Positions 1 through 64,000 of a stretch of DNA of 64,000 bases are shown here, piece by piece. Source of the DNA: Petrimonas sulfuriphila (GTDB taxonomy: Bacteria; Bacteroidota; Bacteroidia; Bacteroidales; Dysgonomonadaceae); NCBI GenBank assembly GCA_038561985.1, contig CP073276.1, positions 3,038,001 to 3,102,000 of the forward strand. The letters run 5' to 3'. A program made the position numbers and the translations under genes. The stretch's first letter is position 1, and each line of letters opens with the position of its first letter. Below the pieces are notes generated by a model. The model searched no databases. It saw nothing but the letters and a program-made list of their open reading frames with translations, and was not told where the DNA came from.

Positions 1-1242
1 CAAATCGATCTGGGAAAACAGGTGGAGTTTTTCCAGTCCATCGGAAAACCCCTTGAAGCCAAGCGCCTGTACGAACGTGTTACGTACGATGTGGAAATGA
101 TCAAGGAGATTGGGTATTGCTCGGGCATTGAGAATTATTCACGCTATTTTGACGGGCGTTTGCCCGGAACACGGCCTTTCTGCCTGCTCGACTTCTTTCC
201 CGAAGACTACCTTACCGTTATCGACGAAAGCCACGTGACTATCCCTCAAATCCGGGCGATGTACGGCGGTGACCATTCGCGGAAGCTTAACCTGGTTGAA
301 TACGGTTTTCGCCTGCCTGCAGCCATAGATAACCGCCCGCTTACGTTTGAGGAATTTGAAGCACATACGCCTGAAATCATTTTTGTAAGCGCTACTCCTG
401 CCGATTATGAATTGGAAAAATCGGAAGGGATTGTCGTAGACCAGCTGATCCGCCCGACGGGATTGCTCGACCCGCCCATTGATGTGCGCCCGAGTTTGAA
501 TCAGGTTGATGATTTGATGGAGGAGATTCAGCTGCGGGTAGAAAAAAATGAACGTGTCCTCGTAACCACACTCACCAAACGCATGGCGGAAGAACTGACC
601 GATTACCTTTCACAGCACGATATACGTTGCAACTACATCCATTCCGACGTAGAAACACTCGAGCGCGTGAAGATTATGGATGATCTGCGAAGCGGGATTT
701 TTGATGTGCTCATCGGAGTCAACCTGCTTCGCGAAGGATTGGATCTTCCCGAAGTTTCGCTTGTCGCTGTCCTGGATGCCGACAAGGAAGGTTTCTTACG
801 GTCGCATCGTTCCCTGACACAAACCGCCGGGCGTGCCGCCCGAAACGTTAATGGGAAAGTCATATTCTATGCCGATAAAATAACCGACAGCATGCAAACG
901 ACTATCGGTGAAACTAACCGTCGGCGGGAGAAGCAGATAAAATACAACGAACAACACGGCATTACGCCACAACAGATAATAAAAGCCCGGTCATCCGCGC
1001 TAAACAAGGAGTATACGGTTACCGCCGGAGCCAGGGCATACGTAGAGCCCGATTACTATTCCATGGCTTCGGAACCGTTGCCCGAATATGCTACTGCAGA
1101 CGATCTGAAAACAAAAATCGAACAGACCCGAAAGGCTATGCTGTCCGCTGCCAAAAAACTGGAATTCCTTGAAGCGGCGAGGTTGCGTGATCAGTTGATA
1201 AAATTGGAAGACGAACTTGCAGAGAAGTCTAACATATCTTAA
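1..1242 (+). CDS. uvrB: UvrABC system protein B, C-terminal part (5' truncated by window edge)
   Basis: UvrB is the DNA-damage-verifying helicase of nucleotide excision repair; it is loaded by UvrA and recruits UvrC. The frame is open from base 1, so the start lies outside the window. 413 codons are visible and roughly 260 N-terminal residues are missing, judging by the usual length of about 670. Visible: the Walker B motif DESHV, VSATP (motif III), the second RecA-like domain with [14 protein letters not shown] and the motif VI region QTAGRAARN, and a C-terminal UVR domain ([20 protein letters not shown]) that contacts UvrC. fhs follows after 12 bp, so the two are probably co-transcribed. 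Identification is secure from these motifs. Confidence 0.97.
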
Positions 1243-1254
1243 AACCGCATATAA

Positions 1255-2919
1255 ATGAAATCAGACATTCAGATTGCAAGAGAGACACCGCTAAAAAAAG
1301 TAAAGGAAGTAGCAGAAAACATAGGTATCGACCGGGATGAGGTGCATAACTACGGTCCGTACATGGCAAAAGTGCCCTTGCGGTTAAAAAATCAGGAAAA
1401 AATTGACCAAAGCAAGCTGGTTTTGGTTACGGCTATTACACCCACCAAAGCAGGAATCGGGAAAACGACCGTTTCCATCGGCTTGGCATTGGGACTGAAC
1501 AAAATTGGTAAAAAAGCCATTGTCGCATTACGTGAACCCTCATTGGGCCCCGTATTTGGAATGAAAGGAGGAGCTGCTGGCGGCGGATATGCCCAAGTAC
1601 TTCCCATGGAGAATATCAATTTGCATTTTACCGGTGATTTTCATGCGATAACATCGGCTCACAACACAATATCGGCACTCCTGGACAATTATATTTTTCG
1701 TGTTCAGGGCACACCCCATGAGATCAAGGAAGTGCTTTGGAAGCGGGTGCTGGATGTTAACGATCGCAGTCTGCGCTATATCGTTACTGGACTTGGCCCG
1801 GGAAATGGAGTTCCGCTCGAAGGTGGTTTTGATATTACAGCAGCATCGGAATTGATGGCTATTTTGTGTCTGGCGGAGGATGAAGAGGACTTGCGTCGAC
1901 GCATCGAAAATATTTTATTGGGTTATACGCGGGAAGACAAGCCGTTTACGGTAAAAGACCTGGGTGTTGCAGGTGCCATAACCGTACTGATGAAAGACGC
2001 CATTCATCCCAATTTGGTACAAACGACTGAGAATACGGCAGCATTTGTTCATGGAGGCCCCTTTGCAAATATCGCACACGGTTGCAATTCGGTCTCTGCT
2101 ACAAAAATGGCCATGTCGTATGGCGAGTATGTGATTACCGAAGCCGGTTTCGGTGCCGATCTGGGAGCGGAAAAGTTTTTTAATATTAAATGTAGAAAAA
2201 GTGGTTTGCAACCCAAACTAACGGTTATTGTCGTTACTGCGCAGGGACTGAAAATGCACGGCGGAACTCCCGAAGCCGATATCAGACAGCCTGACATGGA
2301 AGGACTGAAAAAAGGGTTGGAGAACTTGTCGAAACACCTGGAGAATCTGGCCTCTTTTGGTCAAACTGTTGTGGTGGCATTCAACAAATATGCTTTTGAT
2401 ACACAGGATGAAATAGATGCTGTGGCTGAGTTTTGTCGCCAACGTGGGGTTCGTTTTGCCGTAAACAATGCGTTTGTTGAAGGCGGGCAGGGAGCTGTTG
2501 AGCTGGCTAATGCAGTAGTGGAAGCCATTGAAAAAGAGCCGTCTCAACCGTTACAGTTTACTTATTCCGATGAAGATTCCATCCGGACAAAACTCGAAAA
2601 AATTGCACTTAATATTTACGGTGCACGGGATGTAGTCTTTAACGAAAAGGCATTAAGGCGATTGAAGAGAATAGACGATACTCCACTGGCAAAATTTCCG
2701 GTTTGCATAGCAAAAACGCAATTCTCGTTCTCTGCCGATCCAAAGGAGTATGGTGTAGCCAAAGGATTTCGCTTTAAGATCAACGATATTGTAATTAACC
2801 AGGGATCGGAGTTTATTGTCGCTATTGCCGGCGAAATGATGCGTATGCCTGGCCTTCCCGCTGATCCACAAGCCAAAAGGATTGATATTGTGAACGGAAA
2901 AGTGGAAGGATTGAGTTAG
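1255..2919 (+). CDS. fhs: Formate--tetrahydrofolate ligase
   Basis: This enzyme makes 10-formyl-THF from formate, THF and ATP for one-carbon metabolism in the cytoplasm, feeding purine synthesis (purH lies at 55.7 kb). At 554 residues it has the family length. The P-loop [20 protein letters not shown] lies near residue 60, followed by [14 protein letters not shown] and [12 protein letters not shown], all typical of Fhs. The ATG lies 12 bp after the uvrB stop and no promoter-like element is seen in the gap. Nothing about the protein looks unusual. Confidence 0.97.
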
Positions 2920-2942
2920 TTGCAATTTAGGATTTATGGTGT

Positions 2943-3031
2943 GAAATTATCGCTTATATCAGCGATAATTTCAAATATCGTTATTTCTCACGATATTTTG
3001 ATATATCATTTTTTCTCACGATATTTGTCGG
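2943..3031 (+). promoter_or_regulatory. Operator-like repeat array and likely promoter of the satD-like gene
   Basis: An 89-bp stretch is packed with symmetric repeats. It has a perfect 12-bp inverted repeat (2943-2954 with 2961-2972, arm GAAATTATCGCT), then AAATATCG (2973-2980) facing CGATATTT (2991-2998). The 15-bp direct repeat TTTCTCACGATATTT occurs at 2984-2998 and 3012-3026, exactly 28 bp apart. A TTTG (2997-3000) lies 19 bp before GATATTTG (3020-3027), close to the Bacteroidetes -33/-7 pair. Initiation there would fall at or beside the ATG at 3032, giving a nearly leaderless mRNA. The array may bind the downstream protein, which ends in a helix-turn-helix; that is inference. Confidence 0.6.
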
Positions 3032-3670
3032 ATGATAGCAATAATAAAAGGAGACATTGTCTCGTCTCGAAAAATAGAGAATTCCGAAAAGTGGCTATTG
3101 CCGCTGAAAGGCTTGTTCAATGAATGGGGAAAATCGCCCGGACAGTGGGAGGTCGTGTGGGGCGACTCGTTTCAACTGGAAGTAGATCGCCCGGAAGAAG
3201 CCCTGAAAAAGGCGTTACGGGTGAAAGCATTAATAAAGAAGATAGTTTCGGATGAAACTAATAAAAGCCTTATTGATGTGAGAATGGCGATAGGCATAGG
3301 AGGAAAGAGTTATACGGGCGAACGGATAACGGAAAGTAACGGAGAAGCGTTTATAAATGCCGGAGAAAAATTTGAAGAACTGGAAAAAGAAAAATTCAAT
3401 TTGCTTGTTAAAAGCCCCTGGCCGGATTTTGACGGGGAAATGAATCTTTTTATCAGGCTGGCCTCAGTTTTTATGGATAAATGGTCGGTCGCTTCTGCTG
3501 AGTTGGTGGAGGTGGTATTGAAACATCCCGATTATACCCAAAACGAGATTGGTAGCCGGCTGGGGATAAAACAAAACTCTGTAAGCGGAAGATGGAAAAG
3601 GGCCAATATAGATGAAATTTTGTCTATGGAGCAGATGTATCGGCGCAAATTAGAAAGGTTGCTTTTATGA
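3032..3670 (+). CDS. SatD-like family protein with C-terminal helix-turn-helix
   Basis: The 212-residue protein starts MIAIIKGDIVSSRKI and contains WGDSFQLEV and RMAIGIGG. I recognise this pattern as the SatD family, named after a gene next to a Streptococcus suis restriction system; its biochemical role is not established. Near residues 165-195 a segment NEIGSRLGIKQNSVSGRWKRA reads as a helix-turn-helix, so the protein may bind DNA. The chosen ATG sits 5 bp after the last repeat of the operator-like array. The stop overlaps the start of the next gene by 4 bp (ATGA), which indicates translational coupling with the DUF3307 membrane protein. Confidence 0.75.
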   Translation: MIAIIKGDIVSSRKIENSEKWLLPLKGLFNEWGKSPGQWEVVWGDSFQLEVDRPEEALKKALRVKALIKKIVSDETNKSLIDVRMAIGIGGKSYTGERITESNGEAFINAGEKFEELEKEKFNLLVKSPWPDFDGEMNLFIRLASVFMDKWSVASAELVEVVLKHPDYTQNEIGSRLGIKQNSVSGRWKRANIDEILSMEQMYRRKLERLLL

Positions 3671-4380
3671 TTATACTTGTCAAGCTTATCTTAATGCATC
3701 TGGCCGGTGATTTTATTCTTCAGTCAAAATCTTGGGTTGAGGAAAAAGAAAAACAAGGCATAAGATCCATCAAGTTGTACTTGCATGGCCTCATTCACGG
3801 TGTGTTGGCATGGCTGGTTCTATGGGATTTACGGTATTGGGCTGTGGCACTTTCAATTGCCATTGTTCATGTCGGGATAGACATGGTGAAATTGTCTTTT
3901 CAGAAAAAAAACAATAAAACCGGGTGGTTTCTGATGGATCAGTTGTTGCATGTGTTGAGCATTGTGGCTTTGTGGTACCTGTTTTTTAATCCGGATATAT
4001 CTTTCGGCGCGCTGGCTGAAAATCTACAATTTTGGATTTACGTGACAGCAATTCTTTTCTTAACTGTGGTGTGCGGTATAGGGATTCAGGTGCTGTTAAC
4101 AAACTGGACAAAAGATATATACCTCGATAAAGAAAAGTCGTTACCCAATGCCGGCCGTTATATCGGTATTCTGGAAAGACTTCTGGTTTTCCTGTTTGTC
4201 GTTTTGGGGCGTTGGGAAGCTATTGGGTTTCTGATCGCGGCTAAATCAGTATTTCGTTTTGGCGATTTGAAAGATTCGCGAAACCGGAAACTGACAGAGT
4301 ATATTCTTATCGGGACCTTGTTGAGTTTTGGAATAGCTATTGTTACGGGAATTCTCACTTTATATATCTCTATTGTCTGA
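3667..4380 (+). CDS. DUF3307 family integral membrane protein
   Basis: This 237-residue protein has about six hydrophobic segments. Its N-terminal pattern (LMHLAGDFILQSKSWVEEKE, then LHGLIHGVLAWLVLW and IVHVGIDMVK) is typical of DUF3307, with conserved His and Asp residues inside predicted membrane helices. Function is unknown. The start overlaps the upstream SatD-like stop by 4 bp, and this pair recurs in Bacteroidetes as I recall it. A role for the SatD-like protein in controlling the membrane protein is possible but unproven. Confidence 0.8.
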   Translation: MIILVKLILMHLAGDFILQSKSWVEEKEKQGIRSIKLYLHGLIHGVLAWLVLWDLRYWAVALSIAIVHVGIDMVKLSFQKKNNKTGWFLMDQLLHVLSIVALWYLFFNPDISFGALAENLQFWIYVTAILFLTVVCGIGIQVLLTNWTKDIYLDKEKSLPNAGRYIGILERLLVFLFVVLGRWEAIGFLIAAKSVFRFGDLKDSRNRKLTEYILIGTLLSFGIAIVTGILTLYISIV

Positions 4381-4390
4381 CAAAACCGGA

Positions 4391-5404
4391 ATGAGCAAAT
4401 TGAAACTATCCATACTTGATTTAGCTAAATTTACTGAAGAAACCAAAACTGCTTCAGAAGTACTGAATCAATCCACAGAAATAGCCAAACTTGCCGATAA
4501 ACTGGGGTACACCCGTTACTGGTTCGCAGAGCATCATAATACCTCTATGATCATGAGCATGTTTCCCGAAATTATGGTGGCACATGTTGCGACGCAGACT
4601 CAACGGATTCGTGTAGGAACGGGAGGAGTGATGTTGCCCAATCACAGTGCTTTCAGTGTTGCCGAACGGTTTGCTATGCTTGAGGCATTGTATCCCGGCA
4701 GAATAGATCTGGGTATAGGACGTGCACCAGGAACCGACGGACGGACAGCGCTGGCTCTTCGAAGGTCGTGGGAGGCCATTAAGCAGGATACGTTTCCCGA
4801 ACAATTAACGGAGCTTCTGGGATTCTTGGGCCACAACCTGCCCGACAAACATCCTTTTGCCCACATCAACGCATCGCCAGACCCATTTCTCATCCCCGAA
4901 ATCTATATGCTTGGTTCCAGTACCGGTGGTGTTGAGTTTGCCTTGACAAAAGGATTGCCTTTTGTATTTGCGGCACAGATAAACGCAGATTTGGCGGTCC
5001 CTGTGCTTACCATGTATCGCCGGCAGTTTAAGCCTTCGGAATATCTTCAGGAACCTAAAAGTATTCTTTCGATTATGGTTTTTACAGCAGAAACCGATGA
5101 AGAAGCTTATTATCAGGCAGCGCCCGCTATTCTACACTGGACGATGTTGACTGTTGGTAAGAGGATTGTTAATCCTACTTTTGAAGAAGCGCTTTCATAT
5201 AGGTATTCACTTCAGGAAGAGGCGGTGAAGCAAAGCATTATGCGGAAGTTCGTTATCGGCTCACCCGGTAAAGTTTCCGAAATGCTTTGGCAATGGGCCA
5301 AAGAAACCCTGGTGGACGAGATCATTATTTTCGATTTGTATTCGCAGATGAAAGGACGCCGACAGGGTTACGAATTGCTGGCAAAAGAATTGGGATTAAG
5401 TTAA
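4391..5404 (+). CDS. LLM class flavin-dependent oxidoreductase (luciferase-like monooxygenase)
   Basis: A 337-residue TIM-barrel flavoenzyme of the bacterial luciferase-like superfamily. Diagnostic segments are LGYTRYWFAEHHN near residue 40, VGTGGVMLPNHSAFSVAERFAMLEALYPGRIDLGIGRAPGTD, and MLGSSTGGVEFA. These enzymes use reduced FMN to oxidise small organic substrates; the substrate cannot be read from sequence. The frame is open upstream of 4391, but the ATG at 4391 (MSKLKLSILD) matches the family start and avoids overlap with the DUF3307 gene that ends 10 bp earlier. It is probably the last gene of that operon. Confidence 0.88.
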   Translation: MSKLKLSILDLAKFTEETKTASEVLNQSTEIAKLADKLGYTRYWFAEHHNTSMIMSMFPEIMVAHVATQTQRIRVGTGGVMLPNHSAFSVAERFAMLEALYPGRIDLGIGRAPGTDGRTALALRRSWEAIKQDTFPEQLTELLGFLGHNLPDKHPFAHINASPDPFLIPEIYMLGSSTGGVEFALTKGLPFVFAAQINADLAVPVLTMYRRQFKPSEYLQEPKSILSIMVFTAETDEEAYYQAAPAILHWTMLTVGKRIVNPTFEEALSYRYSLQEEAVKQSIMRKFVIGSPGKVSEMLWQWAKETLVDEIIIFDLYSQMKGRRQGYELLAKELGLS

Positions 5405-5480
5405 TTTCAGGTATTGTAGAAAAAAGGGATATGCCCTGCTGAAAAACCGGTGAAGTTTAATTGTATTGATAATAAATTGC

Positions 5481-5488
5481 TACCTTTG
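5481..5488 (+). promoter_or_regulatory. Putative -7 promoter element for the KASIII-like gene
   Basis: TACCTTTG matches the Bacteroidetes -7 consensus TAnnTTTG, with TTG triplets at 5461 and 5466 as possible -33 elements. Initiation near 5495 would give a leader of about 115 nt before the ATG at 5611. No known riboswitch is recognised in that leader. Confidence 0.5.
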
Positions 5489-5610
5489 CTGAGAAATTAG
5501 GTTATTGTTTGTGGAGATTGATGATGGAACGAGCGTGAAGCCAGCGGTTTGAGTTGCGCTGAAACGATTATACGACCTTCATCTGAAAATAAATATTATT
5601 ACTTTATTAT

Positions 5611-6693
5611 ATGAAAAAAATATACAGCCTGATTACCGGAACCGGAAGTTATGTTCCTTCCAAAGTTGTTAAGAATGATGACTTTTTGAATTATGACTTC
5701 CTGGAGTCGACGGGTGAAAAAATCGACAAAGAAAATCGCGAAATAGTGGATAAATTTGAAGAAATAACAACTATTTCCGAACGAAGGTATGCCGAAGATC
5801 ATCAACTAACCTCTGATCTGGCTCTCATTGCAGCAGAACAAGCCATCGAATCTGCAGGGATTGACAGGGAAGAGCTTGATTATGTGATTCTGGCACATAA
5901 TTTTGGAGAAACCCAACCGAATGATACCCGTATTGATATATTGCCTACGCTTGCTTCGCGCGTAAAGGCTAAACTTGGTATCCGGAGTCCACAGGCTATT
6001 GCATACGATATTTTGTATGGATGTCCGGGCTGGGTTCAAGCCCTTATTCAGGCAGATTATTATATTCGTTCGGGTGACGCAAAAAAGATACTGGTCATCG
6101 GTGCCGATGTACTATCGAGGATTTCAGATCCGCATGACCGCGATAGTATGATTTATGCTGATGGAGCTGGTGCTGCCATTGTAGAAGCAGTGGAAAGCGA
6201 AACGCCGGTGGGTATTATCGGGCATAATTCGCGAAGCGATTCCATGGATTATGTAAACTTGCTTCACATGGGATATTCGTACGACAGAGAGTTGGCCGGT
6301 AAAAAGGATTTATACCTGAAAATGAACGGCCGTCGTTTATATCAGTATGCATTGGAAAATGTTCCCAAAGCTATAAAATCAGGTCTGGACAAGCTTAAAT
6401 TGCATGTAAACGATGTGAAAAAAGTACTGATCCATCAGGCAAACGGAAAAATGGATGATGCCATTCTCAAAAGACTGTTTAAGTTGTATAACATCAACGA
6501 TATTCCAGAATCGGTAATGCCTATGACGATTTCGTGGTTGGGAAACTCATCTGTTGCTACAGTTCCCACTTTATTGGATATGGTGATGAGAGGAGCCATG
6601 AATGGACACTCCATCTCGTCCGGAGATAATCTGGTGCTCACATCGGTAGGTGCAGGAATGAATATTAACAGCGTCATATACAGGATGCCATAA
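5611..6693 (+). CDS. 3-oxoacyl-ACP synthase III-like protein (KASIII family)
   Basis: A 360-residue thiolase-fold condensing enzyme. The Cys-His-Asn triad is visible: the nucleophile in YGCPGWVQ near residue 140, His in LIHQANGKM near residue 275, and Asn in LGNSSVATVP near residue 312. The glycine-rich C-terminal segment GDNLVLTSVGAGMN is present. Such enzymes start acyl chains by condensing acyl-CoA with malonyl-ACP. The gene stands alone with no fab or acp neighbours, so it may be a specialised paralogue rather than the housekeeping FabH. It has its own promoter and a strong terminator. Confidence 0.87.
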   Translation: MKKIYSLITGTGSYVPSKVVKNDDFLNYDFLESTGEKIDKENREIVDKFEEITTISERRYAEDHQLTSDLALIAAEQAIESAGIDREELDYVILAHNFGETQPNDTRIDILPTLASRVKAKLGIRSPQAIAYDILYGCPGWVQALIQADYYIRSGDAKKILVIGADVLSRISDPHDRDSMIYADGAGAAIVEAVESETPVGIIGHNSRSDSMDYVNLLHMGYSYDRELAGKKDLYLKMNGRRLYQYALENVPKAIKSGLDKLKLHVNDVKKVLIHQANGKMDDAILKRLFKLYNINDIPESVMPMTISWLGNSSVATVPTLLDMVMRGAMNGHSISSGDNLVLTSVGAGMNINSVIYRMP

Positions 6694-6733
6694 CACAAAA
6701 AAAGAGGATTTTTTAATCCTCTTTTTTTGTGTT
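6692..6733. terminator. Bidirectional intrinsic terminator
   Basis: A perfect 19-bp inverted repeat (6692-6710 with 6715-6733) with a TTTT loop. The GC-containing core AGAGGATT is flanked by A-runs on one side and T-runs on the other, so either strand gives a stem followed by U's. It serves the plus-strand KASIII-like gene and the converging minus-strand gene ending at 6749. Confidence 0.93.
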
Positions 6734-6748
6734 ATGCAATTTTTGTAA

Positions 6749-7033
6749 TTAATTATACAGCGCAAACTCGTCTTTACTGTATGCCAGGTTTTTCATTGCT
6801 GTGAACAAAAAATAGGGAACAACCAGAAGAATAATTGCCCAGACAATGTTACCCACAATAGTTCCTTTTTTCATGTTATTCACATAGAGATGCCCCAAAA
6901 AACCCTCAATTACCAATAGTAAACCAATTAAAAGGTTTGTGTTGTTGGTCGTTCCGCTAAAAAAAGGAAGCGCCAAAATCAGCACGCCAATAATCATTAC
7001 TATTACGCCTGAATACCTTGCTAATTCTTTCAT
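6749..7033 (-). CDS. Small hypothetical membrane protein
   Basis: A 94-residue protein with three hydrophobic segments, at about residues 8-26, 32-50 and 59-80. The second and third are joined by a short basic loop (NNMKKGT). I do not recognise a family; the first part is reminiscent of small HdeD/DUF308-like repeats but too short to assign. It is convergent with the KASIII-like gene and divergent from plsC, so it is monocistronic. Confidence 0.7.
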   Translation of the reverse strand: MKELARYSGVIVMIIGVLILALPFFSGTTNNTNLLIGLLLVIEGFLGHLYVNNMKKGTIVGNIVWAIILLVVPYFLFTAMKNLAYSKDEFALYN

Positions 7034-7192
7034 GTGTGTTTATTATATTATGTTTTTGATTTCGTAGCACAAATAAACACAAAATTCCACAAATAATAAA
7101 ATTATTTAAGCTAAAAATTCAATTATGACATCAAAAACCTTCATGAAGTTGAAAACAACCTTTTTTATAATCAGGGGATAGCAAAAAATGAT

Positions 7193-7200
7193 TATTTTTG
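7193..7200 (+). promoter_or_regulatory. Putative -7 promoter element of plsC
   Basis: TATTTTTG fits TAnnTTTG and lies 22 bp before the ATG at 7223, which would give a leader of roughly 15 nt. The preceding sequence is A/T-rich without a clear -33 box. Confidence 0.45.
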
Positions 7201-7222
7201 TTAGTGCGAATTTTCTTGTGTT

Positions 7223-7966
7223 ATGAAGTTGATAAAAAGGATTTTCATATTTTTATACCAGTGGCTTATTTTTGCGCCCATTTTCCTTCTGTTTACTATT
7301 TTAACAGCATTGACGGTAATGGTCTTTGCTCCCGTTTTTGGAAGTCGGTATTGGGGATATGTGCCCCCGAGATGGTGGTCAAGAATGACTTGCTGGCTGG
7401 CTTTATGCCGGATAAAGAGCAGCGGACACGAAAATCTCAATTCTAAACAGTCTTATGTTTTTGTAGCCAATCATCAAGGAGCTTTCGACATTTTTTTAAT
7501 TTACGGTTTTTTGAACCAGAACATAAAATGGGTACAAAAAGCCAGCTTACGCAATATACCTTTGGTAGGCTTTGCATCGGAAATGGCCGGCCACGTTTTT
7601 GTGGATAATTCCAGCCCTGCAGCTCGTGCCAATACGATTCGTGAAGCCAAAAAGAAAATGACGGATGATGTTTCCATTATGCTCTTTCCTGAAGGAGCCC
7701 GGTCACGTACCGGGAAACTGGGACATTTTAAAAGGGGAGCTTATCAGATTGCTTACGACCTCAGATTACCTATCGTTCCGCTAACAATTAACGGCCCTTT
7801 CGATGTGATGAAACGTGGCTCACTTTGTTTAAAACCCAATAAACTGGAATTGATTATTCACAAGCCTATTTGTACTGAAAATTTGAATGAATGCGATATC
7901 CCTACATTGATAGATGAATCAAGGAAAATCATTCATTCTGCTTTGTGGGAGAAGTTTAAAGATTAA
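7223..7966 (+). CDS. plsC: 1-acyl-sn-glycerol-3-phosphate acyltransferase
   Basis: A 247-residue membrane-bound acyltransferase that makes phosphatidic acid from lysophosphatidic acid. The catalytic HX4D motif appears as HQGAFD near residue 88 and the substrate-binding motif as FPEGARSRTGKLGHFKRGA near residue 155. The N-terminus has two hydrophobic stretches that would anchor it at the inner membrane. Its product is the substrate of CdsA, encoded at 10906-11742. Confidence 0.92.
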   Translation: MKLIKRIFIFLYQWLIFAPIFLLFTILTALTVMVFAPVFGSRYWGYVPPRWWSRMTCWLALCRIKSSGHENLNSKQSYVFVANHQGAFDIFLIYGFLNQNIKWVQKASLRNIPLVGFASEMAGHVFVDNSSPAARANTIREAKKKMTDDVSIMLFPEGARSRTGKLGHFKRGAYQIAYDLRLPIVPLTINGPFDVMKRGSLCLKPNKLELIIHKPICTENLNECDIPTLIDESRKIIHSALWEKFKD

Positions 7967-8229
7967 AACTAAAAGGAATCCGGAGTGTGGATCAATATAA
8001 AAAGAAAATGGTTGTCTCACGACAACCAATCTCCATTGTTAACCTTAAATCTAATACCATGAAAAACACGATGCAAATATAGCGTGCTTTTTAATTACAG
8101 CCAAATGTAAGGGTGAAAAAGTGACTACCCTTAACTTTATTTAATCTAAAGGGGTTAATGCAATCGAGTGCATGCGAAATTGTTTACACAATTTTGCATT
8201 ATAGGTTTCGGATAAATTCTTTTTCCCAG
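7967..8229. other. Convergent intergenic region with two hairpins
   Basis: 263 bp between two converging genes with no credible gene. It holds the hairpin GGTTGTC-TCAC-GACAACC (8010-8027), which on the minus strand is followed by a T-rich stretch and could terminate the 8230-9213 gene. A second hairpin with 7-bp perfect arms AAATTGT/ACAATTT sits at 8177-8194. Between them is a seven-codon open frame (ATG at 8058). The sequence around 8040-8075 resembles recurring Bacteroidales intergenic DNA as I remember it, but I cannot name it. Confidence 0.45.
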
Positions 8230-9213
8230 TTAATCGTATAATTTTTTTGCAAAAAAATTGAGCAAACGCCAGTTGAAGCGGTACCAACGCCTTGTCGATT
8301 TGGGTTTTCCCCCAAATTGAAGTAAGAAACGAGGCTTTCCAGCATTGATATTCAGGTAACCCGAATCCATAAAATCGAAAAATTCATATCCCTCTTTTTC
8401 AGCTATTTCCATTGCTGAATAGATAGTGAGAACAGTAGGATAATATGTTTTGTACCTTTTCTCCTTTCCCCAAAAATAAAGTACATAAACCGTTTTTTGT
8501 TCAAACCCGAGGATAATTCCGCCAATGATCTTTTCGTTGTAACGGCTGATCAGCATCTTTCCTTTTCCCTGGGGAACATAACAGTTGAAAAAATTCTCGA
8601 AGTATTGGTAAGGTGGAAATTTGTTCGACATTTTCCAATTCCTGGACTTGTCAATCAGTTTATAAATTTCCCGTAATTTATCGTGAGAAGTGAGTTCTTC
8701 AACAACGACACCTTTCCGCCGGGCTTTGTTGACCTGATTTTTCCGGGTAGAAGACAATTGGTCCCATATCTTTCTTTTTCGTTGTAACGAGTTTCGCACG
8801 TTAATCCACTTTGCAGAGTAGAATCCATTTTCACGGAATCCTTTATACCCGAAAACAGCATCGTTCAAGTTCCGGTATTCGATAAAAAAAACCTTGTTCT
8901 CAACTTCTTTTACCAGGGAAGAAATAAGTAAATCGAAAATTTCTATCTTGTTGACGTTTTCAACGTAAAAGCTGGGCTGCTGGGAAATATAACACCTTTT
9001 GAACGCCGAACCATACACCAGCCGATTGATGCGCATGATAAGGGCAAACATTGAAGCTACAGGTTTATGATCGTAAAAGACAACTATCATCAGAGGCCTG
9101 TAAAAAGAAATATTTTTGTTCCAGTCAAACGAAGAGACGTAGTGAAAAAACTTCACATCGCTCAAAAGAGGAAGATCCTCCTTGTTGTAATATGTTTTAA
9201 CCTGATAATCCAT
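8230..9213 (-). CDS. GNAT/FemAB-like acyltransferase
   Basis: A 327-residue protein with two GNAT-like halves, as in FemA/FemB-type aminoacyl or acyl transferases. The C-terminal half contains GKMLISRYNEKIIGGIILGF followed by YPTVLTIYSAMEIAEKEGYEFFDFMDSG, typical of this fold. Substrate unknown; relatives modify peptidoglycan or cell-surface polymers. The frame is open 36 codons further upstream, but the ATG at 9211-9213 (MDYQVKTYYNKEDL) is the better start because the extension reads as low-complexity intergenic DNA. Confidence 0.72.
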   Translation of the reverse strand: MDYQVKTYYNKEDLPLLSDVKFFHYVSSFDWNKNISFYRPLMIVVFYDHKPVASMFALIMRINRLVYGSAFKRCYISQQPSFYVENVNKIEIFDLLISSLVKEVENKVFFIEYRNLNDAVFGYKGFRENGFYSAKWINVRNSLQRKRKIWDQLSSTRKNQVNKARRKGVVVEELTSHDKLREIYKLIDKSRNWKMSNKFPPYQYFENFFNCYVPQGKGKMLISRYNEKIIGGIILGFEQKTVYVLYFWGKEKRYKTYYPTVLTIYSAMEIAEKEGYEFFDFMDSGYLNINAGKPRFLLQFGGKPKSTRRWYRFNWRLLNFFAKKLYD

Positions 9214-9387
9214 TATCTGTGAACTACACAAAAATAGGAAAAAACTTTGATAAAAACATATGTTAACGGAAATATTGATTGAATGCCTATTGCCATTCTT
9301 TCTTGAGGCAACTTGGACCAAGGTATTACCCGAACTTTGTTCTCTTGCGGAAATTACAAAAATACTGAAAATTACCTGTTATTTTAT

Positions 9388-9395
9388 TAACTTTG
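9388..9395 (+). promoter_or_regulatory. Putative -7 element of galE
   Basis: TAACTTTG fits TAnnTTTG, 33 bp upstream of the galE ATG at 9429. This predicts a short leader of about 25 nt. Confidence 0.5.
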
Positions 9396-9428
9396 TAGCC
9401 TATAGTAAAAAAGTTGAAAGTATTCTTT

Positions 9429-10472
9429 ATGTCAAAAAAAATTCTTGTTACAGGCGGGACCGGATACATAGGTTCGCACACGGTAGTTGAGCTGCAACAA
9501 GCCGGCTATGAAGTGGTCGTTATAGATAATTTATCCAATTCAAATGCGGAGGTAATCGAGGGGATTGTCAAAATTACGGGAATACGGCCTGTTTTCGAAG
9601 AACTCGACTGTGTCGATTTTCCAGCGATGAGAGCGTTGTTCGAAAAATATCCGGGAATTGATGGTGTTGTTCATTTTGCAGCCAGCAAAGCGGTAGGTGA
9701 GTCGGTTCAAAAGCCGCTATTGTATTACCGCAACAACCTGGTATCGTTGCTCAACCTGCTGGAACTGATGCCGCAGTTTCATGTGAAAGGCATCGTTTTT
9801 TCATCGTCTTGCACGGTCTACGGTGAACCCGATAACAATCCCATCGATGAAAGTGCGCCCATAAAGCCCGCGGAATCGCCTTACGGAAACACCAAACAGA
9901 TAAACGAAGAGATAATCCGGGATTTTATTTATTCCGGTGCTCCCGTAAAAAGTATTATTTTGCGCTATTTTAACCCGATTGGTGCACATCCATCAGCTGA
10001 AATCGGCGAACTGCCTATAGGTGTCCCGCAAAACCTGGTGCCGTACATTACGCAAACCGGCATGGGAATCCGTGAACAATTAAGTGTTTTCGGCAACGAT
10101 TACAATACTCCCGACGGCTCATGCATCCGCGATTTTATTAATGTGGTTGATCTGGCCAAAGCGCACGTGACAGCCATTGAGCGAATGCTCACGGATAAAG
10201 TGGATGAAAAAGTGGAAATTTTCAATCTCGGTACGGGAAAGGGAGTATCGGTGCTGGAACTGATAGATGTTTTTGAAAAGGTTTCAGGCAAGAAGCTGAA
10301 TTACAAGATTGTAGGCCGAAGAGAAGGCGATATCGAACAAATATGGGCTAATCCCGATAAAGCAAACAACGTTCTTGGCTGGACAGCAAAGGAGACTATC
10401 GAAAATACCGTGGCATCGGCGTGGAGATGGCAGCAGCGTATAGCTTCGGAATCTCCTCATTCCCGCGTATAA
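9429..10472 (+). CDS. galE: UDP-glucose 4-epimerase
   Basis: A 347-residue extended SDR enzyme that interconverts UDP-glucose and UDP-galactose. It has the Rossmann motif GGTGYIGSHT at residue 9, VVHFAASKAVGES, the catalytic Ser in FSSSCTVYG and the YGNTK Tyr/Lys pair. ILRYFNPIGAHPSAEIGE is typical of GalE. The ATG at 9429 (MSKKILVTGG) is preferred over an in-frame ATG five codons upstream because it gives the standard N-terminus. It feeds cell-surface glycan synthesis or galactose use; there are no galK/galT neighbours. Confidence 0.95.
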   Translation: MSKKILVTGGTGYIGSHTVVELQQAGYEVVVIDNLSNSNAEVIEGIVKITGIRPVFEELDCVDFPAMRALFEKYPGIDGVVHFAASKAVGESVQKPLLYYRNNLVSLLNLLELMPQFHVKGIVFSSSCTVYGEPDNNPIDESAPIKPAESPYGNTKQINEEIIRDFIYSGAPVKSIILRYFNPIGAHPSAEIGELPIGVPQNLVPYITQTGMGIREQLSVFGNDYNTPDGSCIRDFINVVDLAKAHVTAIERMLTDKVDEKVEIFNLGTGKGVSVLELIDVFEKVSGKKLNYKIVGRREGDIEQIWANPDKANNVLGWTAKETIENTVASAWRWQQRIASESPHSRV

Positions 10473-10485
10473 ATAATTTGAAATC

Positions 10486-10520
10486 CTGCTTATTTTGCCT
10501 GCAAAAGGTAAAATAAGCAG
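10486..10520. terminator. Inverted repeat downstream of galE
   Basis: Perfect 11-bp arms CTGCTTATTTT (10486-10496) and AAAATAAGCAG (10510-10520), with inner CCT/AGG pairing that lengthens the stem. There is no T-run after it, so it may be a processing or stability hairpin rather than a classic terminator. A second inverted repeat, TTCGGTA (10533-10539) with TACCGAA (10562-10568), lies just beyond it, before the converging gene. Confidence 0.5.
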
Positions 10521-10590
10521 TAGTGCAGTCTCTTCGGTAATTTTATCTTTCGATAGCGGCGTACCGAAATTGATTCTTCTTTAGGCTTTA

Positions 10591-10809
10591 CTAGAAATAA
10601 TAGTCTACAATAAGGTAGTAATAGTGCTTGTTGTTTGGTCTTTCCTCAATTTCTATCTTGTTTTCTCGGGCCAACCAACCGATAGCCGTGTACACTTCTA
10701 TTTCCGTCAAGCCTGATTTTTCCATCAATTGAGAAACGTCCCATTTCTCACTGCTGTTCAATAAATTCCAGATGATGCCGGCGTTTGTTCCAATTGCTTT
10801 CTTGTTCAT
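10591..10809 (-). CDS. Winged helix-turn-helix protein (DUF2582-type)
   Basis: A 72-residue protein that is essentially one winged helix: IIWNLLNSSEKWDVSQLMEKSGLTEIEVYTAIGWLARENKI, then a Tyr-rich C-terminus. It matches the small DUF2582 winged-HTH family common in Bacteroidetes. It presumably binds DNA, but no target or ligand is known. It lies about 100 bp downstream of cdsA on the same strand. Confidence 0.8.
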   Translation of the reverse strand: MNKKAIGTNAGIIWNLLNSSEKWDVSQLMEKSGLTEIEVYTAIGWLARENKIEIEERPNNKHYYYLIVDYYF

Positions 10810-10905
10810 CTTATTACGTCTTAGGTGTATGACAATTATAGTTGAAACAGCAAGAGGCTACAAAAGTTCAATGGAGACAACCTATATTTTTAAAGAAAAA
10901 CGAGG

Positions 10906-11742
10906 TTAGGAAACAAGCATAATAGCGAGATAAATATAAACTGCCGGTATGGCAATAAGCAGGCTGTCGATTCGGTCGAGAATACCACCGTGTCCGGGAA
11001 TGAGGCTGCCGGAATCCTTTACTTCGTAAGTTCTTTTAATGAGTGACTCGAACAGATCCCCCAAGGTGCCGAAAAGTGCTGAAACAATGCTGAATCCTAT
11101 CCAGAAAAGCAGTGAATAATCGGTAAAGAAAGAGGAAAGAACGACAGCAGCCAAGACAGAAAATACAATTCCCCCGATGAAGCCCTCGACGGTTTTTTTG
11201 GGCGAAATCCTTTCGATAAACTTGTGTTTCCCCAAGAGGGAACCTACCACGAAAGCCGCCGTATCATTTACCCAGATAATAACGAAAATAGCCAGCACAA
11301 AAGCAAAGTAATACTCGTTGGAGAGCGTTTGATATTGATAGGACAATAACATCAGTATGGAAAGCGGCAACGTAACGTAAATTTGTCCGAAAAAGGAATA
11401 GATAATGGCGTGGAGAATATCTTTCCGGTTTATGAAAATCGCCGAAGCAAACAGGATAAGCAAATAGGTTATGGAGCTTAGGGGCAACGCAATCTTGCAA
11501 ATATTCTCCAAATAAAGATATGCCGAAAGAAAAATAAGGAAACCGGAGGCAATATTGAACGCTTTACTGATCGCATGAGAGGTGTTTTTTTCAGTCATCC
11601 GGTAAAATTCATAAAGCCCGATAACTAAAAATAGCCCGAAAACAGCGATAAAGGAGTATTTACCTCCCAGAATACCCACTAAAATAACGGCAATATAAAT
11701 AATTCCCGCTACTATCCGAGTGAACAAGTTTTTAGGGTTCAA
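10906..11742 (-). CDS. cdsA: Phosphatidate cytidylyltransferase
   Basis: A 278-residue inner-membrane enzyme that makes CDP-diacylglycerol from phosphatidic acid and CTP. It has multiple membrane helices and ends with the CdsA signature FGTLGDLFESLIKRTYEVKDSGSLIPGHGGILDRIDSLL, which carries the catalytic Asp residues. The gene starts 6 bp after the DUF5606 gene stop, so the two form an operon. It acts one step after PlsC (7223-7966). Confidence 0.95.
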   Translation of the reverse strand: MNPKNLFTRIVAGIIYIAVILVGILGGKYSFIAVFGLFLVIGLYEFYRMTEKNTSHAISKAFNIASGFLIFLSAYLYLENICKIALPLSSITYLLILFASAIFINRKDILHAIIYSFFGQIYVTLPLSILMLLSYQYQTLSNEYYFAFVLAIFVIIWVNDTAAFVVGSLLGKHKFIERISPKKTVEGFIGGIVFSVLAAVVLSSFFTDYSLLFWIGFSIVSALFGTLGDLFESLIKRTYEVKDSGSLIPGHGGILDRIDSLLIAIPAVYIYLAIMLVS

Positions 11743-11748
11743 TTGATT

Positions 11749-12198
11749 TTATTTTTCGTTGTTTTCCGGTTCGTTACCGGCAGGTCCTTCGGCATTGGCT
11801 TCCTCCACTTTTTCGAAATCGATTTTGCTGTTGATAAGAATATTATACCAGCTCAATATCTTCTTTATGTCTGAAGCGTATACTTTTTCGGTGTCATAGT
11901 TGGGCAACACCTCTCCAAAATAGCGGAAGACTTCTCCGTTGGATGACTTTGAGCCAAGAGCCGTTTTTTCTCCGTTCTCCTTTTCTTTTATTTTCTGGAA
12001 AACTTCGCGCAACGGCACATCTTCTTCGGTTGTGTAGATAGAGACATCGCTGAGGGCAACCACTTTTTCGGTCAAATAAACGGGAACTCTTTTGCCGTCG
12101 AGAAGCGATTCCACGATATTAAGGTTTTTACTGGTAGAGATAAGTTTATATAAACCCGGCTTTCCGGAAACAGACAATATCTTCTTTAGCATACTCAA
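11749..12198 (-). CDS. DUF5606 family protein
   Basis: A 149-residue soluble protein opening with LKKILSVSGKPGLYKLIS, characteristic of DUF5606, a Bacteroidetes family of unknown function. A second ATG two codons in (12192) is an equally good start. The last 20 residues are acidic and disordered (EEANAEGPAGNEPENNEK). It is co-transcribed with cdsA (6-bp gap). A -7-like TATTTTTG on the minus strand (12222-12229) lies 24 bp upstream. Confidence 0.82.
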   Translation of the reverse strand: MSMLKKILSVSGKPGLYKLISTSKNLNIVESLLDGKRVPVYLTEKVVALSDVSIYTTEEDVPLREVFQKIKEKENGEKTALGSKSSNGEVFRYFGEVLPNYDTEKVYASDIKKILSWYNILINSKIDFEKVEEANAEGPAGNEPENNEK

Positions 12199-12221
12199 AT
12201 TTTTTAGTTCAAAATAGTTTG

Positions 12222-12229
12222 CAAAAATA
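12222..12229 (-). promoter_or_regulatory. Putative -7 element of the DUF5606-cdsA operon
   Basis: On the minus strand this reads TATTTTTG, matching TAnnTTTG, with a TTG about 20 bp further upstream (12250-12252). Confidence 0.45.
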
Positions 12230-12452
12230 CACAGTCTCCGGCAATTTTACAACACAAAACGGCAATTGTTTTTTCCCGACGATGGTTATATCCGTAAAAA
12301 GATGTAATTTCGCATGTGACTGTCCAGTTCGTAAACGGTTGCCAACAATGCATGTCCGTTTAAAGATTTGACAGTGATCGTGAAAGGTGTGTAAATTCAG
12401 TAAAGAAGTACAACATTAGGCTGATTTAAGCTAACAAACAAATACAATACAA

Positions 12453-13634
12453 ATGAAGAGAGAAGTCATTTTCGCGCTCATCTGCGCTGTTTTATTCGTA
12501 ACGTGCACCAACAGAAAAACAAAAAAAGAAGATATGGATACAATGAATAAAGTCGTTGCTTCGGCAACACCAAATGATCTGTTTTTGCTTGTAGGAACTT
12601 ATACTTCAGAAGAAGGGAGCCAGGGTATTTATGTTTATAAGTTTGATACAGAAACCGGTAGATCTGACTCCCTGAGTCTGGCTGAAGCCGTAAATCCATC
12701 CTATCTTGTGGTAAGCCCTGACGAAAAATTCGTATACGCTGTAAGTGAAAATGGGGATGGGAAAAGCACCTCTGTCGCATTTGCGTTCGACAAGGAAAGA
12801 GGAGTGCTTCAGTTTTTAAATTCGAGTTATACCGAAAGTCCGGGACCGTGCTTCATAGAGATGGATAAAGCAGGCAAAAGCGTTCTTACGGCAAATTATG
12901 TGGGTGGAAGTATTTCAGTATTTAAGGTAAAAGATGACGGAACGTTGTCTTCTGCTGAAGCGGTGATTAATTTTGAGGGCTCGGGACCCGATACGACACG
13001 GCAGAAGAGCTCCCACCTGCACAGCATCCGGTTTTCTCCCGATACGAGATTCCTGTTCGCCGCCGACTTGGGAACAGATAAAATATATCGCTACAGCGCT
13101 ATAGGTTCGGTTTTCGAAGGCCAGCCGGTACTTTCCCGGGAAAGCTTGAAAGAATTTCCTGCTCCCGCCGGTTCAGGACCGCGTCATTTCGATTTTCATC
13201 CCACCGGAAAATATTTTTATCTGCTGGGTGAGTTGTCGGGGGATGTAATCGTGTATGATTACGATGAAGGAGACTTAAAAGAAAAACAAGTTATTGCTAC
13301 GGACTCAGTGGTAGGTTCACGTGGAAGTGCAGATATTCACGTTTCGCCAGATGGGAAATTTCTATATGCCTCCAACCGGCTTCAAGCCGATGGTATAGCC
13401 ATATTTTCGATTGACCCGGACGACGGAACCCTTACCAAGGCTGGTTATCAGCCGACGGGACGACATCCCCGGAATTTTGTGATCACTCCCAATGGAAAAT
13501 TCTTGCTTGTGGCTAGCCGTGATGACAATAAAATTCAAGTTTTTATCATCAACAATAAAACCGGCTCTCTCACCGATACCGGACAAGATATTTATGTCAG
13601 CAAACCGGTTTGTTTGAAGTTTGCGGCGATGTAG
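12453..13634 (+). CDS. Lactonase family beta-propeller protein (6-phosphogluconolactonase-like, Pgl type)
   Basis: A 393-residue protein with an N-terminal signal sequence and a Cys at residue 23 (LFVTCTNR), so probably a lipoprotein with a poor lipobox. The body is a seven-bladed propeller of the lactonase family: repeated NPSYLVVSPDEKFVYAVSE-type blades, GPRHFDFHPTGKYFYLLGE and HPRNFVITPNGKFLLVASRD. Cytoplasmic members hydrolyse 6-phosphogluconolactone; an exported one likely acts on another sugar lactone. The leader region has a 7-bp inverted repeat (TAAACGG 12332-12338, CCGTTTA 12356-12362). Confidence 0.85.
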   Translation: MKREVIFALICAVLFVTCTNRKTKKEDMDTMNKVVASATPNDLFLLVGTYTSEEGSQGIYVYKFDTETGRSDSLSLAEAVNPSYLVVSPDEKFVYAVSENGDGKSTSVAFAFDKERGVLQFLNSSYTESPGPCFIEMDKAGKSVLTANYVGGSISVFKVKDDGTLSSAEAVINFEGSGPDTTRQKSSHLHSIRFSPDTRFLFAADLGTDKIYRYSAIGSVFEGQPVLSRESLKEFPAPAGSGPRHFDFHPTGKYFYLLGELSGDVIVYDYDEGDLKEKQVIATDSVVGSRGSADIHVSPDGKFLYASNRLQADGIAIFSIDPDDGTLTKAGYQPTGRHPRNFVITPNGKFLLVASRDDNKIQVFIINNKTGSLTDTGQDIYVSKPVCLKFAAM

Positions 13635-13643
13635 TGCGGCGAT

Positions 13644-13690
13644 ACATCAAAAAAAACGCCGTCTTTTGTAAAGCGGCGTTTTTTTGATGT
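13644..13690. terminator. Bidirectional intrinsic terminator
   Basis: An inverted repeat with arms ACATCAAAAAAAACGCCG (13644-13661) and CGGCGTTTTTTTGATGT (13674-13690) has a GC core and T/A-runs on both sides. It separates the convergent lactonase and Spy-like genes. Confidence 0.92.
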
Positions 13691-13734
13691 AAGAAAGGGA
13701 AGTCGATAACCAAAAATTGCTGGTTTACATTTTT

Positions 13735-14166
13735 TTAGCGATTTGCCTGCGGTTTTCGCTGTCGCGGTTCGCGTAACGAATTTAATTTTTTCATTTTTTC
13801 TTTTCCGATAATACGCTCCAGTTCAGCTTGGTTTTCCTTCATTTCTTTTTCGCGTAGAGTACGCATTTCTTCACGATTTTTTTCCCGGTTTGTTGTCACT
13901 TGTTCGCGTTGTTCCCGGAACTTTGCCATTTGTTCTGCACGTTTGGCATCTTGTTTTTCCAGTAAGGCCTGTACTTTTGCGGTTTGATCGGCAGTCAGCT
14001 CCAATTGTTTCGCCATCCATTCGGCACGCTCTTTTGCCGTCATTCTCATCTCCTGACGCGTACGACTGTTGTCGTCGACTCTTTGTTTTCTTTGCCCGTT
14101 TTGTGCTGAAATCGGCAAGCCGATTGTCAGCATGGTAACTAACATGAACATTGCATACTTTTTCAT
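13735..14166 (-). CDS. Periplasmic Spy/CpxP-like protein (DUF4890-type)
   Basis: A 143-residue protein with a clear signal peptide (MKKYAMFMLVTMLTIGLPISAQ) followed by a highly charged helical body. The segment MTAKERAEWMAKQLELTADQTAKVQALLEKQ carries the LTxxQ motif of Spy/CpxP-type periplasmic chaperones. Arg, Lys, Glu and Gln dominate, predicting a long coiled coil. It is monocistronic. Any stress function is inferred from the family. Confidence 0.78.
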   Translation of the reverse strand: MKKYAMFMLVTMLTIGLPISAQNGQRKQRVDDNSRTRQEMRMTAKERAEWMAKQLELTADQTAKVQALLEKQDAKRAEQMAKFREQREQVTTNREKNREEMRTLREKEMKENQAELERIIGKEKMKKLNSLREPRQRKPQANR

Positions 14167-14581
14167 ACTTCAAATTTTTTAATGTTGATAATAGGTAGAA
14201 ATTAAAAATTTATCGTTGTTATGACGTTTAAAGGTAGTGAAATGTTTAATTCAAAACGACTGTTTAACTATAATTATATTGCCATAATAGTCGATTAATC
14301 AATTATTTAAATGGAAATATCGGTTGTTTATACAAAATAATCCATCGTTCGTCGATAAAAAAAGCCGGTTAGTCTATGGCTTCGGAAGCATTTTGTTTTT
14401 AGTTTTTTTTGGAAATAATTTTTATCTTTGTATGGATGATTAGCCTGTTGTTATTTCTTATCGAGCCTTTGGTTACTTGTTTGTTTTATCCGTTTTCATA
14501 CAGGTTAACGGATGACAATGCGGAATCCGACGGTTGAATTTTTTAAAAGTAACCGCTAGCTTTATTGCCTAAATACATTCA
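14167..14581. promoter_or_regulatory. Divergent intergenic region with a promoter for the GH43-DUF1080 gene
   Basis: 415 bp without a gene. TATCTTTG at 14423-14430 fits the -7 consensus, with a T-rich TTTTTTGG about 20 bp upstream. Initiation near 14437 would leave a leader of about 145 nt, which contains the hairpin TCCGTT/AACGGA (14489-14494 with 14507-14512). I see no known riboswitch. The part adjoining the Spy-like gene is A/T-rich without a clear element. Confidence 0.5.
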
Positions 14582-14587
14582 ATGCAA

Positions 14588-15964
14588 ATGAAAAAAACAA
14601 CCTTGCTCTTTAGCCTGTTATTGCTGTTTTTTGCGACGCTTAACGCACAAAAATCGGGGAATCCTGTTTTCCCCGGCAGGTATGCCGATCCCGAAGCGAC
14701 GGTTTTAGGTGATAAATACTGGATTTATCCTACTTTCTCGGCCCCCTACAACCAGCAGGTGTTTATGGATGCCTTTTCCTCTTCCGACCTGGTGAATTGG
14801 ACAAAGCACAGCAACATTATCGATACCGCACAGGTCAAATGGGCAAAGAGAGCTATGTGGGCTCCTGCCATTGTGGAGAAAGGCGGAAAATATTACCTTT
14901 TTTTTGCAGCCAATGATATTCAAAGTAATGAAAGCGAGGGCGGCATCGGTATTGGCGTTTCGGAGCGTCCCGAAGGTCCTTTCCGTGATTACCTGGAAAG
15001 ACCGTTAATCGATAAGTTTCATAATGGAGCAGGCCATAATTCGGTCATCAATGTGCCCGGCACAGATGAGTGGTTTATTGTATATCATCGTCGCCCACTG
15101 ACAGAAAAAGACGGAAATTCCCGCATGACCTGTATTGACAAGTTGGAGTTTGGTGCTGACGACAAGATTCTGCCGGTTGTAATGACAAATGAAGGTGTTG
15201 GCGCACGGCCGGTAAACAAAATCAATTCATTCGCCGGACAGAAGAAAACTTCACAAAAATACATTCAGTTGTTTAATGGAAAGAATTTGGAGGGATGGTA
15301 CACTTTTTTGAAAGGAAAAGGGAAAAACAGTGATCCCAACGAAGTGTTTACCGTAAAAAACGGCAATATTGTTATATCGGGCGAAGAGTTTGGTTGCATA
15401 ACTACCGATGAGGAATTTGAAAATTACAAACTGACCGTTGAGTTCAAATGGGGTGAAAGAACTTTTGCACCTCGCGTCGACCGGGCACGCGATAGCGGTA
15501 TATTGTTGCACTCTGTTGGTGAAGACGGAGGATCGGGTGGAATTTGGATGTATTCTATAGAAAGTCAGATTATCGAGGGCGGAACAGGAGATATCATTAT
15601 CGTAGGTGATGGCACAGACAACTTCTCGGCCACAACAACCGTAAAGCCCGGCGAGCTTGAAGAATCCTGCTTTTACGATCCTGAAGGAGAAGCCAGAACA
15701 TTTGTTCGCGGGAGGATCGATTGGCACAGTCGTGATCCGCAATGGGAAGATAAAAAAGATTTTCGCGGTGTAAACGATGTGGAAAGACCTGTAGGACAAT
15801 GGAACCGGATAGAATGTTATGCGATTGGAAGTGAACTTCTCATTTATTTGAACGGCAAGCTCGTGAATCGGGCTTGCAGTGTAAAACCGCAAAAAGGCAA
15901 GATACAGATTCAATCGGAAGGAGCTGAAATTTTTATTCGAAAAGTTGATCTTCAACGATTATAG
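14588..15964 (+). CDS. Secreted GH43-like / DUF1080 fusion with internal deletion in the GH43 part
   Basis: A 458-residue exported protein with signal peptide MKKTTLLFSLLLLFFATLNA. Residues about 25-215 are GH43-like: PGRYADPEATV holds the general-base Asp, followed by MWAPAIVEKGGKYYLFFAAND. The protein then jumps from PLIDKFHNGA straight to GHNSVINVPGTDEWFIVYHRR. In ordinary GH43 proteins about 100 residues separate these segments and carry the pKa-modulating Asp and the general-acid Glu. Residues about 230-458 are a DUF1080 (3-keto-disaccharide hydrolase) domain (YIQLFNGKNLEGW onward). The GH43 part is probably inactive; DUF1080 may still act or bind. An in-frame ATG two codons earlier (14582) is possible. 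Confidence 0.82.
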   Translation: MKKTTLLFSLLLLFFATLNAQKSGNPVFPGRYADPEATVLGDKYWIYPTFSAPYNQQVFMDAFSSSDLVNWTKHSNIIDTAQVKWAKRAMWAPAIVEKGGKYYLFFAANDIQSNESEGGIGIGVSERPEGPFRDYLERPLIDKFHNGAGHNSVINVPGTDEWFIVYHRRPLTEKDGNSRMTCIDKLEFGADDKILPVVMTNEGVGARPVNKINSFAGQKKTSQKYIQLFNGKNLEGWYTFLKGKGKNSDPNEVFTVKNGNIVISGEEFGCITTDEEFENYKLTVEFKWGERTFAPRVDRARDSGILLHSVGEDGGSGGIWMYSIESQIIEGGTGDIIIVGDGTDNFSATTTVKPGELEESCFYDPEGEARTFVRGRIDWHSRDPQWEDKKDFRGVNDVERPVGQWNRIECYAIGSELLIYLNGKLVNRACSVKPQKGKIQIQSEGAEIFIRKVDLQRL

Positions 15965-16004
15965 CAAATTATTGTTCTGTGTTACCTGGCAACGCCATCC
16001 GTTA

Positions 16005-16934
16005 TTAAAATATTTCCTCCCTCGGATATTTCTCTTCCAGTTTACTGAAAAAATAGGAAGCAACGGTCCCCGCCGCAAAAAGCACCAAACAGAAAAGCAG
16101 TGCTCCGGTAAAGCTAAGTCCGGCTGCAGACAATTGAGCGGGCTGGAAAGCTGGAAAGACAACTGTCGGAAAGATTGCCAGTGAAGATCCGATAACCAAA
16201 CCAAGAATAAAATGATACATTCCCGGATAATATTTTTTAAAAAGATATGCCGCAATTTTCGAGAATAGAATCACACAAAGAATAAATCCGATCACCAACG
16301 GAATAATTACCGCGAAATCGAAATCTTTGATACCGGTAGCCATTTTATCATACATCCCAAAGTAAATCAGGAAATTAGAAGGGCTTAGTCCGGGAATGAT
16401 CAATCCTAACCCCATCAGTAATCCAGATGCAAGCCAAGATAATACGTGTGGATTTACTTCGGTCAGTTGTTTTCCCCCCGCAAGCATCAACGCAAAAATT
16501 CCAAGCGCAGAGAGGATAAGGATAAAAAAATCTTTGTTCTTGCGTCCTTGTTTTCCGGCAGTTTTAAATAGCGACGGGAATGTTCCGGCAACAAAACCCA
16601 CAAACAAACAAACAAACTGAGCAGCATATTGTCCAAAAGCTTTTTCCACTACCACGGCGAAAAGCACAATTCCAACCGCAGCACCGACGGCAAAAGGCAG
16701 AAAGAACATTACATTTTTCAGGAATTTCTCTTTCAGGTTAGCGAGGAATTTTATCAGCGGATCGTACATTCCCACAATGACCGCCAGTACGCCGCCCGAT
16801 AATCCGGGAAGGATAAAACCTATTCCTACTATAATTCCCTTAATAAATCTTACAAACCAATCGGTTACAGGGTTTAGCCCGTGGAGTCTTGCTTTCGGTG
16901 AGTTTGTTTCTCTGAATGAATTATTATTGTCCAT
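16005..16934 (-). CDS. DUF368 (PopT-type) polyprenyl-phosphate transporter
   Basis: A 309-residue polytopic membrane protein. Two conserved repeats, GIGFILPGLSGGVLAVIVGMYD near residue 37 and GLGLIIPGLSPSNFLIYFGMYD near residue 177, mark DUF368. Members of this family have been shown to recycle undecaprenyl phosphate across the cytoplasmic membrane for cell-wall and surface-glycan synthesis. It lies downstream of the TlpA/YiiX pair on the same strand, with a 94-bp gap. Confidence 0.88.
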   Translation of the reverse strand: MDNNNSFRETNSPKARLHGLNPVTDWFVRFIKGIIVGIGFILPGLSGGVLAVIVGMYDPLIKFLANLKEKFLKNVMFFLPFAVGAAVGIVLFAVVVEKAFGQYAAQFVCLFVGFVAGTFPSLFKTAGKQGRKNKDFFILILSALGIFALMLAGGKQLTEVNPHVLSWLASGLLMGLGLIIPGLSPSNFLIYFGMYDKMATGIKDFDFAVIIPLVIGFILCVILFSKIAAYLFKKYYPGMYHFILGLVIGSSLAIFPTVVFPAFQPAQLSAAGLSFTGALLFCLVLFAAGTVASYFFSKLEEKYPREEIF

Positions 16935-17028
16935 CGTTTTGTTTAAAAAAACAAAAATACAACTATTTCGTTAAGTGAAACAGGTATCCCCGACTTTAAT
17001 AAACTTTTTTACCTTAACAAGACATTTT

Positions 17029-17559
17029 TCACGGTTGCAACAACGAATCTATTGTTTTATTTAATTGAGCAAATTCCTGTTCGTTGTAAAGGCGGGTTAA
17101 ATAGACTATTTTTCCGTCCTTATCTATCAGTACATTTCGTGTTACTCCGGCTTTGGCAAGTGCATACAGCCTGAAAATAGATTCGTCTTCATCCAGCGTA
17201 AGCGGATAAGTTACCTTGACTTTTTCAGCGAACTGCTGAACTTCTTCCGGAGTTTGTCCTCTGCAAACGGCAAAAAGGGTAAAGTCGGGATGCGATTTAT
17301 ATCTGAGATTAAACTCCCTTTCCATAAGCGGCATAATATCCTGACATACTTTGCACCAGCTAGCGGCAAATTGGATTAAAACTACTTTTCCGCGAAGTGA
17401 TTTCAGTGATTGTGTGTTTCCGTCCTGATAGTGTATCTGAAAATCTGGAGCCGGATCACCTACCGCAACAATAAATCCGGTATCCCGGTTGTCAGTTTCT
17501 TCCTTCACGCATCCTGTAAAAAAGCAACACAACAAGAAAAGCATAAAAGAGTATCGCAT
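17029..17559 (-). CDS. TlpA-like thioredoxin-fold lipoprotein
   Basis: A 176-residue protein with a lipoprotein signal (LLCCFFTGC, lipid-modified Cys at about residue 17) and a TlpA/AhpC-type domain: VGDPAPDFQIHYQDG, LRGKVVLIQFAASWCKVCQDI. The redox motif is CKVC. It is expected to act in the periplasm as a thiol:disulfide reductase. The gene follows the YiiX-like gene by 4 bp, so the two are co-transcribed. Confidence 0.88.
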   Translation of the reverse strand: MRYSFMLFLLCCFFTGCVKEETDNRDTGFIVAVGDPAPDFQIHYQDGNTQSLKSLRGKVVLIQFAASWCKVCQDIMPLMEREFNLRYKSHPDFTLFAVCRGQTPEEVQQFAEKVKVTYPLTLDEDESIFRLYALAKAGVTRNVLIDKDGKIVYLTRLYNEQEFAQLNKTIDSLLQP

Positions 17560-17563
17560 ACTG

Positions 17564-18226
17564 TCAATAATACTTGTGAACTATATCAATAATGGGCGAT
17601 TTCGACATATCAACGGGATTTGTCCCTGACTTTCCTTCGGGAATTTCCAGTTGCAGTCCGGCAAAGTGTTTTTCCCAATAAGCTTCAGTTTCGCCTGTCT
17701 CCTTGTTTTTGAATGTCATAGAAACAGCAGGAAAAATCGGGTTACGTAAGGAATCTAGATACGAGAAGCGAACAAGCTCGGAACAGTAATACGCATCGTT
17801 CCCTTCTTCATAGGCGTAATCATAAGGTCTACCTAGTAGATCTCCGGCGTTTTCAACGGCAAGTGGAACAATGTATTGAAATTCAGGTTTTACCCTTCCT
17901 ACTGCAATCAGGGGTCTTCCTTTTCGTTTTTCGGCTTTCTGTATGAATTCGTAAAGCAACGTCTGGATGATTCCATCCGAGGGGGTAGCTTCTATGACGT
18001 ATACGTCTTTTTTATCGAATTTTACTATGCCTACATGGGAATAAGGAACTTCTTCTTTTTGTGATGTGCTTCTTTTAATGGCACTGGTCTGTTCTGATTT
18101 GCTTTTTCCGACAATAAACAGTAAATCGCCCTCTTTTAACTCATCATAGTTATGAGTAGTGTTGCATGCCTGAAGAATAATGATTACAGACCAGGAAAGA
18201 AGGGAAAAATATTTCTTTAGAAACAT
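17564..18226 (-). CDS. YiiX/YebB-like NlpC/P60-superfamily cysteine hydrolase, lipoprotein
   Basis: A 220-residue lipoprotein (signal ending IIILQAC, Cys at about residue 21). The permuted papain-like core is visible: GDLLFIVG, catalytic His in PYSHVGIVK near residue 63 and catalytic Cys in AYYCSELVRFSY near residue 148. Relatives (DUF830/YiiX) cleave amide or ester bonds in cell-wall or lipid-linked substrates. It is the first gene of a two-gene operon with the TlpA-like protein, which might keep its active-site Cys reduced (inference). Confidence 0.82.
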   Translation of the reverse strand: MFLKKYFSLLSWSVIIILQACNTTHNYDELKEGDLLFIVGKSKSEQTSAIKRSTSQKEEVPYSHVGIVKFDKKDVYVIEATPSDGIIQTLLYEFIQKAEKRKGRPLIAVGRVKPEFQYIVPLAVENAGDLLGRPYDYAYEEGNDAYYCSELVRFSYLDSLRNPIFPAVSMTFKNKETGETEAYWEKHFAGLQLEIPEGKSGTNPVDMSKSPIIDIVHKYY

Positions 18227-18507
18227 GTTGTTTTAGAATTAGGATACAAATATAGAGCAATGTTACTTTTGCGCAAAACCTACGCAACGGATAAAAGCAA
18301 ATTATTTACAAAATCTGAATGAGTAATATTTTTTATCAGGTAATAATACAATGGGTTATATTATTTTGGGAGGTATGGTTTTTAGTTAGTTTTATCAAAA
18401 AAATACGTTGTTTATTATTGTGAGTATCCTGCACTTGTCCAGATTTCACGGTATAAGTGTAAATGGAATAAGACTTGCTTTAAGCATCATTTAACCGCCT
18501 TAAAATC

Positions 18508-18563
18508 TTAATAATTTCGTAACAAAAAAGTAACAGTTTTGTAACATAAGAATTGTAACTTTG
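18508..18563 (+). promoter_or_regulatory. Pho-box-like array and -7 element of the pst-pho operon
   Basis: GTAACA repeats occur at 18519, 18530 and 18541, exactly 11 bp apart, with a weaker TTAATA in phase at 18508. The -7 element TAACTTTG (18556-18563) begins 15 bp after the last repeat starts. An 11-bp direct-repeat period is the known layout of PhoB/PhoP boxes in other phyla, and a PhoB-like regulator is encoded in the same operon. No normal -33 box is present, which fits an activator-dependent promoter. Confidence 0.75.
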
Positions 18564-18594
18564 CCGTCACTTACAGATAGACTTTAAGGTTTTG

Positions 18595-19674
18595 ATGAAA
18601 AAGATTCTACTGTTTCCAGCCATCGTACTTGTTTTAGGTTCTTGTGTCAATCAAAATTCACCCATTAAAGGCAACTCTGCTATATCGGGTGCCGGAGCTA
18701 CTTTCCCATATCCTTTCTACAACATTGTTTTTCGCGACTATATGCGTGTGAATCCGGGCATGACCGTGAACTACGGAGCCATTGGCAGTGGAGGCGGTAT
18801 CCGGAGTTTGCGCGATAACTCCGTGGATTTTGGAGCCAGCGACGCTTTTCTTTCCGATAAGGAATTGAAATCAATGAATGCTGAAGTTGTTCATATAGCC
18901 ACCTGTATGGGAGGTGTGGTGATGGCTTACACGCTTCCGGGCGTTGACAGCTTGCGGTTGACTGGCGAGTTGGTTGCTGAAATTTTTATGGGCAATATCA
19001 TCCGTTGGGACGATCCGCTTATTGTTCAGGAAAATCCGGATGTAGAACTACCCGATCTGAGAATTACACCTGTTTACCGATCCGATGGCAGCGGTACCAC
19101 GTTTAATTTCTCCGATTATTTATGCGAGGTGAGTGATAAATGGAAACGCAGCATGGGAAAAGGAAAAGCCCTGAAGTGGAGTGCCGGAATAGCCGCGAAA
19201 GGGAACCCTGGAGTGGCGGGAATTGTTCAGCAAACCGAAGGGGCTATCGGTTACATCGGTTCTGAATATGCACTCACATTAAAGCTGTCTACGGCAAAAC
19301 TTAAAAATAAATCCGGTAATTATGTAGATGCCACACTTGAAACTATCTCGGCTGCTGCTAACGTGGATTTACCCGATGATATGCGGGTCACGCTTACCGA
19401 TTCTGCCGATCCCAATGCTTACCCAATCAGTCTGTTGACATGGATTTTGGTGTACAAAAACCAGCAATATGCAAACAGAACCGAAAAGGATGCCCGGGAT
19501 TTAGTCAATTTGCTCACCTACGTGCTCTCACCCGAAGGGCAGGAAGTCGCAGCGAAAATTAATTACGCCCCCTTGTCGGAGCAGGCGTTGATAAAGACAC
19601 AAAAGTTAATTTCGGAAATCCATTACGGAGGCAAGGTCCTGCAGTCTGCCAATCCGGATCCGTTACCCTGGTAA
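18595..19674 (+). CDS. pstS: Phosphate ABC transporter substrate-binding lipoprotein
   Basis: A 359-residue phosphate-binding protein. The N-terminus has a lipobox (VLGSC, Cys at residue 17), followed by the PstS signature ISGAGATFPYPFYN. Phosphate-contact loops YGAIGSGGGIRSL, DFGASDAFLSD and YRSDGSGTTFNFSDYL are all present. The ATG at 18595 is 31 bp after the -7 element. It captures periplasmic phosphate for PstCAB; the next gene follows after 11 bp. Confidence 0.96.
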   Translation: MKKILLFPAIVLVLGSCVNQNSPIKGNSAISGAGATFPYPFYNIVFRDYMRVNPGMTVNYGAIGSGGGIRSLRDNSVDFGASDAFLSDKELKSMNAEVVHIATCMGGVVMAYTLPGVDSLRLTGELVAEIFMGNIIRWDDPLIVQENPDVELPDLRITPVYRSDGSGTTFNFSDYLCEVSDKWKRSMGKGKALKWSAGIAAKGNPGVAGIVQQTEGAIGYIGSEYALTLKLSTAKLKNKSGNYVDATLETISAAANVDLPDDMRVTLTDSADPNAYPISLLTWILVYKNQQYANRTEKDARDLVNLLTYVLSPEGQEVAAKINYAPLSEQALIKTQKLISEIHYGGKVLQSANPDPLPW

Positions 19675-19685
19675 AACGTTAAGAG

Positions 19686-20543
19686 ATGAAAGATAACTTG
19701 TTTAAAGCTATTTTGTTTACGGCTGCAGCAAGCGTCTTGCTACTTACAGCCGGAATAATTTACGCTTTGGTGGGTAGTGCTTCAGAAGCTTTCAGAGAAT
19801 ATGGTTTTCTCGGTTTTATTACAAATTCCGAGTGGGATCCGAGGTCGGCAACCGAAGAGTACGGAGCGTTTTCTTTTGTTGTGGGAACACTTTTTACGGC
19901 ATCGTTTGCATTATTGATCTGTCTTCTGTTCTCATTGCCTGTGGCTTTGTTCACCGGAGAATATTTCAAAGGGACTAAGATTTCCTCGTTTGTGAGTTCG
20001 GTTGTCAATTTACTTGCTGGAATTCCTTCCATTGTTTATGGTTTGTGGGGATTTTATGCCATACGCCCGCTTGTGGTAGATTTAGGGATAAATTCTCAGG
20101 GATTCGGAGTTTTTACGGCATCAGTCGTACTGGCGATCATGATTATTCCTTATGCCTCTTCACTGAGCGGAGAATTTTTGTCGATGGTTCCCAATAACCT
20201 GAAAGAAGGTGCTTACAGTATGGGTGCGACAAGAATGGAGGTTATTCAACACATCAGTTTGCCAACGGCCGGCTCCGGGATTGTAGCCGCATATATCTTG
20301 GCGCTCGGTAGAGCACTGGGCGAGACTATGGCGGTAACCATGCTTATCGGGAATACCAATCATGTTCCGAAAGGGTTGGCCGATACAGGAAACACCATGG
20401 CGAGCATTATTGCCAATCAATTTGGTGAAGCTGACGGGTTGAAACTAAGTGCGTTGATCGCTATCGGGTTGTTGCTTTTTTTAATTACGGCAATTATCAA
20501 TTTTATAGCAAAACTGGTAATGAAACACTTGTCGAGGGTATGA
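19686..20543 (+). CDS. pstC: Phosphate ABC transporter permease PstC
   Basis: A 285-residue permease with six membrane segments. The cytoplasmic EAA loop that contacts PstB appears as NLKEGAYSMGATRMEVIQHISLPTAGSGI, then GRALGETMAVTMLIGN. It pairs with PstA to form the phosphate channel. The stop overlaps the pstA start by 4 bp. Confidence 0.95.
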   Translation: MKDNLFKAILFTAAASVLLLTAGIIYALVGSASEAFREYGFLGFITNSEWDPRSATEEYGAFSFVVGTLFTASFALLICLLFSLPVALFTGEYFKGTKISSFVSSVVNLLAGIPSIVYGLWGFYAIRPLVVDLGINSQGFGVFTASVVLAIMIIPYASSLSGEFLSMVPNNLKEGAYSMGATRMEVIQHISLPTAGSGIVAAYILALGRALGETMAVTMLIGNTNHVPKGLADTGNTMASIIANQFGEADGLKLSALIAIGLLLFLITAIINFIAKLVMKHLSRV

Positions 20544-21415
20544 TGGAGAGGAAACAAACAAGCATAAGGTATCGAAGCAGCAAGGACAAATTGGTGTTTG
20601 TTCTTGTCTGTGCATTGTCGGCCTTATCGATGCTGCCGTTATTCTTCATTTTGTGGGAAGTAATATCCAGGGGATACAAAAATTTCAACCTACAGCTGTT
20701 TTCTGAAGTGACACCGTCGTCGATGGATGCTATGCTATCACGTATCAACGGCGAATCCATACCCGGAGGAATCCTGAACGGAATAACCGGAACTCTGCTC
20801 ATTGTTGGAGTAGCTATTCTTCTGACAATTCCGCTGGGATTGCTGATTGGGATTTATCTTTCGGAGAACCCGCAAAAAAAGTTTGCCCGGTTGGTCAGCT
20901 ACCTGACTGACTTGTTGCAGGGAATGCCTTCAATTGTTATTGGAATTATCGCGTACGCATGGGTTGTGAAGCCTTTGGGCGGGTATTCTGCCCTGGCCGG
21001 AAGCGTGGCGCTGACGATAATGATGCTGCCTATGGTGGTACGTTCAACCGAAGAGACACTGAAAATGCTGCCTCGTTCCTATAAGGAAGCAGGACTGGCA
21101 TTAGGTTCTTCCTACAGGAACGTGGTTTTCAAGATATTGCTTCCCTCGGGATTCGGTGGAATTTTTACCGGGATCTTACTCGCTGTCTCCCGGGTAATGG
21201 GCGAGACTGCACCCCTGATGTTGACGGCCCTGGGGGCAACCGTGGTAAACTGGGACTTGATGGAGCCAACAAGCGCTATTCCACTTCTGATCTGGGATTT
21301 TTACAACGATCCCAACTTGGTCGATTTAATTTGGTCAACCTCATTACTGCTCCTTATCGTCATATTTCTTTTAAACTGGCTGGCAAAAATCGTAGCACGC
21401 AAATGGAAGATATAA
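20540..21415 (+). CDS. pstA: Phosphate ABC transporter permease PstA
   Basis: A 291-residue permease with six membrane segments. The EAA loop is [32 protein letters not shown] followed by [17 protein letters not shown], typical of PstA. The start codon overlaps the pstC stop (ATGA); a second ATG follows directly and could also serve. Its 3' end overlaps the pstB start by 13 bp. Confidence 0.95.
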
Positions 21416-22185
21416 ATTATAACGGCAATAAGCCTATCCTACAATTAAAATCGGTGTCGGTAGCATACACACCGGACAAAAAAGCAGTGAATGAAGTATC
21501 TGCAGATGTATTCCCCAATACCATCACGGCAATTATGGGGCCGTCGGGATGCGGGAAAAGCACCTTGCTGCGTGCCATTAACCGTATGCACGACTTGTAT
21601 CCCAGTGTGAAGACGACGGGAGAAATTCTCCTGAAAGGGAAGAATGTACTGCAGATGAATCCAATGGAAGTGCGTCGTATGGCGGGAATGGTTTTTCAGC
21701 AGCCCAATCCGTTTCCAACAATGAGTATTTATGATAACGTATTGGCCGGTTATTCCCTTAACGGCATACGTTTAAATAGACAGGAGAAAGACCGTATCGT
21801 GGAGCAAAGCCTTGTTTCGGTGGCACTTTGGGATGAGGTAAAAGACGTGATGACCAAACGTGGTTCGTTCCTTTCGGGCGGACAGCAGCAACGACTGTGT
21901 ATAGCCCGCACGCTGGCCTTGAAACCGGAATTGTTGTTAATGGATGAGCCTACCTCAGCACTTGATCCGATATCAACTAACAAAATTGAAGAATTACTGT
22001 TGGATTTGAAATCGAAATACACTATCCTGATTGTTACTCACAACATGTCGCAGGCTGCACGGATTTCGGACAATTCCATGTTTATGTATCTGGGGAATTT
22101 GATTGAATACGGCAACACACGCCACATGTTTACGAAACCCCGGAATAAAAAAACCGAAGAATACCTGACCGGTGTATTCGGATAG
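21403..22185 (+). CDS. pstB: Phosphate ABC transporter ATP-binding protein
   Basis: A 260-residue ATPase with Walker [10 protein letters not shown] near residue 46, Q-loop VFQQPNPFP, signature [16 protein letters not shown], Walker [13 protein letters not shown] and the switch His in VTHNMSQ. The frame is open upstream inside pstA, but the ATG at 21403 (MEDINYNGN) gives the normal PstB length. It powers phosphate import and, with PhoU and PhoR, takes part in phosphate signalling. Confidence 0.96.
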
Positions 22186-22190
22186 TTGGT

Positions 22191-22198
22191 TATCTTTG
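22191..22198 (+). promoter_or_regulatory. Possible secondary -7 element before phoU
   Basis: TATCTTTG fits TAnnTTTG and lies 33 bp before the phoU ATG in the 45-bp gap after pstB. No clear -33 box is present. It may allow phoU-phoB-phoR transcription independently of the Pho-box promoter. Confidence 0.3.
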
Positions 22199-22230
22199 TA
22201 TGTGAAATCAATTTTCTAATAACTGCAATC

Positions 22231-22986
22231 ATGGGAACGAATAACAAAGAATCCGACAACCTGTTAAGCGCGTCTGGCGTCAGTATAAAAGAAAAATACT
22301 TCAACCAATTGAACAGTGACTTCCAGCTTCTTTCTGAAATTGTATTGGAACAGTTGGCAAACACGCAACATCTTTTGACAGAAAAAAATGAAGAGCTCTT
22401 TATACTGATGAAGAAGAACGAAAAAATTATCGATTCGTTGGATATCACCATAAAAGAAAAAGTAATAAACAGCATCATGTTCTTCAATCCCGTAGCCATA
22501 GATTTGAGAAAGATTATGGCTTATTACGACATGACTATTTCCTTGGAACGTGTGGGGGATCTTATCCAAAATGTTGCCGAGTCAATTAAAAAGATAGATT
22601 TCTCGCTCGATGGTTTCGATACGTATATTAAATTGATGGGGAAAATGCTTGTGCATACAGATGGAATGCTTAAAAATGCGGTGTTTTCCGTTTCGGGTTC
22701 GAGCAACCAAATGGCTTACAATACCATTTTGATGGACGATAAAGTAGACAAGATGGAACGAAAAATGGAACGCAAACTGGCTGAAGGTTTTCAAGAAAAA
22801 GTCACTAGTTATCAAATGCTTATTAATATTGTAAATCTTAACAATATTGCTTATTACATTGAACGTATTGGCGATAAAGCAGTAGATATGGCAGAATCTG
22901 CTATTTTTCTGTTGGAGGGAAAAGATGTCCGGCACGATAAAGAACTAAAAAAGTCATTGCCATTTAAAACAGAAGAGGAATCTTAA
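22231..22986 (+). CDS. phoU: Phosphate signalling complex protein PhoU
   Basis: A 251-residue helical protein built from two PhoU three-helix repeats. The motif VAIDLRKIMAYYDMTISLERVGDLIQNVAE in the first half and IAYYIERIGDKAVDMAESAIFLLEGK in the second carry the E/DxxxD metal-binding signatures of the family. PhoU links transporter status to PhoR and damps the response when phosphate is plentiful. The ATG at 22231 (MGTNNKESDN) is chosen over an upstream in-frame start that would begin right at the pstB stop. Confidence 0.92.
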   Translation: MGTNNKESDNLLSASGVSIKEKYFNQLNSDFQLLSEIVLEQLANTQHLLTEKNEELFILMKKNEKIIDSLDITIKEKVINSIMFFNPVAIDLRKIMAYYDMTISLERVGDLIQNVAESIKKIDFSLDGFDTYIKLMGKMLVHTDGMLKNAVFSVSGSSNQMAYNTILMDDKVDKMERKMERKLAEGFQEKVTSYQMLINIVNLNNIAYYIERIGDKAVDMAESAIFLLEGKDVRHDKELKKSLPFKTEEES

Positions 22987-23007
22987 TAAACATCAATTTT
23001 ATCAGTT

Positions 23008-23700
23008 ATGGAAGAAAGAATTCTGGTTGTAGACGACGAAAAAGACATTTGCGATATTCTTCAGTTTAATCTTGAAAATGAAGGGTACAAAGTAGATTTG
23101 GCTAATTCGGCTGAAGAGGCATTGTCAATTCTTACCGACAGGCACGATCTGATTATTCTGGATGTTATGATGGGGGGGATGTCGGGTTTTAAAATGGCCG
23201 AGAGACTCAGAAAAGAAGGAAAGAGTGTCCCCATCATATTTCTGACGGCAAAAAACACCGAAAACGATATGCTGACGGGCTTCTCCTTAGGCGGTGATGA
23301 TTATGTGTCTAAACCTTTTTCTGTAAAAGAACTGATTGCAAGGGTAAAATCGGTTTTAAAAAGAGTCCGTTTAAATAAGAAAGAGACGCAGACACTCTGG
23401 CAGCATGAGGGATTAACCATTGATATTCTTAATAACAGGGTGACCATAGATGATGTTGAAGTTACACTCACGAAAAAAGAGTTTGAAATTCTTTCGTTGT
23501 TGTCGCAAACCTCCCCGAACGTTTATACCCGCAGCGAAATCTTGAATCAGGTTTGGGGTGACAACGAGTTTGTTCTCGACAGAACAGTAGATGTGCACAT
23601 AACTCGCCTCAGGAAAAAATTAGGCGAATATTCATCAATTATTGTAAATCGTTCAGGATTCGGATATTACCTGAATTCAGAGCCAAAAACGACAGAATGA
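23008..23700 (+). CDS. phoB: OmpR-family response regulator, PhoB-like
   Basis: A 230-residue regulator. The receiver domain has the acidic pocket VVDDEKD, phospho-acceptor Asp52 (LIILDVMMGG), Thr in LTAKN and Lys in YVSKPFS. The C-terminal winged helix (EVTLTKKEFEILSLLSQ, VWGDNEFVLDRTVDVHITRLRKKLGEY, GFGYYL) is OmpR/PhoB type. Its place after pstSCAB-phoU and before a PhoR-like kinase supports a phosphate-starvation role. It is the likely ligand of the 11-bp repeats at 18508-18546 and 50549-50576 (inference). Confidence 0.88.
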   Translation: MEERILVVDDEKDICDILQFNLENEGYKVDLANSAEEALSILTDRHDLIILDVMMGGMSGFKMAERLRKEGKSVPIIFLTAKNTENDMLTGFSLGGDDYVSKPFSVKELIARVKSVLKRVRLNKKETQTLWQHEGLTIDILNNRVTIDDVEVTLTKKEFEILSLLSQTSPNVYTRSEILNQVWGDNEFVLDRTVDVHITRLRKKLGEYSSIIVNRSGFGYYLNSEPKTTE

Positions 23701-25445
23701 GTTTCCGGCTGTCATACCGAAAAAGAATCTTGCTGTACTTCTCCGTAATCATTGCAGTTTTTACGGCGGGGATTATTTTGTTTGAACAAAAGCAAGTCCG
23801 GCACGAACGTACGAAAAGCCTTGAAAATATGCTTGACGGAAATGCCGGTTTTATTCACCGCTACATAAAAGGCCGGCATATTGTATTCCCGGATAGCATA
23901 CAACGGATGGATGAATTAACAGCGTATTTATCCGATAACCTACGTTTGACTATTATTGATAAGACGGGCAGAGTAATGTATGATAATCTGCTGGACGAGA
24001 AGAGGATGACTAATCATACAGACCGTCCCGAAATTCAAAAGGCAATGGTTTCAGGTAGCGGTTCCAACATACGAATGTCGGACAGTAACCATATCCGGTA
24101 TTTATATTATGCCAGGAATTACGACGGAGCATATTTTATTCGCGTTGCCTTGCCCTACGAGGTGGAAGTGAGGCCGTTTCTTAATTCCAAAAACAGTTTC
24201 ATGTATTTCATCATTTTGTTTTTCATTGTATGTGCGCTGATGATGTTCTATTTTGCCAATAAATTTTCCAAATCAATTAAAGAGTTAAAGGAATTTGCGG
24301 TAAACCTGAAGAATGGTAGGCCTACAAAAACAGCGTTCGAGTTTCCCGACGATGAGGTAGGAGAGGTTAGTGCCGAGATCGTGGAGAATTACAATTTATT
24401 GAAAGAAAACCGGAAAAAACTGGCTTTGGAGCGAGAAAAACTTATTCAGCATTTTCAATTTTCCGAAGAGGGGATTGCCATTTTTTCCGAAGAACGGAAG
24501 AAAATCTACGCCAACTCCCATTTTCTGCAATTTTTGAATGTTATAGCAGATAAACCCGTGTTGGAAGATGAATATTTATTTTCCGATCCTGATTTTGAAG
24601 AGATTGTTGCTTTTCTAGCTTCGGCCGACCGTACTGAAAATGTGTTCTCGACGCGTATAGAAAAAAACGGTAAGCAGTTCAATATCAGGGTTATTATTTT
24701 CGAAGATAAAAATTTTGAAATTTATATCAGCGACATTACTAAGGCTGAAAAGCGACGCTTGCTCAAGCAGGAGATGACCAACAATATCGCTCATGAACTC
24801 CGGACACCGGTTACCAGTATCCGTGGTTATCTGGAGACCATACTTAACCTTGACCCCAAAGATACAGACCGTCAGCAGGTTTTTATTGATCGAGCGTATG
24901 TTCAAACCATTCGGTTATCCGAATTAATACAGGATATAAGCATGTTGACTAAAATAGAAGAGGCTGCGGACCGGTTTGTTAAAGAACCCGTTTTTATAAA
25001 ATTGCTTCTTGATGAATTGAAATCTGATTTAGCCCATATATTCCTTGAAAAAAACACCACATTTACTATCGAGGTAGCGGATAGTGTGGTTATTTATGGC
25101 AGCCGCACACTCCTGTATTCCATTTTCCGAAACCTTGTGGAAAACTCCTTAGCATATGCTGGCAAGTCTATTCAGATTGTGCTTAGGTGTTACATGGAAA
25201 CTGATGATGCTGTGTACTTCGAATTTCACGATAACGGAGTTGGGGTGGAGGAGAAACACCTCGTAAAGATTTTTGAACGGTTTTACAGGGTGAACGAAGG
25301 ACGTACTCGTGATACCGGCGGTTCAGGCTTAGGTTTGTCTATCGTTAAAAATGCAGTGCTTTTACACAAGGGTAACATCGTAGCCAAAAATCGCCCCGAG
25401 GGTGGGTTGCTTTTTCTCATAACTTTTCCAAAAATCAAAGCATAA
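23697..25445 (+). CDS. phoR: Sensor histidine kinase, PhoR-like
   Basis: A 582-residue membrane kinase. TM1 lies near residues 10-25, an extracytoplasmic sensor follows to about 155, TM2 spans about 160-182, then a HAMP/PAS-like region to about 350. The HisKA motif NIAHELRTPVTSIRGYLE places the phospho-acceptor at His366. The ATPase domain has N-box NLVENSLAYA, G1 HDNGVGVEEKHLVKIFERFYR and G2 GGSGLGLSIVKN. The ATG overlaps the phoB stop by 4 bp. A periplasmic domain this large suggests direct sensing in addition to PstSCAB-PhoU input. Confidence 0.88.
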   Translation: MSFRLSYRKRILLYFSVIIAVFTAGIILFEQKQVRHERTKSLENMLDGNAGFIHRYIKGRHIVFPDSIQRMDELTAYLSDNLRLTIIDKTGRVMYDNLLDEKRMTNHTDRPEIQKAMVSGSGSNIRMSDSNHIRYLYYARNYDGAYFIRVALPYEVEVRPFLNSKNSFMYFIILFFIVCALMMFYFANKFSKSIKELKEFAVNLKNGRPTKTAFEFPDDEVGEVSAEIVENYNLLKENRKKLALEREKLIQHFQFSEEGIAIFSEERKKIYANSHFLQFLNVIADKPVLEDEYLFSDPDFEEIVAFLASADRTENVFSTRIEKNGKQFNIRVIIFEDKNFEIYISDITKAEKRRLLKQEMTNNIAHELRTPVTSIRGYLETILNLDPKDTDRQQVFIDRAYVQTIRLSELIQDISMLTKIEEAADRFVKEPVFIKLLLDELKSDLAHIFLEKNTTFTIEVADSVVIYGSRTLLYSIFRNLVENSLAYAGKSIQIVLRCYMETDDAVYFEFHDNGVGVEEKHLVKIFERFYRVNEGRTRDTGGSGLGLSIVKNAVLLHKGNIVAKNRPEGGLLFLITFPKIKA

Positions 25446-25786
25446 CTGCAACAATAAATTTTATTCGATTATTACTCGTCTTAACACAATCCGAACAAGT
25501 TTGACACTACCCTTATCTGTGGGGGAAGCAATAATACTTTTGACTGGCAACGCTTATTTTAACCGAAAAATAGAAACGCAATGGTTAAATAAACTAAACG
25601 GTTTTGTAATTTAAAACAATTCTAAATAACTTTGTAGAAAAATCACAGAATCAGGATTTCAATCAACCCGCTTTATCACCGATAAAAAAATGATATGTGT
25701 TAAACAAATATCATTCAAAAAATGTTATTGTTACTGATTCAGGTAATACGAGATAGGTTTGATCCAATATTACAACTAAATATATT
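25446..25786 (+). promoter_or_regulatory. Promoter and structured leader of the 2-oxoacid dehydrogenase operon
   Basis: The gap holds a good promoter, TTTTG at 25602-25606 and TAACTTTG at 25627-25634, spaced 20 bp. The transcript would start near 25641, leaving about 146 nt of leader. In it, GAATCAG (25648-25654) can pair with CTGATTC (25734-25740), enclosing the hairpin AATGATAT/ATATCATT (25689-25696 with 25708-25715). CTGATTCAG at 25734 is also locally palindromic, so alternatives exist. No known riboswitch class is recognised. Bases 25446-25590 show nothing beyond A/T-rich DNA. Confidence 0.5.
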
Positions 25787-26782
25787 ATGGCAAAATCTAA
25801 AAAATCAACAGCTAAACAAGAAATACCCAAGGAAAAATTACTGCACATGCATAAGTTAATGTGCGATATCCGTAATTTCGACGAAAAGGTCAATTACATG
25901 GTGAAGAGAGGCCAGGTTCCCGGGATGACGCATTTTTCGGTAGGTGAAGAAGCAGCCAATGTGGGTGCAATTGCTGCTCTGTCGGAAGGTGATTTAATTA
26001 CTTCCAACCATCGCGGCCATGGGCAGACCATTGCTATGGAAATAGACCTTAACGAGATGATGGCCGAAATTATGGGAAAAGCGACAGGAACCTGTAAAGG
26101 AAAAGGAGGCTCAATGCATATAGCCGATCTGGATAAGGGAAATCTTGGTGCCAACGGAATTGTGGGGGGTGGAATGGGAATGGCTATCGGAGCTGCCCTG
26201 ACACAACAAATGAAAAAAACCGGAAAGATTGTCGTCTGTTTTTTTGGTGACGGAGCGGTGAATGAAGGTACTTTTCACGAAACAATGAATATGGCATCCA
26301 TTTGGAAGTTACCGGTTATTTTCTATTCCATTAATAATTTTTACGGAATCAGTACTCCTATTTCGAGCGTAATCAACATAGATTACAATTACCAGCGTGC
26401 TAGCGCCTACGGCGTCCCAGGACATCTTATCGAAGATGGAAATGATTTGTTGGCTGTTTACAACAAATTTGTCGAGCTGGTGGATTATGTCCGCAGCGGA
26501 AACGGGCCTGTCTTGGTTGAGTCACTCACGTATCGCTGGTACGGACATTCAACTTCAGACCCCGGAAAATACCGTACCAAACAGGAGGTGGATGAATGGA
26601 AGAAAAAAGACCCGATTGTCAAGTACAAAAAATATATGATGGAAAATAATCTAGCTTCCGAAGAAGAGTTGGATGATATAGACCGTAAATCCATGGACGC
26701 CGTTGAAGCGTCTGTGAAATTTGCGATGGAAAGCCCCGAACCAACTCTGGAATCGGCTTTCGAAGATATTTTTGCAGATTAA
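25787..26782 (+). CDS. 2-oxoacid (pyruvate or acetoin) dehydrogenase E1 component, alpha subunit
   Basis: A 331-residue thiamine-diphosphate enzyme subunit. The TPP/Mg motif is visible as GDGAVNEGTFHETMNMASIWKLPVIFYSINN; RGHGQTIAMEID and GKGGSMHIADLDKGNLGANGIVGGG are typical E1-alpha segments, the latter resembling pyruvate or acetoin dehydrogenases more than branched-chain enzymes. With E1-beta it decarboxylates a 2-oxo acid (or acetoin) and reductively acylates lipoyl groups. It heads a four-gene operon E1a-E1b-E2-E3. Confidence 0.92.
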   Translation: MAKSKKSTAKQEIPKEKLLHMHKLMCDIRNFDEKVNYMVKRGQVPGMTHFSVGEEAANVGAIAALSEGDLITSNHRGHGQTIAMEIDLNEMMAEIMGKATGTCKGKGGSMHIADLDKGNLGANGIVGGGMGMAIGAALTQQMKKTGKIVVCFFGDGAVNEGTFHETMNMASIWKLPVIFYSINNFYGISTPISSVINIDYNYQRASAYGVPGHLIEDGNDLLAVYNKFVELVDYVRSGNGPVLVESLTYRWYGHSTSDPGKYRTKQEVDEWKKKDPIVKYKKYMMENNLASEEELDDIDRKSMDAVEASVKFAMESPEPTLESAFEDIFAD

Positions 26783-26784
26783 GA

Positions 26785-26897
26785 CTTAGGGATGCGGAAT
26801 GCCGCTCCTTTACAATCAGTAACTCAAAATACAACAAAACGATACAGAGCAAAAAAGCTAACAGCAAAGGTGATTCATTGTACAGATTGACCCTAAG
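26785..26897 (+). other. Structured intercistronic spacer between E1-alpha and E1-beta genes
   Basis: The 150-bp gap is unusually long for this operon. CTTAGGG (26785-26791) is perfectly complementary to CCCTAAG (26891-26897), and a small GCGG-AATG-CCGC hairpin sits inside at 26794-26805. Neither is followed by a T-run, so it is not a simple terminator. It may affect processing or stoichiometry. Confidence 0.35.
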
Positions 26898-26932
26898 CCT
26901 CTGCACCAAGCTCTCAGCAACAATAATAAAAA

Positions 26933-27934
26933 ATGGAAAACGAAACTAAAGTAATGTCTGTAAGAGATGCCATTATTTTGGCAATGTCAGAAGAAATGCG
27001 CCGTGACGAAAACGTGTTTCTTATGGGTGAAGACGTGGGTATTTTTGGTGGCGACTTCGGAACATCGGTAGGGATGCTTCAGGAATTTGGTAAGGAACGC
27101 GTTCGCGACACGCCAATTTCTGAAAATGCTATTTCCGGTTGTGCCATCGGAGCAGCCATGACCGGCCTGCGCCCCATTGTTGATGTAACTTTTATGGACT
27201 TTATTGTTTATATGATGGACAATATAGTGAATCAGGCAGCAAAAACCCGATATATGTTCGGCGGAAAAGGACAGGTACCTGTTGTGTTTCGCTGCGCGGC
27301 AGGATCGGGAGTGGGTGCCGCTGCACAACATTCTCAGTCGCTCGAAGCCTGGTTTACTCACATCCCGGGACTCAAGGTTGTTGCCCCGGGAACACCTGCC
27401 GATGTAAAAGGAATACTTAAATCCGCTATCAGGGACAATAACACCGTTATTTTCCTTGAATATAAAGCGCAATTCAACATGAAAGGAGAAGTTCCTCTCG
27501 ATCCGGAATTTACCATTCCATTAGGCAAAGCCGAACTTAAACGAGAGGGCAAGGACGTAACTGTTGTTACGTATGGAAGAATGCTTGAACGCGTATTACA
27601 GGCGGCCGACCAGGTACGGGAGGCTGATGGGGTAAGCGTAGAAGTGGTTGATTTGAGAACATTGATACCGCTTGACAAAGAAGCCGTTCTTAATTCGGTG
27701 AAAAAAACCGGTCGTGTGCTGCTCGTTAACGATGCGCACAAAACCGGTGGTTTCATCGGTGAAATTGCCGCCATGATTGCCGAAAGCGATGCCTTCGATT
27801 ACCTCGACGGCCGCATTCTGCGATTGGCGGCAGAAGACGTTCCCGTTCCTTACAACGCCAAACTTGAAGCAGCCATGCTACCCAGTGTTGAAAGGATTAA
27901 AAAATACATCCTCAAATTGGTTAATAAAAGGTGA
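26933..27934 (+). CDS. 2-oxoacid (pyruvate or acetoin) dehydrogenase E1 component, beta subunit
   Basis: A 333-residue subunit with the transketolase-like pyrimidine domain ([58 protein letters not shown]) and the C-terminal transketolase domain ([41 protein letters not shown]). It forms the a2b2 E1 with the upstream gene product. An E2 gene follows after 12 bp. Confidence 0.93.
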
Positions 27935-27935
27935 T

Positions 27936-27943
27936 AGAGGAGG
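27936..27943 (+). promoter_or_regulatory. Strong Shine-Dalgarno sequence before the E2 gene
   Basis: AGAGGAGG ends 3 bp before the E2 ATG, directly after the E1-beta stop. It is a near-complete match to the anti-SD sequence, rare among genes of this window, where most starts lack any SD. Confidence 0.6.
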
Positions 27944-27946
27944 TTT

Positions 27947-29056
27947 ATGGAAGAAAGACAATTAGTTAGAGCCACTCCTGCAGCAAGATTGCTGGCTAAA
28001 CGAATGAACGTGACGCTTACAAATGTGACCGGTACAGGTTATAAGGGACGCGTTCATAAAGAAGATGTTGCCGGATGGAATTTTCAGGGTAAAATTCACG
28101 TCTCGCCGCTCGCACGCAGAATTGCTGAAGAACATCACATTGATCTGAAAGGTGTCAGGGGCACCGGTCACAACGATAAAATCATGAAGGACGATGTGCT
28201 GTTGCTAATCTCTGATCCTGTATTGAAAGCCCGCCTTACCCGGAATGATTTTGCTGAAGCTACGGCAGCACCAAAAATTCTTTCGGGAATAAGTAAGCAG
28301 CTTCAGGTAATACCTGCCGATAGCAAACCCGATGTCTCTGTTAAGGTGGAAGCAGCCGTAAGTACCGAAACCGAGCCGTTGAGCATGATGCGCAAGGTAA
28401 TAGCAAAACGTATGTCGGAAAGTTATTTCTCGATCCCTTCGTTTATTCAAACCTGGGAAATAGATATGGCTGAACTGCTTGAGTTACGCAAAAAATTGAT
28501 GGATCCGATAAAGGAGAAAACGGATAAAAAGCTGACTGTTACCGATCTTATTTCGTTTGCTGTGGTGAAAACATTGATGAAACACAAATACATCAATGCG
28601 AGCTTGAATAACGAGGTTACCGAGATCACTTTCCACAACTACGTGAATTTAGGAATGGCGGTTGGATTGGACGAGGGATTGCTGGTGCCGGTAGTGAAAA
28701 ATGCCGATAAAATGTTGCTCAGCGAACTGGTAGTAGCTTTGAAAGACGTTACCGAACGTACATTTTCGAAAAAGTTGCTGCCCGATGAACAAACGGGAAG
28801 TACATTTACCATCAGCAACTTGGGAATGTATGGCGTGGAACATTTTACGGCAATCATCAATCAGCCGAATGCAGCCATTTTAAGCGTCTCATCGACAAAA
28901 GATACCCTTGTGGTCCGCAACGGTGAGGCCGTAATCCGTCCGGTAATGAAAGTCAGCCTTACCAGTGATCATCGCATCATTGACGGACTTACAGCGGCAA
29001 AATTCATGACGGACCTGAAGCAACTGCTTGAAAATCCGTTAACATTATTAATTTAA
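27947..29056 (+). CDS. 2-oxoacid dehydrogenase E2 acyltransferase lacking a lipoyl domain, with two peripheral-subunit-binding domains
   Basis: A 369-residue E2. Ordinary E2 proteins begin with a lipoyl domain carrying a DK(A/T) lysine. This one starts directly with a peripheral-subunit-binding domain (residues 8-43, ATPAARLLAKRM ... GTGYKGRV) and has a second copy at 51-86 (VSPLARRIAEEH ... GTGHNDKI). The catalytic domain begins near residue 140, with SMMRKVIAKRM and the active-site motif DHRIIDG at His342/Asp346. The upstream frame is closed by the E1-beta stop and the start has a strong SD, so the missing domain is not a start-site artefact. The lipoyl domain is found on E3 instead. Confidence 0.9.
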   Translation: MEERQLVRATPAARLLAKRMNVTLTNVTGTGYKGRVHKEDVAGWNFQGKIHVSPLARRIAEEHHIDLKGVRGTGHNDKIMKDDVLLLISDPVLKARLTRNDFAEATAAPKILSGISKQLQVIPADSKPDVSVKVEAAVSTETEPLSMMRKVIAKRMSESYFSIPSFIQTWEIDMAELLELRKKLMDPIKEKTDKKLTVTDLISFAVVKTLMKHKYINASLNNEVTEITFHNYVNLGMAVGLDEGLLVPVVKNADKMLLSELVVALKDVTERTFSKKLLPDEQTGSTFTISNLGMYGVEHFTAIINQPNAAILSVSSTKDTLVVRNGEAVIRPVMKVSLTSDHRIIDGLTAAKFMTDLKQLLENPLTLLI

Positions 29057-29098
29057 CGTTTGAGGTTTACTTAAAACTCATAACTCATAACTCAAAAC

Positions 29099-30799
29099 AT
29101 GGCATACGAAATTATAATGCCCAAAGCGGGAATCGACATGACCGAAGGGCAAATTGTAAAGTGGTTAAAAAAAGAAGGAGATCCTGTGACTCAAGGTGAA
29201 ATTATCCTCGAAATCATGACCGATAAAACAAGTATGGAACTTGAAGCCGAGGCAACAGGCGTGCTCCTTAAAATTCTCCGTCACGACGGAGATACTGTTC
29301 CGGTAACGGAAGTTATCGGTTATATCGGACAAGAAGGCGAGGAAATTGTTCCGCAGGCATATGAAGAGGAGAAACCGATTGAAGAAGAGGCTGCTGACAA
29401 ATCAATGACAAGGCTCGAAGATTCATACAATGTGATCGTCATTGGTGGCGGACCTGCTGGATACGTGGCTGCTATCCGTGCTGCACAACAGGGGGCAAAA
29501 GTGGCCATTGTGGAAAAAAAAGAATTTGGAGGAACGTGTCTTAACTTGGGATGTATTCCGACGAAAGCATATCTCAAAAGTGGTGAAATTATCGAGGGTA
29601 TGGAGATGGCTGCTTCACGTGGAATCATTTTTGAAAGCGTTAAGTACAAAATAGATATGCCTCGGGTGGTTCAGCACAAAAACTCGGTGGTAAAAAAGCT
29701 GACAAGCGGTGTAGAAGCATTGCTGAGAAGCAACAAAGTGGACATTTTCAAAGGAGTTGCCCGAATCAATAAAAACAAAGATGTGGTAGTGGATGATTCC
29801 ACGGTGATAAAAGGTGACAAAATTATTCTAGCGGGAGGGTCAAAAGTATCCAGAATAAACATTCCGGGTATTGATAATCCGAATGTATTAACCAGTGATG
29901 ATTTGTTGGCGCTGGACGTACTGCCCGAAACGCTGGCGGTGATTGGCGGAGGTGTTATCGGTATAGAGATGGCTCAGGCATTTGAGGCGCTCGGAACAAA
30001 AATAACCGTTATCGAGATGATGGACAGGATTATTCCGTCAGTGGACGCTGAAGCGTCGGCATTACTTACCAAGTTGCTGAAAAAGAAGAACGTGAAAATA
30101 ATGACTTCTACCAAGATTACTGAGCTTGCCGATAAAAAAGGCAAGGTGGAAGTTAAAATTGAAGGAGGAGAATCGGTCATTGCTGATAAGGTCCTGATTT
30201 CTATCGGACGCTTACCGGATACCGAAGGGATGGGAGATATTCAGTTTGAAATGGAGCGCGGCCGGATCAAGGTTGACAAATATATGGAAACCAGTGTGAA
30301 AGGCATTTATGCACCCGGCGATGTGAATGCTATAAAGATGCTGGCGCATGTAGCATTTCGCATGGGTGAAGTGGCAGCTGATAATGCTGTAAAAGGCAAT
30401 CATCGCGAACTTAAATTGCATTCCGCTCCTTCGGTAGTTTATACCCATCCCGAAGTGGCTATGGTTGGTCTTACGGAAGAACAGGCACGCGAGAAATACG
30501 ACGTTCGTATTGGCCGTTTTGATTTTGCTGCCAACGGCCGGGCTATGGCATCCGGTGATAATGTTGGTTTTGTGAAAGTGATCGCCGACAGCAAATATGG
30601 CGAGATTCTTGGTGTGCATATTGTAGGTCCCGCGGCAGCTGAAATCATTAACCAGGCATCGTTGCTTATGGAAATGGAAATCACCGTGGACGAAGTAATC
30701 AAAACTATATACGGACATCCCACTTACTCAGAAGCTCTCTTCGAAGCTTGTGCAGATGTTCTAGGCGAGGCTGTACATATTGTTAAAAAACAGAAGTAG
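29099..30799 (+). CDS. lpdA: Dihydrolipoyl dehydrogenase (E3) with N-terminal lipoyl domain
   Basis: A 566-residue protein. Residues 1-80 are a lipoyl domain (IIMPKAGIDMTEGQIVKWLKKEGD, then IMTDKTSMELEA with the lipoylation Lys43). A Glu-rich linker (about 80-103) leads to the flavoprotein disulfide reductase: FAD motif VIVIGGGPAGYVAAIRAAQQG, redox pair Cys147/Cys152 in GGTCLNLGCIPTKAY, NAD motif AVIGGGVIGIEMAQ, and the C-terminal His in YGHPTYSEALFEA. It reoxidises dihydrolipoamide. E3 proteins with lipoyl domains are known in acetoin and some pyruvate dehydrogenases. Here it carries the only lipoyl domain in the operon, so it must also serve E1 and E2. Confidence 0.93.
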   Translation: MAYEIIMPKAGIDMTEGQIVKWLKKEGDPVTQGEIILEIMTDKTSMELEAEATGVLLKILRHDGDTVPVTEVIGYIGQEGEEIVPQAYEEEKPIEEEAADKSMTRLEDSYNVIVIGGGPAGYVAAIRAAQQGAKVAIVEKKEFGGTCLNLGCIPTKAYLKSGEIIEGMEMAASRGIIFESVKYKIDMPRVVQHKNSVVKKLTSGVEALLRSNKVDIFKGVARINKNKDVVVDDSTVIKGDKIILAGGSKVSRINIPGIDNPNVLTSDDLLALDVLPETLAVIGGGVIGIEMAQAFEALGTKITVIEMMDRIIPSVDAEASALLTKLLKKKNVKIMTSTKITELADKKGKVEVKIEGGESVIADKVLISIGRLPDTEGMGDIQFEMERGRIKVDKYMETSVKGIYAPGDVNAIKMLAHVAFRMGEVAADNAVKGNHRELKLHSAPSVVYTHPEVAMVGLTEEQAREKYDVRIGRFDFAANGRAMASGDNVGFVKVIADSKYGEILGVHIVGPAAAEIINQASLLMEMEITVDEVIKTIYGHPTYSEALFEACADVLGEAVHIVKKQK

Positions 30800-30824
30800 T
30801 TTTGTATAAAAACTGACAAATATT

Positions 30825-30854
30825 AAGAGGCCGTCTCATGACGGCCTCTTTTTT
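30825..30854 (+). terminator. Intrinsic terminator of the 2-oxoacid dehydrogenase operon
   Basis: A GC-rich stem AAGAGGCCGTC (30825-30835) with GACGGCCTCTT (30840-30850), loop TCAT, runs into a T-tract. It lies between the E3 stop and the 3' end of the convergent lyase gene. Confidence 0.93.
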
Positions 30855-30864
30855 CTCAAATTCT

Positions 30865-32313
30865 TCACAAGCTTTCTCCAAAATCTTCCTTGAATTTGGA
30901 AATAAGCCTTTGTGGCCAATCGTTAACAGGCTCCAGCCCTCCCATAAAGAAACGAAGAACAGGCGGTTCGTAAACGAATTTTAATCCACCGATAAGTTCA
31001 CGGTTGTCATTCAGCCAGGTAACCCGGTCGATAACGTATTTTATCTGTGATAACGTGAATACACGACGTGGAACGGCAAGTCGGACTAACTCCATGTCGG
31101 CGTATGTTTCGTTTCCGTACTCGTCGCGTTGGTTGGAAACCGAGCCGCGTTCCATTCCCCGGATTCCGGATATCAGAAACAAGGCTGCAGCAAGCGATCC
31201 GGCAGGATACTGCGTTTGAGGAATATGGGAACAGAGTTCCATAGCATTCACGTGTGCACCGAGTACGCCGGCAGGCTTCAGCATGGGTACTCCGTTTTTA
31301 TCCAGTTCATCCACCAGGTAACGGATAAAGTCGGGACTTTGACAAATCATGGTTTCATCCAACGTTTCGTATAATCCGACTGCCATTGATTCAATTTCAC
31401 GTACCGATATGCCACCGTAAGTCAAAAATCCTTCATAAAGGGGAACAAGTGCCTCGAGCTCCTTGTAAATCACTTCGCTGTTGGTGCAGATACCTCCACC
31501 GCGCGAAGAACTTAGCTTCCGTGCCGAAAAATAGACAATATCTGCCAGCTCGGTCATTGTTTTTAGAATATCCGCCATAGACGTTTCATTAAACTCTTCT
31601 TCCCGCAATTTTACCAGGTAAGCATTTTCACCCAATAAGCTGGCATCCAGCACTAAACGGATATTGTATTTATCTGCAATAGCCCTCACATCGCGTAGGT
31701 TTTGAATCGAAAATGGTTGCCCACCAATCAGGTTGGTGGAAGCTTCCATGCGGATAAACGGAACGTTTTTTGAACCGTGCCGGATAATGTTCTCTTCCAG
31801 TTTTTCGATGTTCATGTTGCCTTTAAACGGATGATCAGAATTCATCACATACCCTTCATCGTAAAGCAGTTCCACGATACGGCCACCACACTCGGTTATA
31901 TGGGCCAAAGTAGTGGTGAAGTGATAGTTCATCGGAATCAGGCTCCCTTGCTTGATGTATGCTTTTGATAAAATATTTTCGGCTGCACGGCCTTGATGAA
32001 CCGGCAGGTAATGTTTTTTCCCCAGAACGTCTTCTACAGCTTTCTTTAACCGGTAAAAACTTTGTGATCCGGCATATGCATCATCTGCCTGCATCATCGC
32101 AGCCATCTGATTGTCGCTCATAGCATTGGTTCCGCTGTCGGTAAGCATGTCCAGAAATACATCTTTCGTGTTTAGTCTGAAAGTGTTAAATCCGCCTTCT
32201 TCCAATGCTTCCAGTCGACGTTCAATAGGTACTAAATGTAGTTTCTGCACAACACGCACTTTGTGCAATTCCAACGGGATATTCTCTCCGTTATAAAATT
32301 TAATTTCCTGCAT
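30865..32313 (-). CDS. Tryptophanase/tyrosine phenol-lyase family PLP enzyme with altered active site
   Basis: A 482-residue beta-eliminating lyase homologue. It keeps LTDSGTNAMSDNQ, DDAYAGSQSFY (catalytic Tyr80), VHQGRAAEN (phosphate-binding loop), NLIGGQP, Asp223 in LVLDASLLGENAY and the PLP-binding Lys266 in FSARKLSSSRGGG. Compared from memory with TnaA and TPL, the Arg that contacts the PLP 3' oxygen (R226 in E. coli TnaA) is Leu, the residue after the PLP Lys is Leu instead of Asp, and the GGHA segment reads GVLGAH. It is therefore unlikely to be standard tryptophanase. No transporter gene of the tna type adjoins it. Confidence 0.78.
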   Translation of the reverse strand: MQEIKFYNGENIPLELHKVRVVQKLHLVPIERRLEALEEGGFNTFRLNTKDVFLDMLTDSGTNAMSDNQMAAMMQADDAYAGSQSFYRLKKAVEDVLGKKHYLPVHQGRAAENILSKAYIKQGSLIPMNYHFTTTLAHITECGGRIVELLYDEGYVMNSDHPFKGNMNIEKLEENIIRHGSKNVPFIRMEASTNLIGGQPFSIQNLRDVRAIADKYNIRLVLDASLLGENAYLVKLREEEFNETSMADILKTMTELADIVYFSARKLSSSRGGGICTNSEVIYKELEALVPLYEGFLTYGGISVREIESMAVGLYETLDETMICQSPDFIRYLVDELDKNGVPMLKPAGVLGAHVNAMELCSHIPQTQYPAGSLAAALFLISGIRGMERGSVSNQRDEYGNETYADMELVRLAVPRRVFTLSQIKYVIDRVTWLNDNRELIGGLKFVYEPPVLRFFMGGLEPVNDWPQRLISKFKEDFGESL

Positions 32314-32521
32314 AATAATTGTTTATTTTGTTTTGTAAAGATAAAAGTCTGAATTCCTCTAATCGGTCAAAATCTAATGTGAAAAACTGTCGTTTTGGCA
32401 AAACGATCTGCAAAGATATGTCAAATTATAAAATCATTACCCATTATTTGAGTTTAATTTAAAAAAAGCGGGTCGCTTGTATTTTTTTTAACGATTTCAA
32501 GTAAGGATGACAAATTAATCG

Positions 32522-32529
32522 TATATTTG
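32522..32529 (+). promoter_or_regulatory. Putative -7 element of the glucokinase gene
   Basis: TATATTTG fits TAnnTTTG, 43 bp before the ATG at 32573. The rest of the 259-bp divergent gap is A/T-rich and shows no recognised element for the minus-strand lyase gene. Confidence 0.5.
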
Positions 32530-32572
32530 CGAGTACAATTAATCTCATTGAATAACATTTAAACAGAAACTC

Positions 32573-33535
32573 ATGGATAAACCTTATGTAATAGGTATAG
32601 ATGTCGGCGGTACAAATACGGTTGTGGGTATCGTTGATAAGAGGGGACAGATTTTACGTAGCGGAAGTCTGAAAACGGCTAAGCATGCTGAAGTGGAAGA
32701 CTACTTGAATGAATTGAGCCAAGTGATTGAAGATGTGATCAAGGATATTGCCACCAAAGATCAAATCAAAGGAATTGGAGCCGGAACACCCAACGGCAAC
32801 TATTTCACCGGAAGTATCGAATTTGCTCCCAACCTTCGTTGGAAAGGAGTTATTCCGTTTGCACAAATGCTGGAAGACAGAGTAGGTATTCCCGTGGCGC
32901 TTACCAACGATGCCAATGCGGCAGCCATCGGTGAAATGACATACGGGGCAGCCCGCGGAATGAAAGACTTTATTGTAATCACTCTCGGAACCGGTGTAGG
33001 AAGTGGGATTGTGGTGAACGGACAAATGGTGTACGGCCACGATGGCTTTGCAGGTGAACTTGGACATGTAATCATGCGGCGCACTAACGGAAGAGTGTGT
33101 GGTTGCGGAAGATCGGGATGCTTGGAGGCATATACCTCAGCAACGGGAGTAGCCCGTACTGCACGTGAATACCTGGAGCTTCAACACGACGCAAAAACTC
33201 AGTTGCGTAACATCCCCATTGATGACATCACTTCCAAAGATGTCTTTGATGCGGCTATGGCAGGCGATGAAATGGCCAAAGAAATATTCCGTTTTACCGG
33301 TGAAATGTTAGGTGAAGCATTTGCTGATTTTGTAGCGTTCTCAAGCCCTGAAGCCATTATCCTTTTTGGAGGATTGGCGAAAGCCGGTGATCTCATTATG
33401 AACCCAATCCGCGAATCAATGGAAAGAAACCTGTTGCCCATTTTCAAAAACAAAGTGAAATTGATCTTCTCTGAACTCAAGGAAAGTGATGCAGCGGTAC
33501 TTGGCGCCAGCGCACTGGGTTGGGAAGTGAGATGA
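32573..33535 (+). CDS. ROK family glucokinase
   Basis: A 320-residue sugar kinase. The ATP phosphate loop is IGIDVGGTNTVVGIVD, the catalytic Asp is in LTNDANAAAIGEMTYG, and the ROK zinc motif is GRVCGCGRSGCLEAYTSA with HVI upstream. It phosphorylates glucose or a related hexose in the cytoplasm. It has its own promoter and terminator and lies next to the XylR-type regulator; it could phosphorylate sugar released by the 35-50 kb cluster (inference). Confidence 0.9.
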   Translation: MDKPYVIGIDVGGTNTVVGIVDKRGQILRSGSLKTAKHAEVEDYLNELSQVIEDVIKDIATKDQIKGIGAGTPNGNYFTGSIEFAPNLRWKGVIPFAQMLEDRVGIPVALTNDANAAAIGEMTYGAARGMKDFIVITLGTGVGSGIVVNGQMVYGHDGFAGELGHVIMRRTNGRVCGCGRSGCLEAYTSATGVARTAREYLELQHDAKTQLRNIPIDDITSKDVFDAAMAGDEMAKEIFRFTGEMLGEAFADFVAFSSPEAIILFGGLAKAGDLIMNPIRESMERNLLPIFKNKVKLIFSELKESDAAVLGASALGWEVR

Positions 33536-33558
33536 TTTTATACAGACTACAGATTATA

Positions 33559-33587
33559 AACCGTCTCAGGAATGAGGCGGTTTTTTT
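33559..33587 (+). terminator. Intrinsic terminator after the ROK kinase
   Basis: AACCGTCTCA (33559-33568) pairs with TGAGGCGGTT (33573-33582), one G-U pair, loop GGAA, and is followed by a T-run. Confidence 0.9.
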
Positions 33588-33626
33588 CTTTTGTTTTCAT
33601 CCTTCATGGCTCTGCAACGAATCATT

Positions 33627-33658
33627 TTTGTGAAAGAGCCGAGATTTATTTACATTTG
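33627..33658 (+). promoter_or_regulatory. Promoter of the XylR-type regulator gene
   Basis: TTTG at 33627-33630 and TACATTTG at 33651-33658 are spaced by exactly 20 bp, a good -33/-7 pair. The leader to the GTG start at 33771 would be about 105 nt. Confidence 0.6.
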
Positions 33659-33770
33659 CATAAGATCTATGTAGGAAAGTATAACTAACGATCTCGGAAA
33701 AAAGAAAAAGAAGGTTTAATTTTATCCTTAAAAACAACGTGAAATTTTTTATTAACCCTATTTAAAAAAC

Positions 33771-34919
33771 GTGATTAAAGTATTGGTCCTAATAGATTAC
33801 TCAACTGAGTTCAGCCGCCGTTTCCTGGATGGGTTAATCCAATATGCTCAGGAAATGGGACAATGGAGTTTTTATCGCCTTCCTGTTTACTATAAAAACA
33901 TCCATGGAGAAGAAGGCGTAATAGCGTGGGCTCAAAAGTGGGAGGCCAATATTATTATAGCCCAATGGAATTACATGAGTTTGGAATCGCTTCAGAAGTT
34001 ACAGATACCGGTTTTTTTACAAAACTACAAAGAGGAAGGCAAATGTTTTTCAAATATTACAGGCGATTACACTGGGATGGGGGCGATGGCTGCGAAGTTT
34101 TTTATTCAAAGGCGTTATAATAATTTTGCTTTCTACGGAAATAAAGGATTTATCTGGTCAAGAGAAAGAGCCGAGGGTTATAGGCGTGAAATTGAAAAAA
34201 TTAAAGGAAATTATTATTACTTCGAGAGTGAAGATTTGAATGATAAGCAATGGGAGCACACGCACACCCAATTGGAAGATTGGCTGATTTCTCTGCCGAA
34301 GCCGGTTGCAATTTTCGCATGCGACGATAGTTTTGCCATACAGATATCGGAAATTTGTAAATTAAACAATATAAACATCCCTAAAGAAATTGCTCTTTTA
34401 GGAGTAGACAACGATAGATTAATTTGTAATTTATCCGATCCTCCAATCTCTTCCATTATACTGGACGCCGAAAAGGGAGGATATGAACTGGGCAGAAAGA
34501 TTCATGAGACGTTACAGGAGAATAATCCAAAGCCGTTCAGTATTTGTATTAACCCTTTAGGAATTGAATTGCGAAAATCTACAGAGAACTATAATGTTAA
34601 AGATAAATATATCCTGGAAATTGTGAAATACCTTCAAAAGAATTTTGATTCGGCAATAAAAATAGATAAATTAACTTCTTTAGTGCCTCTTTCCCGCAGG
34701 AGTATAGAAAGTAAGTTCAAAAATGAAATGGGAATTTCGCTCTACCAGTTTATTCTTAATTTAAGAATAGAACATTTTACTTTTTTGTTAACCACGACAA
34801 ATTTATCCATATCCGACATAATTTTTAAATCCGGATTTAATGATTATTCGAACGTTTTCAGGTTGTTTAGAAAAATAAAAGGCTGTACCCCGGTAGAATA
34901 CCGTAAAAGATTTATGTGA
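33771..34919 (+). CDS. XylR-type transcriptional regulator (LacI-like sensor plus AraC DNA-binding domain)
   Basis: A 382-residue regulator. The N-terminal two-thirds is a periplasmic-binding-protein-like sugar sensor (VLVLIDYSTEFSRRFLDGLIQYAQ, FACDDSFAIQISEICKLNNINIPKEIALLGVDND). The last about 100 residues hold two AraC helix-turn-helices (IDKLTSLVPLSRRSIESKFK; ISDIIFKSGFNDYSNVFRLFRKIKGCTPVEYRKRF). Translation starts at GTG, the codon matching the family N-terminus. It converges with the 35-50 kb gene cluster and is the obvious candidate to control it in response to a sugar, which is inference from position. Confidence 0.87.
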   Translation: MIKVLVLIDYSTEFSRRFLDGLIQYAQEMGQWSFYRLPVYYKNIHGEEGVIAWAQKWEANIIIAQWNYMSLESLQKLQIPVFLQNYKEEGKCFSNITGDYTGMGAMAAKFFIQRRYNNFAFYGNKGFIWSRERAEGYRREIEKIKGNYYYFESEDLNDKQWEHTHTQLEDWLISLPKPVAIFACDDSFAIQISEICKLNNINIPKEIALLGVDNDRLICNLSDPPISSIILDAEKGGYELGRKIHETLQENNPKPFSICINPLGIELRKSTENYNVKDKYILEIVKYLQKNFDSAIKIDKLTSLVPLSRRSIESKFKNEMGISLYQFILNLRIEHFTFLLTTTNLSISDIIFKSGFNDYSNVFRLFRKIKGCTPVEYRKRFM

Positions 34920-34983
34920 TTACTTTCCTCCTAGTAAGCAATTTTACAAATTTTCGTCAAGACAAGTAATTCAATCCATATAA

Positions 34984-36192
34984 TCAGGCTTGTTTTGTCC
35001 GTATTTTACTTCCCCACAGTGCATAATACATAATAAATAGGTAAGCCGGTAATCCTATGGCATAAGCCATTTGATAAGAAAAGTGTTGTGCAAAATACCC
35101 AAAGATCAACGGAATAATGCCCGCACCCACAATCCCGGTTACCAATAACGCAGAACCCGATTTGGTGAACTTTCCTAAGTCGGCAATAGCTAAGGGCCAT
35201 ATAGCAGGCCACAACAAAGCGTTCGCGAGCCCCAATAAAGGTATTAAGTAGATAGAAATAGTAGAAGGCAATATAAGAATGGTTATGCTCACAATAATTC
35301 CTAATATGGTAGATGCAAGCAATGCCTGCGTCTGACTTATATATTTTGGGATAAAAATCATCCCTACCAAATATCCTACTATCATGGCAAACGAAACAAA
35401 CCACACATAGTTATGTGGGGAAGACAATCCCAATATATTGGCATAATCATTTATTGTTCCTAAAGCCAGATATTCCACTCCCACCGTAAAAAATATGGCC
35501 ACAACTCCTAAAAGCAAATGTGGAAACTGCCATACACTTGTTTTTGTAGAAGAATAAGAGTTCTGTATTTCTCCTGTTTCTGTTTCTTCTCCTATAGCTT
35601 TTACTTCAGGCAGAGGAGAAAAATAATAGATAATTCCCATTACAGACATTACGGCTGCAATGATATAAAACGGAGTAATAATGTCGGTTATCCTTACATT
35701 GCTCAAATCCATAAAAACAGCCAAAATAAAAGATGCGGCAGCATAAAATATTTTCGCACAAATCCCCATGAATGAAATTCTTGATGCTGCACTTTCAGGT
35801 GATCCTATAATGGAGACATAGGTGCTGTAAGCACCTGTCAGCAGTGCTTGTCCCAAACCATTGATGAAGAGGGCCAATAAAAACAAGGAAAAGTTTACCG
35901 TTTTAGCTGAAGGCACAATAATGAGAAAACCTACAGCCATCAGTATAAGTGCAATGACCATTCCGCCTTTATAACCTGCTTTTTTTAAAATATTGCCTGC
36001 TACGCCACCAAAGACCAGGTAAGCCGAAAATGTAGCCAGCATGATCAAGTATGACATTGCTGTGGTAACATGAAATGCCTGTTTTACAAAAGGAATAAAA
36101 AAAGCATTAACTCCCAGTGCAAAACCCAATATAGCATTCATCGAACCCACCAGGAGTAACGGTACAATGATGTTTTTTTTATCTACTTTCAT
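34984..36192 (-). CDS. MFS transporter, FucP-like sugar:proton symporter
   Basis: A 402-residue protein with about 12 membrane segments. N-terminal GSMNAILGFALGVNAFFIPFVKQAF and FINGLGQALLTGAYSTYVSIIG resemble the FucP/GlcP group of sugar:H+ symporters. It is the last gene of the nine-gene minus-strand cluster, 62 bp after the mutarotase-like gene. It is the only inner-membrane transporter in the cluster, so it probably imports the released monosaccharide or glycoside. Confidence 0.82.
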   Translation of the reverse strand: MKVDKKNIIVPLLLVGSMNAILGFALGVNAFFIPFVKQAFHVTTAMSYLIMLATFSAYLVFGGVAGNILKKAGYKGGMVIALILMAVGFLIIVPSAKTVNFSLFLLALFINGLGQALLTGAYSTYVSIIGSPESAASRISFMGICAKIFYAAASFILAVFMDLSNVRITDIITPFYIIAAVMSVMGIIYYFSPLPEVKAIGEETETGEIQNSYSSTKTSVWQFPHLLLGVVAIFFTVGVEYLALGTINDYANILGLSSPHNYVWFVSFAMIVGYLVGMIFIPKYISQTQALLASTILGIIVSITILILPSTISIYLIPLLGLANALLWPAIWPLAIADLGKFTKSGSALLVTGIVGAGIIPLIFGYFAQHFSYQMAYAIGLPAYLFIMYYALWGSKIRTKQA

Positions 36193-36254
36193 TCTTAATA
36201 TGTTATTAATTGAGCTTTTGTATGTTTATCGCTGTACATACGGAATCTAAATCA

Positions 36255-37199
36255 TTAATAATCTGTAACTATGTATTCTGTTAAAATATCGACACTCATT
36301 TCTATACCGGGTGTTAGTGTATCGGGACATCTACCGCAACCTTCTATCTCCATGAATCCGGAGGGGTCGCAATAAACACTCAATTTGACCCCTTTGGCTG
36401 AAGGAGTTTTATCGGGAGAAATATCCGCAATATCAATATATTGATGTTTCGATGCAACGTTCAACACGCTGCGCTTTACCCTGAACTTTTCACCGGGAAG
36501 GTATTCTATCCAATCTACTTTTTCACTTAACCCCAACTGAAACCTTTGATCCGTTTCTGTGTTGACAATCAGTCGGCCATCTTCAATAAAACGCTGCTGT
36601 TTACTGGAGTTGTACAAGTCCCAAACATTTTCTTCATCAGAAACAGGTATTACGACTCTGCCTCTTTCACCAGAATCGAACTGGCACAACGACCAGGGCG
36701 CTAACATAAATTCTCCGTTGTTGATCGTCTTTTTTCCCACGTATCGAATAAGTTCGGTAACGTTTTGTCTGAAAACATGCTGATCTGTTTCAATCTTTAC
36801 GTGTCTTTCAAATTCACACGGAAGGCCTGTTTGTTGGTTATTTATCAAATCAATTTCAGCCCTTAAGACCGTTTTGTCCTCTTCTGATAAAATAACTTCC
36901 CACACTGCTCCAGTAACAGATGGTGGAACCCGCCAGTTTCCTGTTGGATATTCATAACCTAACGTTGTCCCTTCGGGGGCGGGCCAAAGCGCGTCGCCCC
37001 CAGGGTTTTGATATGCATTTTTATTGGAACGTTTTTCAATGGCCGAGGGCTGAACCCTGTTTAAAACTTGTCCGTTTACAATCGTGAACAACCGTCCTTC
37101 CAGATCTAATGCGGCTATCACGCCATTTTCCATATTACCGGTAAGGTGCCAACGTCGATAAGACTTGTTCAGCAGTTCAGTTAACTCAATTCCGGTCAT
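36255..37199 (-). CDS. Mutarotase-like hypothetical protein (DUF6786/DUF4380-like)
   Basis: A 314-residue protein without signal peptide. AYQNPGGDALWPAPEGTTLGYEY and the following beta-rich sequence resemble aldose-1-epimerase-like beta-sandwich families (DUF6786/DUF4380). I cannot assign catalytic residues with certainty. It lies 2 bp after the creatininase-like gene. A role in converting the anomeric form of the imported sugar would fit the cluster, but that is inference. Confidence 0.6.
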   Translation of the reverse strand: MTGIELTELLNKSYRRWHLTGNMENGVIAALDLEGRLFTIVNGQVLNRVQPSAIEKRSNKNAYQNPGGDALWPAPEGTTLGYEYPTGNWRVPPSVTGAVWEVILSEEDKTVLRAEIDLINNQQTGLPCEFERHVKIETDQHVFRQNVTELIRYVGKKTINNGEFMLAPWSLCQFDSGERGRVVIPVSDEENVWDLYNSSKQQRFIEDGRLIVNTETDQRFQLGLSEKVDWIEYLPGEKFRVKRSVLNVASKHQYIDIADISPDKTPSAKGVKLSVYCDPSGFMEIEGCGRCPDTLTPGIEMSVDILTEYIVTDY

Positions 37200-37201
37200 T
37201 T

Positions 37202-37945
37202 TTATTTGCTTAATCTTTTCTTTAAATCTGTCAAGATAAAGGCCTTTGCCTTATTCGCATATTCCATGTTAGCCTTGGGTGCGTGTTGTGCATACCAATA
37301 TTTGTCGTCGAAACGCTTCATGTCGACTCCTTCGGGAGCAAAAGCCATCATAAGTGAGGTCTCTTGTTCACCGGCATGATCAATCGGCCACTGTGCCTGT
37401 GCCTCGGCACTCATAAAGGGTTCTACCCGAATCCAACTGAACGGGTCCGTTCCCGCATCATGTTCTGCGTAGTAATTGGCAGAGGCCTTGTCTTCTCCCC
37501 ACCAGCCATCCCCTTTTTCCCGGTCGAGAAAAGCAAAAATCTCCTGCTTGGCTGCCAATCTGAACGCCAAATCGTTTGGCATACCGCTTGCGAAGTTTTC
37601 ACTTTGGTGGTGATAAAACAGATTAATATTGCGGAAACCGATTCTCAACAGGTTGTAAAATAATTGCCGTGCAAAGGTGTTGAGTACGCCTGAATCAATG
37701 TGCATGCCTCCCTTGCGTTCAGGCCCGGATACGGCATAAGATCCTGCGCCGAACCAAAAAGGCGGTAAAATAATCACCTCCATTTCTTTCTCCAACATTT
37801 CCAACGCACCTTGTACAACTAATGTATCTACACCTGTGCAAAGATGTTCGGCATGATATTCTATAACACCTAACGCCATAACTACCGGAGTATTCTCATC
37901 AATAGACTTTCGGATTTGATCCGGAAACATATATTCGTAACGCAT
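37202..37945 (-). CDS. Creatininase family amidohydrolase
   Basis: A 247-residue cytoplasmic protein. The family metal site is visible: Glu and His in MALGVIEYHAEHLCTGVDT near residues 28-38 (with Asp), the His pair in LFYHHQSEN near residue 115, and Glu in DHAGEQETSLM near residue 195. GSYAVSGPERKGGMHI replaces the usual GxS..H segment. Members open cyclic amides (creatinine) or related C-N bonds in cofactor and sugar-derived substrates. It lies 12 bp downstream of a creatinase-like gene. Confidence 0.85.
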   Translation of the reverse strand: MRYEYMFPDQIRKSIDENTPVVMALGVIEYHAEHLCTGVDTLVVQGALEMLEKEMEVIILPPFWFGAGSYAVSGPERKGGMHIDSGVLNTFARQLFYNLLRIGFRNINLFYHHQSENFASGMPNDLAFRLAAKQEIFAFLDREKGDGWWGEDKASANYYAEHDAGTDPFSWIRVEPFMSAEAQAQWPIDHAGEQETSLMMAFAPEGVDMKRFDDKYWYAQHAPKANMEYANKAKAFILTDLKKRLSK

Positions 37946-37957
37946 ATTTTTTATTGT

Positions 37958-39118
37958 TTAAAGTTCAATGTATTTCATAAATTTAGAGGACATCATTTCT
38001 ACACCGCCATCTTTAACAATGACTCCGTTTTCCCACCTTAAGCCAAAATCTTTATCGTAGAAAAAAGTATCGATTTGAAAAGTCATATTTTTCTGCAATA
38101 GATATTCGGAAGTCGATTCCATCCAGGGGCGCTCTACTTCCATCATGCCGATAGCATGACACGGGCCGTAAAGAAGATATTGGCCAAAACCTTGATTCTT
38201 TACCCAATTCTCGTAGTCATTGACAACTTGTCCGGCAGGCTTTCCTGCAGCAATCATACCTATGGTTTTTTTGTGAGCTTCTAACCCAAATTCTATTAAA
38301 CGTCTTTTTCGCTCGGGCAACGGCCCGATGGAGAACGGCAAACCCACGCTGGATGAATAGCCACTGACTCTTGCGCCTATATTAAGTTGTATTACTTCAT
38401 TTTCTACGATTGTATTGTGTCCTGGTCTTGAGATAGCATTGTTGGTAGACTCTCCGCAAAAGCAGTAAAGGGAGTGTCCTTCATATTCTCCCCCGTGTTT
38501 ATATATCTCACGTTGGGCAATTCCAATGACCTGGAGTTCCGTCATACCCGGTTTTATCTCGTTCAATATAGCTTCCACAGCAAGTTCCGATATCTGGTAC
38601 GCCTTCCTCATGCATGCGAGTTCATTTTCACTTTTTACGAACCGAAGGGGCCAAAGGGTCATGTCTGCTTTTACGATTTCTACGTTAGGAAGCTGCTCTT
38701 TTAGGGAGGTATATACGGGTAGGGGAGTAATAGCCCATCCCACGATGCCTAATTTACGAATGTGTTGCAAATCGTATTTCTCCAACAAATCTTTGTATGT
38801 AATAAAAGACATCCCAGGCGCGTCCGGCTCAGCTGATTCGCGGTATTCTATCAACTTTTCAATATTTTTGAAAAAACTTCTCTGAGACGCGTATAAATCA
38901 CTTTCGGGGCCAACTAACAATATTGCTTCTCCCTGTGCCGGTACAAATACCGCAGCTGTTTCAAACACGGGCCAGTACTCACTCAAATACCTGACGAATG
39001 CCATGTCTGATTCTGTGGCATGTACTAAACAGGCGTCTAAGCCTTCTTTTTTGATGTTTGCCTGAAACTTCCTGATTCTTTCTTTAAATTCACTTGTTGG
39101 GATTGTTGTTGTGTTCAT
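37958..39118 (-). CDS. Creatinase-like M24 family protein lacking canonical metal ligands
   Basis: A 386-residue pita-bread protein with an N-terminal creatinase/prolidase domain and a C-terminal M24 domain from about residue 160. Metallopeptidases have two Asp ligands in a DxGaxxxGYxsD pattern; here the segment is QLNIGARVSGYSSSVG, with Asn and Ser at those places. His in GPCHAIGMME and Glu in LRWENGVIV remain. Metal-free creatinase shows the same loss, so a non-peptidase hydrolase acting on a C-N bond is more likely than an Xaa-Pro peptidase. It sits directly beside the creatininase-like gene. Confidence 0.8.
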   Translation of the reverse strand: MNTTTIPTSEFKERIRKFQANIKKEGLDACLVHATESDMAFVRYLSEYWPVFETAAVFVPAQGEAILLVGPESDLYASQRSFFKNIEKLIEYRESAEPDAPGMSFITYKDLLEKYDLQHIRKLGIVGWAITPLPVYTSLKEQLPNVEIVKADMTLWPLRFVKSENELACMRKAYQISELAVEAILNEIKPGMTELQVIGIAQREIYKHGGEYEGHSLYCFCGESTNNAISRPGHNTIVENEVIQLNIGARVSGYSSSVGLPFSIGPLPERKRRLIEFGLEAHKKTIGMIAAGKPAGQVVNDYENWVKNQGFGQYLLYGPCHAIGMMEVERPWMESTSEYLLQKNMTFQIDTFFYDKDFGLRWENGVIVKDGGVEMMSSKFMKYIEL

Positions 39119-39157
39119 AATACAGTTTTTTTTTCATTAATAATTTTGTTATAAAGT

Positions 39158-41533
39158 TTATCGAATGTTTTCTTTTCTGACTTTAGGCAACTGGTACAAT
39201 AAGGTGTCTTTCAAAACCAAAAGTTTCTCTTTTAATGAGTATGGGGTATAGACATAATCTTGCTCAAACTGAAAACCCATACGGGAATCTCTAGTTGTGG
39301 CCAATAAGGAGAGTTCAGTCCGTTCGATCTCGTCTTTTACAATATTTTCCATTCTATCAAGGATCTCCTGAATAGCTTCTTTTTCTTTTTCTTTTACTAG
39401 CTTCATCCGGAGATCTTCAAATTCAAGGATAGCGTAGTCGCTTTGCATCATTCGTTGTAGTTGTTCAGCCACAATTACTTCTCTTACCGCTTCTCTGCGT
39501 TTAGCCTCAGGACTGTTAATTGCGGCAGACCTGTATAAAGTCAATCCCCTTTCCATTTCATCAATGGCTTTTTTTAGATAATTAAGGAAAAGGGGCAGAA
39601 TCTTTGTTTCATTTGTAGCGACAATACCTGTTGCATTTCTGGCATATTGTTCTGCCCTATTTACCTGATTCGAAAAATCGGGGAAGAATACCATACGGGA
39701 AACGGTAAACGGCCAGTAAGGGTTGAGATCTGGATCATTCTTTGCCGGATCTGACCATGAATAGGTAAAAGTTGCTGTTCTTACTGGGGGTACCTGGAAA
39801 AATATAGGATTTCCAATAGCATTGTTAGTGCCCATATTAGGCCCGGTGTCGGGAACAAGACGGATAGCCCTGCTAAAATGTTCCCATGCTTTTAATACCT
39901 GTTCCTGCTGATTTTTTCCAAAAATTACCGTAGCCGTTTGATTCAAAAGTGTCTCAAAAGAAGGATAATCTGTCCAACAAGTCCATGCACGAAGCTTACT
40001 TAAAAAATTGGGTTTGTAACCGCTGCTCCAGCTCTCCAACGTTCCGTTCACACCTAGTCTTTCCAACGCCTTATAACGGTCATGCCATTGATAAGGACAG
40101 GGCAGATAAGGTATTGTTCCGTATTGCCAACTGGCAAAGGTGTCTACTTTAGAGAAGACCCTCATGTTACGATTTTTGGCTTCCTCTATTTGTGCTTCCG
40201 TCACTTCGGCCGGGCCAATTTGATTTAAGGAATAATCACGCAAATATCCCTGCATGCCGTCTACTTCAAAACTTTTTCCATTTTCCCAGGTGAGCATGGG
40301 GGTGGTGTTCTCAGGGAGTTGTTGAATGAAATAGCGCTTTATTTCCGTATTTTGGGGACGAAAATCGATATTGTATTCCCATGGAAGTATTTCTATGGCC
40401 GGGTTCATTTTATGACACTCTTCTTCGACTATTCCCACAGCATACGACCAGTTTTTAGCCCAATCCTGAAGGTACTCCTTACTTGCACCGTGGCCTCCCC
40501 CCCATTTTTTGTACCAGAATCCCTCCGTTAAGAGGATGTATCCGTTGATTTCAGGAAATTCCCGGACAATATCGCGTACCAGTCTACGCAATTCCGCTTC
40601 GCTTTCTTCGGTTCCCAAGTATTGGAAAATGATCTGCGTGTAAACTTTCAAGCCGTATTTGGAAGCTCGTTTAATCAGATCTCTTATTTTTGCAGGATCT
40701 TGTTTACGCACTCCGTACATCAGGCGTGCATAAAAATCGGTAGAATTATCGGCTGTTGTCCGGTCTCCATTCGGGTTGGTATATACACCGGCAAAAATAC
40801 CGTCAAAGCCGTCATGAACAAGATGGGACAAAAGTGCATCAGGCCATTCCATCCATCCCATCCACGATAGAACCATGCGCGTATGGTATAAACTGTGGCG
40901 AACTGTTTTTAAGTTGTTGGGTAAAAAAGGAGCTTCACGAAGATTCATTCTTGCTTCCAGGTTATAAAGGCCGAACATTGTTCCTTGTTCGTCATAACCA
41001 CACACAACAATACGACGAGGAGTTACCTGTATTTCGTAATCTTTGGGGTTTTTAAGGGTTAACCCGCATCCGGGAAGCTGCTCTCTCGTTCCTGCAACAA
41101 TACATTGACTTAATTTCTTCCAGTCATTCAAGGTGACCCTTTCTTCGAATTCTATTGCCACACCGTGTGAAATAACCATATAATCCTGAAAATCTTGAAC
41201 GGCGGTTAAGGTGACAATACCTGCCTGTTTCAAGTAAACCAGTTTCCACCCGTGATTGAGAATGGTCATCTCATCCTTTTCCGCTGAGGTGCTCTTGTCC
41301 CTTCTCCATACATGCACAGGAGCCGTTGAAAGATGTTTGTGGTAGTCATACGGTTCTTCCACAGCAAGGCGTTCAACCTCTGAAAGGAAAGGGGTTACGT
41401 TTCTGTTTTTTATGGTGTTTTCTGTGGAAATATCACTCTTTTCAGCAAAGCCCATAGTGGGTGAAACAGTCATTCCGACGAGGCCGGTAGTGCTTGTAAT
41501 TAAAAAATTTCTACGGGTAAAATTTTTTCTCAT
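39158..41533 (-). CDS. Tat-exported glycosidase-like protein (GH20/GH67-type architecture)
   Basis: A 791-residue protein beginning with a twin-arginine signal (TRRNFLITSTTGLVGMTVSP). Residues about 100-210 resemble the alpha/beta domain that precedes the TIM barrel in GH20 and GH67 enzymes (CGYDEQGTMFGLYNLEARM). A barrel-like region follows: DALLSHLVHDGFDGIFAGVYTN, KYGLKVYTQIIFQYLG, PEINGYILLTEGFWYKKWGG, with Glu residues that could be catalytic. The C-terminal 200 residues are helical and charged. I cannot name the family or substrate. Tat export suggests folding or cofactor binding before translocation. Confidence 0.65.
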   Translation of the reverse strand: MRKNFTRRNFLITSTTGLVGMTVSPTMGFAEKSDISTENTIKNRNVTPFLSEVERLAVEEPYDYHKHLSTAPVHVWRRDKSTSAEKDEMTILNHGWKLVYLKQAGIVTLTAVQDFQDYMVISHGVAIEFEERVTLNDWKKLSQCIVAGTREQLPGCGLTLKNPKDYEIQVTPRRIVVCGYDEQGTMFGLYNLEARMNLREAPFLPNNLKTVRHSLYHTRMVLSWMGWMEWPDALLSHLVHDGFDGIFAGVYTNPNGDRTTADNSTDFYARLMYGVRKQDPAKIRDLIKRASKYGLKVYTQIIFQYLGTEESEAELRRLVRDIVREFPEINGYILLTEGFWYKKWGGGHGASKEYLQDWAKNWSYAVGIVEEECHKMNPAIEILPWEYNIDFRPQNTEIKRYFIQQLPENTTPMLTWENGKSFEVDGMQGYLRDYSLNQIGPAEVTEAQIEEAKNRNMRVFSKVDTFASWQYGTIPYLPCPYQWHDRYKALERLGVNGTLESWSSGYKPNFLSKLRAWTCWTDYPSFETLLNQTATVIFGKNQQEQVLKAWEHFSRAIRLVPDTGPNMGTNNAIGNPIFFQVPPVRTATFTYSWSDPAKNDPDLNPYWPFTVSRMVFFPDFSNQVNRAEQYARNATGIVATNETKILPLFLNYLKKAIDEMERGLTLYRSAAINSPEAKRREAVREVIVAEQLQRMMQSDYAILEFEDLRMKLVKEKEKEAIQEILDRMENIVKDEIERTELSLLATTRDSRMGFQFEQDYVYTPYSLKEKLLVLKDTLLYQLPKVRKENIR

Positions 41534-41620
41534 TTTTTTGATTGTATTTACATATACGTATTCGAATACCTTTAAAGAGAGATCTGTTTATTACCAGAAG
41601 TGCATGTTTATTATAAAAAT

Positions 41621-42832
41621 ATTTGTTTATTCTTCGATAACCAGCAGAGAGTATCCTTTGCTTTTAGGTACGTTGATATGGACATAATCACCTTCAAGGG
41701 TATAAGACAGCTTCACCTTTTCGGGTGCCAGGTAGATGTTCTTGAAATTTCTATCATCGTGGCGAAGGGATAGGGTTATGTTGTCAAGTTCAATGGGTTC
41801 TTCGATCATTTGCGTATTTCCCCTCATCTCGGGCAGATAAGAAAGCAAATGCACCATTCTTCTTTTGGGTTGTTCCGTGACAAAAACCCGGGAGAATGAC
41901 GGTAAATTTTTTGTCTTTACTAACGGTTTGGCAAGAAACCGGTCGAGCACGTTGGAAAAGACTGTTCTTAACTCCACGGATGCCTTATCGTAATACCCGG
42001 AGAATATACGGTGGCTGAAATGGGCCACCTGCCCGTTAATTGTAAGCGCCGGCTTCTCCGTCACCTTGTCTGGCGGATTATAATAGAAAGCATATTCCCC
42101 ATCCCAATCCCGGTTATGATATGGTTTTACAAGACGTGCCTCCGTTCTTGTTTTACCGGACGCTTCCACTTCAATGCCGTTGGAGTATAAAGAGAGCGGC
42201 ATGTCCGGCAACCCTTCATTACAATTTTCCCCTACGGTAAAATAAGCCGGATCAAACGGATTTTCTCCTAAAAATTTGATGCCCCATTCCTGTTCGAGCA
42301 CAAAATGTCTCTTCTCCGGATCAAGGCCGGAGAACCCCGTTGAAATGACCGCCTTTCCTTCATTGACGTGTTTCTTCACGCGTCTTGCCGTTTCCTCGTC
42401 AAAGAGAATGTCGTCGGGAAAGATCAGCACCTTGTACTTGCTCCAGTCCGATGCCAGCGTCACCACATCGAACTGCTGCTTCAATTCGCTCAACATGCGC
42501 ACCGCGCTTTTGAGTTGTCTGTCGCCCCGTATGTTTGCAATTTTCTTTGGATAGACGATGGCTATTTCAGTTATGTTCTTGGCGTTGTCGAACCAGGGTT
42601 CCATGGTCTGGAGTTCCCTGTATATTCTTTCCACCCTGTCAAGGACGGCATTCTCGAGATCCCCCCTGGGGTGAAAATGGCCTCCGATATTGGGACGCAT
42701 CCCGTTGGCCAACCCGTAAAGCAACTCCGACTTGATGGCTTCCCCGGGACGTAATCCTCCAAAATCCCCCCAATCGTAAAACCGGCCCGTCATATTCAAA
42801 ACCGGATAGTCGCCCAGCGTCCTTAAATAGTG
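41621..42832. repeat. 1.2-kb near-identical direct repeat, copy 1
   Basis: Aligned to 48303-49514 at a constant offset of 6682 bp without gaps. By eye I find three differences, each changing a residue (K/R, K/R and P/L in A1/A2). It covers the C-terminal 400 codons of gene A1 and a few bases past its stop. Confidence 0.95.
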
Positions 42833-43642
42833 AGATAAAACCGGTAAGTATTCATATCCCCATGCGCCGGCAGGAAGGCATTCTACTTCAAAGTAAGTAC
42901 TGAATTTACTCTGTTCCTCGTAACCGGGATTGTTGTGGTATATTAATAAATTAGGATTTATTTTCGTTGCCGCTTTGTAAATATCTTCAGCTAATCTCAG
43001 CGCGGAGAATTCCGAAAATTTTGTTACTTCGTCCAGATTGTTCCAATCAATTCCCTTTTCTTTCATTTCCTTTACGCAAACAGGGCAGACGCAAGGGAAA
43101 TTCTGAAGGCAATCAATAAAGAAGCCGGACACCGGATAATTTCGTGCGATCTCTTCTACCATGGCAATTAAATGATCTCTGTAAGCGGTATTGTAGCACA
43201 TGGTTCGTACGTAAGGCGTAAAACGTGGCTCACGATATTCGCGGCCGTCAAAATACAGAGTCGTCCACTCTCTGTGTTTTAATCCCTCAGCACTACTTAT
43301 TCCCCCATTCAGATATGCCGTAAGAGCAATCCCTTTCCGATTGCATGCATCTGCAAGCTGCCCGAAAAGATCATATTTTAGAGAAGGGTGTTTTATGCCA
43401 ATCTTTGTATCGTAATAAGCCATTCCCAAATTACAGCGGGCGTGGAATGTCAGGTAATCTACTCCACAGGCTTTGATCCTATCAGTAAATGCCTCTACAT
43501 CAAAATTTTCTCCTACATCCGGGATAGCAGGCATAGTATGATTATCGTAAAACAGACAATACTTAGGCGTATGAATTTTGCCCTGCGGATAAACCAGAAA
43601 GGGTAGGACAAGGTAAATAACAAAAGGAATGATTTTCTTCAT
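41627..43642 (-). CDS. Glycosidase-like protein A1, secreted (GHL6-like barrel with beta-galactosidase-type trimerisation domain)
   Basis: A 671-residue protein with a signal peptide (MKKIIPFVIYLVLPFLVYPQG). The barrel starts KYCLFYDNHTMPAIPDVGENFDVEAF and contains VDYLTFHARCN, FIDCLQNFPCVCPVC (two CxxC-like pairs) and YDWGDFGGLRPGEAIKSELL; a glutamine-amidotransferase-like domain of the GH42 type follows (residues about 350-560). It resembles hypothetical glycosyl hydrolase GHL6 and alpha-L-fucosidase-like proteins; substrate unknown. The start at 43642 is chosen because it opens the signal peptide and clears the upstream gene by 4 bp. Bases 41621-42832 are nearly identical to gene A2 at 48303-49514. 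Confidence 0.7.
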   Translation of the reverse strand: MKKIIPFVIYLVLPFLVYPQGKIHTPKYCLFYDNHTMPAIPDVGENFDVEAFTDRIKACGVDYLTFHARCNLGMAYYDTKIGIKHPSLKYDLFGQLADACNRKGIALTAYLNGGISSAEGLKHREWTTLYFDGREYREPRFTPYVRTMCYNTAYRDHLIAMVEEIARNYPVSGFFIDCLQNFPCVCPVCVKEMKEKGIDWNNLDEVTKFSEFSALRLAEDIYKAATKINPNLLIYHNNPGYEEQSKFSTYFEVECLPAGAWGYEYLPVLSHYLRTLGDYPVLNMTGRFYDWGDFGGLRPGEAIKSELLYGLANGMRPNIGGHFHPRGDLENAVLDRVERIYRELQTMEPWFDNAKNITEIAIVYPKKIANIRGDRQLKSAVRMLSELKQQFDVVTLASDWSKYKVLIFPDDILFDEETARRVKKHVNEGKAVISTGFSGLDPEKRHFVLEQEWGIKFLGENPFDPAYFTVGENCNEGLPDMPLSLYSNGIEVEASGKTRTEARLVKPYHNRDWDGEYAFYYNPPDKVTEKPALTINGQVAHFSHRIFSGYYDKASVELRTVFSNVLDRFLAKPLVKTKNLPSFSRVFVTEQPKRRMVHLLSYLPEMRGNTQMIEEPIELDNITLSLRHDDRNFKNIYLAPEKVKLSYTLEGDYVHINVPKSKGYSLLVIEE

Positions 43643-43646
43643 TTTT

Positions 43647-45902
43647 TCAATCAATGATTTTAGCATTAGATAACACGGCTAGTATTTCTTCTTTGGTAAG
43701 TTTATTCGTTCGGATATACCGTCTGTCATTTAGGGGAATAAGAATATTACCGTTCGAGTCATTAACAGGCTCTTCCTCGTCCAATCTCTTGTATAAAGTA
43801 ATATCGGATGGTTTTAACTGTAGTTGAAGTTTTTTATTTCCGGATATGTGCCAATAAACAACGTAATAATCTCCCTTTCTCTGGAATATGAAAGCCCTGA
43901 TTTCTTTGCTGCCTCCTGCTACGCCAGAGATTTGTTCATAAGGCACCAATTCAAATTGATTTTGTTCATTCAGTAATAGATGATGCTCTTGTTCCATATC
44001 CTGAAGCATTGTTTTTTGTCCTTCGGTGAGCCAATCAATACTTCTTACCTCTTCCCATCTCCTATAAACTTCCAGGTTATCGGCTGTTCGGGCATGTTTT
44101 TTAAATCCCTCCAAATTTGAGTTTAATGAAACAGGACAATCCCAAGCAGCAGCTACGCTAGTTACAAATTCAATCATATCAGGCTGTGTCCCAATTGATT
44201 TTTCATTAGGAACAAAATAGCCCAGCCACCCGAAATTAACCCTTGAAAAATCGGCTTTCATCCGCCTTGCTTGTTGAGCTGGCCATCTTTTTATTTCTTC
44301 CTTCAGAACATCCGGCCTGAAAACATCAAACGCATTTCCTCCACTTAGCATGTGCCAGCTAAAATGTGACTTTGCCGCTCCTTCTGCATAAATGGGTGTA
44401 GGATCAAATCTCTTATAAACTCTCCACTGCGCATAAGGGACATTAAACCAAAATGGAGGGTTAACTCCTTCTGAACCGTCGAAGTAGCAAAACTCAAATC
44501 CGGCGTTATATATGTTTTCCAGTTTTTCCGCAATTTCATCTTGTAAGCTGGTTCTCTGATCAATATAAACACTTCTTTGGGTGCCGAACTCACTTACATC
44601 AAGCAATCCAAAAATGGTACCAACCGGTAATGAATTTATGGTTGTTTTGTCAACTCCTCTTGTACAACCGATAAACTTATACGGCCACGATGTCGTATAG
44701 CTCTCGTAGGAAACCAATTCGGTTCCTATTTTTAGCACGCGCATACCATCTGCTAATGTAGTACTGACTGGATTTTGTTCCACAAATATTTCTGTGTCGC
44801 TAGTTCCCAGTGGTTTTGCCAGCGTAAAATATTTAAGCAAATTCAATCGATGATCGGATATAGGCGTAACATACCTACTGTCTCTTCCTATATGTGAATG
44901 TAAAAAATGTAAACCGGGTGAGATGCCTTTACCCTTGATTTTTTTAAGTAAATTTTCCAAATCCTCCCTTTCATTTGGGTAAATTGATTTTCTCCAGTCA
45001 TAATCTCCCTTTTTACTCCATGATGGGCCACTTTCTACAATAGCGCTATATGGAATTTTCATACTGCGAAATCCTCCCATTTTTGCATATTTTATATGTT
45101 CATCTACGTTGTCGGGAGTGATATCCGAAGCGGCATAATAAGATGCATTGTATAGTTTGTGTCTGCGACTTTCAACGCCCTTTGGCAAATTAAAATCCTC
45201 CTCCACCCGGGCGATATTGTTTAGTAAATCGCCTGTTTTGCAGACTATCAAAGCGGCTCCAACCTCTAATAGCTGAATGTCCCTTTCAACTGCCGCCTTC
45301 ATTATGCGATACCCTTCACGCTTTTCTGAATTGATCCGCGCATGAATATTTGTTGCGAGTACGTTAATGGCTATTTTATTGTCCCAGCTTACATTGAGCC
45401 ATTCTCCGAAGTGTTCTCGGTCGCGCACAGGCAATTGAATAAAATTCATTTCATAAACGGGAGGTAAAATCCCTTTATTTACACCAATGCCATAATCATT
45501 GCCTTCTATAAAAAAATCCTTTACCGTGAAGTTTATATAATTGGGTGTTATATCTAATTTTATACGTGCCTTATAGAAAATCAGTTCAAAATCAACAATC
45601 AGTTCGTTCCCTTCTTTTTTAACGGATTTAGCATTGAATGATATTTTGTTTGTTGGATAAGCCAGTTTTATTTCATTGTGGAATGGCCTTTCCTGAGTGA
45701 CAGAGAAAACAGGCATGTTTAATTGCTGCGAAAGACATTCTTCATTGGTTGGTTTATACAGTAGACTTTTGGCAATTCCATCTTCCCCGATAACAAATCT
45801 CATTTGATCGTTTTCAATGACGATATCCCTGTTATCATTTGTTCTTGCATCTATGTTTAATGCAACACTGGCTATGATAAGTAAGACAATAGAAAATCTC
45901 AT
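43647..45902 (-). CDS. Glycosidase-like protein B1, secreted
   Basis: A 751-residue protein with a signal peptide (MRFSIVLLIIASVALNIDA). The first 240 residues look like a beta-sandwich (IVIENDQMRFVIGEDGIAKSL, FGEWLNVSWDNKIAINVLAT). A TIM-barrel-like region follows: PDNVDEHIKYAKMGGFRSMKIPY, PGLHFLHSHIGRDSRYVTP, DEIAEKLENIYNAGFEFCYFDGSEG (an acidic pair well placed for catalysis), HFSWHMLSGG and INSLPVGT. A small C-terminal beta domain ends it. I do not recognise the family. It is a tandem paralogue of B2 (46024-48285), about 121 bp away. Confidence 0.65.
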   Translation of the reverse strand: MRFSIVLLIIASVALNIDARTNDNRDIVIENDQMRFVIGEDGIAKSLLYKPTNEECLSQQLNMPVFSVTQERPFHNEIKLAYPTNKISFNAKSVKKEGNELIVDFELIFYKARIKLDITPNYINFTVKDFFIEGNDYGIGVNKGILPPVYEMNFIQLPVRDREHFGEWLNVSWDNKIAINVLATNIHARINSEKREGYRIMKAAVERDIQLLEVGAALIVCKTGDLLNNIARVEEDFNLPKGVESRRHKLYNASYYAASDITPDNVDEHIKYAKMGGFRSMKIPYSAIVESGPSWSKKGDYDWRKSIYPNEREDLENLLKKIKGKGISPGLHFLHSHIGRDSRYVTPISDHRLNLLKYFTLAKPLGTSDTEIFVEQNPVSTTLADGMRVLKIGTELVSYESYTTSWPYKFIGCTRGVDKTTINSLPVGTIFGLLDVSEFGTQRSVYIDQRTSLQDEIAEKLENIYNAGFEFCYFDGSEGVNPPFWFNVPYAQWRVYKRFDPTPIYAEGAAKSHFSWHMLSGGNAFDVFRPDVLKEEIKRWPAQQARRMKADFSRVNFGWLGYFVPNEKSIGTQPDMIEFVTSVAAAWDCPVSLNSNLEGFKKHARTADNLEVYRRWEEVRSIDWLTEGQKTMLQDMEQEHHLLLNEQNQFELVPYEQISGVAGGSKEIRAFIFQRKGDYYVVYWHISGNKKLQLQLKPSDITLYKRLDEEEPVNDSNGNILIPLNDRRYIRTNKLTKEEILAVLSNAKIID
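43834..43995. repeat. 162-bp high-identity patch shared by genes B1 and B2, copy 1
   Basis: Matches 46214-46375 at constant offset 2380. I count five differences in 162 bp, whereas flanking sequence is clearly more divergent. It encodes the segment EQEHHLLLNEQNQFELVPYE onward near the C-terminus. Confidence 0.85.
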
Positions 45903-46023
45903 GTTTGACGTTTGTTTTATTATTCTTATTTAAGAAATTGAATAATTACTAAAGATGTATTTGTTGAGGGGTTAATTCTTTTTGTTTAAACCACTCTAGA
46001 AATCTAACTTTACGACAGGTTTT

Positions 46024-48285
46024 TTAATTGAGAATTTTAGCCTTGACAAAACAATCTATTAATTGTTCTTTTGTTACTCCATTCACTTTCAGGTATCTAC
46101 GGCTGTCGGCCGGGATTATTGTCTGGTTTTCTTGACTGGGGATTAAGTTAATTTCCTGTCCCAGGTTCTCGTATAGTTTTACATTATTATTGTCTATTGG
46201 TAATTCCAGTTTCTTATTTCCGGATATGTGCCAATAAACAACGTAATACTCTCCCTTTCTCTGGAATATGAAAGCCCTGATTTCTTTGCTGCCTCCTGCT
46301 ACACCGGAGATTTGCTCATAAGGCACCAACTCAAATTGATTTTGTTCATTCAGTAATAGATGATGCTCTTGTTCCGTATTTTTCAGCTCATTTTTCTGCT
46401 CTTCAGTGAGCCAATGCTTCGCTCTGACCTCCTCCCATCTTCGCACTACTTCCAGGTTGTCCGGAGTTCTTGGATGAGCTTCAAATGCTTCAAGATTAGA
46501 ATGAATGGAAATCGGGCAATCCCAGGCCGCTGCCACACTGGTAACGTATTCCAACATATCCGGTTGTGTTCCTACGGTTGTCTCACTTGGAACCCAATAA
46601 CCCAACCACCCGAAGTTGATTCGTGTAAAATCCTGTCTCATCCGGGGAGCTTCTTCTGCTGGCCATTTTTTTGTTTCTTCCTTCAATACTTCCGGCCTGA
46701 AAACATCAAAAGCATTTCCTCCACTCAACATATGCCAGCTAAAATGTGTTTTAGCAGCCCCTTCTGCAAATAAAGGCTGGGGTTTTAACCGTTTAAATAC
46801 CCTGTACTGCGCTAAAGCAACGTTGATACCGAATGGAGGATCCACCCCCTCTGAACCGTCAAAATAGAAAAATTGAAATCCGGCATCATAAATTGCCGCA
46901 ATTTTTTCAGCAATTTCATCTTGTAAGCTGGTTTTCTGGTTTATATAAACACTGGTAGCGCCGAATTCACTGACATCCAGTATACCAATGGAGTATCCCT
47001 TGGGAAGGCTGTTCACCGTAGTGTTATCGATCGCCCTTTTGCATCCCGTAAATTTATAAGGTGGTACAGTAGTAAAATTCTCATATGAAATAAGTTCCGT
47101 TCCTACCTTCAAAACCCGGCATCCCTCCGCCATGACGGATCCTTCGGGGTTTTGTTCTACATACACAGTCGTATCGTCCCTTCCCAGGTTTTCCGACAGA
47201 TTAAATGTTTTTACGAGATTTAGCCGGTAATCGGGAACGGGAGTTACGTACTGGCTCTTTCTGCCGATATGTGAATGAAGAAAATGAACACCCGGAATGA
47301 TACCTTCCGCTTTAATCTTATCCAACATTTTCTGAAGATCTTCTTTTCCATTGGGATATAACGTCTTGTCAATTTCATAACTTCCAATGATACCGTATCC
47401 TCCTCCTCCTTCAAAACTGGGGTAATAGATATTCATCAACCTGAAACCACCCATCTTGGCGTATTTGATGTGTTGATCGACATTCGTTGGATTTATGTTT
47501 GCCGTCCAATAGTATGAAGCATTGATAAAATCATTTCTACGGCTTTCTACGCCTTTGGGCAGATTAAAGTCATTCTCTATCTGAGCAATATTATCCAGCA
47601 ATTTATCGGATTCAGAAACAATTAATGCAGCCCCGGTGCCTTTAAATTTTATATCCTTAATGGCACTTGCCTTCAATATTTTATACCCGTTTCGTTTCTC
47701 AAAATCGATATAGGCGTATTCATCTGTGGCTAACACATTAATAGCAGCCTTATTATCCCAACTGACATTTAGCCATTCTCCAAAATTCTCCCGGTTACGG
47801 ATGGGTAATTGTAAAATACATACTTCAGTAGCGGGAGGAGGAGTTATTTTAAGGTACGAGGGATAAACGCCGTCCGTAATAAAATCGTAAAGGCTGAAAC
47901 CTATATAATCAGGTGTTTCCTTGACTTGAATAACCGCTTTGTACGGAATTAATTCAAATCCAACAATGAGTTTGTCTCCCTCCCGATAAATAGTATCGGC
48001 CTGGTATGTCGTTTTCTTATTGGGGTGACCCAATTTTATTTCATTGTGGTACGGCCTTTCCTGAGTCACTGAGATAATTGCCATATTTTCTCCCTGCATC
48101 AAACACTCCTCGCCGGTAGACTTCAGTTTCAAACTCTTAGCAGCGGCATTATTACCGATAACTAATTTAAATTGTTCATTTTCGATTACAACGTCATTTT
48201 CGAGGTTGCCACTTTCATTTTTTTGCACACATGACATTAAAATGATGTTAATCAATACAAATAATGGAATAATAATTTTTTTCAT
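46024..48285 (-). CDS. Glycosidase-like protein B2, lipoprotein
   Basis: A 753-residue paralogue of B1 with the same layout: beta-sandwich, barrel-like region (NPTNVDQHIKYAKMGGFRLMNIYYP, PGVHFLHSHIGRKSQYVTP, GFQFFYFDGSEGVDPPFG) and C-terminal beta domain. Unlike B1 it has a lipoprotein signal (FVLINIILMSC, Cys at residue 19), so it is membrane-anchored. An unusual insertion relative to B1 is the Gly-rich FEGGGGYGIIGSYE near residue 285. It follows gene A2 by 23 bp. Function unknown beyond glycosidase-like features. Confidence 0.65.
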   Translation of the reverse strand: MKKIIIPLFVLINIILMSCVQKNESGNLENDVVIENEQFKLVIGNNAAAKSLKLKSTGEECLMQGENMAIISVTQERPYHNEIKLGHPNKKTTYQADTIYREGDKLIVGFELIPYKAVIQVKETPDYIGFSLYDFITDGVYPSYLKITPPPATEVCILQLPIRNRENFGEWLNVSWDNKAAINVLATDEYAYIDFEKRNGYKILKASAIKDIKFKGTGAALIVSESDKLLDNIAQIENDFNLPKGVESRRNDFINASYYWTANINPTNVDQHIKYAKMGGFRLMNIYYPSFEGGGGYGIIGSYEIDKTLYPNGKEDLQKMLDKIKAEGIIPGVHFLHSHIGRKSQYVTPVPDYRLNLVKTFNLSENLGRDDTTVYVEQNPEGSVMAEGCRVLKVGTELISYENFTTVPPYKFTGCKRAIDNTTVNSLPKGYSIGILDVSEFGATSVYINQKTSLQDEIAEKIAAIYDAGFQFFYFDGSEGVDPPFGINVALAQYRVFKRLKPQPLFAEGAAKTHFSWHMLSGGNAFDVFRPEVLKEETKKWPAEEAPRMRQDFTRINFGWLGYWVPSETTVGTQPDMLEYVTSVAAAWDCPISIHSNLEAFEAHPRTPDNLEVVRRWEEVRAKHWLTEEQKNELKNTEQEHHLLLNEQNQFELVPYEQISGVAGGSKEIRAFIFQRKGEYYVVYWHISGNKKLELPIDNNNVKLYENLGQEINLIPSQENQTIIPADSRRYLKVNGVTKEQLIDCFVKAKILN
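46214..46375. repeat. 162-bp high-identity patch shared by genes B1 and B2, copy 2
   Basis: Partner of 43834-43995. The high identity stops abruptly on both sides, as expected of a conversion tract. Confidence 0.85.
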
Positions 48286-48302
48286 AACTGCATATGTTTG
48301 TT

Positions 48303-49514
48303 ATTTGTTTATTCTTCGATAACCAGCAGAGAGTATCCTTTGCTTTTAGGTACGTTGATATGGACATAATCACCTTCAAGGGTATAAGACAGCCTCACCT
48401 TTTCGGGTGCCAGGTAGATGTTCTTGAAATTTCTATCATCGTGGCGAAGGGATAGGGTTATGTTGTCAAGTTCAATGGGTTCTTCGATCATTTGCGTATT
48501 TCCCCTCATCTCGGGCAGATAAGAAAGCAAATGCACCATTCTTCTTTTGGGTTGTTCCGTGACAAAAACCCGGGAGAATGACGGTAAATTTTTTGTCTTT
48601 ACTAACGGTTTGGCAAGAAACCGGTCGAGCACGTTGGAAAAGACTGTTCTTAACTCCACGGATGCCTTATCGTAATACCCGGAGAATATACGGTGGCTGA
48701 AATGGGCCACCTGCCCGTTAATTGTAAGCGCCGGCTTCTCCGTCACCCTGTCTGGCGGATTATAATAGAAAGCATATTCCCCATCCCAATCCCGGTTATG
48801 ATATGGTTTTACAAGACGTGCCTCCGTTCTTGTTTTACCGGACGCTTCCACTTCAATGCCGTTGGAGTATAAAGAGAGCGGCATGTCCGGCAACCCTTCA
48901 TTACAATTTTCCCCTACGGTAAAATAAGCCGGATCAAACGGATTTTCTCCTAAAAATTTGATGCCCCATTCCTGTTCGAGCACAAAATGTCTCTTCTCCG
49001 GATCAAGGCCGGAGAACCCCGTTGAAATGACCGCCTTTCCTTCATTGACGTGTTTCTTCACGCGTCTTGCCGTTTCCTCGTCAAAGAGAATGTCGTCGGG
49101 AAAGATCAGCACCTTGTACTTGCTCCAGTCCGATGCCAGCGTCACCACATCGAACTGCTGCTTCAATTCGCTCAACATGCGCACCGCGCTTTTGAGTTGT
49201 CTGTCGCCCCGTATGTTTGCAATTTTCTTTGGATAGACGATGGCTATTTCAGTTATGTTCTTGGCGTTGTCGAACCAGAGTTCCATGGTCTGGAGTTCCC
49301 TGTATATTCTTTCCACCCTGTCAAGGACGGCATTCTCGAGATCCCCCCTGGGGTGAAAATGGCCTCCGATATTGGGACGCATCCCGTTGGCCAACCCGTA
49401 AAGCAACTCCGACTTGATGGCTTCCCCGGGACGTAATCCTCCAAAATCCCCCCAATCGTAAAACCGGCCCGTCATATTCAAAACCGGATAGTCGCCCAGC
49501 GTCCTTAAATAGTG
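48303..49514. repeat. 1.2-kb near-identical direct repeat, copy 2
   Basis: Partner of 41621-42832. On the N-terminal side identity ends sharply at TCCTTAAATAGTG (49502-49514), after which A1 and A2 diverge. Confidence 0.95.
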
Positions 49515-50261
49515 GGCCATCACAGGCATAAACTCGTATCCGCTATCTGATGCCGGTAAAGACACCACATCGAAATAGGTATTTATTCCCAATAACTCTT
49601 CGTAACTCGGATAATTATTGGAAATAAGTAAATCGGGGTTTATTTTCATCGCTTCCTCCGCAATATCTTTTGCTAAACGTACTGCTGAAATTTCCGCAAA
49701 ACGAGTGACCGCGCTTAAATCCGACCAATCCATATTTCTTTTCTTCATCTCTTGTACACAGACAGGACATACACAGGGATAATTGATTAAGCAATCAATC
49801 ATCAGCCCCCCAACGGGATATTGGTAAAGTACCTCTTTTACCATTTCAATCAGATGATCCCTATATCCCGAGTTGTAACACATGGTACGGACATGCGGCG
49901 TAAAACGTGGCTCACGCAACGACCTGCCATCGAAATACAAGGTTGTCCACTCCCGATGCTGCAATCCTTCCTCACTACTAATACCCGCATTAAAGTATGC
50001 TCCCAATGCAATCCCTTTTCGTTGACAAGCTTCTGACAATTTGCCGAAAAGATCGTATTTTAAGGAAGGGTGTCTTGTCCCAATTCGGGTATTGTAATAT
50101 GCAAGCCCTTGATTACAACGAGCATGAAACACGAGATAATCAACTCCACAAGCTTTGATCCTGTCAGTAAACACCTCTACATTGAAGTTTTCTCCCACAT
50201 CGGGAATAGCCTTCATCGTATGATTATCATAGAATAAACAGTATTTAGGTTTATGTTTCAT
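48309..50261 (-). CDS. Glycosidase-like protein A2, no signal peptide (paralogue of A1)
   Basis: A 650-residue paralogue of A1. The first about 250 residues differ from A1 at many positions, while the last about 400 are the same except three residues. It begins MKHKPKYCLFYDNHTMKAIPD, straight into the barrel. The upstream frame meets a TAG within a few codons, so there is no hidden signal peptide and the protein should be cytoplasmic. It is the first gene of the minus-strand cluster. It has the same CVCPVC pair (LINYPCVCPVCVQEM). Confidence 0.7.
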   Translation of the reverse strand: MKHKPKYCLFYDNHTMKAIPDVGENFNVEVFTDRIKACGVDYLVFHARCNQGLAYYNTRIGTRHPSLKYDLFGKLSEACQRKGIALGAYFNAGISSEEGLQHREWTTLYFDGRSLREPRFTPHVRTMCYNSGYRDHLIEMVKEVLYQYPVGGLMIDCLINYPCVCPVCVQEMKKRNMDWSDLSAVTRFAEISAVRLAKDIAEEAMKINPDLLISNNYPSYEELLGINTYFDVVSLPASDSGYEFMPVMAHYLRTLGDYPVLNMTGRFYDWGDFGGLRPGEAIKSELLYGLANGMRPNIGGHFHPRGDLENAVLDRVERIYRELQTMELWFDNAKNITEIAIVYPKKIANIRGDRQLKSAVRMLSELKQQFDVVTLASDWSKYKVLIFPDDILFDEETARRVKKHVNEGKAVISTGFSGLDPEKRHFVLEQEWGIKFLGENPFDPAYFTVGENCNEGLPDMPLSLYSNGIEVEASGKTRTEARLVKPYHNRDWDGEYAFYYNPPDRVTEKPALTINGQVAHFSHRIFSGYYDKASVELRTVFSNVLDRFLAKPLVKTKNLPSFSRVFVTEQPKRRMVHLLSYLPEMRGNTQMIEEPIELDNITLSLRHDDRNFKNIYLAPEKVRLSYTLEGDYVHINVPKSKGYSLLVIEE

Positions 50262-50334
50262 GCTATAAATCTAATGTGTTCAGTTATATAAGTTTTTCAA
50301 TCGTCCCTTTTAACGTTACGGATAAATTCATGAA

Positions 50335-50342
50335 CAAACATA
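50335..50342 (-). promoter_or_regulatory. Putative -7 element of the nine-gene minus-strand cluster
   Basis: On the minus strand this reads TATGTTTG, matching TAnnTTTG, about 75 bp upstream of the A2 ATG. No convincing TAnnTTTG is found in the gaps at 45903-46023, 41534-41626 or 36193-36254, which favours one long transcript. No clear -33 box is seen, so an activator is plausible. Confidence 0.45.
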
Positions 50343-50548
50343 ATACAAATTAACATTGGTTTTTTAAATTATTTTATATAATTCACGCAGTAATTATTGT
50401 AAATAGCGCAAGATATATTATTTTATACGGCTAAAATCGCAAAAAAGGGAAAACTGTTTAAAACTACATCATGGCGTGTAGTCTGCCAGGTATGACGACG
50501 TTATCAGATCTACCCTTAACATTTCTGTAGCTAAATCTTCATTATATC

Positions 50549-50593
50549 TTAATGAAAAAGTAAGCGGATCGTAACATTCATTGCGTAGTTTTG
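50549..50593 (+). promoter_or_regulatory. Pho-box-like repeats and -7 element of the metallophosphoesterase gene
   Basis: GTAAGC (50560) and GTAACA (50571) are 11 bp apart, with a weak TTAATG in phase at 50549. The -7 element TAGTTTTG (50586-50593) starts 15 bp after the last repeat starts, the same geometry as upstream of pstS. Confidence 0.65.
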
Positions 50594-50620
50594 CTGTACG
50601 AAATTTACAATTTCTACAAA

Positions 50621-52189
50621 ATGAAAAGAACCGTTTCATCCGTTTTCTTTTTTTGGGTTATCACTTCGTTTTTTTCCGTTGAGGCACAACATGCCCGAAT
50701 TGGTGTGATATCCGATCTGCATTACACGTATCCGGCACTGATTGTTGAGAAAGGCAAAGCGCTGGAAGATTATTTACGGCGCGACAGAAAACTTCTTCTC
50801 GAAAGCGACGCCTTGTTGCGGAAATCGGTTGAGAATCTGTTGTGCGAGGATGTAAACGTAGTCCTTATTCCCGGCGACCTGACCAAAGACGGAGAATTGG
50901 TTAGTCACCGTGGAGTGGTGGAACTCTTGTCTCCGCTCAGGGAAAAAGGAGTGAAGGTATTGGTGGTTCCCGGAAATCACGATATCGACAACCCCGACGC
51001 CGTAATCTTTCACGGAGGCGAAACCCGTAAGGTTAGATCGGTTACACCTGCTGAATTTAAAGATATTTACTCGGATTACGGCTATGACAGCGCTCTCAGT
51101 CTGGATGAACATTCGTTGAGTTACGTAAATGAACCTGTCGAGGGGTTAAGGATAATTTGTATCGATGCCTGTAAATATCGCGACAACACTTTTATCTCCC
51201 GGGGTGCGAAAAAAGATTCGTGTGTCACTCACGGTACCGTAAAACCGGAAACCATGAACTGGATAAAAAATGAAGTCCGGCTTGCTAAGTTATTGGGAAA
51301 ACAAGTGATTGCCATGATGCATCACGGAGTAGTGGAACATTTCGACCATCAGTCTTTTTTTGCTAGCCCTTACCTCGTCGATAATTTCGAATGGGTTCAG
51401 CAATCATTCATGGAAGCCGGCCTGAATGTTGTGTTTACCGGACACTTTCATGCATCGGATATTGCCCGAATCGAAGATGAAAAAAGCAATTATCTTTACG
51501 ATATTGAGACAGGCTCCGTTGTGACTTATCCGTGTCCTTACCGGGTGATTGATCTTTCGAATAACCATCTGGACATACAAACAAAATTAACGGATAGTAT
51601 AGATTTTCCTATTCCTTCGGGTATGAATTTCCAGGCTTATGCGAAAAAGATGGTTGATGTAGGCTTTAATGAGATGATATCGGCTCTTATCAGTGAATAT
51701 CATTCATCCTTGCCTGTATATTTACCCCGATGGCTTAAGGGGATAATCCGCATTCCCGATGCGGAGAAGTTTACGGATATGGTATTGTCCAACTTGTCTC
51801 CCTCGGCTGTGGAAATGCTTGTTGCGCATTACGGAGGAAACGAAAACAATATAGAGAATGCGCACCGGCATAAAGAGGAGTTGTTATTAGCCATTGACAG
51901 TTTTGTGCGTGACTTGTGTAAAGCATCTGCTGGAATCTTGTCGGGGATTATAGAGAAACTTGTTGTACGCAGCAAGACGATTAAAAAGACCAAACAGGCC
52001 GTCTCAAGCATTTGGGAAAACACTTTTCTTACGGGAAAGGGAGTCGTAAAGGGAAGGCTGATGGATAACTCTATAAACGACTTGAATTATTTTCTAACAC
52101 TCAATACTAATGAAAATATAAACAACGGAAACTTTTACGCTAATGAAAATGTCAACGATGAGGTAGAAGTGAAGTTGTTTTCCGAATAA
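50621..52189 (+). CDS. Secreted metallophosphoesterase (calcineurin-like)
   Basis: A 522-residue protein with signal peptide (SVFFFWVITSFFSVEAQ). All metallophosphoesterase motifs are present: DLHY near residue 27, GDLTKDGE near 88, GNHDID near 118, MMHHG near 230 and GHFHASD near 275. The C-terminal 200 residues are an extra helical region of unknown role. The start at 50621 (MKRTVSS) gives the signal peptide; an in-frame ATG ten codons earlier would sit inside the promoter. Pho-box-like repeats upstream suggest phosphate scavenging from organic esters when phosphate is short. Confidence 0.88.
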   Translation: MKRTVSSVFFFWVITSFFSVEAQHARIGVISDLHYTYPALIVEKGKALEDYLRRDRKLLLESDALLRKSVENLLCEDVNVVLIPGDLTKDGELVSHRGVVELLSPLREKGVKVLVVPGNHDIDNPDAVIFHGGETRKVRSVTPAEFKDIYSDYGYDSALSLDEHSLSYVNEPVEGLRIICIDACKYRDNTFISRGAKKDSCVTHGTVKPETMNWIKNEVRLAKLLGKQVIAMMHHGVVEHFDHQSFFASPYLVDNFEWVQQSFMEAGLNVVFTGHFHASDIARIEDEKSNYLYDIETGSVVTYPCPYRVIDLSNNHLDIQTKLTDSIDFPIPSGMNFQAYAKKMVDVGFNEMISALISEYHSSLPVYLPRWLKGIIRIPDAEKFTDMVLSNLSPSAVEMLVAHYGGNENNIENAHRHKEELLLAIDSFVRDLCKASAGILSGIIEKLVVRSKTIKKTKQAVSSIWENTFLTGKGVVKGRLMDNSINDLNYFLTLNTNENINNGNFYANENVNDEVEVKLFSE

Positions 52190-52236
52190 TATTTTTCATT
52201 CTCTCTATTTTAAGCGGCTCTACTCACCGCTCTACG

Positions 52237-52314
52237 CAGCCGGCAAGTGATTGTAGGCTGTTTTTTATGAGCAGAGTTAACTAAAAGGCACGCCAATCAC
52301 TTGGAATGCCTTTT
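52237..52314. terminator. Convergent terminator region between the phosphoesterase and nrdG
   Basis: CAGCC (52237-52241) pairs with GGCTG (52256-52260), followed by TTTTTT, terminating the plus-strand gene. AAAAGGCA (52283-52290) pairs with TGCCTTTT (52307-52314). CAAGTGATTG (52244-52253) is a perfect complement of CAATCACTTG (52294-52303), so an alternative longer fold exists. Confidence 0.75.
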
Positions 52315-52345
52315 CAAAATAATAAATAAAAAGTAGAGAGTTTTT

Positions 52346-52807
52346 TTATTTCTGCATTTTCACCGTAATATCTTTAAAACTGCAGTTGGTAAACATATAT
52401 AAGCGCTGATTGGTAGTTTTTTTGTTTAATCCTCCCAATGCTTCTATATAGGGCCCTGTTTTTACAAAATCAAAACAGCCGGTGGCCATAGGATGCAGGT
52501 TACTGTTTCCCGAATACCATGCTGTTTTGAGCCATTTTCCCCAATTTATCCGGATATGGTTTGCCAGCCGGCATACCTCTTCGGCATGAGCATCGCCCCC
52601 CATAAAACAAATGCAGGTGATTGAATGCTCATAGAGCTGCAGCAGTCTCGAAAGGGCTCCTTCGTTCAGTTCTTCCCCTATGTCTTGCTGCAGGTGGGGA
52701 CTGTGGCACCCTTTGCAGCGGTGCGGGCAACCCGACAGGTTGACGGCTAACGTCACCTCGTCGGGAATCTCTTGAAAAACAATATCATAGTCTGTGTATT
52801 TAAGCAT
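52346..52807 (-). CDS. nrdG: Anaerobic ribonucleotide reductase activating protein
   Basis: A 153-residue radical SAM enzyme. The iron-sulfur motif is SGCPHRCKGCHS (CxxxCxxC) near residue 26, followed by CFMGGDAHAEEV. It generates the glycyl radical on NrdD using S-adenosylmethionine. It lies 100 bp after nrdD on the same strand and should share its riboswitch-controlled transcript. Confidence 0.94.
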   Translation of the reverse strand: MLKYTDYDIVFQEIPDEVTLAVNLSGCPHRCKGCHSPHLQQDIGEELNEGALSRLLQLYEHSITCICFMGGDAHAEEVCRLANHIRINWGKWLKTAWYSGNSNLHPMATGCFDFVKTGPYIEALGGLNKKTTNQRLYMFTNCSFKDITVKMQK

Positions 52808-52907
52808 AAAAATTATCTTATGGTTGAAATGTCCGCTTTTCTGTAATACCTTTCTGGCATCTCATTCTCAAACATAGCTTTGGTATGCTTGCGACTAATG
52901 TATAACC

Positions 52908-55037
52908 TTAATAAATAATAGGTTCCTCTTTAGGCTTCTCTGTTGCGTCCGGCTTTCCGTAATGTCTTCTTTCCGCTTCCGCTTGCCGGGCAGCCGAGAA
53001 ATTGCTCACCCTCTTCATGTAGCCGATAATGCGTGTGAGGTAGTCCACATTCAGGGATCTGCATCCGGGGCATTCCTTCAGAAAGCGCTTGTCGATGACG
53101 CCACAATCGTTGCATACGGTATTTGGAATGTTGAAGGTGAAATAGTTGCAGCCTTCGTGGGCTGCTATACGTAATAACTGCCGGTATTGTGCTTTTGTGA
53201 GGTGTTCTTCCAGGTTCAGGTGAAGCGCTGATCCGCCTGTCAGGTGTTCAATATAATCCCGTCCGTGCAGGCGGAATTTATCGATCACGTTAAGCGACGG
53301 GTCTTCCACCCGGTAAAAATAGCTATTGTAGCAGTCACGTGGCACAAAATAACCGTCCTCCCTGTCCCATTTGGCATGTTTGACGCCCACGTTTTCCGCG
53401 GGAATCATCTCACAATTGAACATCAATTTTCTCGACCGGTATTTTTTGTTGTACTGTTCAATGATCTCGAGCACCTCCTGTACGAAGGCCTTATATTTAG
53501 GATTGTGGTTGATGGTTATTCCTAGCGATTCAGCCGCTTCCACTAACCCGTTTACACCGATAGTAAGGTATTGGCGGCTGAGATTGATATATCCCGCGTC
53601 GAACAGTGGCAGCATCCCTTTTTGTTGAAACATTTTCAGATTCTCGTTGTAGGCGATCTGTACCTTGTGCGCCAGATCCACCACCTCTTCAAGGAAAATG
53701 CTGTAGGGTTGTCCCGTACGTTTTGCGAACTGAACGCAGCGGTTCAGGTTGATGGTGAGCACGCTTTTCGATCCGGTGGACACTCCGCCGGCCCCCAATG
53801 TATAACTGAACCCGTTGTCCTGAATCTTGTTGCGCAGGCGACAGCAGCTCGATAATGAGTCGGCATTGTCGCTCATATAGGTAAAGAAAGAGTGTCCTTC
53901 GGCATACATTTCGGCGGTAAAATCGGCATATTCTGTATCGATCACATCCTCTTCCCGCGAGAGCAATGCCATCGTTTCCACCGGAAAGGTAAGCACGGTT
54001 TTGGTGCGTTCCTTGTTAAACCATTTCATAAATCGTTTCTGTAACCAGTTGAGCGATTCCCATACGGGGCGTGATCCGTCGGGAAAAAGGAATTCCCCGA
54101 ACAGGCTTTCGAAGTAGTGTCTGTCATAGTAGGAAATATTCCAGAAAACCGCCTGGAAATTACGTGCTCCCGTAGGCTGGTTGATGGAATAAACGATCTG
54201 TTCGAAGCAGTCGGTAATCATTTTGTCTATTGTTCGTTGCCTCCTTGACAGGTCCACCACGTCCCCGGAACGCCCGAAATAGTCGTCGCCGTACTCTTTT
54301 CGGATAAAATAGTCCAGGTACATCAGGAACTCGGGCGTGGCGCAGGCGCCGCTGAGCATGCTCGACACGATGAACACCATATTGATGAACCCACCGCAGA
54401 ACGATTTCAGGTTGGTCGGGGGCATGGAGTTGCCGCCGATGGGAAGGGTGCCGTTCAGCAACCACGGGTACATCGTGATGCTGGCACAGTAGTTGGCCAG
54501 GCTGGTCTCATCGTTTTTATAGATAAAATGCTCGTTCAGCATACCGATGTATTTGTCGGCCAGTTCTTTCCCATACATCTCCTTTATCCGGTCGGTGATC
54601 ATCTTTCGGTTCAGGTCGATGAAGTTCTTTTTGGGTAATTCCCCGATGAGGGTGGCAATGTTTTTCTTCTCTACGTTGGCATTGGCATCGAACTTGCTTC
54701 CCGTTGCTGCGTTCTGTGCGTTGCAATAGTTCATCAGGAAGTTCATCTTGCTCTGGATTTCACGTGTTTCGGTATGTTTCTGCCGGTAGAGCATGTATGC
54801 TTTTGCAACGGCGAAGTATTTTTCCCTCATCAGCGCCGTTTCTACCTGGTTCTGAATTTCTTCCACAGTCATGCCGTCAGAAATGTGGAGGTGGGAGAGG
54901 AGCGTGATAAAGTCCTCTTCGGTGGCGAAAGATCCTACTGCCAGAAATGCTTTTGCAACGGCATTTCTGATTTTCTCGATGGAGAAGGGAACCTTTTTCC
55001 CGTCTCGTTTTACAATAAAAATTTCTTTGTTGCCCAT
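52908..55037 (-). CDS. nrdD: Anaerobic ribonucleoside-triphosphate reductase (class III)
   Basis: A 709-residue enzyme that makes dNTPs without oxygen. An N-terminal ATP-cone (VKRDGKKVPFSIEKIRNAVAKAF) gives allosteric control. The C-terminal zinc site is CNDCGVIDKRFLKECPGC, and the glycyl-radical loop is RIIGYMKR with the radical Gly at residue 672. It works with NrdG encoded downstream. The long leader contains a cobalamin riboswitch, implying that this B12-independent enzyme is shut off when B12 is available. Confidence 0.96.
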   Translation of the reverse strand: MGNKEIFIVKRDGKKVPFSIEKIRNAVAKAFLAVGSFATEEDFITLLSHLHISDGMTVEEIQNQVETALMREKYFAVAKAYMLYRQKHTETREIQSKMNFLMNYCNAQNAATGSKFDANANVEKKNIATLIGELPKKNFIDLNRKMITDRIKEMYGKELADKYIGMLNEHFIYKNDETSLANYCASITMYPWLLNGTLPIGGNSMPPTNLKSFCGGFINMVFIVSSMLSGACATPEFLMYLDYFIRKEYGDDYFGRSGDVVDLSRRQRTIDKMITDCFEQIVYSINQPTGARNFQAVFWNISYYDRHYFESLFGEFLFPDGSRPVWESLNWLQKRFMKWFNKERTKTVLTFPVETMALLSREEDVIDTEYADFTAEMYAEGHSFFTYMSDNADSLSSCCRLRNKIQDNGFSYTLGAGGVSTGSKSVLTINLNRCVQFAKRTGQPYSIFLEEVVDLAHKVQIAYNENLKMFQQKGMLPLFDAGYINLSRQYLTIGVNGLVEAAESLGITINHNPKYKAFVQEVLEIIEQYNKKYRSRKLMFNCEMIPAENVGVKHAKWDREDGYFVPRDCYNSYFYRVEDPSLNVIDKFRLHGRDYIEHLTGGSALHLNLEEHLTKAQYRQLLRIAAHEGCNYFTFNIPNTVCNDCGVIDKRFLKECPGCRSLNVDYLTRIIGYMKRVSNFSAARQAEAERRHYGKPDATEKPKEEPIIY

Positions 55038-55083
55038 ATTTAGACATTTAGATAATTGGATAAATAGCCCTTGAAACCTGCAA

Positions 55084-55182
55084 ACCTGCCAGTTTTTAAA
55101 ATAACAAATAGGGATATCAAATTTTTAACCGTCTTTTTACCCGAAAGACATCAAAAAGAGTATATAAGTGCATCTGGCAGGT
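55084..55182 (-). promoter_or_regulatory. Possible expression platform of the nrdD riboswitch
   Basis: The conserved 3' element of the riboswitch (ACCTGCCAG on the minus strand, 55174-55182) is perfectly complementary over 9 bases to CTGGCAGGT downstream (55084-55092). The two pairings exclude each other. A small stem GTCTTT/AAAGAC followed by an A/T-rich run (55119-55149) lies between them and might be a weak terminator. Confidence 0.5.
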
Positions 55183-55357
55183 CTTCTGACTTACTCTTGT
55201 GTCTGAACGCCTTCCCGTTCCGGTTCATCGGAACAGTGGCAGTGGAGGTGTTTGTTCAGCACGCAAAAAAAGAGCTTACAGCAGCGGGAACTGTTGCCGA
55301 TTTTCACGGCATTCCCTTTTATTTTATTCATAAAGACAACTATGAATAAAAACCAAA
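55174..55357 (-). ncRNA. Cobalamin riboswitch (B12 element) upstream of nrdDG
   Basis: Read on the minus strand, the conserved blocks occur in order: GGGAATGCCGTGAAAATCGGC, CCCGCTGCTGTAAGC, GCCACTG, GGGAAGGCG and AGTCAGAAGACCTGCC. The 5' hairpin TATTCATA/TATGAATA (55326-55349) corresponds to the P2/P3 region. These are the hallmarks of the adenosylcobalamin riboswitch. It sits between a -7 element at 55366-55373 and the nrdD start at 55037. Confidence 0.93.
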
Positions 55358-55365
55358 TGTTACCA

Positions 55366-55396
55366 CAAAGGTAAATTTACTTTTTTAGAAAACCAA
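55366..55396 (-). promoter_or_regulatory. Promoter of the riboswitch-nrdDG transcript
   Basis: On the minus strand, TACCTTTG (55366-55373) is a good -7 element with TTGG (55393-55396) 19 bp upstream as -33. The transcript would start near 55358, at the 5' edge of the riboswitch. Confidence 0.6.
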
Positions 55397-55670
55397 TAAA
55401 GTTTTCCGGAAAAGTTATCAACATAGGTGCTTTTATTTTTTATATTTCTGATTATTAAATTTATATATTTTAATTTCGATAGTTCCTTGATTAAATTCAA
55501 GTGACAATATTTTCTTTTTTTTCTACTGATTAATTGCTATACTTTGCATAATTATTTAAAAAAGCATGATAAAAGCGGTCGCCATCCGGTCGCACAACCC
55601 CGAACAGCTTCTTTTTCTCAAAAATTCATAAAACAAACTCCAATTTCACAAAAATGACCGATAGATTTTA
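55397..55670. other. A/T-rich divergent intergenic region
   Basis: About 270 bp between the nrdD and purH promoters. It contains a 21-codon open frame (ATG at 55566) with no supporting start signal or recognisable product. I see nothing else. Confidence 0.5.
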
Positions 55671-55678
55671 TACCTTTG
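55671..55678 (+). promoter_or_regulatory. Putative -7 element of purH
   Basis: TACCTTTG fits TAnnTTTG, 25 bp before the purH ATG, predicting a leader of under 20 nt. No PurR-like or guanine/adenine riboswitch is visible. Confidence 0.55.
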
Positions 55679-55702
55679 TATTCTTTAAAAAAATAATCAT
55701 TG

Positions 55703-57226
55703 ATGTCAAAGAAAATAAATTCGGCACTCATTTCGGTATACCACAAAGACGGCCTGGAGGAGATATTGAAATTGCTGAACAGTTTAAACGTAAAGCTTAT
55801 ATCAACGGGGGGAACCCGTGATTTTATCCAGTCGTTGGGTTATGAGTGTGAATCGGTGGAAGAGGTTACCGGCTATCCATCTATTCTAGGCGGACGGGTA
55901 AAGACACTGCATCCTAAAGTTTTCGGGGGAATTCTGTACCGCCGTGACGAGGAGCAGGACCGGAAAATCATCAAATCCTATGATATTCCCTCTATAGACC
56001 TGGTCATCGTTGATTTATATCCGTTTGAAGAAACCGTAGCTACACAAGCTCCCGAAGATGAAATTATCGAGAAAATAGATATTGGCGGAATCTCGCTTAT
56101 TCGCGGGGCTGCCAAAAACTTTAAAGATGTGATTGTTGTGGCTTCCATGAAGCAATATAAACCGTTGCTCGATCTGTTAAAAAAGAAAAGCGGAAATACC
56201 GACATTGAGGATCGGCGCTGGTTTGCCAAGGAAGCCTTTGCCGTTTCATCGGGATACGATTCGGCTATTTTTAATTATTTCGACAAGGGCGAAAGCCCCG
56301 TTTTGCGGATTTCTGCCGACAGTGGCAAAACGTTGAGATACGGGGAAAATCCGCATCAAAAGGGCGTTTTTTACGGTAACTTTAATGAAATATTTGAGCA
56401 GTTGCACGGCAAAGAGATTTCGTACAACAACCTGCTCGACATAGACGCCGCCGTTTCGTTGATTGCCGATTTTGATGAAACAGCCTTGGCTATTCTGAAG
56501 CACAATAATGCTTGTGGCATGGCCTGTCGGAGTACGGTAAAAGAAGCCTGGGATGCAGCTCTAGCGGCTGATCCTATCTCTGCTTTTGGCGGAATTGTGG
56601 TTACTAACCGTCAGGTGGATGCAGAGGCCGCTAAAGCTATAAATGAAATTTTCTTCGAAGTAATTATTGCTCCCGATTATTCGCAGGATGCGCTCAATAT
56701 CCTGTTCCAGAAGAAGAACCGGATCATCCTCAAGCAAAAAATAACCGGAAAGGAGGCGAACAATACACAGGTCCGTTCTGCATTAAACGGATTCCTGTTG
56801 CAGGATAAAGATACGAGTATTCAGACAAGAAGCGATTTAACGGTGGTAACCGCAAAAGTTCCAACGGAAAAAGAAACGGAAGATCTGCTGTTTGCAAATA
56901 TCCTGGTGAAACATACGAAGTCGAACGCTATAGTGCTGGCGAAAAACAAGCAATTGATTGCTAGCGGGACCGGACAAACATCGCGAGTGGATGCGTTGAA
57001 TCAGGCGATAGAGAAAGCAGGAACGTTTAAATTTGATCTTAACGGGGCCGTAATGGCATCGGACGCTTTCTTTCCTTTCCCCGATTGCGTTGAAATAGCG
57101 CACAAAGCCGGAATAACGGCTATAGTTCAGCCGGGAGGCTCCATCAAGGATGCAGAATCGGTTGCTTACTGTAACGAAAACGGCCTGGCCATGGTTACAA
57201 CCGGGATCAGGCATTTTAAACATTGA
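55703..57226 (+). CDS. purH: Bifunctional AICAR formyltransferase/IMP cyclohydrolase
   Basis: A 507-residue purine-synthesis enzyme for the last two steps to IMP. The N-terminal cyclohydrolase domain shows STGGTRDFIQSLGYECESVEEVTGYPSILGGRVKTLHPKVFGGIL and DLVIVDLYPFEETV. The formyltransferase domain has LRYGENPHQKG (AICAR site) and ALAILKHNNACGMA with the catalytic Lys-His. It uses 10-formyl-THF, which Fhs (1255-2919) can make. mreB follows 66 bp later. Confidence 0.97.
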   Translation: MSKKINSALISVYHKDGLEEILKLLNSLNVKLISTGGTRDFIQSLGYECESVEEVTGYPSILGGRVKTLHPKVFGGILYRRDEEQDRKIIKSYDIPSIDLVIVDLYPFEETVATQAPEDEIIEKIDIGGISLIRGAAKNFKDVIVVASMKQYKPLLDLLKKKSGNTDIEDRRWFAKEAFAVSSGYDSAIFNYFDKGESPVLRISADSGKTLRYGENPHQKGVFYGNFNEIFEQLHGKEISYNNLLDIDAAVSLIADFDETALAILKHNNACGMACRSTVKEAWDAALAADPISAFGGIVVTNRQVDAEAAKAINEIFFEVIIAPDYSQDALNILFQKKNRIILKQKITGKEANNTQVRSALNGFLLQDKDTSIQTRSDLTVVTAKVPTEKETEDLLFANILVKHTKSNAIVLAKNKQLIASGTGQTSRVDALNQAIEKAGTFKFDLNGAVMASDAFFPFPDCVEIAHKAGITAIVQPGGSIKDAESVAYCNENGLAMVTTGIRHFKH

Positions 57227-57292
57227 TTGAGAAGCCAGGGGTGGGTTCTCGCAGTGTGAACACACCCTGCAACTCGTAACAAACATAACAAT

Positions 57293-58318
57293 ATGGGATT
57301 ATTTTCATTCACACAAGAGTTGGCAATGGACCTGGGAACCGCCAACTCCATTATTGTAAACAATGCCGGAAAAATTCTGCTGGACGAGCCGTCCATAGTG
57401 GCATTGGACCGCAAGACCGACAGGATGATCGCGCTGGGCGAGAAGGCCCGCCAAATGCACGGAAAAACACACGAAAACATACATACGGTCAGGCCCCTGA
57501 GGGATGGTGTAATCGCTGATTTTAACGCCGCAGAACAGATGATTCGCGGTATGATTAAAATGGCTACAAAAAACAAAGGCGGATTATTTTCGCCGTCACT
57601 TCGGGTAGTAATCTGTATTCCGTCAGGAAGCACCGAAGTGGAAATCCGTGCGGTTCGTGACTCAGCTGAACATGCCGGAGGACGCGATGTTTACATGCTC
57701 TTCGAGCCTATGGCAGCTGCTCTGGGTATCGGCCTGGATGTGGAGATTCCCGAAGGGAACATGATTGTGGACATAGGTGGGGGAACAACAGAGATTGCTG
57801 TGATCTCACTGGGCGGGATAGTATCGAACAAATCGATAAAGATTGCCGGTGACGACCTCACCGAAGACATTATGGATTATATGGGGCGTCAGCACAACAT
57901 GAAAGTGGGAGAGAGAACCGCCGAACAGATCAAGATTAATGTAGGCTCCGTCTTGACCGAGCTTCAGGATCCTCCAGAAGATTTTGTCGTTCACGGTCCT
58001 AATCGCATGACGTCTTTGCCGATGGATGTGCCCGTATCCTATCAGGAGATAGCACACTGCCTTGAAAAGTCGATATCTAAAGTGGATTCAGCGGTGCTTA
58101 GTGCACTGGAACAAACTCCCCCGGAGTTATATGCCGATATTGTACGTAATGGAATTTACCTGACAGGAGGCGGTGCTTTGCTTCGTGGTTTGGATAAACG
58201 GCTGACCGATAAAATCGGTATTCCGTTCAAAGTAGTAGATGATCCGTTACACGTGGTAGCCAAAGGAACAGGTATTGCTTTAAGAAACATTGACAAGTTT
58301 ACATTCCTGATGAGATAG
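57293..58318 (+). CDS. mreB: Rod-shape-determining actin homologue MreB
   Basis: A 341-residue actin-like ATPase that organises cell-wall elongation on the inner membrane. Visible: phosphate-1 loop MDLGTANSIIV, VRPLRDGVIADF, phosphate-2 IVDIGGGTTEIAVISLGGIV and the adenosine motif IYLTGGGALLRGLDKRL. The N-terminal MGLFSFTQELAMD is the membrane-targeting helix. It is the first gene of mreBCD-mrdA-rodA; mreC starts 1 bp after its stop. Confidence 0.97.
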   Translation: MGLFSFTQELAMDLGTANSIIVNNAGKILLDEPSIVALDRKTDRMIALGEKARQMHGKTHENIHTVRPLRDGVIADFNAAEQMIRGMIKMATKNKGGLFSPSLRVVICIPSGSTEVEIRAVRDSAEHAGGRDVYMLFEPMAAALGIGLDVEIPEGNMIVDIGGGTTEIAVISLGGIVSNKSIKIAGDDLTEDIMDYMGRQHNMKVGERTAEQIKINVGSVLTELQDPPEDFVVHGPNRMTSLPMDVPVSYQEIAHCLEKSISKVDSAVLSALEQTPPELYADIVRNGIYLTGGGALLRGLDKRLTDKIGIPFKVVDDPLHVVAKGTGIALRNIDKFTFLMR

Positions 58319-58319
58319 G

Positions 58320-59162
58320 ATGAAAAACCTTCTCTCGTTTATTATCAGAAACAGTTCGTGGCTGATCGCAATCGGTTTGATTGTCATCAGCTTCTATCTG
58401 GTATTTTCTTTTAATTCTTATCAGAGAAGTGTATACCTAACATCTGCAAACAAGGCTACTGGCTGGTTTTACGAGATTTCTGACAAAGCAACGGCTTTTA
58501 TCTATTTAAACAAGAGCAACAAGCTTTTACTGGAACGGAATGCACGGCTCGAAGAAGAACTATACTCGTTAAAGTCCTACTTGTCGGACACGCAAAGGGA
58601 CACGTTAACAACGAATGCTTTTCTGAGTGATTCCATTCCAGCTTCAAGGTTTTCATTTGTTCCCGCTGAAGTGATCAATGTCAGTTTCTCGGGCCCAAAC
58701 AATTTCATCACGGTAAACAAAGGTTCCATACACGGTGTCAAACCTGATATGGGTGTAGTTTCACAAAATGGAGTGGTGGGAGTAGTATTGAAGACCTCTC
58801 CATCATTTTCAGTGGTTATTCCCATTATAAATCCGAAATTCAGGTTGAGTGCCAAACTGAAAAATTCCAACAATACGGGATCAATTTCGTGGGACGGCAA
58901 GGATTTGATTACAGCGCAGATAGGAGAACTTCCCAAACACGAAGTTTTTCAACCGGGAGACACGGTAGTAACCAGTTTTTCACGCATTTTCCCAAAAGAT
59001 ATTGTTATCGGATACGTTACCGGGCAGATTTTATCTAAAGATGACAATTTCAATACGTTAAATTTGCGAATAGCTACTGATTTTTATTCTGTGAGGGATA
59101 TTCTTATTATAAATGATGCGCATTTTGAAGAACAGAATGAATTAGAAAATTCAATTCCATAA
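58320..59162 (+). CDS. mreC: Rod-shape-determining protein MreC
   Basis: A 280-residue bitopic protein: one membrane helix (residues about 13-30), a coiled coil (about 60-90, LLLERNARLEEELYSLKSYL) and a beta-rich periplasmic domain (FITVNKGSIHGVKPDMGVVSQNGVVGVVLKT). It links MreB to PBP2-RodA. Its stop overlaps the mreD start by one base (TAATG). Confidence 0.93.
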   Translation: MKNLLSFIIRNSSWLIAIGLIVISFYLVFSFNSYQRSVYLTSANKATGWFYEISDKATAFIYLNKSNKLLLERNARLEEELYSLKSYLSDTQRDTLTTNAFLSDSIPASRFSFVPAEVINVSFSGPNNFITVNKGSIHGVKPDMGVVSQNGVVGVVLKTSPSFSVVIPIINPKFRLSAKLKNSNNTGSISWDGKDLITAQIGELPKHEVFQPGDTVVTSFSRIFPKDIVIGYVTGQILSKDDNFNTLNLRIATDFYSVRDILIINDAHFEEQNELENSIP

Positions 59163-59677
59163 TGAAAGCGGTTTCCATATTCAAAGAGATTTTGCTGTTC
59201 GTAATATTGGTATTGTTACAAGTATTGCTGCTTAATCGTATTGCTGTTTTTGGATTGGCTGTGCCTATTCTGTATATCTATTTTCTCATAAAACTGCCTT
59301 ACGGAAGAAACCGGTTCTATGTAATTGTTTCGGGTTTCCTGTTGGGAATTGTTATCGATATTTTTTTGAATACACCCGGTATGAATGCTGCTGCCACAAC
59401 CATTACTGCTACACTGAGAAGCATGGTGTTAAACCTGTTTTATCCCAAAAATGAGTACGAAGACCTGGTTCCCGGTATTCATACGTCAACAGCGGCTTTT
59501 GTGAAATTTACAGTAATGATGGTATTGTTGCATCAGACGTTGCTCTTTTTTATCGAAGCCTTCACACTCTTTAATTTAACCAGCACCCTTATCCGGATTG
59601 GGTCTTCTTCGATACTGACTATTGTCCTGATTCTGGCACTGGATTCCCTATCAATCAGGAGAGAGAAAAGTGGTTAA
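59162..59677 (+). CDS. mreD: Rod-shape-determining membrane protein MreD
   Basis: A 171-residue protein with five to six hydrophobic segments and the usual basic loop LPYGRNRFYVI. It is short and poorly conserved, so the identification rests largely on its place between mreC and mrdA. Its 3' end overlaps the mrdA GTG start by 8 bp. Confidence 0.88.
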   Translation: MKAVSIFKEILLFVILVLLQVLLLNRIAVFGLAVPILYIYFLIKLPYGRNRFYVIVSGFLLGIVIDIFLNTPGMNAAATTITATLRSMVLNLFYPKNEYEDLVPGIHTSTAAFVKFTVMMVLLHQTLLFFIEAFTLFNLTSTLIRIGSSSILTIVLILALDSLSIRREKSG

Positions 59678-61592
59678 CAATAACAAGTCATACGAGAAAA
59701 GGAAGTATATCATTGCGTCTGTTGTCGTGGTAACGCTATTGGTGTATATTGCACAACTATTTAATTTGCAGATTCTTAGTCCGGAATATAGAAACTTTGC
59801 CGACAGCAACGCTTTTTTCAGAAAAACACTTTATCCGGCACGTGGAGCCATTTATGACAGAAACGGCGAATTGGTCGTTTTCAATCAGCCCACATACGAT
59901 GTCATGATGGTTGTCCGTGAAATGAAGCAATTTGACACGCTCGATTTTTGTAACACGCTAAACATCGACAAAGCAGCTTTTCTACAGCTGGAAGCCGAAA
60001 TGAAAGACCGGCGAAAAAATCCAGGCTATTCCTCCTATACACCGCAGCTTTTCATGTCGCAACTCGATGTGGAAGAATACGGCTTGTTGCAGGAAAAGTT
60101 GTACAAGTTCCCTGGAATTTATATTCAAAACCGGACCGAGCGTCAATACAAATATCCTAATATGGGGTTGATATTGGGGTACGTGGGCATAGTAGACAAA
60201 AATAAGATGGATGCTGATCCGTATTATACCCGTACTGATTATGTGGGAAAGTCTGGGATCGAACTTTCTCACGAAGAAGACTTGCGGGGTGAAAAAGGAG
60301 TGGAAGTCCTTTTGCGCGACGCACACGGTCGCGTACAGGGAAAATACCGTGATGGAGAATTTGACAAATCGCCCGTTTCAGGTCGTGATTTAACGCTGGC
60401 CATTGACATTAATTTGCAAGCGTACGGGGAGTACCTGATGCAGAACAAAATCGGGTCCATCATTATGATTGAACCCAAAACAGGCGAAATCCTTTGTATG
60501 GTGGCTGCACCTTCTTATGATCCGTCGATCCTGACCGGAAAAAACTTCAGCCAGAATTACCTTCAACTCGAACAGGATCCTTACAAGCCGTTGATCAACC
60601 GGGCTGTTTCGGGATTGTATCCACCCGGATCCACTTTTAAGCCCTCACAAGGATTGATTTTTCTGGAAGAAGGAATCATTACTCCTGATACCCGGTACAG
60701 CTGTTTCGGAGGCTATCCGCCATTGGGAGGGCGTCCTGCCTGCCACGGACACGCTTCACCGCTCAGCCTACAGCCGGCGCTGGCCACTTCGTGCAACTCG
60801 TTTTTCTGTTATGGACTTAACGCCATGCTTAATAACCGTACCAAATACAGTAGTACTATTGAGGCTTTTGAGGTTTGGAAAGAGCACATGGTTGATCTGG
60901 GATTCGGCTATAAAACAGATGTAGATTTACCTTCTGAAAAAAGAGGCTTTATCCCGAACAGCAAATATTATTCAAATGCATTTAAGAACGATAGATGGGT
61001 GGCTCATAACATCATTTCTATTGCTATTGGACAAGGAGAAATATTGGCCACTCCCCTGCAGCTTGCTAATTATACGGCGCTAATCGCCAACAGGGGTTAT
61101 TATCATAAACCGCATGTGGTGAAAGCCAGAAAAGGTGCTCCGTTAGATACGCTCTTCAGTAAACGAAGAGAGTCGAACATCCGCCGCGAGCATTTTGAAC
61201 TGACGGTTGCGGGAATGGCCGATGCCGTAACACACGGAACCTGCCGGAGGGCAAATATGGAACCGTTCTTAACGGTTTGCGGCAAGACGGGAACGGCCGA
61301 AAACCCGCACGGGGAAGATCACTCCCTGTTCATCGGGTTTGCTCCGAAGGACGACCCGAAAGTGGCCATTGCCGTGATTGTGGAAAACGGAGGCTTTGGA
61401 GCCACGAACGCCGTTCCTATTGGAAGATTAATGATGCAGAAGTACTTGATGGGAGAAATTATGCCGCAGGACCAGGTGTTGGAAAAAACTATTGCCAGCC
61501 GGGTGATTTTACCGTTTGCGTACAGAAGAAATGCTTCTGCCCAACGCATCGATACCACAGCAACTCAAGTTAGAAATGTACAGAGGAACTAG
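59670..61592 (+). CDS. mrdA: Penicillin-binding protein 2 (elongation transpeptidase)
   Basis: A 640-residue class B PBP anchored by one N-terminal helix (about residues 12-30). The pedestal domain starts LYPARGAIYDRNGELVVFNQPTYDV. The transpeptidase domain has Ser321 in PPGSTFKPSQG (SxxK), TSCNSFF (SxN) and CGKTGTAENPHGEDHSLFIGF (KTG). It crosslinks peptidoglycan made by RodA. GTG is the start, overlapping mreD. The C-terminal tail beyond KTG is about 100 residues, basic at the end. Confidence 0.95.
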   Translation: MVNNNKSYEKRKYIIASVVVVTLLVYIAQLFNLQILSPEYRNFADSNAFFRKTLYPARGAIYDRNGELVVFNQPTYDVMMVVREMKQFDTLDFCNTLNIDKAAFLQLEAEMKDRRKNPGYSSYTPQLFMSQLDVEEYGLLQEKLYKFPGIYIQNRTERQYKYPNMGLILGYVGIVDKNKMDADPYYTRTDYVGKSGIELSHEEDLRGEKGVEVLLRDAHGRVQGKYRDGEFDKSPVSGRDLTLAIDINLQAYGEYLMQNKIGSIIMIEPKTGEILCMVAAPSYDPSILTGKNFSQNYLQLEQDPYKPLINRAVSGLYPPGSTFKPSQGLIFLEEGIITPDTRYSCFGGYPPLGGRPACHGHASPLSLQPALATSCNSFFCYGLNAMLNNRTKYSSTIEAFEVWKEHMVDLGFGYKTDVDLPSEKRGFIPNSKYYSNAFKNDRWVAHNIISIAIGQGEILATPLQLANYTALIANRGYYHKPHVVKARKGAPLDTLFSKRRESNIRREHFELTVAGMADAVTHGTCRRANMEPFLTVCGKTGTAENPHGEDHSLFIGFAPKDDPKVAIAVIVENGGFGATNAVPIGRLMMQKYLMGEIMPQDQVLEKTIASRVILPFAYRRNASAQRIDTTATQVRNVQRN

Positions 61593-63033
61593 GGAAATAC
61601 AGGAAAAGGGAAGGGTAGACCGCTTTACTGCGCTTATGTACCTACTCTTTATAGTGCTGGGTTGGTTGAACATTTATGCGGCCAGCTTCGACCTGGAGAA
61701 TGCGGTGAGCATGTTCGACCTTTCCGGCCGGGCCGGGATGCAACTTGTTTGGATGGGTACCTCGTTGCTGCTTGCGTTTGCCCTTCTCAAAATCGATACT
61801 TCATTTTACGAAACGTATGCCTTTGTAGCTTATATCGCCGGAATCGCATTGTTGATCATTACCCTTGTTGTCGCGCCCGAAATCAAAGGTTCACGTTCGT
61901 GGTTGGTGATAGGTCCGGTACGGTTGCAGCCTGCCGAATTTATGAAGTTTATCATAGCACTTACGCTGGCAAAGATTTTCAACGTGTACAATTTCCGCCT
62001 GATGGAAAGGAAAAACCTGATCATCGTATTCTCCTTAATTTTCCTTCCGTTGGTGCTGGTGATCCTGCAAAGTGAAACAGGTACCGCACTGGTTTACCTG
62101 AGCCTTATTTTTGTGTTGTACCGTGAGGGGCTACCTGGTGGAATTCTTTTCATGGGTGTGGCGGCAATTTTATATTTTGTACTGGCTATCCGTTTTTCGG
62201 ACGTTCAACTGGGAATGTTGTCCGTCGGCGAGTTCATCGCAGTTATACTGATTATTGTTTTTGCTGCCGCCATGGTCTGGAACTACGTAAAACGCCGAGA
62301 AACGGCTTTCATCATCATCGGACTAGGATTGATTGTCCTGGCAGCCGGATGGATTATGCATTTTTTTAATCTTCCTGTCAATCCCGGTTTATTGGCGCTT
62401 GTGGCATTAGGATTGGTCGCGGTTTACCTGGCTTACTTGTCGCTTCGGTTTTGGAAAAAGGTTTATTTGTATATCTTGTTGTTTGTTGTGGGTTCGTTCG
62501 CGTTTGTTGAATCGAGTGAGTATGTTTTTAACGATGTCCTGCAACCGCACCAGCAAATGCGCATCAAGGTAACGCTGGGAATGGAGCAGGATTTGCGTGG
62601 ATCGGGTTATCACGTGGGGCAATCGAAAATAGCCATTGGATCGGGCGGGATGTCTGGAAAGGGTTTCTTAAACGGTACACAAACCAAACTGAAATATGTC
62701 CCCGAGCAAGACACCGATTTTATTTTCTGCACGATAGGCGAAGAGTGGGGCTTTATCGGTTCAACCATTATTCTCCTGCTTTTTGCCGTGTTCATACTGA
62801 GGCTTATTTCTTTGGCGGAACGACAGACCACAATCTTTGGCCGCGTGTATGGCTATGGTGTTGTAAGTATATTTCTGTTCCATTTGCTGGTAAACATCGG
62901 AATGGTGATTGGCATTATGCCCGTAATTGGGATCCCGTTGCCATTCTTTAGTTACGGCGGTTCGTCGTTGTGGGGATTTACCATCTTGTTGTTTATTTTT
63001 CTGCGGATAGACAAAGGACGGAAAAGAGCATAA
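61576..63033 (+). CDS. rodA: Rod-shape-determining glycosyltransferase RodA, long form
   Basis: A 485-residue SEDS-family peptidoglycan polymerase. Family segments: GSRSWLVIGPVRLQPAEFMKF, ILQSETGTALVYLSLIFVLYREG, HQQMRIKVTLGMEQDLRGSGYHVGQSKIAIGSGGMSGKGFLNGTQTKLKYVPEQDTDFIFCTIGEEWGFIG, and IPLPFFSYGGSS. Compared with the roughly 370-residue E. coli protein there are about 110 extra residues, mostly hydrophobic, before HQQMR. The ATG at 61576 (MYRGTREIQEK) is chosen; it overlaps mrdA by 17 bp. It is the last gene of the operon. Confidence 0.94.
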   Translation: MYRGTREIQEKGRVDRFTALMYLLFIVLGWLNIYAASFDLENAVSMFDLSGRAGMQLVWMGTSLLLAFALLKIDTSFYETYAFVAYIAGIALLIITLVVAPEIKGSRSWLVIGPVRLQPAEFMKFIIALTLAKIFNVYNFRLMERKNLIIVFSLIFLPLVLVILQSETGTALVYLSLIFVLYREGLPGGILFMGVAAILYFVLAIRFSDVQLGMLSVGEFIAVILIIVFAAAMVWNYVKRRETAFIIIGLGLIVLAAGWIMHFFNLPVNPGLLALVALGLVAVYLAYLSLRFWKKVYLYILLFVVGSFAFVESSEYVFNDVLQPHQQMRIKVTLGMEQDLRGSGYHVGQSKIAIGSGGMSGKGFLNGTQTKLKYVPEQDTDFIFCTIGEEWGFIGSTIILLLFAVFILRLISLAERQTTIFGRVYGYGVVSIFLFHLLVNIGMVIGIMPVIGIPLPFFSYGGSSLWGFTILLFIFLRIDKGRKRA

Positions 63034-63183
63034 AAAGTGGATGCACACTAATTTCACAACCGGCATGCATCCTATCAATTAGAACCCAATTTTTTTTTCA
63101 GTTTGGCGGCATTTTTTATGCGTAGCCAGTTAACGTTTCGTTAATTGGTTCATTTTCTTCGACCGCGCTACGGAAAAAAAGTT

Positions 63184-63191
63184 TAATTTTG
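63184..63191 (+). promoter_or_regulatory. Putative -7 element of the SDR gene
   Basis: TAATTTTG fits TAnnTTTG, 17 bp before the ATG at 63209, so the mRNA leader would be very short. Confidence 0.45.
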
Positions 63192-63208
63192 TTCCAAAAT
63201 CAAAAAAA

Positions 63209-63988
63209 ATGAACCATACTGCATTAATTACGGGTGCGTCGAGGGGGCTTGGTGCTGAGTTTGCCCGGCTGTTCGCTTCAAAGGGCACAAACCTGATTCT
63301 CGTTGCCCGAAGCGAAAAAGAATTGAATGATTTGAAAGATGAATTGGAAAATACATTTAACATATCGGTACGGATAATTGCAAAAGACCTGACAAAGCCG
63401 GAAAACGTACGATTTGTATACGATGAAATAAAGGACACTGGAATCGAGGTAGATTACTTGGTGAACAACGCAGGGTTTGGCGATTTTGGCCATTTCTCCG
63501 ATACGGAATGGGAGAGGCATGAGCAGATGATCGATTTGAATATGAAAACATTATCTTATTTTTGTTATCTTTTTGTTCAGGATTGGATCCCGCGTAAATC
63601 GGGAAAGATATTGAATATAGCATCCACAGCTGCCTTTCAACCGGGCCCGGGGATGTCGGTTTATTTTGCGTCCAAAGCATACGTGGCAAGCTTCTCACAA
63701 GCCATTGCTTACGAATTCCAAAAATACGGCATTACCGTCACTGCACTGTGCCCTGGACCCGTCAGAACCAATTTTGGGATAGCTGCCCGGATGCAGCACC
63801 CAAACGGATTTCTGAAAGACATGAAAACGCCTTTGCCGGGGGAAGTGGTAGCGTTTGGTTATCGTGCCATGATGAAAGGAAAAACACTGGTTATTCAAGG
63901 AGGATTGAATAAATTCGTAGCCAACCTGGTCAGGTTTATTCCGCGCAAATGGCTGATAACCCTTTCCGCAAAAGTGATTTCCTGGTAA
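63209..63988 (+). CDS. Short-chain dehydrogenase/reductase
   Basis: A 259-residue SDR. The cofactor motif is ITGASRGLGAEFARLFASKG (TGxxxGxG), then LVNNAGFGDFG, the catalytic Ser in NIASTAAF, and the Tyr-Lys pair YFASKAYVASFSQA. PGPVRTNFG is typical of the DltE/YqjQ-like group. Basic residues after the first strand (VARSEKE) suggest NADP use. Substrate unknown. It is complete and ends 12 bp before the window edge. Confidence 0.9.
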   Translation: MNHTALITGASRGLGAEFARLFASKGTNLILVARSEKELNDLKDELENTFNISVRIIAKDLTKPENVRFVYDEIKDTGIEVDYLVNNAGFGDFGHFSDTEWERHEQMIDLNMKTLSYFCYLFVQDWIPRKSGKILNIASTAAFQPGPGMSVYFASKAYVASFSQAIAYEFQKYGITVTALCPGPVRTNFGIAARMQHPNGFLKDMKTPLPGEVVAFGYRAMMKGKTLVIQGGLNKFVANLVRFIPRKWLITLSAKVISW

Positions 63989-64000
63989 AGAAAAGTACTC

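Follow-up and report, generated by a model that had tools for sequence, protein, structure and literature searches.

The window analysed here is a 64,000-nt stretch of the Petrimonas sulfuriphila genome (CP073276.1), in which nine ORFs, all on the minus strand, fill positions 34984-50261 (g1 to g9, Table 1). Successive genes, in plus-strand order from g1 to g9, are separated by 62, 2, 12, 39, 93, -20, 121 and 23 bp. An earlier note had described nine minus-strand genes with mostly short gaps, named their families and placed a XylR-type regulator and a ROK kinase next to them; ORF calls, Pfam and domain matches agree with this description. A LacI/AraC-type regulator occupies an equal position at three other loci (L039, L099 and L100), and the copy in the window is probably the local regulator of the locus, judging from its position. 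Promoter and terminator scans returned 45 and 18 hits against shuffled expectations of 38.3 and 14.0, respectively; as these counts are near chance, no transcript borders were called.

Table 1. Features of the locus and its surroundings (positions in the window)
Feature	Position	Strand	Description
ROK protein	32573..33535	+	glucokinase-like, flanks locus; 246.8 bits (cut-off 260.35)
Regulator	33771..34919	+	LacI-type sensor and AraC-type DNA-binding domain (XylR-type architecture)
g1	34984..36192	-	NagP/GluP/FucP-group (FHS-type) MFS transporter; Pfam MFS_1 67 bits
g2	36255..37199	-	DUF6786; Pfam 40.8 bits (cut-off 27)
g3	37202..37945	-	creatininase-family protein; PF02633 93.6 bits (cut-off 31.3)
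g4	37958..39118	-	creatinase-type M24 protein; Pfam Peptidase_M24 and Creatinase_N
g5	39158..41533	-	791-aa TIM-barrel protein, GH84/GH67/GH20-like; predicted twin-arginine export
g6	41627..43666	-	679 aa; Pfam GHL6, GH151-like; signal-like N-terminus
g7	43647..45902	-	751 aa; paralogue of g8, 60% identical
g8	46024..48285	-	753 aa; lipoprotein-like N-terminus (by eye); predicted clan GH-D-like alpha-glycosidase fold
g9	48309..50261	-	650 aa; Pfam GHL6, GH151-like; without signal peptide
53-bp stretch	50290..50342	no strand	same-species genome G481 has 7.8 kb here: SusC, SusD and a 943-aa gene

The transporter g1 scores under the respective cut-off of each NCBIfam model of its group: 242 bits for NagP (625), 195.4 for gluP (202.55) and 105.7 for fucP (280.4). 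The DUF6786 protein g2, which we take to be mutarotase-like, matches none of the NCBIfam models and has no signal peptide on inspection by eye.

No SusC/SusD gene is present at the nine-gene locus of the window strain, and to this extent its description as SusCD-less stands. The pair is found at the same place in a genome of the same species and in relatives (the Pfam assignment was made on the same genes in L037), while a sister species retains a fragment of the 943-aa gene. The missing SusC/SusD is a difference between strains. Its absence is thus ruled out as a defining property of the locus, and the earlier statement that this is not an ordinary Bacteroidetes polysaccharide utilisation locus (PUL) is not supported: the same-species and related loci have the SusC/SusD pair of a Bacteroidota PUL, which the window strain lacks.

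Fucosidase relatives and families lacking a Pfam model

Both g6 and g9 match GH151 alpha-L-fucosidase across their length, therefore fucose-type sugars are indicated. Residues 10-649 of g9 align with residues 36-686 of ALfuk2 from Paenibacillus thiaminolyticus (PDB 6TVK; E = 1.2e-80), and g6 falls in a 76-100% similar group in the GH151 comparison. The nucleophile of ALfuk2 (D154) is retained as Asp185 in g6 and Asp156 in g9. The acid/base Glu (E235) is likewise retained in g6 (Glu262); g9, however, has Val233 at this position, and the five further g9-type sequences in the comparison all have Val or Ile there. Further differences from ALfuk2 are the lack of a signal peptide in g9 and a Phe in place of His503 in both proteins.

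Of the five large proteins that had been called unclassified, g6 and g9 thus belong with a described fucosidase family; none of g5, g7 and g8 has a Pfam match above cut-off. Nor did Pfam match any of 32 g8-family members, or a search of PDB sequences return a match to g8. The structure model of g8 (pLDDT 87) predicts a clan GH-D fold for its catalytic domain: the best Foldseek matches are to GH36, GH101 and GH31 (best E = 7.8e-16), with whole-chain TM-scores of only 0.2-0.5. This predicted likeness to GH36, GH31 and GH101 enzymes contrasts with an identity of about 8-12%, the lack of a sequence-level match and an extra barrel-domain segment in g8. Residues D476, E479, D527 and D576 are invariant in the g8 family. 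Profile comparison gave no match between g8 and its GH129-like or DUF6259 neighbours, and kinship with either was rejected.

The g5 model is poorer (pLDDT 62) and weakly predicts a GH84/GH67-like fold: GH84 has the best E-value, whereas TM-scores favour GH67; a weak profile match to a GH20-domain protein (probability 64%) was also obtained. Its N-terminus appears by eye to carry a twin-arginine motif. We regard g5 and g8 as candidate glycosidase families lacking a Pfam model.

A creatininase-like and creatinase-like pair conserved across phyla

The conserved motifs of g3 are EYH, HHQxE, GWWG and DHAG. This protein matches creatininase (E = 1.2e-10), scores 71.5 bits with TIGR04448 (cut-off 235) and weakly matches the IolN model of NCBIfam (46.7 bits; cut-off 245), with which a Clostridial relative scores 71.9 bits. 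Five residues, D, D, H, E and E, bind the dinuclear metal centre of M24 metallopeptidases. At the places in g4 that correspond to the metal positions of prolidase, N246, S257 and D350 replace the ligands D, D and E, and H321 and E363 are retained. Three of the five positions are lost in all nine M24 sequences compared across phyla. These altered positions rule out g4 as a canonical M24 peptidase.

Searched as a profile, g4 matches creatinase (1chm; E = 3.3e-9) but is nearer to prolidases. Creatinine degradation relies on a creatininase (PDB 1q3k) and a creatinase, two families that adjoin in the window; however, g3 and g4 score far under the family cut-offs and have sugar genes as neighbours. 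Ectoine hydrolase DoeA/EutD, another M24 relative with the creatinase fold, also lacks the canonical metal ligands. It is only 21-22% identical to g4, H321 and E363 are absent from DoeA, and g4 scores 63.3 bits with TIGR02993, the DoeA model (cut-off 613). Codon differences are 0 amino-acid-changing versus 39 synonymous in g3, and 6 versus 52 in g4; both genes are under strong purifying selection.

We counted 48 g8 loci by tblastn, as ORF calling had missed g8 in three of them and the M24 gene in L073. A g3 homologue is present at 10 of these loci, accompanied by an M24 gene at 9, an MFS gene at 9, DUF6786 at 7 and a GH151 or GH29 fucosidase gene at 8; no fucosidase was seen at cassette loci L073 and L077. 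That the creatininase- and creatinase-like genes form part of a locus conserved as a unit is supported: the cassette recurs in several genera and the pair in other phyla. Among 31 further g8-bearing genomes (from the 32 of 48 loci listed), g4 is found in 10, g3 in 11 and both in 7; in background samples of 393 and 395 genomes, pair members occur only in the window's own genome. Genes of the g3 and g4 type adjoin each other in three genomes of Clostridia (G892, G893 and G909) and lie close together, with GH151, MFS and DUF6786-like genes, in a Kiritimatiellae genome (G891). A plasmid search for g3 homologues returned two distant records. An M24/creatininase cassette is not, to our knowledge, commonly found in PULs, and we consider the M24-creatininase-DUF6786-MFS cassette the unusual part of this locus. 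Literature searches for such gene combinations found nothing relevant.

At 19 M24 sites chosen independently of g8, the adjoining gene encodes a creatininase in 4, a NodB-type deacetylase in 3, an Amidohydro_2 protein in 5 and a NagB-type protein alone in 1; 6 sites have none of the sugar-linked neighbours searched for.

A proposed fucoside-directed locus and alternative readings

Computed gene content, conservation, co-occurrence, residue changes and the SusC/SusD indel lead us to a reading to which we give an even chance: the locus would be a fucoside-directed PUL that has lost SusC/SusD in the window strain, and in which cytoplasmic g4 and g3 process a modified 6-deoxy sugar. With localisation inferred and fucose as the presumed core sugar, exported g8 and g7 (GH-D-like), g6 (GH151-like) and g5 (GH84/GH20/GH67-like) would trim a fucose-containing, probably HexNAc-containing glycan, and g1 would take up a small sugar of the fucose type. 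Once imported, this sugar may be the substrate of three cytoplasmic proteins, mutarotase-like g2, metal-degenerate g4 and then metal-type g3, with g9, a GH151 homologue without the acid/base residue, working alongside them.

Several observations count against the fucoside reading: g3 is missing from the neighbourhood at 38 of the 48 g8 loci, 6 of the 19 M24 sites have no sugar-linked neighbour and two cassette loci have no fucosidase. The missing acid/base Glu of g9 and the Phe for His503 in g6 and g9 point the same way. Fucose isomerase genes occur in 10 of 11 cassette genomes, so that plain fucose requires no new enzyme, and the family is a common one.

For the chemistry of g4 and g3 we tentatively favour hydrolysis of C-N bonds, either amide or amidine, in a 6-deoxy sugar with an N-substituent. 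The creatinase-like loss of metal positions speaks for this reading, as do the NagB and deacetylase neighbours seen in another phylum; it is weakened by the C-C bond and other chemistry within the same families and by the occurrence of sugar-oxidation neighbours. Only slightly less probable is an oxidative 6-deoxyhexose route, in which the substrate that g3 and g4 open or cleave would be a lactone, a keto-sugar or a diketo-acid derived from a fucose- or rhamnose-type sugar, no C-N bond being involved. The creatininase-family IolN model, weakly matched by g3 and its Clostridial relative, is that of 3-dehydro-scyllo-inosose hydrolase; zinc alcohol dehydrogenases adjoin M24 in L139 and L174, Gfo/Idh/MocA proteins lie near several M24 copies, and a 25%-identical M24 sits within a garD/TRAP galactarate cluster. 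Amidohydro_2, a family that includes sugar lactonases, is joined by RhaT at 4 of its 5 sites among the 19, or at five sites counting L149. None of the nine genes in the window, however, is a dehydrogenase; the NagB and deacetylase neighbours suggest amino sugars, and the metal-degenerate relatives creatinase and ectoine hydrolase work on C-N bonds.

M24 homologues are mostly Xaa-Pro peptidases, g8 resembles GH101 and GH36 galactosaminidase structures, and a GH129-like gene adjoins the cassette in L136. This would suit a pair that processes amino acid-sugar remnants of mucin-type or N-linked glycans, g4 being peptidase-like or a glycosyl-amino-acid amidase; yet g4 lacks the M24 peptidase metal positions and g1 is a sugar-type MFS rather than a peptide transporter, and we consider this improbable. 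That the pair is an accidental passenger agrees with the many g8 loci lacking g3, but gene order is conserved in several genera and both genes are strongly constrained; the adjacency of the pair in other phyla leaves this explanation strongly disfavoured and very improbable.

Returning to the C-N reading, a fuller version is conceivable, though unlikely as a whole: g4 and g3 would form an undescribed two-step cross-phylum pathway in which 6-deoxy amino sugars, once imported, lose an amidine or amide nitrogen substituent, g9 would cleave fucosyl bonds to good leaving groups, and g7/g8 and g5 would represent unnamed glycosidase families. The role of g9 is proposed by analogy with myrosinase, a GH1 enzyme that works without an acid/base on good leaving groups.

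In several phyla, glycan loci repeatedly contain together two proteins that automatic annotation labels as a peptidase and a creatininase. Should g3 and g4 be sugar enzymes, these labels would be misleading, and current maps would lack a step in the breakdown of fucose-type or amino sugars; the conserved pair, together with the transporter and the fucosidases, offers a concrete starting point in the search for its substrate.

Gene content and a strain-dependent SusC/SusD segment

The nine genes of the locus are transcribed from 50261 to 34984, with intergenic gaps of -20 to 121 bp, in a genome represented by a single contig of 3.83 Mb; this confirms the gene set described in the earlier note. 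In the flank, the order of a tryptophanase/tyrosine phenol-lyase-type gene (584 bits) and the adjacent ROK gene is the same in L023, L099 and L100. About 6 kb beyond the window end, a LuxR-type regulator precedes an MFS gene and then a second, unrelated creatininase-family gene (188 bits).

Genes of the locus and associated features
Feature	Description	Length	Strand	Transcription order	Coordinates
g9	GH151-like	650 aa	minus	first	window 48309-50261
g8		753 aa	minus	second	window 46024-48285
g7	g8 paralogue	751 aa	minus	third	
g6	GH151-like	679 aa	minus	fourth	window 41627-43666
g5		791 aa	minus	fifth	
g4	M24	386 aa	minus	sixth	
g3	creatininase	247 aa	minus	seventh	
g2	DUF6786	314 aa	minus	eighth	
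g1	MFS	402 aa	minus	last	
Flanking gene	tryptophanase/tyrosine phenol-lyase-type				window 30865-32313
Second creatininase-family gene					L030 6857-8785
Additional family	adjoins g8 or M24 genes	~300 aa			L040 7018-7926; L043 9017-9910; L149 6049-6984; L187 1-582

The earlier note had taken the lack of SusC/SusD as a property of the locus. This needs correction, since G481, a genome of the same species, carries SusC/SusD ORFs between g9 and a metallophosphatase gene. Window and G481 are 99.2% identical up to 50289 and 96.8% from 50343 on; between these matched stretches lie 7.8 kb in G481 versus 53 bp in the window. The G481 segment holds ORFs of 943, 543 and 1025 aa, whose copies in locus L037 yield Pfam matches to SusD and to TonB-plug/carboxypeptidase-like (SusC) models; a Pfam scan of the 943-aa copy matched no model. 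The sister species (L039) retains 211 aa of the 943-aa gene (88% identity), with no SusC/SusD found at that place. The missing SusC/SusD is a strain difference; on the simplest reading, loss in the window lineage is favoured, gain in G481 being a formal alternative. Among 48 g8 loci, obtained from one scan of species genomes carrying g8 and counted by tblastn, SusC relatives occur in seven and SusD relatives in nine.

GH151 relatives and the other large proteins

The large proteins had been labelled unclassified, which does not hold for g9, whose residues 10-649 match the GH151 alpha-L-fucosidase 6TVK (E 1.2e-80), nor for the similar g6. According to the review PMC10154630, the GH151 nucleophile is D154 and the acid/base E235, with His503 coming from a neighbouring monomer; by our own count, one offset of 29 between this numbering and the PDB chain suits all three. 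The nucleophile Asp is kept (D156 in g9, D185 in g6). At the acid/base position g6 carries E262 and g9 V233, and five other g9-type sequences (L037, L038, L039, L040, L043) carry Val or Ile. At the position of His503, g9 carries Phe498, with identical residues in g6. By eye, g6-type proteins have a signal-like N-terminal stretch and g9-type proteins have none. From g9 codon 271 onward, the two genes differ at 3 of 1143 bases, and upstream they are far less alike; the pattern looks like gene conversion.

For g7 and g8, which are 60% identical, a Pfam search gave no match. The predicted structure of g8 (pLDDT 87) matches GH36, GH101 and GH31 structures at 8-12% identity, with a best E of 7.8e-16, and that of g5, which is weaker (pLDDT 62), has GH84 and GH67 as top structures. 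In the g8 model, residues ~357-436 form a mostly beta-stranded segment, apparently inserted in the barrel domain. Pfam scans of the L043 and L149 copies of the ~300-aa family gave no match.

Distribution of the M24/creatininase pair

Of the 48 g8 loci, ten carry g3 and ten carry g4, with both in nine; L040 has g4 only, at a contig end, and L079 g3 only. No g3 was detected by tblastn near g8 in the other 38. Where g3 is present, the locus includes MFS in 9/10 cases (it is cut in L037), DUF6786 in 7/10 and a GH151 or GH29 gene in 8/10, no fucosidase being seen in L073 and L077. A Pfam match confirms GH29 for L050, L052 and L079, and we infer it for L053. Two g8/g5 loci without the cassette (g4 to g1), L057 and L069, have NodB-type deacetylase and RhaT relatives instead (53% identity).

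Of these loci, 32 (31 genomes) entered whole-genome searches; those set aside were L038, eight of the loci with g3, and seven that were partial or small. Among the 31 genomes, 10 have a homologue of g4 (E<=1e-60), 11 one of g3 (E<=1e-30) and seven both; for two of the 11 (G909, G912), g3 was already known from the g8 locus. As background, 393 genomes sampled from the order (E<=1e-20) and 395 from the phylum (E<=1e-15) were searched, and the window's own genome was the sole match. Fisher's test gives p = 5e-14, and 5e-5 for Bacteroidota alone (3/16 vs 0/392), values that are rough since the compared groups differ in taxonomy. Within the family, g4 is present in 7/101 genomes.

In three genomes titled Firmicutes or Oscillospiraceae (G892, G893, G909) the two genes of the pair also lie next to each other, and in G893 GH151 and MFS adjoin them. 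The gene series in G891 (titled Kiritimatiellae) runs M24, NodB-type deacetylase, GH151, creatininase, MFS, DUF6786-like, MFS and GH129-like. A 288-genome sample of the class to which G891 belongs has M24 (E<=1e-80) in 15 genomes at 21 sites, 19 once G891 itself is excluded. Neighbours of M24 at these 19 include creatininase in four (L169, L174, L176, L177), NodB-type deacetylase in three (L171-L173), Amidohydro_2 in five (L181, L184-L187, the last four with RhaT) and a NagB-type gene alone in one (L170); the remaining six, several on short contigs, have none of these. NagB matches Pfam in L170 and L171, and the L171 copy also scores above its NCBIfam cut-off. DUF4432, which we take to be mutarotase-like, comes after the pair in both L176 and L177. 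M24, Amidohydro_2 and a RhaT-like symporter recur as a triad in this class (L149, L184, L185, L186, L187). A Leisingera thetidis plasmid (L106/L109) carries a 25%-identical M24 in a galactarate dehydratase/TRAP transporter cluster.

Constraint and possible substrates

At what we take to be the prolidase metal-ligand positions, Asn and Ser replace two Asp in g4 and Asp replaces one Glu, with His321 and Glu363 kept. The same changes are found in 9/9 cross-phylum M24 sequences, the first position being Asn, Cys or Gln. The EYH, HHQxE, GWWG and DHAG motifs are kept in g3. Relative to L039, amino-acid and synonymous codon differences number 0 and 39 in g3, 6 and 52 in g4, 37 and 91 in g5, and 75 and 173 in g8; the pair is therefore the most conserved part.

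A 6-deoxyhexose is the putative sugar, as indicated by the fucosidases, the FHS-type transporter and, at other loci, RhaT relatives. Fucose isomerase family genes, present in 10/11 cassette genomes, allow for fucose use, with which they are compatible, and do not prove it. As to the target of g3 and g4, likeness to creatininase, creatinase and ectoine hydrolase, the last a ring-opening enzyme according to PMC5924519, and the NagB and deacetylase neighbours lead us to favour, tentatively, a C-N bond. The two proteins may instead act on oxidised sugars, as suggested by IolN, a member of the creatininase family, by dehydrogenase neighbours at some loci and by a related M24 gene within a garD cluster.

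Open PMC papers yielded no apparently relevant report of this gene combination; with CAZy and subscription journals outside that search, g5, g7 and g8 are at most candidates for new families. The M24 and creatininase genes together form a genuine, conserved module of putative function.
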